Assembly (NCBI GenBank): GCA_010093515.1
Contig: MU001677.1
Coordinates: 828,223 to 868,331, forward strand
Direction of reading: 5' to 3'
Length of the DNA stretch: 40,109 nt
Source of the DNA: Lineolata rhizophorae
Lineage: Eukaryota > Ascomycota > Dothideomycetes > Lineolatales > Lineolataceae
Numbering within the stretch: the first letter of the stretch is position 1; every line of letters starts with the position of its first letter. The translations under genes and the position numbers were made by a program. Under the pieces are notes generated by a model. The model made no database searches, was not told the DNA's origin, and saw only the letters and a program-made list of their open reading frames with translations. Shown here piece after piece: positions 1-40,109 of this stretch.

Positions 1-18
1 AGGATGATGGTGTTGAGT

Positions 19-50
19 GGGTCATACCCTGAGGGCGGGTCATACCCTGA
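19..50. repeat. 14-bp direct repeat, two copies
   Basis: The 14-mer GGGTCATACCCTGA occurs at 19-32 and again at 37-50, an 18-bp period. It lies about 200 bp upstream of the PUS3 start. Each copy contains a short inverted core (GGGT...ACCC), so it could be a protein-binding site, but nothing else supports that. Confidence 0.6.
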
Positions 51-245
51 TAGGAACGGTTATGTTAGAGATATAAACTAGAGGAGTGATACTCTGGCAC
101 GTTACTCATTTTGTGTAAAGATTCATATTTCGGGAATGGCGCAATATGATTAGCTGAAACCCAGCAGCCGAAGGCTTGGCGCATCCGCAGCTCTCCAGTG
201 GCATCAGAGAAGCATCAGAAAAGTTTCTCGGGAAACCGCTTCGCC

Positions 246-2274
246 ATGAGAACAGCGGTTCCTCCCATTTTTCAGCCATCATTCAGGAATAACCTATGGA
301 GAATACGATCCCACTTGCTCCTTCTACCGGACTCGTCTCAACTGTGGACATATTTCGCTAAACAACGTTATTCTTCGGCCATGGCAGCCGCGGCACCGAA
401 TGAGGTCGACTACTCCTCATGGAGCAACGAAGCGCTCGTAGCGCGGGTGACGGAGCTAGAAAAGAGACTAAAAGAGACCAATGCACAGTACGACTTTGTT
501 ATGTCGCGAGACGATCTTAAGGCTAACAACTGTTTGGACAGAGCTGTCAACGCAGCGTCACCCAACAACCCACCGGCCAAGAAAATCCGCCGCAAAGTTC
601 CAAATCGCCTCATTGATCCATCCAAATACAGCACCCGTCCGATCGCGCTCAAATTCGCTTATCTGGGCAAACGCTACAATGGGTTTGAGCATCACATGAA
701 CAACAAGACCCGCCTGCCGGCCGTGGAGGAGGCCTTGTGGCGCGCGCTTATGAAGTGCCGACTCATTTTCCCGATTGACAAAGACGGCAACATACAGCAA
801 GGGGATGATGGCGACATTAACTGGAATGGATGCGAATATGCAAAGTGCGGAAGGACGGACAAAGGCGTGTCAGCATTTGGGCAGGTTGTTTCGCTGAAAG
901 TGCGAAGTAGCCGACCGCCAGAGCACGATGGGAGCGAGAAGAGCGCTGGAAATGCTCGATTATACGCTTCGGCGGACGAAGCAGAGAGCACAAAACAAGC
1001 AGAGGAGGCAAAGCCAAGAAAACAGTGGGACCCTATCAAGGATGAGTTACAATACACTCATATGCTCAACAAAGTTCTCCCCCCTGATATCCGAGTTCTT
1101 GCCTGGTGCCCCAACCCACCTCCAGGTTTCTCTGCCCGGTTTTCTTGCAGGGAGCGCCGGTACCGATACTACTTCACTAACCCCGCATTCTTGCCCGTCC
1201 CTGGTAGGAAAGGTTTGTATAGCGGCCAGGGAGAGAGGACGTATAGAGAAGGCTGGCTAGATATAGATTCCATGCAAGAGGCAGCGAAACTTTTCATCGG
1301 CGAGCACGACTTCCGAAATTTCTGCAAGATTGATCCTACCAAACAAATCACCAACTTCAAAAGGCGGGTCTATCATACAGAGATCAAGGAAGTGCAACGA
1401 AGCGAGGGCCCAGTCGCACTCGCAACGTGGCCTGGATTCCGACAACCAGGAGTTGATGAAATGTTCCAGCAACATCAGGAAGAGTCGCTCTCAGCCGTGA
1501 TCGACGTACAGGCCGAGCTGGATAAAATAACCAGTTTAGCCCCGAGTGACCCGATCACAGCAGGAAGTGCCTTCCCCAGACCGACGCCAAAGTTGTACGC
1601 ATTCGAGGTCCAAGGCCAGTCCTTCCTCTGGCATCAGGTACGACATTTGGTCGGCATTCTTTTCCTCGTTGGGCAAGGGCTCGAGCCGCCCTCTGTGGTC
1701 TCAAATCTCCTGAGTGTGGAAAAGACGGCGGGGAAACCAAGATACGAAATGGCAGAGGACATTCCTCTCATTCTTTGGGACTGCATTTTTCCGGACCTGA
1801 AAACAAAGAGTCGAGAAGATTCATTGACCTGGATTTACGTTGGTGACGAGCAAAAAGGAGAGAGCCCTGTAAAAGGCGGGGCTAGCGGCAAATTTGACCG
1901 CATGGGTATTTTGGAAGATTTGTGGGAAACTTGGCGAGAACGTAAGATGGATGAGGTACTGGCAGGCACCTTGTTTGATGCCGTGGCTAGCCAAGGCAGG
2001 AAAAGGGACTACGGTGCTGAGCCTCTTGTTCCAGGGCAAGATGTTAGGCGGTAAGCAGCAATTTCCTGATGGCTTGTCTTAGTTACTGACCTGCAATAGG
2101 AGCGCCAAGGTATTTCATGGTGGGGATAGCTACAAACTAAGCGGGAAGTACATACCTGTAATGCAGAAAGAGAAGATGGATGCTCCCGAGATCATCAATG
2201 CGAGATATGCATCGAAGAAGGGTTTGAACGGAGGCGATATTGCTACACAATGTTCTGATGAGGCCGACGAATGA
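246..2274 (+). CDS. PUS3: tRNA pseudouridine(38/39) synthase Pus3/Deg1, two exons
   Basis: TruA-family pseudouridine synthase that isomerises U38/U39 in the anticodon arm of tRNAs. The catalytic motif CGRTDKG is clear, with the Asp at about residue 205 counted from the ATG at 246. The family motifs YLGKRYNGFEHH and FLWHQVRHLVGIL are also present. The long reading frame stops at 2052-2054, but a 49-bp intron at 2051-2099 (GTAAGC donor, CTGAC branch, AATAG acceptor) removes that stop. It joins a 58-codon terminal exon containing GKYIPVMQKEKM and INARYASKKG, which matches the usual C-terminus of the family. The product is 659 aa from 246 or 614 aa from the ATG at 381, which has the stronger context (GCCATGGC). 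The 45 residues between the two starts are Arg-rich and nearly free of acidic residues, like a mitochondrial presequence. Known yeast Pus3 acts on both cytoplasmic and mitochondrial tRNAs. Its 3' end faces GPI15 with 17 bp between stop codons. Confidence 0.93.
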
Positions 2275-2291
2275 AGTTCGTAAGAACCTGT

Positions 2292-3030
2292 TTAAGATTT
2301 CGGCTCATAAAGACATGACCGAGCACCTCTCCAAACCTCTTCAAGGATCTGACGCTTCGGAAGAAGATTCTTTTCGATCATCGCATTAACGATCCGCATA
2401 TAATCACATCATCCTCGCAGGGAGCTCCATACCGGGAAGACTACGAGAACATCCTCTTCGCCTTCAATTACAATAACAAGGTAGAATTTGACCTCAAAAC
2501 CCTTAAAGGCTTCATGTATGAATATGTCTTGAATCTGCGTAGTAGGAATGAATCTTGTCGTTGACGTGGTGAGATACGTGTTCGATGAGCTAGATGTCTG
2601 AATTCCAAGCCCTCTGAGCACGAGTAACGATTCCTCTTGCGAGCGGAAGATTAGTAACGGTCGCTTAAAAGTAAAAGATCAAACATGACTTACCGGTGTA
2701 TCCACGACGGACTACCAGCCAGAGCCCCAATAATCCAACTGGGGCGAGCCATCTCCATTCCGCTCTAGTAGCAATCCAGTAAGCAGCACTCGTTAAGGTC
2801 CAATCAGAGTAGGTTAGATGATTGCCCCGGGCGACGTGCTGTTTCCATTTTGCGCGAAATAGGAGCAGGATGAGGCTTCCAATGAGCACGCGAGCTGCGA
2901 CTTGCGCATACGACAAGAGCCTGGCTGTGAGTGTTGTAGCCGGCCGTCTAGTCGAAACGGTGAACGACACTGTTGTGTTGGTCGGCCGGTAATGGTGCAA
3001 AGTCGGCGCCTGAGTTGAGGGGTAAATCAT
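2292..3030 (-). CDS. GPI15: GPI-GlcNAc transferase subunit PIG-H/Gpi15, three exons
   Basis: Subunit of the ER-membrane complex that transfers GlcNAc to phosphatidylinositol, the first step of GPI-anchor synthesis. Exons are 3030-2694, 2635-2433 and 2369-2292. The introns are 2636-2693 (GTAAGT donor, unusual CAAG acceptor) and 2370-2432 (GTATGG donor). The joined frame gives 205 aa. Two hydrophobic segments lie at about residues 39-60 and 93-107. They are followed by the PIG-H domain: EESLLVLRGLGIQ, TRFIPTTQIQDIFIHEAF, GFEVKFYLVIVIEGEEDV and, across the second splice, LLPKRQILEEVWRGARSC. The CAAG acceptor is the only join that keeps EESLL in frame. The gene is tail-to-tail with PUS3 and head-to-head with HUB1. 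The exon frames are strongly supported by family motifs. The start at 3030 is the first ATG in frame, but the N-terminus is poorly conserved. Confidence 0.9.
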
Positions 3031-3528
3031 CGTGGGCGCGAGGCTCAGAAACCCCCGACGACGGTCTGATCAAGTCTATGCTATCGGCGAATGAAATTGA
3101 TGACGAAGATTCGGAGTTCTCTGGAGCACGTAGCGAGCGGTAGAATGGCACGAGTCAAGAACCCACTCCGAAAACGCGACAAGTGCGGCAACGCGACATT
3201 GTGGAGCTTGAAACTGAGCCTTTCGCAAATTACAAAACGCAGTCCCACGTTATCAGCATCCTGCTGCGGTTGTGCCACACGCACTTAAGCCCAATTCAGC
3301 TTTGCCAATTTATTAATATTAAACTTTAGGAATCTTTACTAGATATTTTCTTTTAAAGTTGCCGCTATTTCTATCGAGACCAATTGCTTTCAGTGCGCGC
3401 ACGTGGACTAGCCAGTTGAATTATTTACAGTAATTTAAATATAGCGCTTGTATAGCGTAAATTACACAGAGCTACAGGTAATTTTAGCCGCCCCAGAACA
3501 ACAGCACACCCAAACATCAGTTTTCGCA
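3031..3528. promoter_or_regulatory. Divergent promoter region GPI15 / HUB1
   Basis: This 498-bp gap separates the divergent starts of GPI15 and HUB1. It holds an AT-rich block at about 3300-3360 with TTAATATTAAA. The stretch just before the HUB1 ATG is CA-rich, as is common for fungal 5' leaders. No convincing gene is seen; short open frames here overlap in several frames and have no recognisable product. Confidence 0.5.
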
Positions 3529-4295
3529 ATGCCGTCACCCAACTCGCGCTCACGCTCCCCACCGCGACGCCGGCGCGACCACGCAAACGAGGATACCAGA
3601 GGTGACGAACGCGCACCGTCACGACGCCCGCGCAGCATGGGAGGGTTTCGCTGGAAGGAGAAGCCACGGCGGGACGAGGACGGCGGCCAGAACGAGCAGA
3701 GTGAACGCGGAAGTGGTTCAGGAGGACGAGGATACTATGGACGGGAGCGGGAGCGGGAGCGAGAGCGTTCACCGAGGCGAGAAAGCGATCGCTATGAAGA
3801 GAGGAGACAGGATGGGTATAGGGACCGGGGTGCGAGAGAAGACCGAAGGGATAGGGATCGAGACAGAGATCGGGAGCGCAGGGACCGAAAAGAGAGGAAA
3901 GAGGAAAAGAGGAAGGAGAAGCCGGTGTTGACAAGCGGTGGCGAGGAGATGATTCGAGTTACGGTCAATGATCGGTTGGGTACAAAGGCGCAGATTCCAT
4001 GCTTTGCGTCCGACAATATTGGTATATTTTCTCTTGTTGCAGATTTGGAGATTTCCGCTTACAGGTCATTTTCTAGGTGACTTCAAGAAGCTGGTCGCAG
4101 CGCAAATCGGCCGAAAGCCTCACGAGATCATGCTGAAGCGGCAGGGCCAGAGACCATTTAAGGACGCTTTATCACTTGCCGACTACGAAATTAGCAATGG
4201 TGTTCAGCTTGACTTGTACGTTTCGCTCCATATAACTCTAGGAAGATGATGGGTTCGCTAACTTCATTTGCAGGGAGATCGATACTGGCGATTGA
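3529..4295 (+). CDS. HUB1: HUB1/UBL5-type ubiquitin-like protein with N-terminal RS/RD-rich extension
   Basis: Three exons: 3529-4021, 4077-4215 and 4274-4295. The introns are 4022-4076 (GTATAT donor, CTTAC branch) and 4216-4273 (GTACGT donor, GCTAAC branch, GCAG acceptor). The product is 217 aa. Residues 1-140 are an extremely charged RS/RD/RE tail (SRSRSPPRRRR, RERERERER, RDRDRDRDRERRDRKERK). Residues 141-217 are a ubiquitin-like fold of the Hub1 family: VTVNDRLGTKAQIPC, IGDFKKLVAAQIG, MLKRQGQRPFKD and LADYEISNGVQLDLEIDTGD. Hub1 proteins bind spliceosomal partners such as Snu66 non-covalently and modulate 5' splice-site choice. Canonical Hub1 is about 73 aa and ends in a Tyr-Tyr pair. Here that is replaced by an acidic EIDTGD tail with no terminal Gly-Gly, so covalent conjugation is not expected. 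The RS-like tail fits a splicing role. The ATG at 3529 was chosen because the frame upstream has no ATG. Confidence 0.85.
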
Positions 4296-4684
4296 GGTCT
4301 GCCACCCTCAATGCTACGATGCGCAGTCCCCACTACTATCGATTTGGGCCGAGGCTTCTTCATAGGAAGCACTTGTCTGATTAATTTACCGCCCTGCGAA
4401 CTCATTATTCTGCCCTGGCCTCAGCCTTCTTCAGAGGCCGCAAACTAATAACTCACTGCACTGGGAAACAACAATCGGGATGACCATGTATTTGCCTATT
4501 GTACATAAAATACAACAGGCTTTTGTCCACCTTTTGAGTGGAGGTGGTGGAGAATACACGCCGCGTTCTTGCAACCAAAAAAACCGGCCTCTATAGAACT
4601 ACCTAGTTACTAAGAAAATGAAGCCTGGATAGTGACCAGGCTTAGTTCTGTGACCACTAATGACAAGTTGTGTCATCGTTGGCC
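4296..4684. other. Convergent intergenic region HUB1 / COG7
   Basis: These 389 bp separate the two converging stop codons and should hold both 3' UTRs. I see no gene. The only structure that stands out is the hairpin at 4621-4643, listed separately. Confidence 0.5.
4621..4643. other. Perfect 8-bp hairpin between convergent genes
   Basis: AAGCCTGG (4621-4628) and CCAGGCTT (4636-4643) are perfect inverted complements around a 7-nt loop. The hairpin sits about 41 nt past the COG7 stop and about 325 nt past the HUB1 stop, so it would lie in the COG7 3' UTR and possibly at the HUB1 transcript end. It may mark 3'-end formation, but fungal Pol II does not use bacterial-type terminators, so the role is open. 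Confidence 0.4.
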
Positions 4685-5779
4685 TTAACCAAATAGATTA
4701 TCTAAAAAGCCTCTTGTCTCCGGCGCCGACGGCGTGTTCGAACGCTGTGGGGCATCTCTCGTACTCACAGAGCCTCTAGCGACTCCAACATAGTTTCGCT
4801 CTTTCCTCCCTCCAGCTTCTCTCTCCGACGCTTTCATCTTCTCATCGACCTCTTTCGCCAGGCTTTCTACAAATCTTACCCTTGCCTTTTCTTCCGCTGT
4901 CCCTTTCCAGATCTGCGCTAGCTCGCCCAACGTATGGATGCGTGCCATAGCGGCATCATGCCCTTGCTTCAGATCATTACGGTCAGTTCCAGCGCCGCCA
5001 GTACTGGTTACAAGCTCGATAATCTCCTCGCGCAGCTTCTTGGCGAATTCGCGCCCTTTCTCTTCGCGACTGTGACTGTCGGAGGAGTTGGGCTCCGGTC
5101 CCGAGACGGAGATAAGCGACGAGGTGAGCGATACTTCTGAAGGGGGAATCGTCCATTGCATGGCTTCCCCGAATACCTTGATGACTGACTCGAGACGGTC
5201 CCGCACCGTGATGAGGGTTTGCAGTTGGGTGATATAGGGAGGCGGTGCAGAGTCATCACCGTCCTTGGATTCTGTTTTCCTTGTAGGGGATATAATTGAC
5301 GCCTCAATATTCCTGTCAACACCGTCGGCGGGCGGTTGCGCTTCCTTTGCGCTTGGAGTCATGATGGTCAAGCCACCCGGAACAAATCTCGTGACATCCT
5401 CCCGAACAGTCTCGGTCAGGGTTTCGGAAAGCGCAATCGTTTCTCCGCGCAGTACTTCGACTTCATATGCTAAGCGTCCGCCGCTCCGGAGCAAGTCGTC
5501 TGTAAGTTGCGTCAGGACAGTGGAGAGCCTGGTAAGGTGGGCGTTGAGCTGCGACAAGAGTGTCTGTGTCTGGCCCGAAAGCTCTGAAAGAGAGGCAGTA
5601 GAGGTGGACGATGCAGCAATTGTCGAGCTTTTTCGCAATGACAGAGGAGGCAATTGTTTGTTTAGATACTCGGCAGGGTCGAATGTGGTCTTCGTGAAGG
5701 GTTGTAGTACTGGATCGGCAACGTGCGAAGAGGCTTTATGCGAGCTTTGACTCGAAGCAGACCCATTTGGTAAAGCCAT
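4685..5779 (-). CDS. COG7: Probable conserved oligomeric Golgi complex subunit 7
   Basis: Single-exon frame of 364 aa from the ATG at 5779 (context TTTCCATGG). The frame is open further upstream but contains no earlier ATG. The N-terminal region has FDPAEYLNKQLPPLSL (about 33-48), followed by a long heptad-like helical stretch, SELSGQTQTLLSQLN through LTDDLLRSGGRLAYEVE (about 65-107). The protein is Ser/Thr-rich in the middle and ends in GFLDNLFG. This layout resembles fungal Cog7, a subunit of the COG tether that works in retrograde vesicle docking at the Golgi. The assignment rests on the pattern of the N-terminal motif and the coiled coil, not on a catalytic signature, so another coiled-coil trafficking subunit cannot be excluded. 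No signal peptide or membrane segment is seen. Confidence 0.62.
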   Translation of the reverse strand: MALPNGSASSQSSHKASSHVADPVLQPFTKTTFDPAEYLNKQLPPLSLRKSSTIAASSTSTASLSELSGQTQTLLSQLNAHLTRLSTVLTQLTDDLLRSGGRLAYEVEVLRGETIALSETLTETVREDVTRFVPGGLTIMTPSAKEAQPPADGVDRNIEASIISPTRKTESKDGDDSAPPPYITQLQTLITVRDRLESVIKVFGEAMQWTIPPSEVSLTSSLISVSGPEPNSSDSHSREEKGREFAKKLREEIIELVTSTGGAGTDRNDLKQGHDAAMARIHTLGELAQIWKGTAEEKARVRFVESLAKEVDEKMKASEREAGGRKERNYVGVARGSVSTRDAPQRSNTPSAPETRGFLDNLFG

Positions 5780-5924
5780 GGAAACTTTCCGAAGAAGTTT
5801 AATTAAGTGAGAATGAAACTGCGGTATGGTAGGGAAGTTGTGCACAGGACATGCGCGAGATCCCGAGACGATGGGGTGAACGTTTTGCTAAGTAGTAGCA
5901 GGGAGGTTCAGCTGCCGGCTTGGC

Positions 5925-6167
5925 GTGGCTGCTAGACACGTAATTGGCGGAGCTCGAAACGTTCTCCAACTTCCTGGCCTCTCGCCCGAGTCCAGCACCA
6001 CCATCAAGTTACTCTTCAAGCGCATCTGCGAAAACGTCTTCTTTATCACTATCTTGACGGCAATTAGTCTCAAATATTTCGTGTGGTATGGCACTCATGA
6101 GAAGCGCCCCAAACGGTTCGATCAGTTGCTGAGCGTCCTTCCTGCAATAGATATTCTATGGCGATAG
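5925..6167 (+). CDS. Possible small single-span membrane protein, 5' end unresolved
   Basis: A plus-strand frame, open from about 5892 to the TAG at 6167, has a strongly C-ending codon pattern and one hydrophobic segment (VFFITILTAISLKYFVWY) preceded by LPGLSPESSTTIKLLFKRI and followed by HEKRPKR. There is no ATG in the frame; it opens at a GTG. An upstream mini-exon is conceivable: ATG at 5813, GTAGGG donor at 5829, acceptor at about 5898. That would add MKLRYAGRFS, an Arg-rich presequence-like start, but its ATG would lie only about 34 bp from the COG7 start on the other strand. The last third overlaps the antisense ankyrin pseudogene. I do not recognise the family. Confidence 0.3.
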   Translation: MAARHVIGGARNVLQLPGLSPESSTTIKLLFKRICENVFFITILTAISLKYFVWYGTHEKRPKRFDQLLSVLPAIDILWR

Positions 6168-8129
6168 GCCCTTTAGAGTCTTGAGCATCGATGGAAATTC
6201 TTCTTAGACGGGCGTTGCGCAATATATCCATCATCTCGAGGTCGCTCTTCTCGGCTACCAAGTGAAGAATGGTCTTGCCTCACACTAGTTGACGGTCCTT
6301 ACGCGCACCGCATTCCAAGAGGAACTGAGCTGATTTATGGGAGTTGACGAGCACCGCATCTAGTAGGCATGTATATCTCCATTTGTCAGGCGCATCCAGA
6401 GATGCCCCACGGCGGAAGAGAAACTCCAAAATAATAGCGTCGTCGGCTAAGGTGGCAACTGAAGTTGGCACCTCTTTGCCGAAATTATCCGCGTCGATAC
6501 GCGGGCTACTATGGAGCAGGAACTCAGCCATGTCCAGGTCAGAGCCCATAAAAGCGTAGTGAAGGGGGTTGTAGCCCATGGAATCGCCAATCTTGAAATC
6601 AGCTCCTCCTTGCATGAAACAACTAGCACATGCAGGGGATCTAGCGCGAACTGCTGCATGGAGGCGATGAATTCCCAAGCTTGCCTTGAAGGTTTGGATC
6701 AGCACCACACCGCAAAAAGTAGCCCGCGGCAGTAGCATCCCCTGAGTATCATGCCCAGTGCAGAGCTGTCCTTACAAGATCGTTGCAATGGTTGGTGGAG
6801 CTTCTATGATTGCGCGCAAGATTAACCAAGTCTTCTGCGTTAAGACCAAGCACAGAACGGATGAAATATATCTCCTCACAACAGGTATCGCGACAGAAGG
6901 TTCGAAACTTCTAGACATGGCTTCACTTTTGCTAACTGAACAAGATACTGGCAGATATCTACTTTCGCTATATTTAGTTCCAGAGGTGACCAGTGATTGG
7001 TAAAGTTGTGGGTAGCATGAATCGTCCATCTATTTTCCAGTGCAGACTTTGCTCCAACCTACATGAAGAAGTAGCTAATATCATTCTGTCAACAGTGAGC
7101 CGCATAGGATAGGGGTGTATATCCATATGGAGCCATGATATCTCCAAAGGAGCCCAATCTGTTTGCAAAAATTTCTTTAACTTGTTCCAGGTCTCTTCCT
7201 CGAATGGCAGCGAACAAATCTGAAGTCGGTAGTGCTACACGCGGAAAGTACAAGTTTATCGATATGCGTGACCCAAATTCCACGGATAGCACAACACCTT
7301 TGGTCATCCACAGCGCGAAACAAAACACTGAAGCCTTGCACATCGAGTGGCCCTCACATTCACAAGTTGCTCTTCGGAATGTTTGGCCGCTAAAACTAAA
7401 TACGAAAGAGCCAAAGTATCCATAGAAAAGAAATCCTCGGAGGTGATAGGCGCATTTGCTTGTGTGGAGATCTGAAACACTCTGCGAAAGAGCCTGGTAC
7501 CCGTTTCCTAAAGCTCTGGTCGATGGCCGTTGAGGTTCCATGATATATTCTGCCAGTTTAAAGGCTTTTCCCTTGGTCTGTCGTCCTTACTTCATTCTAA
7601 TGTTTCTAAACATCGGATCGACGATTCCAGACTACTGTAACCCGCTTATGGTAGTGACTTAACCGGAAGTAGGATACAACTAACATAGCTTCCTAATTCC
7701 GGAGGCCTCTGAATGACTGCGACTTCTCGAGGTTGTGAGGAGTGGCTATCATGACCTCTAGCTGAGATTAGTTAAGACTGGAAGGCTTGTCCTTGCTCAG
7801 GGGTCTCGAAAGTGGTTTGGCTTCCCCAGGTCTTAATTAATTAGAACCAAAACTCTACCCTGGAGTATGGATTGGGACCTGAAAATAAAAGCTATGCATG
7901 ATCAGATGTAGCATAAGAGAAATTCTCGCATAGCGCAACTAATTCTTCAACTCACCTCCCGAAGGGGTGCATCGAGCTCCTCTGGTGCATCTATAAAAGG
8001 TTTGGTTTTGGATATGAGAGCGCCAAGTTGATGGACCGCGTAGACGATTGCCAAGACGCTTGCTGTCACGCCTATCGGCTCTATCGCGGTCGTGACAGGA
8101 ATTCTCATCAGAACTATACATGAAGGCAA
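6070..8129 (-). pseudogene. Degraded ankyrin-repeat gene (several stops and frameshifts)
   Basis: The first exon, reading from 8129, encodes an N-terminal helical domain (EPIGVTASVLAIVYAV, HQLGALISKTKPFIDAPEEL) like those at the start of many fungal ankyrin/NLR-type proteins. It ends at a good donor (GTGAGT, about 7952), but nothing downstream of the matching acceptor (about 7880) stays open. From about 7500 to 6070 ankyrin-like stretches recur in changing frames: EDFFSMDTLALSYLVLAAKH, then DLFAAIRGRDLEQVKEIFAN with IMAPYGYTPLSYAAHC, then RTALHWA and AAGYFLRCGADPN, then MGYNPLHYAFMGSDLDMAEF and GKTILHLVAEKSDLEMM. Stops interrupt conserved repeats, including TGA after AAHC, TAG after YFFM, and an in-frame TGA at 6280-6282 just before GKTILHL. 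At least three frame changes are needed, with none at a plausible splice site. I read this as a dead copy, not a multi-intron gene. Intact relatives are typically intracellular scaffold or non-self-recognition proteins. Confidence 0.75.
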
Positions 8130-9050
8130 AATACAAAGTTCTTCGCTTCAATGAGAGCAAAAAGTTGTCGTACCTTCTATTGTTCCATGAACAAAAGGTA
8201 TCAAGGGATGTGATCTACTTCTGTGGGAAAGCACGGGCTTTATTAGACTTGGTACGACGTTGGAACCCAAGGTTTGGGCCGATGTTATCTTTGGCCGGCA
8301 GCCGTTTGAGACGTCGCGAGGTCTCCTTTTGGTATCTGGTGAGGTTCATTTTTGGCATGCAGCGAACTTCCTTGGATATATCAGTTTTAGTCAAGCTTTC
8401 TGTTGGCTGTGGAGAGCCTGCCTTCGTCAAGGTGCCCGCTACCTTCTTGATCATGTGCCTCCTAAATGGCGATTCCCCGTCTGCGCCCAAAACTTGGTAC
8501 CGCCTTGTCTTAATAGGCCGTTTCAACCCTCTTCACTGTTGGGAAGCACGCCAAAGGAATAAACCACCCACGGGAAGTTTTGACGCGAATATGCAATGCA
8601 ATGACCATGAGTATCATAGAAAAGATAAGACAACGTTATACACAGAAGCAGGTCGTGTTTAAAACTCCATAATTACTTATTGTGGACAGTAAAACAATGA
8701 AAGGGGTACCTTAGAAGGCCCGAAGATAACCTATGCCCGAGTCCCAAGGTCGCGTGTTGGTATGTCAGGAGTGCCTTGCCGCCCTTCTAAAATTCGCCGT
8801 GAGAGTGAGAGTTCACCCTGATCGGGTACCCATCGCCCGAGTCCCACGCTCATGCAATGCCGTCGAAGCCCTCGCGCACTCCTGATGAAGCTCGAAAGCT
8901 CTTCTCTGTCGCAAATAGCAGGACTAGACTACCAGTTACAAAACTAAACTACAAGCTTTGCCTACTACCTTCACCCCGCCCTAAAAAAAGCATTTCCACT
9001 CTTGACTCTTCAACCCTTCAATTTATCCCCTTTCCCACGCCCAATCTTCC
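8130..9050. other. Intergenic region with a repeated 12-mer
   Basis: No convincing gene. A 180-codon plus-strand frame from the ATG at 8120 and a 103-codon minus-strand frame (8215-8526, no ATG) overlap each other and match nothing I recognise. The 12-mer GCCCGAGTCCCA occurs at 8735-8746 and 8835-8846, exactly 100 bp apart, and each copy is preceded by a GGGTACC (8704-8710 and 8824-8830). This could be a small duplication remnant. The PARP-UBC 3' end lies at the right edge. Confidence 0.4.
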
Positions 9051-12000
9051 CTATCCTGTATTCTCCGGCGCCACCTTCATAATCGCCTCAAGCCCTTTAG
9101 GAACCTGCCACCCATGCATCTGGCACGCCCTGCGAAACGCTTCGACGGCCTCTCCCATGCCATACTTCGCAGCATTCGGCGTCACTACATTGGAAGGGAG
9201 CAAAGCCAGCCTTGCGGGGCGTGGCTCCGGGTCGACGAGGGCCATGCGGACCTGGAACAGCACGTGTTCGATGCTGTAGACGGCCGACCAGCCAGAGTTG
9301 GTCAGAAGCTCCATGCAAAGCGCGCCGCCCGCGGTGACGTGACCGCCGCCGCCGTTCGCAAAGGGTAAGAAGCGCGGTTGGATGACGCGGACGAACGGGG
9401 GAGCCATGGGGTAGTCCGGTCCGAAGCGCAGTTCGAGGACGATGGATGTAACCTTGGCGGCTTTCATGTCTTGTGCGAGAGGCAACTCAGCGTCAAAGGA
9501 GTGCAGTTCGACGATCCATTGATATACCGAATTGACAAGGTCCGGGTTGAGGTAAAAGCCTAGATCGTGGAGAGCTGTGTTGTTCTGGACTCTGATTAGA
9601 TCTTTAAGATCCTGTTGTAGACGCTTCGTGGCCATTGAAGTGGCGTAGGAAGGTAGGGCAAGCAACGGGAGTTTAGACGTATCAAGAGAACCGGGGACAA
9701 AATCAGTTTGAGGAGGCCCGTGAGCGGTGCGCTTGAACAGCGAGGAAGGCTTTCTCCTGGCTGGAGAACCAGGATTGGACCAGAAAGGTTCATCGGCCGT
9801 GCTGCAGTCTTCATCATCCGTTGGCTCACGTGAATCCAAGCCGGCGTCGTCAGATTCCCAGACCAATAATGCCTTGTCCTCTTCATCTGTTGCGACCGAC
9901 TCAAAATCATCGTCTTCCGCCGTGAACTTCCTCTTCTTCGAATGCTCTTTATTTCGTTCTTCCACTGCCGGCCTCTTGCTACTATTGAACTGCTCTTTTA
10001 TGCTTCCATCTTGCGATTTCAGCTTCTTCACTGCACTAACTGCACTTAGCGGGATATGCAACGGTTCGGTAGGCGTCTGTGAAGTTATATCAAGCCCCCG
10101 CGCACACACCGCCGGATCCTGCTCATAGTACAGACCATGCGACTCGGCCCTTGAAGACTGCCTGGATAAATCGTATGAGTCACATTCTACAAACAGGTAC
10201 CGAGTCTGGATCCACTCGACCTGGTTGACGACGAGATGGGGAGTGGTGCTAACAAATTGCTTGGGTGCATTCACCACTTCGGACAAGCACATCGCTGACG
10301 TGGGGTTAAGGACGGAGTTTCTCCACGTGTGGCCGCCCAAATATTTCGTATATCCGATGCTTGTGGACGGGTTGAGTGATAGGTAGACACCATGACCATA
10401 GACGCGGCCATTCTCCTCCTTGCGGTAATGCAAACCTTCGCGGATAATCGAATGCCAGTTCCACATACGGCTGCCATGAAATGCGAACAAGCTCGGATAT
10501 TTGCGATTAGGAGCCGATTTGACCACGCTCTCCAGGAAGCGGCGCTCTTTGTCCGGCGCTCCCATGGCAATGCGAAATTGGACGTAGGTCGACGGCAGAC
10601 CATCTACGCGGTCCGTTCCCGGTATGATCTTGCCTCTGCCATCGGCGGTTTTTCCTTTGCTAATAATGCCGTCGACTTGCATGATGCAAGAACGGCAAGA
10701 TGCAATGATCCAGCGGAGTAGGCCAACGCAAGCAGGGGGCATGCGGTCTGACCAAGATGCGAGACTAGTTGTTTGAGCGGTTTTGGTAAGAAACTCCTTC
10801 ATCTCGAGGACCGTCGGCATCATGTCAATCAGAAAACGAATGGCGCCTTGCTTCTCAGGGAAGCTCAGAGAGTCGAAATTGCAGTTATAGACGTACATGA
10901 AAGCTTTGACGTCTTCTTTGTTATCGTTCCGTCCTATTGCGGAGACGTAGCTCGTCGAGGCCCTACTTCCCGTCGGAACTGTAGCTTGCGACCTGTCGTG
11001 CCTTTTTGTCTGAGCAACTGGGTTTATGGGCATTACAACGGGTGCAGCCAATTGTGCACTCGGGAAGTCCACAGCTGTGATGCGGTGGTGGAAGATCCTA
11101 TTCCGATCTTGGGGGGCCTGGATTGCAACCCAATCGCCTCGTTTAATTGGACACTTTGTACTGTTATGAATCCCGGACTCGGGGTCAAAGTATAAGGTCC
11201 TCATTTTCTCATTGAATCGGATCTTGTACGGTATCATCGTATGGTCCTTAGTACTTCCCGAGGCCGATAAAGCTTGATTTTGATTTTGTGTGCCACCCAT
11301 CTTTATGCCGTGGCTCTGGCACCGTTCGAGATGTTCCCAAGAGGTCTCGACATGCACTCCTGAAGGTGGGATCTTGAGCTCCAACCCCACTGGGTACGTG
11401 TGAGTATTAGAAGGTTCAGAATTGCCCCCGCAAACCATGTCACGGATACTTGTCGAAGGGGAGGAGCGCACAGACGAGTACAAAAAGCTGATTAGAATGT
11501 CCACCACGTAAGGCTGCTCGACTATCTCATGCTCCATGCTGGTTCCGAAGCCGAGGCTCATTAGTTGGTAGAGACAGAGTGAACTGTCGCAGACGTAGGG
11601 CTTGATAGCTTCAAGATCGGCTTGCAGCTTTTTGTGACAAACTAGGCAAAACTCGGTGCACTGGACAAAATGGCGCATTAAAAACTGCATGGCTACGAGG
11701 GGAAGGGAGAGCTTAGACGGATCGTTGTCTATTTTAAACTGGTCTCCTGTAACGATGTCTGGATAAGTAGAATCTCCGCTGTCCGGGGTATGATGGTACT
11801 TAGGGTCTGACAGCTCGTTGGCGACATTGCCTTTGCCTTGCGTGTCGTTAAAGAAAAGTTCTGCGCCATCCCAGCTCATGCCATGTAGTCGGAACATGAG
11901 CAATTGGGCAAAACGCGTGTTGAAGAGATCGGCTAGCGGCTGGGAGATAAAGCAAAGGCGGAAGTCGTTCCTCGATGGATTGCTGTGCACCAATGCTTCT

Positions 12001-13192
12001 TCATCCACGGCCACGTTCTCGAAGGCGGATACCACTTCATTGCAGGATGGCTTGTAGTTGGTTCGGTCAATCCCGACCCGAAATTCGACCAAATCGATCG
12101 ACGTCGGAGGGCCTTTGCCTTGAACTTCCACGAGTCTGCGGTAACCGTTGGGAAACTTCAAGAGGAGAACAAGATACTCCTTTGGATGTACCTTCCACGC
12201 ACGCATGGAATCCTCTGATAAGCCAAGCTTCTCGATGCGACAAGAAATAGAGATGTAACACGGCTCCTTTAGGCGCACAGCCCCTCCAAAGACGCCAATT
12301 CTGAAACCAGCCTTTTTGGCTGCCGTTAGGTCCTGATATAGAAGCTTCTGCCATTCGACCAATTTATTCGATCTAGATTTGAAGCGATTGCCCGGATTGG
12401 CAACTTCATTTGACTTTCGTACGCTCACGAAAGGCTGCTCATCGTCGAAGAATGGTTGCTCCTCGTCAGTGGTATCAGACTCCGCGCCAGAGTTCATGTC
12501 GGGGTCACCATCGTCGCCGTCATCGCCATCATCGTCATCACCGTCACCGGTGCGTAGCTTCCCGATAGCGGTTGACACGACATCCAAGAGCTGAGCGACT
12601 GTCTGGCCTGGAATCATAGGAAGTTTATCGAGAGGCTTAGCAACCGATACCGGCACATCATCCACAGCAAATACGGAAAATGTGTGTGCATCTGGATATT
12701 CAGAGACGTCTATAAGAGAGTGTTAGCGCATGAATCATTGCAACGTTCCGGGCTGAAAAATGTAGTAATGAAGTAGTGTTCGAATCCGTTGCTTGTCACA
12801 AGTAATCAAAAGAGAATAAAGAAAGGACCATAACATGTGATGTTGAGCTGGCCATGACATGCGGCCAGCGGCTTTCATGCATAGTTTGGTGAAGTACTCC
12901 CAATAGGCGTCTGCAGTATCCAAGGTGGCCCGAATTACCACCCATAACATGTGTCGCGATTACGTGTTTGGGTCGCCTCCGGGCCACAAAGGTATATCGG
13001 GAAGATGGAAGAAGCAATCAGTTTACCATTTAGAACTGCTGCGAGTGTGAACTTGAGGCCGTTGAATGTAGAAGGCGCGACCTCGAAGTGGATCTCGCCA
13101 TCGTCATCGCCACTCCGAACGCCGGAGATGATGCCGATATCGCCTTTCTCGGTTGCTGCCCGCAGGTCGGCGACGAACTGCTTACGAGGCAT
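9051..13192 (-). CDS. PARP-UBE2Q fusion: ADP-ribosyltransferase plus ubiquitin-conjugating domain
   Basis: Two exons: 13192-13027 and 12709-9051. The intron at 12710-13026 (317 bp) has a GTAAAC donor, a GCTAAC branch and a TATAG acceptor. The join yields AVLN-D-VSEYPDAHTF in frame and a 1274-aa protein. Layout: an N-terminal RWD-like module (about 1-110, with STFNGLKFTLAAVLNDVSEY) as in UBE2Q proteins; an acidic linker (DGDDDDGDDGDDGD); a cysteine cluster at about 410-434 (FCLVC, VCDSSLC); and a PARP catalytic domain with HGSRMWNWHSIIREGL (His about 800) and YGHGVYLSLN (Tyr about 831). The position of the PARP1 catalytic Glu aligns with His (PHLVV, about 880), so mono-ADP-ribosylation is more likely than chain formation. 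A KKRK nuclear-type signal lies at about 980. The C-terminal UBC domain (about 1080-1230) has GGALCMELLTNSGWSAVYSIE, matching the active-site segment of UBE2Q E2 enzymes, with Cys about 1187 intact. Both halves therefore look mostly functional. The fusion is known as a fungal PARP clade, but its substrates are unknown to me. Confidence 0.92.
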
Positions 13193-14526
13193 CTTTTGTT
13201 GAAAGATGCCCCGTGGGCATAAGAAGCAAAAGGTGCGCTGACGAGAGGATGTGATGTGGTAAGGGTGGTTGGGAGCCTGCGAAGACGTTGGAGCGTGCAG
13301 AGAGAGAGAGGGAGGGAGAGAGAAGTGTTAGTTAACGAGCACACGCGGAGGACGATTCTATGTTTGCGGCCGTGCTTTTGTTGACGGACACGTGAACGCT
13401 GCTAGCGGCGAGGAAACGGAAGGAGCGTCCAAAGTGAACAGCCAGGACGGGGCTGCTGCCTAGGAAGTCGTTAGCAGCCCCTCGAGAAGCAAGGCGAATG
13501 CTAGCCCCGCTATTTAGAGCGAATGCAGTTTTGAAGCGCGTGGAGGCTCCAGAGACCTAGCGGGTAGATGTCGGGCAAGTTATGATGGGCGGAGGAAACG
13601 CAATAGGGTACACCACCGGGGTAAGATAGGAAGTCCCATAAACGCGCGCAGGTCTTCGTGCGGCGCTAGCTGCCACGGCCCGTTCCACTCAAAGGAAGAG
13701 CCACTGAGCCACGTTAGTTTCCCATCTTCTGCAGAAATCTCGAGGGTTTCCGTGAGGCACGAGGCGGAAGTCTAAGTGGCTAGCAGGTAGGCTAGTTTTC
13801 GTGCAACGGACCAAGTCGTGCATTGATTGGTGATGCAGAAACACACTTGGAACTACGGCAGCGGCTCCGGCCGACGCTGGGGCCTTGCAAAAACGCACGA
13901 AAGTCAGTCTCGCTCGAGCCCCGAGCTCGGCATAAGCAAGTCAGAAAATATTTATGAGAGCCACGTAAAAGAGAGAACCTGGGGCTTTTGAATCAACATT
14001 TAGAGAGTCATCGCGCCGGGAGGTTGGTTGGACGTTGCCCGGCGCCAGGACCGAAGTCTTCCGCCGCTAAGAATAGACACTACGGCCCGCCACGCTCACC
14101 AAAGGCACGTCCAGAGCAGCACATACATACCCAGTCACTCTACTAGGCTACATAAGAGCTACCCGTCCATAGTACAGTCGCATTTGAGACTACATCTTTC
14201 ATGGCGTGTTCTAGTTTTACAAAGAAAATAAGTGGGATTTAAACTCATCCTAATCGTAAATTCAATCGTATATTAGTCTATAGGAGCAGGTGCACCTTAG
14301 AAATGAATTGAGCCGGAGTGACAGTCTAAATGATGAAATGCGCCAATAACCGAAGAACAAACTTTTCTTGCGCGCCTTTCCCACCATCTTCCTATCATTA
14401 CAAGATTACAGCTAGACCTTTCTATTCGAACAGATAAATGCGCGAAACAAATGGGACCGTTTCAAGTCTGTAAATGAGCGCGGAGGAAGAACAGAGCGAA
14501 GAACACCACGACTCCAACCCGATGCT
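13193..14526. other. Intergenic region: PARP-UBC promoter and MFS 3' flank
   Basis: No supportable gene in 1.3 kb; only short frames of about 60-100 codons without recognisable products. The first 150 bp form the PARP-UBC promoter. A GA-dinucleotide tract at 13299-13324 reads as a CT tract on the coding strand about 110-130 bp before the ATG, a common feature of filamentous-fungus promoters. An 8-bp inverted repeat, GCGCCGGG (14013-14020) and CCCGGCGC (14038-14045), could fold around a 17-nt loop. Confidence 0.45.
13299..13324. repeat. GA/CT dinucleotide tract in PARP-UBC promoter
   Basis: Twenty-six bases of nearly pure GA repeat (AGAGAGAGAGGGAGGGAGAG). They lie 107-132 bp upstream of the ATG at 13192. 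CT-rich tracts on the sense strand near transcription starts are typical of strongly expressed fungal genes. Confidence 0.6.
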
Positions 14527-15971
14527 TCAAGTCAACGCGAGGACACCTTGAGGCGAAACCGATTTCGCGACAATAACAGCCGCCCCTCCCGCCAGACACA
14601 AGGCGCCCGAAAACCAAGCCATCGCGTCAAAGTTACCGTAGTGGTCCAAGAACGCCCCGTTGACCGGGGGCCCGACCAACGCCGATATGCTCGCGATGCC
14701 CATGCCCATGCCCATATACGTCCCCATATTCTTAGGGTCCTCCGAACAGCTTACCAGCGCGACGGCGGCGGAGCTGATGATGGCGCCGGTGCAGAAGCCG
14801 AAGAAGGCGGCGAAGACGATGATGGACGCGTTGGTCGTGCATTGGGTCCAGCAGAAGCTGAGGATGCCCGAGGAGAAGAGGGCGGCGGCGAGGCTGTTGC
14901 AGCGGCCGAACTTGTCGGCCAGGATGCCGGGGATCACGCGGCCGAAGAAGGAGGCGCCGTTGAGGATGGCGGCCAGGTAGAAGGCCAGCAGCGTGCTCAT
15001 GTCGTGGCTCACGGCGTAGACGGGCAGGTAGAAAATGGGCGTCAGCATGCCAATGAAGCCGAGGAAGACGGCCGCGGTGAGCACGTCGTACGTGACGTTC
15101 TTGAAGGCGCGTGGGAGGAAGAATTGGTCTTTGCGGGGCGGGAGGCGCGCCTTGATCACCATGGTGGCGAAGGCGAGGATGGCGAAGGCGAGGAAGCCGA
15201 CGATGCGTACGCTCCAGCCGAAGCTTAGGCTCGTGTAGTCGAGCATCCGGCCTAAGGCGATGGGAAATATCACGCCACCGATAGAGGAGCCGGCAATTGA
15301 AATGCCCATTGCAGCGCCGCGCTTCTTGTTGAAGTATTGTGACGTGGCCGCCATGCTAGGAGCCATGGTCATGCCGTTGGAGATGCCACCGAGGATGCCT
15401 TGGGCCAACATAAACTGCCAGTATTTTGTGCAAAGAGAAGTCATCATGATTGAGAAGACATAAACGATAGCTGCGGGGCGGATAATCTGGGATTTCAACT
15501 GTCAGAACATTGACAAGTCTAAAGTTCAAACGGGGAGATAAATACTTTAGCGCCGAAACGATCGAAGAGGGGGCCGCCGAATAGAGCACCGCCAAAAACG
15601 AAGAACACCTGAACGGAACCTATCCAAGATATACTGGATGGGCTATGTCCGCTCAGTTGATTGGCCTCATAGTACGCTTGATAGATGCTATGACGAAGTT
15701 AACATTGCAAAGTCAGGAGAGGCTTGGCATTTCGCACTCACCCGAAAGAATTGATATATCCAAACGTGGCCATTAACACTAGAGAGCTACCAATCGCAAC
15801 GAGCCACGCTCTCGCGCCACCATCAGGAAAGTCTTCTTCTGTGGATGTTCCAAGGCCCTTTTCGTTGGCAAGAGCACCGGACTCGGCGCTTTCATTCTGA
15901 GGCGTGGGAGCATATTGATCGTCCGAAGTGTTCGGGCCCGAGTCTTTGACACTCTGGTCTTCTGCCGCCAT
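14527..15971 (-). CDS. MFS monocarboxylate-type transporter, three exons
   Basis: Exons 15971-15742, 15687-15546 and 15498-14527. The introns are 15688-15741 (GTGAGT donor) and 15499-15545 (47 bp, GTATTT donor). The joined product is 447 aa. After a polar N-terminus comes the signature of fungal MCT-like carriers, PDGGARAWLVAIGSSL, then GYINSFG-IYQAYYEANQL across the first splice, and GGALFGGPLFDRFGAK-LKSQ across the second. About twelve hydrophobic segments follow the usual 6+6 arrangement, for instance YWQFMLAQGILGG, GMTMAPSMAATSQYF and IPGILADKFGRCNSL. The protein should sit in the plasma membrane and move a monocarboxylate or related small acid by proton symport; the substrate cannot be read from sequence. 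A TATA-like TATATA lies at 16039-16044. The gene is divergent from a Zn2Cys6 regulator, which suggests control by that neighbour. Confidence 0.88.
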
Positions 15972-16726
15972 CGTGGAGGCACGGAAGCGAAATCAAAAAG
16001 AGACGAACGCTTCAAGGGGCTTTGAAAAGATGGATTGATATATAGATCAAAACAGCCAGTGAGAGAATGTTCGACTTCCGAACCCTTGTGGTTGTACCCT
16101 TGCTTCCGCCATGGCGGGCGAAGGTATTATATAGTGGAAAGGCATCTAAACGTTCAAACCCCTGGCTTCTTTTTGCCGGCGAAGGGATTACAATGCCGCA
16201 TATGTCAGGCCAGTCATTGAAGACTTTCGGCTTTACTGTGGCTCGAAGGAGAAAATCGCGGTGGCAAGCAGTGGCCTCTGAAACAAGTGGCTGTCGGCGA
16301 AGTCGGTGTATGGTTGGCGATATCAACCAGAGTGGCAGTCCGGAATTGCGCAGCGCCAGCGAGGCAGCGCCTTCGGCGTCGGGATATGGTCGGCCATTCG
16401 GACCAAACGCGCACAGAGAGTCGGTGATAGAGGATTGCTCCTTCGCTTAGCCGCATGTAACGATGATGGCAGTATTCGGAGAAGGGACTCCCCTTTTCGA
16501 CATCCCCGTGTTCGGAGACGGAGTCGGCCGAAGCGTCGCGCTGTGGTCGGTGCCGAACAATCAATCCGAGTCCCTATTGTCACTTTTTCATTCGGTACTT
16601 GGATCGACCGTCTACTCACCCGTCGGATTGATCTAGTTGCTCGGGAGAAGAAAGAAATCGGACGGTTGGATTGTCTTGAGACAAAGCTGGGGCCGTGATT
16701 GCTCTTTCGTGCATTGCACTGTCGCC
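15972..16726. promoter_or_regulatory. Shared promoter of MFS carrier and Zn2Cys6 regulator, rich in CGG triplets
   Basis: This 755-bp divergent region carries clusters of CGG, the half-site read by most Zn2Cys6 proteins. One is CGG-N6-CGG at 16295-16306. A run of CGG sits at 16374, 16380, 16391 and 16399. A tight group at 16513, 16519 and 16525 ends in CGGCCG (16525-16530), a palindrome with no spacer. They lie between the two start codons, nearer the regulator. Short frames in this region have no recognisable product and are not annotated. Confidence 0.45.
16039..16044 (-). promoter_or_regulatory. TATA-like box of the MFS gene
   Basis: TATATA (within CTATATATC on the minus strand) lies 68 bp upstream of the MFS ATG at 15971, a plausible distance for a short 5' leader. 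The position is the only support. Confidence 0.35.
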
Positions 16727-19413
16727 ATGGACAACACAGTCCCACCCCAACAGGAACCTGTCGCAGCACCGACCTCGCCGGACTTAACACCGCGACATAG
16801 ACGCCGCCGCCCTGCTGTGTCGTGTGTTAGCTGCCGGCGCCAGAAAGTCAGGTGCGACCGAAAGTCGCCCTGTACTCGGTGCATTCGAGGCAAACGAGCC
16901 TGCACTTACGCACCACTGGCCGCGTTGGATGCTAGTCCGCCGAACCCTCCGGACTCTCGAACCAGCAGCACTCAGAACCATCACAGCCCAAACCATGGCG
17001 CGAAACTAACTGCAGACAACTCTTCTCATAGCGCTTCACGTGACGATAGGAGTCAAACGCAGACTAGAAGCAGTCTTGTGGCAGGAGCAGGGTCTCTCCA
17101 GGGATGGAACTATCCTTCCCCTCCTCCAACCAGTAGCTCGCCGAGGAATGCTGTGGACGACAGACGATCCCGAGGCCATCGAGGCCCATCATCATGTGTT
17201 TCAGCGGGTGCTCAGAGCTCCGCTTCAGACGTCCGAGCTCTTGAAGAAAAAATCCAAAACTTGGAGCGTCAGTTGCGGGATCTTGATGTCGCACCGCCAG
17301 CCTCCAAACCTAGAACAATCACAACGTCTCCTTTTACAAATACTCGGCTGCCTATCAAGGGCACCTACTCGAAGACAAGACTCCTCGGTGAATCCCATTG
17401 GATGAATCTAAAGGACCAAGTAAGACTTCACCGGCCGACTCGAAGTGCGCTGCTTTAGGTCGAATTCTGTTGAACTGATGGAACGGTCAGTTTCCACTCC
17501 TGACGAGGGTTATCAAAACCCATGAAAATAATGCCAACTCGGAGACCTATAGAATGCACGCAAGGTGCAAGAAGATTGCCAAGACAGCAAAAACTCAAAA
17601 GCCACTTCTCGAACCCATCCCTTCCGACGTCAAGGAGTACATCCCAGCAAAGGAGTTGGCCGACCAACTTATCGAACACTACTTCCGGGCCTTTGAGTCC
17701 ACCCACAGAATCGTACATATCCCATCTTTTCGGCGGGAGTATGATCAGTACTGGATCAACCCACAATCGGCATCGATCGCCTTTGTAATCCAGCTCCTCC
17801 TCATCCTCGCCATCGGCACCTGCTTCTACCAAGGCCCGGAAGGGCTCCAACTCCGGTCGTCAGCGACGCAGTGGATCTACGCCGCGCAGACGTGGCTCAA
17901 CTCGCCCTTCGAGAAGTCGCGCATGAACATGACGGGCCTCCAGGTCCACTGCCTCGTCCTGCTCGCGCGCCAGACCAACAACGTCAACGGGGATCTGGTG
18001 TGGACGTCGGCGGGCGCGCTCCTCCGCACCGCCATGTTCATGGGCCTCCACCGCGACCCGTCCAACTTCCGCCACTTCGACTTCTTCCAGGCCGAGATGC
18101 GCCGCCGGCTGTGGGCCACGGTGCTCGAGCTCCTCGTGCAGTCGAGCCTCACCTCGGGCGGGGCGCCGCTCGTCAGCTGCCAGGATTTCGACTGCGAGCC
18201 GCCGTCCAACATCGACGACGCGCAAATGGAAGGAGGCGGTGGCGGCGGCGACGGCTCGGCGGAGCCCGTGGCCCCCAAGCCTCCCGACGTCTTCACGCAG
18301 AGCTCGATCCAGATGGCGCTGATGCGCTCGCTGCCGACCCGGCTCGCGATTGCGCACCACCTGAACGACTTCCGGAGCTCGGGCTCGTACGAGGACACGC
18401 TGCGGCTGGGCAAGGAGCTCGACGGGATCCTTCGAGCCAACGCGCGGCTGTTCCGGTCGTTCCCCGGCGGCGGCGGCAGTGCCGACGACGCCGACGACGA
18501 CGACCGCGGCTCCGCCACCCGCGCCCCGCGCCGCCCCACCCCCTTCCACACCAGGCTCCTCGACGTCCTCACGCACGACTTCGTGCTCGCGCTCCACCGC
18601 CCCTTCGCCAAGCTGGCCCGGCACGACCCGACCTACTTCTACAGCCAGACCGTGTGCCTGGAGACGGCGCTCTTCCAGCTCGGCGGCGGCTCCACCGGCC
18701 AGGCGGACGACTGGACCCGCCTGCTCGTCGTCGGCGGCGGGCCGTTCCGCGGCATCCCGCTGCGGGCCAGCTTGTACGCGGCGGCGGAGCTGGTGGCGCG
18801 GGCGGCGTCGTCGGGGGCGGGGGCGGGCACGTGCGTGGGCGGCGCGGCGCTGGCGCCGGACGCGTGGGCGGGCCGGCTGCGCGCCGCCATCGCGTTCTAC
18901 GCCGACCTCGTCAGGCGCCGGGTCCGCCACGGCGAGATGAACTTTCGCGGGTACTGCTTCATGTCGATGGTGCTGGCGGAGGCGGACGCGCGGGGCGCGA
19001 GGGCGGCGGCGGCGGGGAGGGCGGGCGAGGGGGACGGGGACGGGGAGGAGGAGGTCGAGGAGGCGGTGTGGAGGGAGGCGAGGCGGTCGCTCGGGGTCAG
19101 CTACGCGTTGCTGAAGGAGATGTGTGGGGAGTTGTTGGGGAGGGAGATCGATGTGGCGATGCCGGGGGAGGAGGGGGAAGAAGGGCAGGAGGGGCGCGGC
19201 CAGGATTCGTCGGCGGGGTTCGCGCCGAATGATCTGAGTGGGTTTGAGTGGTATGATGCGGTATGTTGGTGACCAAATTCCTTCCTTTTTGGCTTCTCCG
19301 GGGCCGAGGAATGCCTGGCTTTGATGCTGACTTCTTGAAAGGACATCGAGTTCAACTTTGACATGCCGGAGCCGTGGCTGAGTGGTATCATGCCAATGGA
19401 TCTCAACTCATAG
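16727..19413 (+). CDS. Zn2Cys6 fungal transcription factor with MHR domain, three exons
   Basis: Exons 16727-17419, 17491-19260 and 19342-19413. The introns are 17420-17490 (GTAAGA donor) and 19261-19341 (GTATGT donor, CTGAC branch). The joins read NLKDQ-FPLLTRVIKTHE and WYDA-DIEFNFDMPEPW. Product 844 aa. The binuclear cluster is complete with spacing C-X2-C-X6-C-X5-C-X2-C-X6-C (Cys about 33, 36, 43, 49, 52 and 59: CVSCRRQKVRC, CTRCIRGKRAC), preceded by basic RHRRRR. A short coiled coil (ALEEKIQNLERQLRDLD) follows for dimerisation. The fungal-specific MHR domain spans about 280-620 (AFESTHRIVHIPSFRREYDQYW, LVWTSAGALLRTAMFMGLHRDP, RRRLWATVLEL). The C-terminus is acidic and aromatic (FEWYDA, FNFDMPEPW), as in an activation tail. 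Third codon positions turn almost all G/C after about 17.8 kb. There is no ATG upstream in frame, so 16727 is the start. It probably controls the divergent MFS gene. Confidence 0.92.
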
Positions 19414-20126
19414 TTTGGACACGGCTAGAATCATACGTGCAGAAGTTTAACATGCATCACTTTTATTCATTATCCTCGTAAGATAGAATTGTCTCCGCAG
19501 CCCCCGGGAAATCCAATCCAAGGAAAAGCATCAGACGCTAAAACTACGCATGAAATGCACCATCAAGACGGCCCCACTACTCAAAACCTCACGATGCCAC
19601 ATCCATGCATAACGGGCAATCTTGAACCCCCCGGAATTCACAAACAGCAATTCAATCTACTAGCATGTCCAATTTTTGCAACAACTCATCCCACTTAGCC
19701 GACTAACCAATCATTACTCATCAGCCAAACAAGTAAAAAAAAAAAAAAACAAACTCGATAACCCACCCCAATGCACCGGCTGCAGCCCATGTATCCCCGA
19801 TACGCATCAATGCCCGCTGATGGAAAGAGCCCGACAACAGCAATACGAATCAATATGTCTAAGTCCGCCGAGCAGCGAGGGATGTGAAAACAGCATTACT
19901 TCGAACGCGGCCCCTTCCACCCCACCCCCTTTCCTAGCCACATCCCGTTCACAGCACGCGGCAACAAAACATACAGAGCAGAGTAGCTAGATATCTCCCC
20001 ATCCCACCCGCCGAACACAACACATGGCAAGCAACCAAACAAGAGAAGCGCGGACCAAGACGGGCAGGAACGACCGAACCGAGGATATAACGGAGGGGGG
20101 AGAAAAAAAAAAGAAAAACCCCTGCC
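19414..20126. other. Convergent intergenic region
   Basis: 713 bp between the regulator's stop and the stop of the histidine-phosphatase gene. It contains an A-rich tract at about 19735-19752 and another at about 20101-20118. I see no gene, tRNA or element; the short frames present are Pro/Thr-rich noise. Confidence 0.45.
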
Positions 20127-23100
20127 TCAGAACTCCTCAACCGCCCACCTCCTCCGCACCCCCCTCGACCCAGCCGACCCGAAACCCCCCCACAACCCAA
20201 ACCTATCCGTCAACCTCCCCTCACTAGGCCCATTCCACAAGCCTCCACCTCCTCCATACCCACCACCACCACCGCCACTCGTCCCCCGCCCCTCGCCCAC
20301 GCTCCCCTCCTCCCCCCTCCTCACCTCCTCCGCCCTCGTCGTCGCTGGCCCCCCACCCCCCCCAGCATCCCCAAAGTTAAGCAAAAAGTCGCCTCCGCCT
20401 CCGTCCCCCCCACCAGCACCCCCCTTCCCTCGCCCGCCAACCCTCGTACTCATCGGCGACAACCCCGAAAACAGCTCCTCGTCGTCATCCTCCTCCTCAC
20501 GCCGCCGCACCGCCGTCAAAATCGCCGGCAACGCCGGCTGCTGGGGCGTCGGCGCCGGCTTCGTCGTCGGCCTCGACCACAGCCCGTTGCCGGCCGCGAA
20601 GGACACGCCGGGCGTCGTGCTCGCCGACGCGTCGCCCGCGGACGCGCCGGCGCTGCCCGCGCGGGCGGGCGAGCTCCACGCCGTGGCCGACGACGACGAC
20701 GGCGACGAGGAGGCCGGCGGGGCGTTGGCGTTGGCGTTGGCGTTGGCGGCATCGGCGTCGTCATCGTCGCGCGCCGGAAACGGGAAGGCTCTAAAGTTAG
20801 GGCTCGGGGAGGGGCTCGTGCCGCGGCCGGCGAAGGACGTTGTGGTGGCGGAGTAGTTACGCCTGACGTTCAGAGCGGCGCTGCCGCTGCCGTAGCTCCC
20901 CGCCCAGTGCGCGTGCGCGCTGCTGTTGTAGCGTCGCCGGTGGGCGGCGCCGCCCAAGCCGACGCTCGGCGCCGTCTCGCCGCCGACGAGGCCCGGCCTC
21001 GCGGGGCCGAAGCGCGGGCTGCGCGAGGGGCTGCGGCCCGCGGCCGCGACCAGGCCGTGGCCGGGGCGCGCGTGATGGTGGTAATGGCCGAAGATGGAGA
21101 GGTGCTGCGACGACGACGATGACGACGCGGGCGTCGCGCCCGACGGGTGCGCCGGCAGCGCGGCCGGGTCGGCGCCGGGTCGCAGGTGCTCCGTCGACGT
21201 CATGAGGCGCATTTCGAAGGCGTCGGCAAGCTCGGCGACGGCGACGGAGGAGCGGCGGCGCGGGAGCGGGGTGGCGGGCGGGGGCAGCGTGAGATCCTCG
21301 GCGCTGCTCGACGTGACCGTCGTGGTGGGGAGAGGAAGGTGGGTGGCGGCGCCGTTGGTGCCGGCGACGGGCTGATGGTTATCCGAATTGTGCCGGGACA
21401 AAGAGGAACGAGGAGAAGTGGGCGAAAGGGCCGGGGACGGGAGCGCGGGAGGAGGTTTGCGGACCGCCATGCTGAGGCTGGACACGCCGACGTCGACGAG
21501 GATCGGCTGGTTGGTGAGGGCGCCGATGAGGGCGTTGACGCCGGCGCCGTGCGTCACGAGTATGAGCACGACGTCCTCCTCGACGTCCTCCTCCTCGTGC
21601 TCGTCTTCTTCCTCGCCTTCCTCCTTCTCCTTTGCCTCCATCTCCATGCTCGACAATTCCGGAACCGGCATTTCCACACCACCACTACCTCCTCTTCCTC
21701 CTCCTCCTCGTCCTGCTCCTGCTCCCTTCACCTGCTCACCAACCGGCCCCCCTTCGCCCGCCCCATCACCCCCTACCTCAACCACCCTCCCCATCACCTT
21801 CCCACCACAACCACCCTTCCCCATCCCCGCCTTCCCCGCCTTCCCCACCCCCTCACACTCCACCTCCTCCCCCCTCCGCCCACCGCCCCCCTCCTCATAC
21901 CACGCCACCATCGCCCCCAACCCCTTCCTAAACCTCCGATGCATCCTGCTCCACTCCTCCGGGAACGGGTCGCCGCCGTCCCCCCATCCCAGCTCCGCCC
22001 CCGTGCTATCCCACAGCGAGTCCACCGCCACGCACGCATCGCGCGCGTGCGTCACGAAGCCGCGCGGTATCGCCTCGCTCGCCGACACGGCGTACGATGG
22101 CGCCAGCGGCGTGTACGACGGCGCGCGCTGGCGCCGGCGCCCCTGCACCTCCCCCTGCGGGTCGCTCCCGGAGGCCGTGCTGTTGCGCCGGTGATGGTGG
22201 TACAAGGGGCCTCTGTTGGCCGCCGCGCGCGCCCCGTTCGTGCCGGCCGAGTAGCTGCTCGCCCTGTCGCGCGCCAGCAGCAGGCGCCTGATGCCGCCGG
22301 CCGCGGCGCCGGGCTCGTCGGGCTCCTCGGCTCCGCCCTCTCTCGACGCGCTCCTCACGGCCGCCCACCCGCCGGGGAAGTGGCCGGCCCGGTCGCCCAC
22401 GTCGCCGCCACCGCCGCGGCGGCCGCCGCCGCCGCTGCTACTACCGCCAAGCGCGTAGCTGCCGAGGTCGAGGTGCTCGCCGCGGCGCAGCAGGTCGGCC
22501 TTGGCGGCCGTGACGAGGCGCGCGCTGTGCGGCGGCGGGGGGATCACGTCGTAGTACTCGGGGGCGAGCCACTCGCCGAGGAAGGCGTCGACGCGGAGGG
22601 TGACCTTTTCGAAGGGGCGCGGGCGCGGGTGCGAGGGCGAGGGCGAGTGCGAGGGCGGGGACTTGTCGCCGTTGGAAGCCCGCCGGTCGTTTTGGTGACC
22701 GGCGCCGCCGTGGCCGTTGGCCGTCCCGGCGCTTCCTGCAACGTGGTGTGCGCCGTTGCTCTCTTGGGGCACCGCGAGATGCCCGTTGCTAGCGCCGCCG
22801 CCGCCGTGGTGCTGCGCGGCGCCGGGCGACTCGCCCCGTTGCTGGTGATGCTGGTGATGCTGGTGCTGATGCTGGTGCTGGTGCTGGTGCTGGGCATACA
22901 GGTACGGCGAGCGCAGCTGGCGGCCGCGCGCGGCGGCGGCCGGGGACCTGCTCCGGGGCCTCAGGCCGCGGCCGCGGTGATGGGCGTCGTGCTCGTCGGC
23001 GCTCCTGGGCTCGAAGCTCGCCATGCCGGCCGCCAGGGCGATCGACGTCTGGACGCAGCGCAGGTAGGGCGACGTGTGGATCACCACCTTGTGCTTGCGG

Positions 23101-23564
23101 CGCTTCCGGACGCCCTGGGCGGCCTCGGCCGCGACGGCGTTCTGGCTCGAGCTGTTGTGGCGGCTGGAGGGGACGCCGACGCGCGCGAAGGCGTCCGGGT
23201 CCACGTCGCGCGCGTGCAGAAGGGCGGCGATGCGCAGGCCCGTGGCGCGGCACTGGGTCCAGCCGCCATAGGTGAGGGGCGGGTTGTGCGGCTCGGGCGA
23301 GGTGAGGTGCCAGTCCTTGTCGGCGGCGTCGAGGCGGGCGCCGTGCCTGCAGCGACGTCCGGAGTCAGAGAAATTGGGAATATTAAAAATGATGTATATA
23401 TATATATACGCGAGCATTGGAGAAAGGAAAGAAAAACGCAAAGAAAGACAAAGGGGCGGAGCAAGGGGCTTTTTCCACTCGGACGAGAGTGCGAGAAGAG
23501 GGGAAAGGGAATATCAGGACGGAACTTACCGCACGGCGAAGATGACGGCGGGTTGCTTGCCCAT
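20127..23564 (-). CDS. Large histidine-phosphatase-superfamily protein with disordered insertions, two exons
   Basis: A 35-nt first exon (23564-23530) encodes MGKQPAVIFAVR. A 183-bp intron (23347-23529, GTAAGT donor, CTGCAG acceptor) splits the catalytic RHG motif, and exon 2 (23346-20127) continues HGARLDAADKDWH. Product 1084 aa. Superfamily elements are RHG (phospho-accepting His13), PLTYGGWTQCRATGLRIA, the second Arg region HTSPYLRCVQTS (about 102-113), RVDAFLGEWLAPEYY (about 263-277) and the second catalytic His in LVTHGAGVNALIGAL (His about 611). Together these form a phosphoglycerate-mutase-like core, resembling the UBASH3/fungal PGAM-family phosphatases. The core is interrupted by very long low-complexity blocks (Gln-His repeats, Gly-rich, Glu-rich), and the last 400 residues are Ser/Pro/Gly-rich. 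The substrate is unknown. The exon-1 join is convincing because it rebuilds an invariant motif. The intron itself stays open in the same frame, so a misannotated start at 23441 (not an RHG-containing N-terminus) is an easy error. Confidence 0.85.
20722..20750. repeat. (GTTGGC)n hexamer repeat in coding sequence
   Basis: About 4.5 copies of a six-base unit. On the minus strand they encode alternating Ala-Asn residues in the phosphatase's disordered C-terminal part. The repeat is prone to slippage and length variation. Confidence 0.7.
22841..22891. repeat. (CTGGTG)n repeat encoding a Gln-His tract
   Basis: Imperfect CTGGTG/CTGATG hexamers. On the minus strand they encode a run of alternating Gln and His at about residues 164-180 of the phosphatase, within the insertion between its core motifs. 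Confidence 0.75.
23395..23408. repeat. (TA)7 microsatellite in phosphatase intron
   Basis: Fourteen bases of alternating TA inside the 183-bp first intron of the histidine-phosphatase gene. Confidence 0.75.
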
Positions 23565-26087
23565 GGTTGGATCCGCTTGCGCTTGAGGCGGTAGAGCTGC
23601 GCGGGTTCGCTCCGGCCGGTGCGTGTCTCGGGCGGTGCAAATCTCAAGGAGCTTGGGTGCGAGCCAGGATCAGGCGGAGAGAGAAGGCTTGAAGAAACGA
23701 TGTCTGGCGCCCTTTTCTCCCTTTCTCTTCTTTTCCTTGTTCCCCTCTCAGCAGCGCGAGACCGTGCACGCCATGTGCGTGCAGAACGGGCGATCCTGGT
23801 CGGTACGTCACAGGCCCCAGCGCGCCCGAGCTCTCGAGCTGTGCGAGCAGGACTCGAGGGCGGACGGCCCCAGGATTAAGAAGGCGAAGACAGCGCCGCA
23901 GCGCCGTTTTCCCCTTCGCCCTCTCGGCCTTTTCTCGAGGCCGCGCGACGGATGCTCGGACGCCGGGCGGAGTCAGCGGCGAGACGGCGAGACGACGCGG
24001 CCGTCCAGGCGGAGCGAACGAGCCCGCGGAAAGGGGGAAGCAAGAAGGAAAACAAAAACAAAACAAGGCCGAAAAGTCAATTTCAAATCTCGAGGGCGGG
24101 TGAGACGTGCAGCGCGGCTGGCCGAGCGGGTCAGCAAGAGACGTCGGTGGGAAAAGGCGGGCGGTTGGTCCAGGTTCGACGACGGCCCGCGGCTCTTGGC
24201 CCTGCTCGCCGCCTCTTCGCCCGGCGTCGTCGCGCCGCCCTCCGAGGGCGGCAGCTGGCCGCAGTTCCTACGCAGGTATGCAGCGCGCTGCTGCTGCGGA
24301 CTCCACTCTTTGCGGGGCCGGGGGCGCGGCAATCCGCCCGCTCGTTCACTCCACAGTAGCGCGATGGGACGCCCTTTGCTCAGCACTCCGCACTTGGCGC
24401 GTCCCGTGGCCTGCGAGGTCGGCGTCGCGGCGCCTTGGTCGGTCCGGCGACTTGCGCTGGAGAAAAAAAAAAAAAAAGGCGCCGCAAAAGTGCAGCAGCG
24501 CGATCAGATACTGTATCCTGGGCGCGGGTGCCTCGGCGCTGGCTGTCGTCCGAAGGCGACGAGGAGAAGCTCTTGGCCGGCTACGTGCAGATGCCACCGT
24601 CGGGTCTGGAGAGGGTTGTAGGAGAGAGCCCGAAGGCGCTGGCAGGCTTTTGACTGCAGGCCCATACGTACCTACAACTCGTGTAGCCGGGGCTCTGCTG
24701 CTTTCGACGCAAACACCAAGTCGACAGCCGGAGCGCAACAAAGAAACCAAAGGAGCGGACGCCGGCCGGCCCGGCCGTTTTGGTCTGGCATGTGAAAGGC
24801 CAGGCGCGAGGCGCTGATCGCCTGGATCGAAATTGGATAGCTCCGCGGGCGCCTGCTCTGCGGACACTCATCCCGTTCTCCCCTCTCCCACGTATATTGT
24901 GTCGCCGTCTCCGCGGCGATGCTTGCTACAGTGAGCCACCACCCAGCTCTCGCAGCTCCTAGCCTGCCTCACCACCCGGCCGGCGGACACCAATCCGCAA
25001 ATTGTCCCGACGCACGCTGCCAGTTCCCACTCCATGCATCATGCATCGCCCATCTCTCCGCAATTCTCCGAATGAACACCCTTTCGCCTCTTCACGTCGG
25101 CCCGGAGCGTTCCAGGTCGCCTCCCCCACACTCCTCTGCCTTGCGCGTCTCCCGAAATCACCACGCCTTGTGAGGAACCAGATGCACAAGGATATGTATT
25201 GTACATACGTCTGGGCCGATAAGATAGCGCGGACGCAGCGCAGTGCCACTCCGCACAGACGAGACAAATGTCCCAGAAAAAGAAAAAAAAAGAAAAAAAA
25301 AAGAAAGAAAGAGAAAAGACAAAGCCAGTGTCTCCCACGCCTTCGTTAATTGGGCTCGTTAAACGCCGGATCGGGGGCGAGGACTCCGTACCCGTTGGCT
25401 TGACGCGGTGCGCTACGTACGCAGGTACGAGCGGACCCCGCCTTAATTTAACGCGGCGCAGGACGGCCGGGTCAAAAGGCATCGATGCCGACCTTATCAA
25501 CTGACATCCATCTCGGCCTTGGACCGACGCCTGCCCGGCCGGACGGGAACCGTTGCAAGCTAAATAACTAGATGGATTTTTCTTTATCTCGAGAAATGAG
25601 AGCGACAGAAGAAGAAAAGGGCATTTCCAAGCATGTCCCGCATGCCTCCCGCTCAAGTCCGCCGTATTACCTACTGGGCGAAGTAGGCAGCTTTCAATCT
25701 GACACCGCTGCGTCCCGGGCACATTATTGCAAATCGAAGAGGTAGTTCAAATAAAAAAAAAAAGAGGACGGCAAATCGCACAAGGTCCAACACACAAGAG
25801 GCACAGACGAAATTAGACGGCGACAAAACGGACGCGTCCCAACCAACGAGGATACCCAGATGCTCGCTACTGCCGTTGCCAAAACCCCAAGGAAACACTA
25901 AATAAGCTCACCGGCCTAGCGTATCGGCAACAAAGGAAACCCGCAAGCGTAAGAGGGTATATATTCCGACAAGGGACAGCAGGACGAACAAGTCACAAAC
26001 ATGAGTCATGAGATCATCTCAACATCGCGCCCGCCCCTCACCTCCATCTTCTCACTCACGCCCGCTCCCCCCTCCCCCCGGCCCAAC
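23565..26087. other. Gene-poor GC-rich region with A-tracts
   Basis: About 2.5 kb without a supportable gene. Long open frames exist on both strands (one of 332 codons on plus), but they overlap one another, have no recognisable motifs, and reflect high GC. Homopurine/A tracts stand out at about 24463-24478, 25268-25320 (AAAAAGAAAAAA pattern) and 25753-25764. The left part should contain the phosphatase promoter and leader, the right part the BTB gene's 3' flank. A tRNA-like fragment near 24,115 was examined and rejected. Confidence 0.45.
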
Positions 26088-28305
26088 CTAATACCCCCCC
26101 TCCAACTCCGCCAACCCCCTCCCATGCTCCACCCCCTCCTCCGCCTCCTCCTCCCAAACGAAATCCCTCTCCTCCACCCTCACACAAGTCAAGTACCCCA
26201 ACCCNNNNNNNNNNNNNNNNNNNNNNNNNNNNNNNNNNNNNNNNNNNNNNNNNNNNNNNNNNNNNNNNNNNNNNNNNNNNNNNNNCCACCCGCCTCCAGC
26301 TCCAGGTAGTTCCGCATCAGCGGCTTGACCGCGTCCCGGGCTAGGTGCTTGATCTCGTCGACCCGCCGCTCGAACCGCCGCAGCGCCTCGCGCGAGTACA
26401 CCTCGCCCGGCTGCCCCTTGAGGAACCGCTTCAGCTCGTCCCGCCCCAGGTACGCCTGGCCGCCCGCGCCTAGCAACCGGAACACCCGCCCCGAGTTGCC
26501 CGCCGCCGCCGCCGCGCCCGACGCCGGCGACGACGAAGACGACGGCGGCGGCGGAGGAGGACCCGCAGCCCGCCCCCCGCGCGACGACGAGCCGCCGCTG
26601 CCGCGCGCCGTTGACGAGCTGGGCCGCTGGTGCTCGTGCCGGCCGCCGGCCGCGGACGCCACGCTCGGCGCGCGGCTGTGGCTCCGCGCGGCGCCGGCAG
26701 CCGTGGACCCGGCGCTACTACCGCCGCCGCCCCCCTTCAAGATGCCGGCCGGCGGCGGCGTCGTGGCCTCGGCCAGCCAGCTCCGAAACAGGCTCAGCGC
26801 GCACCAGTCGAGCCAGGCGTTGGCGGGGCCGACGCGCTCGCCCCTGCTGGTCGTGAGCGAGATGCGCCAGAGGCGCTGCTCGACCCGGGCCTTGGCCTCG
26901 TCGAGCTCGCCGACCTTGTCCTCGATGACGTCGAGCACCGCCGCCGGCACCTGGCCGGCGCGCAGCTGGGGCAGGCCCGCCGGCCACATGCCCACCACGT
27001 GCACGAGCGCCTCGCCGAAGATGACCCGGCTGCGCGCCAGGTACCCGAGCTTGAGGTACGACGGCGGGTACTTGGCGATCTGCTTGAAGAGCCGGCCCTG
27101 GAAGCGTAGTAGGTGGTGGTCGACGCGCGGGCCCACCACCGACAGCGCGTCGTACATGTCGGCCACGCGCAGCAGCGCCTTGCACTCGACGTAGGCGCGC
27201 GCGATGTTGACCGCGTCGAGCGCCGGCGGGTAGTTGTAGAAGGTCCGGAAGAGGTTGTCGTACGTGTGGAGGAGGTCGTCGTCGGCGTTGGACGAGGACG
27301 ACGAGGACGACGCGTACGAGTGCGATGAGGATGACGAGGTGCCGGCCGCGCTGGCCGAGGAGGACGAGGCGTGGTGGTGCGGCGAAGCGATGTGGAGCGT
27401 GGTGAAGTTGGCCATGGTGCGGAAGAAGCCCGAGCCGGGCGGCGGGGGCTTGTTGCGGACGGGAGGCGGGCGCGGAGTGTAATCCGAGCCACCGAAGAGG
27501 GACGCGGTGGAGGGGTCCTAATCGGGTAGGTATTTTGTCAGCTTCCTTGCCAATTCGATGCCGGGATCCTTGTTTGGTCTCAATGTGAAGTAGGTGAACA
27601 AGAATAGGACGAGTTGGACGTTGACGAGCACGTTCTTGTCAGTTTTACAAAGAAATTGGGAAGAAACCAGGAAGAAATCCCTACCTTCTGCACCAGCAGA
27701 GGCAAATCCTCTCCATTTCCCCAATCCAACTCATACCTCCACCTCCGTCTCCCCCCGGCCTCCACCTCCCTCGCCATCGCCAACTGCTGCTGCTGCCTCA
27801 ACGCCACCTCCCCACCAACCAGCTTCCTTCCACCCCCTTCCGCGCCGGCGCCATCAGCGCCACCAACCTCGCCCGCGCCGTCCCCTCCCGCAGCAGCCGT
27901 CGTGGCCCTCGCCCACTCCTCGCTCGTGCCCGCCTCGAAGAAGCCCGAGCTCTGCGCCAAGTATATCCGATGTAGTAGGTAACGCGTCTCTCTGCGGCCG
28001 TCCCTGGTCCGCAGCACGATCTCGACGTCGCCGCTCTGGCTGAAGATGGGGAACTCGTTCTGCGGGGCGTAGGCGCCGCCGGAGCCGCCGCCGCCGCCAC
28101 CGGCGTGCGAGCGCCCGTAGCGGCTGTGCGGGTGGTGCGACTGCGAGGAGTGGTGGTGATGGTGCCGTCGCGAGTGCGACGTTGTCGACGAGGCGCGCGA
28201 TGCGGACATGACGCTCGGAGGCCGCCGGAGGGGCAGTTGCGTCGTGTTGGCGTGGGCGTACATGGGCGGCGGCGGCGGGAGGTAAGGGTCCGGATGGGAC
28301 ACCAT
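26088..28305 (-). CDS. BTB/POZ-domain protein, interrupted by assembly gap
   Basis: Exon 1 is 28305-27685 and the intron 27518-27684 (167 bp, GTAGGG donor, TTAG acceptor). Exon 2 starts at 27517, so LPLLVQK joins DPSTASLFGGSDYTPRPPP in frame. After a His/Ser/Gly-rich N-terminus, a BTB-like region appears at about 84-130 (NEFPIFSQSGDVEIVLRTRDG, YLLHRIYLAQSSGFFEAG). Exon 2 carries a conserved helical region (YDNLFRTFYNYPPALDAVNIARAY, ECKALLRVADMYDALSVVGPRVDHHLL, YLKLGYLARSRVIFGEALVHVVG) and a disordered Ser/Gly block. The reading frame enters the N gap at 26285. Beyond the gap a fitting C-terminus (YLTCVRVEERDFVWEEEAEE) ends at the TAG 26088-26090, but in a different frame from that implied by an 81-base gap. 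The protein probably acts as an interaction adaptor, for example with cullin E3 ligases or in transcription. Its exact role is unknown. Confidence 0.78.
26205..26285. other. Assembly gap (81 N)
   Basis: A run of N inside the second exon of the BTB gene. The coding frames on its two sides do not agree for a true gap of 81 bases, so the gap length is an estimate or a flanking base is wrong. Confidence 0.99.
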
Positions 28306-30078
28306 GGTCGGGAGGCGAGAAAGCGGTGCGCGGAGTCACGATGAGACGGAGGCACTTGTCGCTGTCTTGCGCTCGCGGTGCTGAGCAGGTAGGTGGGCTG
28401 TTGGCAGGCGTGCTTGGGAATCGAAGACGAAAAACTATTCGAGCGCGTGCCAGTGCGTGTACGACGTCAACACGGCTACCGTGCAGCCAGCGCTGCGACG
28501 GACTGCCGCGCCTCTCGTCCCGTGATGCTGTGACTCGGCCCCTCCCAGCCTGGAGAACCGACGCGCGACGCAGTCAGAATCCAGCCAAGAGGCGCAACAG
28601 CGAGCCCATGGACTCGATCCCGAGCAGTGGTAACGCGCGGGGGCCGCAGCCACTGGCAAGAACGCGAAATGAGCGTGTCGCAGAACGAGCAACAAAGCTC
28701 TTCGAGGCGAAAGAAGTGAGTGACGGAGGTGGAGGTGGAGGGCGGAGGTGGTGGTGGTGGGCTGGTGGTGGCTGTTAGAGTGGGCCGCGCGCCGGGGGAA
28801 CCGGGGGCTGCAGGTCCGCGGCGCGGCACGAGACGAGCGCCAAAGCAAAAAGACTCGCCGCGCACGGCACTCTCCCCTTCGCCTGTGGCGCTAGCTTTCG
28901 CCAGCCCGAAGCCTCACTGCCACCGCTCGGACCGTCGTCTCGCCTTCTCCGCCAGCCCGCATTCTTCGTATGTGCGAGATGATTCCACCGCGGGCCCTGC
29001 CTAGGTACTTCCACATACCTGCAGGCCAACTACTCGCTCCCGTCGCCCGCTTGCCCGACGAGACCTGCACGACGGGGCCCCCCCTCCCAAGCAGCACCCA
29101 GCAGACCGCAACCGGGCGTTTCTCTTCCCGCCCGCGGCCAACGGAAGACGGGCGACGGGCCCTCCAAAAACAGCCGCAGTGGCGAAACGGCCCACCCGAG
29201 GGCCGCTCATTCGGGGGACCTGTCAACGGACCTCGCCCCCCCGGGCAGCTCTTTCGCGGTCGGACGCGCCGCCGACGGCCCAATGGCGCCGCGTCGCCGC
29301 GCCAAGCCGGCCGCGCGCGTGCGCTGGCTCGAGGATGAGGAATGGGGCCCGGGGAGTGTGGTCCGCCGCCCATAGGCTGGAATGCCGACGCTGCCCGAGC
29401 CACCGCCGAGCGCGGACGTCGTAGGTGGTACGGAGTGCTGGGCGCTGGTCTTCAGTGTGGAGATGTGCGCGTTGCATGCGGCACATGTGCTGCATGCGTG
29501 CATATTGTAGGGAGTGGTGAGCGGGTGAGTGGTGGGTGGGTGATGGGTGCCGAGTGCGCCTTGCGGACGCCTTGTGCCCTGGGAAGATGCACACTAAGGT
29601 GGATATGTAGGAGTATTTTGGCGAACTACCCGAAGTCTGATAGGTCGCTTTATTTTTGTTCGGGCCAATTTTTGCGGCAAGATCTCGCACATTCAACCGC
29701 GCCTTTATTGTACTTTGAATGTAGCGCTTCAGAACTACAAGAGAAATAGAAGCTCGGCACGTCCGACTTAGGAAAGACGAGCTACTCCAGCCTCAGTTCA
29801 CTTACATACTTCAGATGACCAACAGAAAGTGACCTAAGCCCAATGGTTGATTCGGCTTCGGATTCCAGAAGGGACAAAATCCATTTCAACCCCATATGTG
29901 CTTTTAGACTATTTACGATTACTTTGCATATTTACGTAGGGAGCGATCAACTCTAATTGTCAGAGTTCTAGCCAAAAAAAAAAAAAAATCAACAAAACAA
30001 TAAGATCCATTTTACTCGTCACTCGTCACGCATCATCGAACAACCACCGTTATCCAGCGCCCTCGGCACCGCCACCTC
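28306..30078. other. Gene-poor GC-rich region
   Basis: About 1.8 kb that should include the BTB promoter and the 3' flank of the amidase gene. I see no recognisable gene; open frames of up to 170 codons on both strands lack motifs and overlap each other. A G/T-rich triplet repeat (GGAGGT/GGTGGT units) spans about 28725-28771. A second G-rich stretch lies at about 29509-29550. Composition falls from GC-rich to AT-richer after about 29,600, and a poly-A tract is present at about 29974-29987. Confidence 0.45.
28725..28771. repeat. GGAGGT/GGTGGT simple repeat
   Basis: A 47-base G/T-rich stretch of GGAGGT and GGT units upstream of the BTB gene. The G-run spacing could allow G-quadruplex formation on the plus strand, but the runs are mostly GG rather than GGG. 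Confidence 0.6.
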
Positions 30079-32643
<2,565 letters not shown>

Positions 32644-34307
32644 TGTTTTGGTTATGCCGTCCTCAGAGCCCTTTCCTACCTAGCTGAGTCCCAGCTCCGG
32701 AGAGACGCAAGTCGCAGCGTCTTGAGGTCCCGCAAACCGCTCAATGGCAGCCCGCGCCATGTTTAAATAGCTTCCCAGTGCCGCGGGTGCGGATTTGGCG
32801 TGCAGTTCGCGCTATCGCCATCGCAGCAATCGACGACGCAGTTCGGCCATTTGATCGGCGTTCCCACCGGCTGGGTTCGTGGGATATAGTTGCTAGGGTA
32901 GCTTTAGCAAAAGCTCGGCAAAGCTCTATCGTGTGCAGCCTGGAGCTCACAGTCAAGGCCGCTGCTCCTCATTGGCCCGCAAACCCAGCTTAATTGGAGA
33001 AAACATCCCGGTTTCCTCGTTGGTTGCTGCGGAGATATCTACACCCATGCTCGACGAGAACGCGGGACGGCTGGAGTTGACAAATGCGACACGAACGCGC
33101 CCGGTCGCACAAGTCTGGAAGGAGGTTTGGAGCTTCGAGTATGCAGGCAGACGTCGACGGCGTCGCGGTCAGGACAGAGAACTGGTGAGCTCGGCGGCAG
33201 ACGGGCTTGGCATGGAGAGACATGCCAGGCACTACCAAGGTCTCTCCACCAAGCCACGTGCTGGTGTGGGGGGTAAATGCGGGGCGGGAGAGCTCTTATC
33301 GCGGTGGCTTGTAGTAGTCAAGCTCCATATCGGGGTTAGGTAAGGCCTTTTTGTACTGTCGTGAGAGATAGAGGGCCGGCGCAAGGGTTGCTCAGGAACG
33401 CCCGGAGCTCGACGGAGCGGGGATAATCTGCCGGTTTCGAGGTCGATCGGCCTTGGCGTGCGAAGCGGACAAGCCGCAACCCCGGAGTTCGGATGAACGC
33501 CTCTCAAAGTCCACCCAGCGAATTCCTGGACAGGCCATGGCGTTCAGTTAGGCTGGAAGCGCATGCAATGTTCGGCTTACCTTCCAGCTCGGACCGCCGG
33601 CTAGTCAGGTAGCTCGGGATCGACGCCGAGATTTCGCATCGCAACAGTAAAATGTTCAGGCGACTATTAGCTTCTCCCAGTGGTTCAGATAAAAGAGATG
33701 CTAGTTTCTAATTTAAGCTATCTTGAATGGGAGCCGGAAGAATGGGCAGACCGACGATGTCTTGATCGAAGCCATCGAGCTTCTCTGACATTTGCGGCTC
33801 CGGAAGCGTGACGCCAAAGCTTCCAATAAGGAATCCGGATCAAAACTTGCCGTTTAACCACATATAATATTTTTGCCCCATATCGTTTCATCTAGTCTAT
33901 GACAAAAGACCTCGCTGCACTACCCTGAAACCAACGCCCTACAGAGAGAAACACCCGAACATCAAGGACCCGAAGGAAAGAGTGAATGAAGTCCTATGAC
34001 TTATCTTAGATAGTTAGTATATTATGAGGGTGTGGAACAAATTTGAACGCCGAAATTGTCCTGGACCAAACGGAGTGCTCTGTGTGTGGTTTTACTACGT
34101 AGGCTCGGAACTTGATATGGTAATTCAGCTCGAAAGGTTAGGGTGCAGCCGGTAGATGGTCCTTGACCCGTCGGACAGCCAACAAGTACCAACATAGGGC
34201 TCGAGAGAACGTACTACGTAAAAACGTGGGCGCCATCAAACTGCGGAAAAAAATTTCGTACCAAATGCTAATGCTATATATTCTACATAGTAAGCAGATG
34301 CTCTCAT
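32644..34307. other. Intergenic region upstream of amidase
   Basis: About 1.66 kb. The first 120 bp hold the amidase leader and TATA-like box. Beyond that I see only short frames without recognisable products. From about 33,600 the sequence becomes AT-richer toward the tRNA gene. A short 5S-rRNA-like string near 34,028 was examined and rejected. Confidence 0.45.
32762..32769 (-). promoter_or_regulatory. TATA-like box of the amidase gene
   Basis: TATTTAAA on the minus strand, 119-126 bp upstream of the ATG at 32643. It is a good match to the TATA consensus at a plausible distance. Confidence 0.45.
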
Positions 34308-34412
34308 GGCCGGATGGTGTAGCTGGTTATCACGTCAGTCTAACACTCCTAAAGTCATTGATGACTGAGCGGGTATCACTGAAGGTCCTGAGTTCGAACC
34401 TCAGTCTGGTCA
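34308..34412 (+). tRNA. tRNA-Val (anticodon AAC) with a 31-nt intron
   Basis: The cloverleaf can be drawn fully. Acceptor stem GGCCGGA pairs with TCTGGTC (two G-T wobbles), discriminator A at 34412. The D arm is GTG/CAC around AGCTGG. Anticodon stem TCAGT pairs with ACTGA, with loop CT-AAC-AC, so the anticodon is AAC (34342-34344). The variable loop is AGGTC. T stem CTGAG/CTCAG carries the loop TTCGAAC. An intron at 34346-34376 sits one base 3' of the anticodon, the canonical nuclear position; the mature tRNA is 74 nt before CCA. Internal A- and B-box sequences are present, and a T-run terminator follows at once. It reads valine GUU and, with A34 as inosine, GUC and GUA. Confidence 0.95.
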
Positions 34413-34417
34413 TTCTC

Positions 34418-34431
34418 TTTTGCAAATTTTT
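34418..34431 (+). terminator. RNA polymerase III terminator of tRNA-Val
   Basis: TTTT at 34418-34421 and TTTTT at 34427-34431 on the sense strand, 5 and 14 nt after the tRNA 3' end. T-runs of this kind end Pol III transcription. Confidence 0.75.
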
Positions 34432-34679
34432 CTCTTGGCCCTATTGCGTACAATTTTTACTGCTTGTCACATATTCTTGTTGGTAGACGTTAGGAACTAC
34501 CTGCACATGGCTCGCCCTAATTATCCTGAATGCTCGCAATATTAATTCACAAGGTAGCGGAAGATTTGCCTTTAGGTATATATAACTATATCTAATTCAA
34601 GATTTACATCTCGCTGCCAGGCCATCATATGGCTCTCACCTACGTGAGCACACGAATTCTACCCTACTTCAAGGCAATC

Positions 34680-36425
34680 TTACAAATGTTCACCAACCCA
34701 CTCTCTCCCTCTCATCCACACCCTTAGACATTCCGGCACCCAAATCATCCCCCTATCCGCATCCCACCCCTGCTCTATCAGTGCAGCCAGCACCCTCGGC
34801 ACCGCGCACGCCGTCCCGTTAACGCTATGCAGAAAGACCAGACTGCCGTCAGCCAGTTTGACACGAGCGCCGAGACGGCGCGCCTGGTAGTCGGTGCAAA
34901 GCGAAGCGGAAGTGAGTTCGCCCCATCCAAGGTGCTCCTGCGAGGAGGGGAACGTGGAAAGCCCGGCGGCGGCGCGCGACGGGAAGTAGGCCTCGTGGTC
35001 GAGCTTGCGGGTTGCAGAGGCGCCGAGGTCGGCGCTGGGAAGTTCGAGGAGGCGGGCGTGGAGGTTGAGCGACGTGAGGATGTGGGATTGGAGAGAAAGT
35101 ATGTCGGCGAATATGGCTTCCGCGGGCGTTTGTGCCTGTATCGACGATGAACGAGATGCGGAGGTGTCGAAGTTTCCGTCAGCGGACGCGGACGATTCGT
35201 CGGCCGTCGGCGGCATCGCCCAGCCAAACAGCTCCACCTTCGTGAACTCGTGCACGCGGTACAGGCCCTTCGTCTCGGCGCCGCGCGCGCCCGCCTCCGC
35301 GCGATAGCATCGGCTGACGCCGACCATCTTGAGCGGCAGCGACTCCGGACGCACCGTCTGTCCTGCCAGCATGCCCGCGAGTGGGATCTCCGCCGTGCCA
35401 GCGAGGACCAGGGGGGGGGTTTTTCCGCTACTACCACCGCCTTCCCCATTGTTTCCTCCGTCGACGTCGCCCACGCTGTAGATCTGCGTCTCGCCGCTCT
35501 GGTCGCGCGGCCGGAAGCCAGAGGCCTCGGCGATGTGCGCGTAGACGAGGGAGGGCGGGCTCACGGGAACAAAACCGCGTGCCATGGCTTCTTGTAGGGC
35601 GTATTGGATGAGCGCTTGTTCAAGGAGGGCGGCCGCGCTGCGGAGGAAGTAGAACCCCCAGCCGGAGGTGCGGGCACCAGCGGGGAAGTCGAGAACATTG
35701 TTGAGGTGGGCGGAGATGGCAGTATGAGAGCGGGAAGTGCCGCCTAGTAGAGTGGAGGGGTCGGCGGAAAAGCTGGGAGAAGAAAGAGTTTCTTGTTGTC
35801 GTAGTTTTGTGCCCAGTTGTTCGTTAATGTGACCCAGCACCGTCGGCGTTTCGCCCAACGGCGTATGCCCGCTCGTAAGATTTGGCAGCTCCCATGCCAA
35901 CCGCCCGATTTCGTCCTGTATGCCTTTCTCCAGCTCTTCTACACGCGCCAGTTCGACCTTCAAGGCTTTGGCCTCTTGGAGCAATTCCTCCCGAGTCCTA
36001 GCCTCCTCCTCACCTGCACTTGCATCCTCAGTATTTTGCCCGTTCGTTCGACCTCTTCCCGTCCCCAACTTCAATAATCTCCGTATCTTGTTACTCCGCT
36101 CGCGTAGCCGCCGGCCTTCTCCGCGTTGCATATTTAGCCACTGCTCATGCAGTTTGATGATACGCCAGGGGTATTGCGAAAGCGTGGCGTAGTTGCGATC
36201 AATGCAGTTTTGCTCGTATAGCCCGGGATTCTGCCGAATGTGCTTGATGTCTAGGTAGGCTTTTGGTGCTGTAGGCGGACGCGCCTGGGAAGAGGTAGTG
36301 TTCGCTCGGCGCTGTTGACCGCGTAAAGGGCAGAGAGGAGCACGTTTGAAGGGTTCGGGGAGAAATACTCGAAGGGAGCGGCGGCATCGTGAGCAGGCGC
36401 GGAAGGAGGCAGCCGGGGAGCGCAT
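34680..36425 (-). CDS. DIA4: Mitochondrial seryl-tRNA synthetase
   Basis: Single-exon gene of 581 aa that charges mitochondrial tRNA-Ser. The N-terminus (MRSPAASFRACSRCRRSLRV, then RRANTTSS) is Arg-rich and free of acidic residues for about 20 positions, as a mitochondrial presequence. An N-terminal coiled-coil arm follows (IKLHEQWLNMQRGEGRRLRE through RVEELEKGIQDEIGRL, about 90-195). The class II core has TAEIPLAGMLAGQ, motif 2 with the essential Arg (GVSRCYRAEAGARG, GLYRVHEFTKVELFGW) and motif 3 (SVNGTACAVPRVLAALIEQG). The family usually has FRAE in motif 2; here it is YRAE. Serine-poor linkers between motifs 2 and 3 are longer than usual. The 5' end faces the hypothetical gene on the plus strand. 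The ATG at 36425 is the first in frame. Confidence 0.94.
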   Translation of the reverse strand: MRSPAASFRACSRCRRSLRVFLPEPFKRAPLCPLRGQQRRANTTSSQARPPTAPKAYLDIKHIRQNPGLYEQNCIDRNYATLSQYPWRIIKLHEQWLNMQRGEGRRLRERSNKIRRLLKLGTGRGRTNGQNTEDASAGEEEARTREELLQEAKALKVELARVEELEKGIQDEIGRLAWELPNLTSGHTPLGETPTVLGHINEQLGTKLRQQETLSSPSFSADPSTLLGGTSRSHTAISAHLNNVLDFPAGARTSGWGFYFLRSAAALLEQALIQYALQEAMARGFVPVSPPSLVYAHIAEASGFRPRDQSGETQIYSVGDVDGGNNGEGGGSSGKTPPLVLAGTAEIPLAGMLAGQTVRPESLPLKMVGVSRCYRAEAGARGAETKGLYRVHEFTKVELFGWAMPPTADESSASADGNFDTSASRSSSIQAQTPAEAIFADILSLQSHILTSLNLHARLLELPSADLGASATRKLDHEAYFPSRAAAGLSTFPSSQEHLGWGELTSASLCTDYQARRLGARVKLADGSLVFLHSVNGTACAVPRVLAALIEQGWDADRGMIWVPECLRVWMRGREWVGEHL

Positions 36426-37397
36426 TGTAGGGGGAAGCAGCAGCGCAATGCTGCTGCAAAGGAAGGAGGAGCAATTAAGTGAGAACGATTATGTACAAGC
36501 CATACGAAATTGAAGATCTCGAACGGAGATATTCTTTCGGTCGCTGACTCTATCCGGACGCCGGCCTGATAAGATTTGCGTTTCCTAAACCCCGCTATTC
36601 CGCATGTGGTAAGGAGCTCATAATCGACGCGTCCCGGCACGCGTTCTCTGGTCTCAACTCAACGCTCGACCGTCTACTCCAAATCTCCCTTCTTGTCATC
36701 GTGAAATACATGCATACGCCCAGTCCATATGCGAAATGAATATACCGCCGTAGCTAGCAAGACCAAAAAGGCCGCGAGCTTCAGCACCGCCACCACCGCG
36801 CATGGCAGCGGTACCAAATCCGTCCGCACCGTAGCAACCCCTGCAGACACTTGTGTCCTCCCCACCTGGAAGATCAATTGTGACAATTCCAGATCTTCAC
36901 GTGAGAACAAATTCGAATGCCATCATAAGTGGCTCGATGTGGATCAAGAGTGCCTAAACGGATAGCCGCCGCAGCGCAGCTTCACTAGGAGCCATCCGTC
37001 GGGACCTAGGGGCTTGGCAATATCCACCCAGCTTCAACTACAATCCGAACCTGTAGGATGAAGCCGGTAGAGATACAGACGAACTCCAGAGGCACCATCC
37101 CCGCCACGCCGATGTCGAAGAGCGTCTCATAAAGATCGAGAAACGTCGGCGGAAATCAACAGGCGCAAAGCCGAAACTAACAAGCGGTTGACGGAGGCAT
37201 ACAAAGAAGGGATCGAACCTGAAGTGGCCGAGTGCGAAGCTAAAAATCGCGGGAGCAAGAAGTCAAAGAGAGGGAAGCAGAAGTGCAAACGTGCAGATTC
37301 ACAACTGAAGGGAGCTAGCGTTAACATCTCACCACGTTCTCATCCATCTGACCCGACCGTTAAGCCTTCTAACAACTACCATTCCACTTCCAATGCC
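36426..37397. other. Divergent region with broken coding-like stretches
   Basis: Between SerRS and the first plausible ATG of the next gene. On plus, a frame at 37057-37155 reads like coding sequence (DEAGRDTDELQRHHP, ADVEERLIKIEKRRRK). It is preceded by a TAG at 37054, and one base must be lost near 37,150 to join the frame that leads into the hypothetical gene (INRRKAETNKRLTEAYKEG). On minus, 36910-36674 is open without an ATG and contains one hydrophobic segment (AVVAVLKLAAFLVLLATAVYSF) followed by a basic-acidic tail. It may be the last exon of an unseen small membrane protein. Neither can be completed from the sequence. Confidence 0.35.
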
Positions 37398-39431
37398 ATG
37401 AGAGAACGCCAAGTCCCCTGCCATGGATATCGCCAGCAGACCGAGCAAGAAAGTTGTCAGGCTCTGCAGGACGACGACGTCAAGCGCGGAGCTGAGCTTG
37501 AGCGAGAGTCAGCCGAGATCCGAAGATTAGAGGCTGATATTGGAAGATTAGATGCTGAGATGGACGCTAGCCGTGAAGCTGAGAAGGCGCAGCAAGACCG
37601 TCACGCGAAGCCAATCAAGAAGCAACGAGGCGAACGTCGAAATGCCAAACAATTCGTAAAGCCCCCGGAATGTTTGGCCGCCAACGGCCGTCCGATCTCC
37701 GACACTACAAAATGTGGCAGCGCCTCGGACAAGATCGCAACACCGGCCGAAAGCTCCTCAGAACATGTTTGCAAGTCTGATTCTGAGAATACATTTCACA
37801 ATGGGTGTGGACAACGTAAAACGGAATCCGGAAAACGCAAAGCCGAATTCCAGAGATCCAAAGTGGGCGTTAAAAAGGTTCGAGCTTCGGGTGTACAAAA
37901 AGAGCACTCAAACTCATATCAAGAATTCCAGCCTTTGGAGCCGAATCCCTCCATTTCTAACACCGGCTTCATACCTTCTTCTAACGATACAAACCTATCT
38001 ACTACCAAACAAGCCCGCCATAGAAATCAGCATGGAACACATCCGGCTATAATAGAGGCGCGCACTGGAATGAACGACGTTGACGCGAATCTACTATCGT
38101 TACCATCACCCTTGACGATGTCACCACAACAGCCGCAGAGGCCGCCTCACAGCCCATATCCTCCGGATGCCCCTACTGCTCCTGCTCCACCCTATAGTCC
38201 CCCAAGCCACGCCAAGAGCAGCCGTGCGCCCAGCCCAGGGCCGCCTTACAGCCCAACCGAAGCATACAAGAAGCACTGGGCCTCCGGCGTTGGATGCAAC
38301 TTTCACTCGGTGCCGTATCCGCTTTTCCTGCTACCGTACGACTCATGGTGGGCGTTGCGGTATGGAAGTGACATTACCGACACGCACGGTTCTGACTCAG
38401 CTACCGCAGACTTCGCAGTAGCAAGGGCAGCCTCAGAAGGTCTAGCGGAACTGCCTGGAATCCCTGAGCACGGACGCAAACATCCATTCCGCTGTCCGGA
38501 ATGCATGCAACCATACTACCGTCCGAGGTCTTTGCCTTTTTCACCCTCCTCGACCTCATCCACTAAACCGAGTTCGGCCTCCCTGCCCACACCACACGCC
38601 CGCAAACTCTTTCTCACAGCCGAACGACTTTCTTGGCCCGGCACCACCCCGTCCGTCCGCAGCATGTCTATATCTTCAGGTGCCGAGCGCAGATACAGCA
38701 TCAGGAACCGTCCGACAGTGCCCACGGCCGAGCGCGCCCGCAACCAGGAGGCGCTCTGGGCAGTCAACTTCGCGCTCGGGATCGAGGATCCCGTGCTGTT
38801 CGATGATGAAGACGCGGATCAGGGCGTACAAGGAGAACCGGCGAACTGGCGGACGTGGTTTCATCCGTTTGAGAGCCCGCAGGAGATGTGGCTAGGGCTG
38901 GGGATTGTGGCGGCGGGCGTTGCGGGCGGGGACGGAGGGCTGGGCGAGGATGTCTGGGGAGCGTGGAGGGGGTTGGTCGAAGCTGGGGAGGAGGGTGGGG
39001 AGCATAAGGAGAATATTGGGCCGGCGGAGGGAGACGCCGTGGGGAATGCGTCGGCGATTCGACCATTTGCTCATGGAGCATATGTTTCGCCTTACGCGAC
39101 ACCTCTGAATGACAGACCAGAAGGTCCGCTCGGTGCGAGCAACCGCTACGCTTCACCCTCTGCATCGTTCTCCGAGAACGTAGAGAAGGGACAGAAAGAT
39201 TCGGACAAGGCCAGGGTCAACCTTTCCTTTCGGACCAAGACGCAATTCTACTCCCTTCTTGACCGGATAGAGCGCTCGTCATTTGCGGGGGCAATGTTTC
39301 TCGAGGCGTACGCGGAGCATGTGCGCAGAGATCTCTGTCGGGAATGTTGGTTTAAGGCGTTTGTAAGCGATGTGGGTGAGGATAGCGAAGACGATTGGGG
39401 TGAAAACGAAGCGGTGAGGACGAAGCGGTGA
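37398..39431 (+). CDS. Hypothetical large disordered protein with a short coiled coil
   Basis: The frame is open from 37071 to the TGA at 39429-39431. The first in-frame ATG is at 37398, giving 677 aa, but about 110 upstream codons also look coding, so the true start may lie in an upstream exon. Visible parts: a Lys/Arg-rich N-terminal section; a coiled coil (ELERESAEIRRLEADIGRLDAEMD); basic stretches resembling nuclear signals (KKQRGERR, KRKAEFQRSKVGVKK); and a Pro-rich segment with two PPYSP motifs. Then comes the best-ordered block, HWASGVGCNFHSVPYPLF and SWWALRYGSD, then HPFRCPECMQPYY, and a C-terminal helical part (FRTKTQFYSLLDRIERSSF, CRECWFKAFV). No enzyme or membrane signature is seen. 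The two CxxC-like pairs could bind metal. I do not recognise the family and infer only a probable nuclear protein. Confidence 0.65.
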   Translation: MRERQVPCHGYRQQTEQESCQALQDDDVKRGAELERESAEIRRLEADIGRLDAEMDASREAEKAQQDRHAKPIKKQRGERRNAKQFVKPPECLAANGRPISDTTKCGSASDKIATPAESSSEHVCKSDSENTFHNGCGQRKTESGKRKAEFQRSKVGVKKVRASGVQKEHSNSYQEFQPLEPNPSISNTGFIPSSNDTNLSTTKQARHRNQHGTHPAIIEARTGMNDVDANLLSLPSPLTMSPQQPQRPPHSPYPPDAPTAPAPPYSPPSHAKSSRAPSPGPPYSPTEAYKKHWASGVGCNFHSVPYPLFLLPYDSWWALRYGSDITDTHGSDSATADFAVARAASEGLAELPGIPEHGRKHPFRCPECMQPYYRPRSLPFSPSSTSSTKPSSASLPTPHARKLFLTAERLSWPGTTPSVRSMSISSGAERRYSIRNRPTVPTAERARNQEALWAVNFALGIEDPVLFDDEDADQGVQGEPANWRTWFHPFESPQEMWLGLGIVAAGVAGGDGGLGEDVWGAWRGLVEAGEEGGEHKENIGPAEGDAVGNASAIRPFAHGAYVSPYATPLNDRPEGPLGASNRYASPSASFSENVEKGQKDSDKARVNLSFRTKTQFYSLLDRIERSSFAGAMFLEAYAEHVRRDLCRECWFKAFVSDVGEDSEDDWGENEAVRTKR

Positions 39432-40109
39432 GGGCTCGGGCTGCCACGTAGTTGCTTGTCTAACAAACTTCATCGCGAAATTTGATGGCAGTTGTAACTT
39501 TTCACTAGTTTGTTAGCAGATGGCATCCTACGTATGAGTTGGGAAGACGGAAATTTGGTTGTCATCAAGGCCATCTGACCAGTGCATACAGCATATGGGA
39601 GTGCATTTACAAATCTCAAGTCATCCGAGTAATGTCGTGCTCGTGTAAAGTAATATTGGCCTTTCTTATGTTTCCATATCTTAATCTCCGAGAGATTTTA
39701 AGCAGGAGGAAGACCGCCGGCTCAGGTTGAACTGCATATATTGAATCTGGGTCATTAGTATCATAACACGAACTTCTTCGCTCCTGCCTCCGAAATACAT
39801 TATAAACGCTCTATATACCCTTTCCAGGGAAATCCGAAAAGCTTGAGAGATACGAATGTTCAATATTCAAATGCTCAAACTTCAAACCATGCAACTGATA
39901 AAGATTGACGAAACGGAGGCTTGAATTCAGATTTGAAGTATGTATTGAATGACTAGGATATGGTCTAACGTAATCACCCACCGAGTGTCTCACCCCATCG
40001 AGTGTCTCACTCATCACCACCACCACTCCGAAAAGCTTCATAACTCTCTCAATTCTTACTCAATTTGAATGGTTTAAGGATCAATGTGATCCTCAGCTCT
40101 TGGAGCTTC
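39432..40109. other. 3' flank to window end, with a direct repeat
   Basis: 678 bp, AT-rich, without a supportable gene. The 12-mer CGAGTGTCTCAC occurs at 39982-39993 and 39999-40010. Short open frames on both strands have no recognisable product. Confidence 0.45.

Follow-up and report, generated by a model that had tools for sequence, protein, structure and literature searches.

A fungal PARP-domain protein ending in a UBE2Q-like ubiquitin-conjugating domain in Lineolata rhizophorae

Does this locus encode one protein in which a PARP ADP-ribosyltransferase domain and a ubiquitin-conjugating (E2) domain share a chain, and what might such a protein do? The window, the whole stretch of 40,109 nucleotides that was analysed, carries on its minus strand a gene with two predicted exons (13192-13027 and 12709-9051), giving a product of 1274 amino acids. 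An intron is needed in the model because the unspliced frame runs into a stop at codon 86. The parts of the gene are:

13027..13192, minus strand: exon 1, with the ATG at 13192, coding for residues 1-55 and ending after the first base of codon 56 (start and splice junction predicted)
12710..13026, minus strand: predicted intron of 317 bases, GTAAAC...TATAG, in which GCTAAC starts 18 bases short of the 3' end
9051..12709, minus strand: exon 2, encoding the remainder of the 1274-residue protein, with stop codon TAG

The exon 2 region holds an open frame of 1223 codons that spans both the PARP and E2 domains, each of which scores above its Pfam cut-off. The fusion of a PARP to a UBE2Q-type E2 in one polypeptide, as claimed in the sequence-only reading, is thereby confirmed. 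Two adjacent genes or transcripts, mistaken for one in the gene model, would be the obvious artefact; support for a single transcript comes from the sequence alone, and a Met sits directly ahead of the E2 domain, past the linker. We rejected this explanation as exceedingly improbable, since no stop interrupts the 1223 codons across both domains and an equivalent fusion has already been published for fungal proteins. Perina et al. (2014) described PARP6/8 homologues with a UBCc domain in Ascomycota, Basidiomycota, a moss and a green alga (PMC4245714), and these published examples also make a fusion by chance or by misassembly less likely.

The PARP half of the protein comprises the following features:

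10596..10928, minus strand: putative helical extension before the ART domain, residues ~650-760 (boundaries approximate)
10161..10553, minus strand: PARP/ART catalytic domain, residues ~775-905 (Pfam PF00644 and PARP16 alignment)
10476..10478, minus strand: PARP catalytic His800, in FAFHGS (PARP16 alignment)
10383..10385, minus strand: PARP catalytic Tyr831, in GHGVYLS (PARP16 alignment)
10236..10238, minus strand: His880, at the third PARP position (alignment with two paralogues from the same genome)

In a Pfam search of the exon 2 protein, PF00644 (PARP) matched with an E-value of 3.2e-10 and 40.3 bits (cut-off 26.7) over profile positions 50-116 of 199. The best PDB match of this half was PARP16 (4f0d, E 1.2e-9), which is labelled a mono-ADP-ribosyltransferase in the PDB and with which the domain aligns with both the His and the Tyr kept. 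The third position, a Glu in polymerising PARPs, is occupied by His880, at what we take to be the equivalent of the PARP1 glutamate. A His rather than a Glu here is as expected of a mono-ADP-ribosyltransferase, and we know of no characterised PARP with His at this position. The domain thus has the His and Tyr and lacks the final Glu, as in Clade 6A fungal PARPs. The region ahead of it may be the clade 6 PARP feature that PMC10450202 calls the 'helical extension'; within this region, LLRWIIASCRS matches LLSWICTSYRG from one paralogue in alignment.

Upstream of the catalytic domain lie two further regions:

12546..13192, minus strand: N-terminal region, residues 1-110 (interrupted by the intron), the expected place of the published FPE/RWD-like region
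11574..11648, minus strand: C4 motif C410-x2-C413-x15-C429-x4-C434, the pattern of PARP6/8 homologues

The C4 motif fits the published CX2CX9-19CX4C pattern that precedes the PARP domain in PARP6/8 homologues, so the cysteine cluster noticed in the sequence-only reading is real. Among 20,000 shuffled versions of the whole protein, 21 contained the pattern; when the search was confined to the surrounding 290-residue stretch, 4 of 20,000 did. Pfam returned no RWD row for residues 1-110, 163-389 or 391-775 at E-values up to 10 (Pfam's filtering removes most hits weaker than 0.1), and a PDB search with residues 57-493 gave 21 sequences up to E 10, the best at 0.15, with no PARP or E2 among them. 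The sole Pfam RWD row (E 0.077, under its cut-off) falls within the E2 domain. At this sensitivity neither the RWD-like N-terminus proposed in the sequence-only reading nor the published FPE region was detected.

The E2 half carries these features:

9054..9653, minus strand: UBE2Q-like E2 (UBC) domain, residues 1075-1274 (Pfam and PDB matches)
9315..9317, minus strand: E2 catalytic Cys1187, aligned with the Cys of GGALCMELL/GGAICMELL in 1zuo and 2qgx
9339..9341, minus strand: His1179, eight residues before Cys1187, at the place of UBE2Q1 Tyr343 (tool alignment)
9123..9125, minus strand: Cys1251, at the place of UBE2Q1 His409 (by spacing to the residues in PMC10971424, not tool alignment)
9108..9110, minus strand: Trp1256, at the place of UBE2Q1 Trp414 (by spacing to the residues in PMC10971424, not tool alignment)

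PF00179 (UQ_con) matched the exon 2 protein with an E-value of 3.5e-8 and 33.6 bits (cut-off 27) over profile positions 49-114 of 140. The best PDB matches were 1zuo (E 6.7e-22), which we take to be UBE2Q2 (the record is titled 'Hypothetical protein LOC92912'), and UBE2Q1 (2qgx, E 8.2e-20). The GGALCMELLT motif is kept around Cys1187 and the HPN triad is absent, with G-G-H at -10 to -8 relative to the Cys. The domain is therefore a UBE2Q-type E2 by its best match, its lack of HPN and its retained catalytic Cys, and together the PF00179 and 1zuo matches and Cys1187 give the C-terminal UBCc with active Cys of Clade 6A. Of the Tyr343-His409-Trp414 triad for hydroxyl discharge, which was shown for UBE2Q1 and is not claimed to define fungal members, one residue of three is kept, the Trp; Tyr is replaced by His in the alignment and His by Cys by spacing. 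UBE2Q1 mutants at Tyr343 or His409 load ubiquitin and, with the exception of Tyr to Phe, are reported not to discharge it on the test peptide, in the passages of PMC10971424 used here. The view that both active sites look largely intact thus holds for the PARP His and Tyr and for the E2 Cys, with H800, Y831 and C1187 at exactly the positions named in the sequence-only reading, and fails for two of the three discharge residues of UBE2Q1, one by tool alignment and one by spacing.

The same reading placed the protein in a fungal PARP clade, and this is supported by the published architecture (PMC2964712, PMC4245714). It is a known one: Citarelli et al. (2010) described Clade 6A fungal PARPs with a C-terminal UBCc bearing an active Cys, and the relevant passages of their survey report that the final Glu is lacking from all Clade 6 proteins it identified (PMC2964712). 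A 'PARP6/8-type enzyme with a C-terminal UBE2Q-like UBC' fits better, and is the simpler reading, than a UBE2Q E2 into which a PARP has been inserted. The latter, as originally proposed, is less supported, because C4 and RWD modules belong to human PARP6 and PARP8 themselves, which are described with a C4 zinc finger and a split RWD besides helical and ART domains, PARP8 having a further, diverged N-terminal RWD (PMC10450202). RWD-like and cysteine parts are thus expected of the PARP half, and the C4 is present here. As the PDB matches of that half are to PARP16, its placement with PARP6/8 is based on the C4 motif and on the architecture described in the literature.

Two further PARP-domain genes were found in the genome; both lack an E2 and each adjoins a paralogous partner gene. 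Their cysteine clusters (C-x2-C-x13-C-x3-C) miss the published pattern by one residue, and the idea that they carry the same C4 motif was rejected. BLASTP paired them with the cluster of the window protein only at E 0.19 and 4.3 and MAFFT set them out of register with it, so they are not used as support. No Clade 1 PARP was found in the genome by a search that included PRD, which was also without a match in all 14 control genomes, and a whole-genome search for the Deltex DTC domain found none and likewise matched 0 of 14 controls; because the control genomes gave no match, the PRD, DTC and PARG searches do not show absence. No stand-alone UBE2Q was seen in the genome at the sensitivity of the search, where the other matches to the E2 stretch (six of seven rows) had E-values of 0.007 or worse. 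Scans of viral contigs and prokaryote genomes confirmed no relatives of the protein. What is new here is the pair of E2-less PARP-domain genes with their paralogous partners and, with these caveats, the finding of no Clade 1 PARP; in the corresponding passages of the 2010 survey, no examined fungus keeps Clade 6 without Clade 1 (PMC2964712).

Between the two catalytic domains lies the remaining feature:

9666..10160, minus strand: Ser/Asp/Glu-rich linker, residues 906-1070 (from the sequence)

From the frame, the domain identities and the catalytic residues observed here, we consider it fairly probable that this is a Clade 6A (PARP6/8-type) fungal protein whose two transferase domains, each presumed active, cooperate on one chain. 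The PARP domain would transfer single ADP-ribose units onto a target. Ubiquitin, loaded by E1 onto Cys1187 of the UBE2Q-type E2, would be passed to that target or to the protein's own chain, probably with the help of a RING-type E3. Binding of partners or of targets may fall to the N-terminal region and the C4 motif, and a linker of this length could let both domains reach one substrate. A KR...KKRK stretch in the linker (residues 967-983, window 9977-9927), which we take to resemble a bipartite nuclear signal, may point to a nuclear location; it was picked by eye, and a loose nuclear-signal pattern matches in 15 places. The His at the third PARP position and the differences at both the Tyr343 and His409 places of UBE2Q1 count against this explanation.

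Those same residues bear on the unlikely alternative that one half is non-enzymatic, with the PARP sensing NAD+ or binding a partner to regulate the E2, or the E2 merely binding ubiquitin. PARP9, at least, is described as apparently inactive (PMC4245714), and the non-Glu third position and the two changed discharge residues of three would suit such a loss; however, the PARP His and Tyr and the E2 Cys with GGALCMELLT are all kept, whereas a domain without activity could have lost them. A little more doubtful is a self-contained writer of ADP-ribose-ubiquitin, in which the PARP would attach mono-ADP-ribose and MARUbylation in cis would have the E2 of that chain esterify ubiquitin onto an ADP-ribose hydroxyl without a Deltex ligase. 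Ser, Thr, glucose and complex sugars all serve as ubiquitin acceptors for UBE2Q enzymes (PMC10971424), cells contain protein-bound mono-ADP-ribose that carries ubiquitin (PMC12000418), and a His near the donor Cys recurs in hydroxyl-ubiquitylating enzymes (PMC7615817), with His1179 here at the Tyr343 place; no Deltex DTC domain was found in the genome, by a search that matched 0 of 14 controls and does not show absence. Against it, the Tyr-His-Trp triad is reduced to its Trp, with His for Tyr and an apparent Cys for His, and Pfam finds no further ADP-ribose-binding module in the chain. More doubtful still is its most specific form, a one-chain writer of the hybrid mark with His1179 in place of Tyr343 beside the donor Cys and with no Deltex, in a fungus where no Clade 1 PARP was found.

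That the PARP instead modifies ubiquitin carried on the E2, blocking or diverting conjugation, is very improbable, though both domains lie on one chain and PARP9 with DTX3L reportedly ADP-ribosylates ubiquitin. The bacterial ADP-ribose hydrolase MavL binds UBE2Q1 (PMC8699189, PMC10951314), a hint that UBE2Q and ADP-ribosylation may be connected more broadly. However, the contact differs between these papers, being the UBE2Q1 RWD domain in one (PMC10951314) and a prey numbered as C-terminal residues 396-453 in the other (PMC8699189), and ADP-ribosylation of UBE2Q1 was not detected in the experiments described in the relevant part of PMC10951314. No sequence feature indicates ubiquitin as the acceptor.

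The protein is of a known kind, with a biochemical question attached. The hybrid mark of ADP-ribose and ubiquitin was reported in cells in 2025, when Deltex ligases were, according to the passages cited, the only E3s shown to make it in vitro (PMC12000418). By 2010 none of the Clade 6 PARPs had been characterised functionally, as stated in the cited part of the survey (PMC2964712), and our literature searches listed no later biochemistry of a fungal PARP-UBCc protein. A fungal chain that holds both enzyme types would offer a compact test of joint ADP-ribose and ubiquitin marking.

Compared with known systems, the protein shares with Clade 6A fungal PARPs a long N-terminus, a PARP domain without the final Glu and a C-terminal UBCc with active Cys, and differs from the surveyed fungi in that no Clade 1 match was found in its genome, by searches that do not show absence (PMC2964712). 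With the homologues of Perina et al. it has in common CX2CX9-19CX4C, the PARP domain and the added UBCc, and no difference was noticed, the comparison being by description (PMC4245714). Human PARP6 and PARP8 also have a C4 motif ahead of the ART domain, but are described, in the passages used, with RWD folds and no UBC, whereas the fungal protein ends in a UBC with its Cys (PMC10450202). Human UBE2Q1 and UBE2Q2 share the UBC by sequence, GGALCMELLT, the lack of HPN and, by spacing, the Trp414 equivalent; unlike them, the fungal protein has a PARP fused to the E2, His in place of Tyr343 and, by spacing, Cys in place of His409.

The gene is predicted to comprise two exons on the minus strand, and Pfam identifies other genes in the window on either side of it:

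13192–13027 and 12709–9051, minus strand: two predicted exons of the PARP–E2 gene, encoding a 1274-residue protein
198–2051, plus strand: tRNA pseudouridine synthase gene
17554–19269, plus strand: fungal transcription factor domain gene (Fungal_trans)
34683–36425, minus strand: seryl-tRNA synthetase gene

The 317-base predicted intron has GT/AG ends, with GCTAAC starting 18 bases ahead of the intron end. If the gene is left unspliced, codon 86 is a stop, and exon 2 sits in a 1223-codon open frame. The span 9051–13192 and the catalytic residues (His800 and Tyr831 for PARP, Cys1187 for E2) given by the sequence-only reading were exact. Elsewhere in the window, positions 20000–24000 have a G+C content of ~70% (about 51–52% around the PARP–E2 gene) and overlapping long open frames on both strands.

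The claim that a single protein joins a PARP domain to a UBE2Q-type E2 is borne out by both Pfam and the PDB. In the exon-2 protein, the PARP family (E 3.2e-10, 67 of 199 profile positions covered) and the ubiquitin-conjugating enzyme family (E 3.5e-8, 66 of 140) lie above their curated cut-offs, with two further families both under their own. Among the best 60 of 200 PDB matches, 1zuo (E 6.7e-22), which we take to be UBE2Q2, and 2qgx, UBE2Q1 (8.2e-20), lie nearest to the E2 half, with canonical E2s weaker at 1.5e-6 or worse, and PARP16 lies nearest to the PARP half (E 1.2e-9). The combination of PARP and UBCc domains has already been published (PMC2964712, PMC4245714), and the window protein is a further member of it.

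Within the PARP half, the third active-site position is His880, which presumably corresponds to the Glu of PARP1; the two aligned paralogues carry Thr and Val. The final Glu is missing from every Clade 6 protein identified by the 2010 survey, as described in its available passages (PMC2964712), and the activity expected from these residues would be mono-ADP-ribosylation. A cysteine motif, C-x2-C-x15-C-x4-C at residues 410–434, matches the pattern CX2CX9-19CX4C reported for PARP6/8 homologues (PMC4245714), a pattern present in 21 of 20,000 shuffles of the entire window protein. Because the PDB matches are to PARP16 instead, the putative PARP6/8 label leans on this motif and the published architecture.

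Like UBE2Q, the E2 half is missing the HPN triad, and its alignment with UBE2Q structures retains GGALCMELLT-x-x-GWS-x-x-YSIE around the catalytic cysteine. In UBE2Q1, Tyr343, His409 and Trp414 are reported as required for ubiquitin discharge onto hydroxyls and dispensable for loading (PMC10971424). The tool alignment puts His1179 at the place of Tyr343; since it ends upstream of the other two, these were placed by spacing to the UBE2Q1 residues given in the same source, which gives Cys1251 for His409 and Trp1256 for Trp414. Only one of the three (Trp1256) is kept, and as these residues serve discharge and not loading, ubiquitin loading appears plausible and the discharge chemistry is not predictable. 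A histidine close to the donor cysteine recurs among hydroxyl-ubiquitylating enzymes (PMC7615817), so by analogy His1179 may still allow hydroxyl chemistry.

The gene content of the assembly (31 Mb, 48 contigs, with the 40-kb window part of C8) is fungal, as the Fungal_trans domain indicates. A six-frame search of it found PARP domains at three places, namely the window gene, one locus on contig C1 and one on C6; the same search was positive in no control genome. At the latter two loci, the PARP gene adjoins a partner gene:

L044 (C1), 3004–8568: PARP frame of 1291 codons and partner frame of 453 codons
L045 (C6), 2861–8658: PARP frame of 1298 codons and partner frame of 460 codons

The two PARP products are 31% identical to one another and match the window protein in the PARP region (E 3.6e-5 and 7.4e-9). 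Neither has an E2 domain: the frames stop shortly past PARP, and Pfam up to E 0.1 returns PARP alone. Their best PDB matches are weak and not to PARP16 (PARP3, E 0.039; PARP15, E 0.024), and their cysteine clusters read CX2CX13CX3C, against the published CX4C ending, so any clade assignment for them would be tentative. The partner frames are 48% identical, have no Pfam family above its own cut-off, and, in a genome search at E 0.001, match these two places alone. The C1 and C6 sets are one duplicated two-gene unit, and the window gene lies outside any such pair.

The fused copy is the only UBE2Q-like E2 detected in the genome (seven matches up to E 10, the remaining six at E 0.007 or weaker). 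A 2024 survey places fungal UBE2Q-type catalytic domains chiefly in Ascomycota and Basidiomycota (PMC11354881). About 90 kb ahead of the window on C8, a 1068-codon frame (L046:2123–5329) has an E2 match close to its C-terminal end; we guess that its product is UBE2O-like. Macrodomain matches at C15:895543–895869 (L049) and C7:758170–758559 (L050) are possible ADP-ribose erasers or readers.

Searches of the genome for WGR, a domain of Clade 1 proteins, and for PRD (PARP_reg) gave no matches, the former search being positive in 2 of 14 control genomes and the latter in none of 14. The genome thus apparently has a Clade 6 PARP without a detected Clade 1 protein, a lead that runs against the statement, in the available passages of the 2010 survey, that no fungus examined retained Clade 6 PARPs without Clade 1 (PMC2964712). 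An incomplete assembly, or domains split by introns, could also account for the missing Clade 1 matches.

Our best guess is that the protein would be a two-activity enzyme, with both activities directed at one shared target; in the boldest reading of its domains, it may be a one-chain writer of an ADP-ribose–ubiquitin mark. A search of open-access full text found, among the papers listed and mostly at title and abstract level, no biochemistry of a fungal PARP–UBCc protein. FonPARP1 (PMC11058995) is a different protein, in which BRCT and WGR domains accompany the PARP regulatory and catalytic domains, and a term search of the Trichoderma Tgparp paper found neither 'UBCc' nor 'ubiquitin' (PMC11027231). 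A 2025 review terms the E2-like folds of PARP6/8 enigmatic (PMC12687431).

The sequence-only reading had described the fusion as a UBE2Q E2 with a PARP domain inserted. Both domains are indeed in one protein, but insertion is the less favoured origin, as PARP6/8 carry C4 and RWD modules themselves. The RWD-like FPE region, an N-terminal feature, is published for most Clade 6A members, the fungal PARPs with a C-terminal UBCc (PMC2964712); in the window protein, Pfam returned no RWD match at E up to 10 for residues 1–110, 163–389 and 391–775, with filters that discard most matches above 0.1. Human PARP6 and PARP8 have C4 and RWD modules, and their RWD was revealed by structure prediction after being missed by full-length sequence search (PMC10450202). 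An RWD alone would therefore not prove a UBE2Q origin, and the reading we favour is a protein of the PARP6/8 type to which a UBE2Q-like UBC has been added. The window protein differs from human PARP6 and PARP8, for which no UBC domain is described in the available passages of that source (PMC10450202), in having one.
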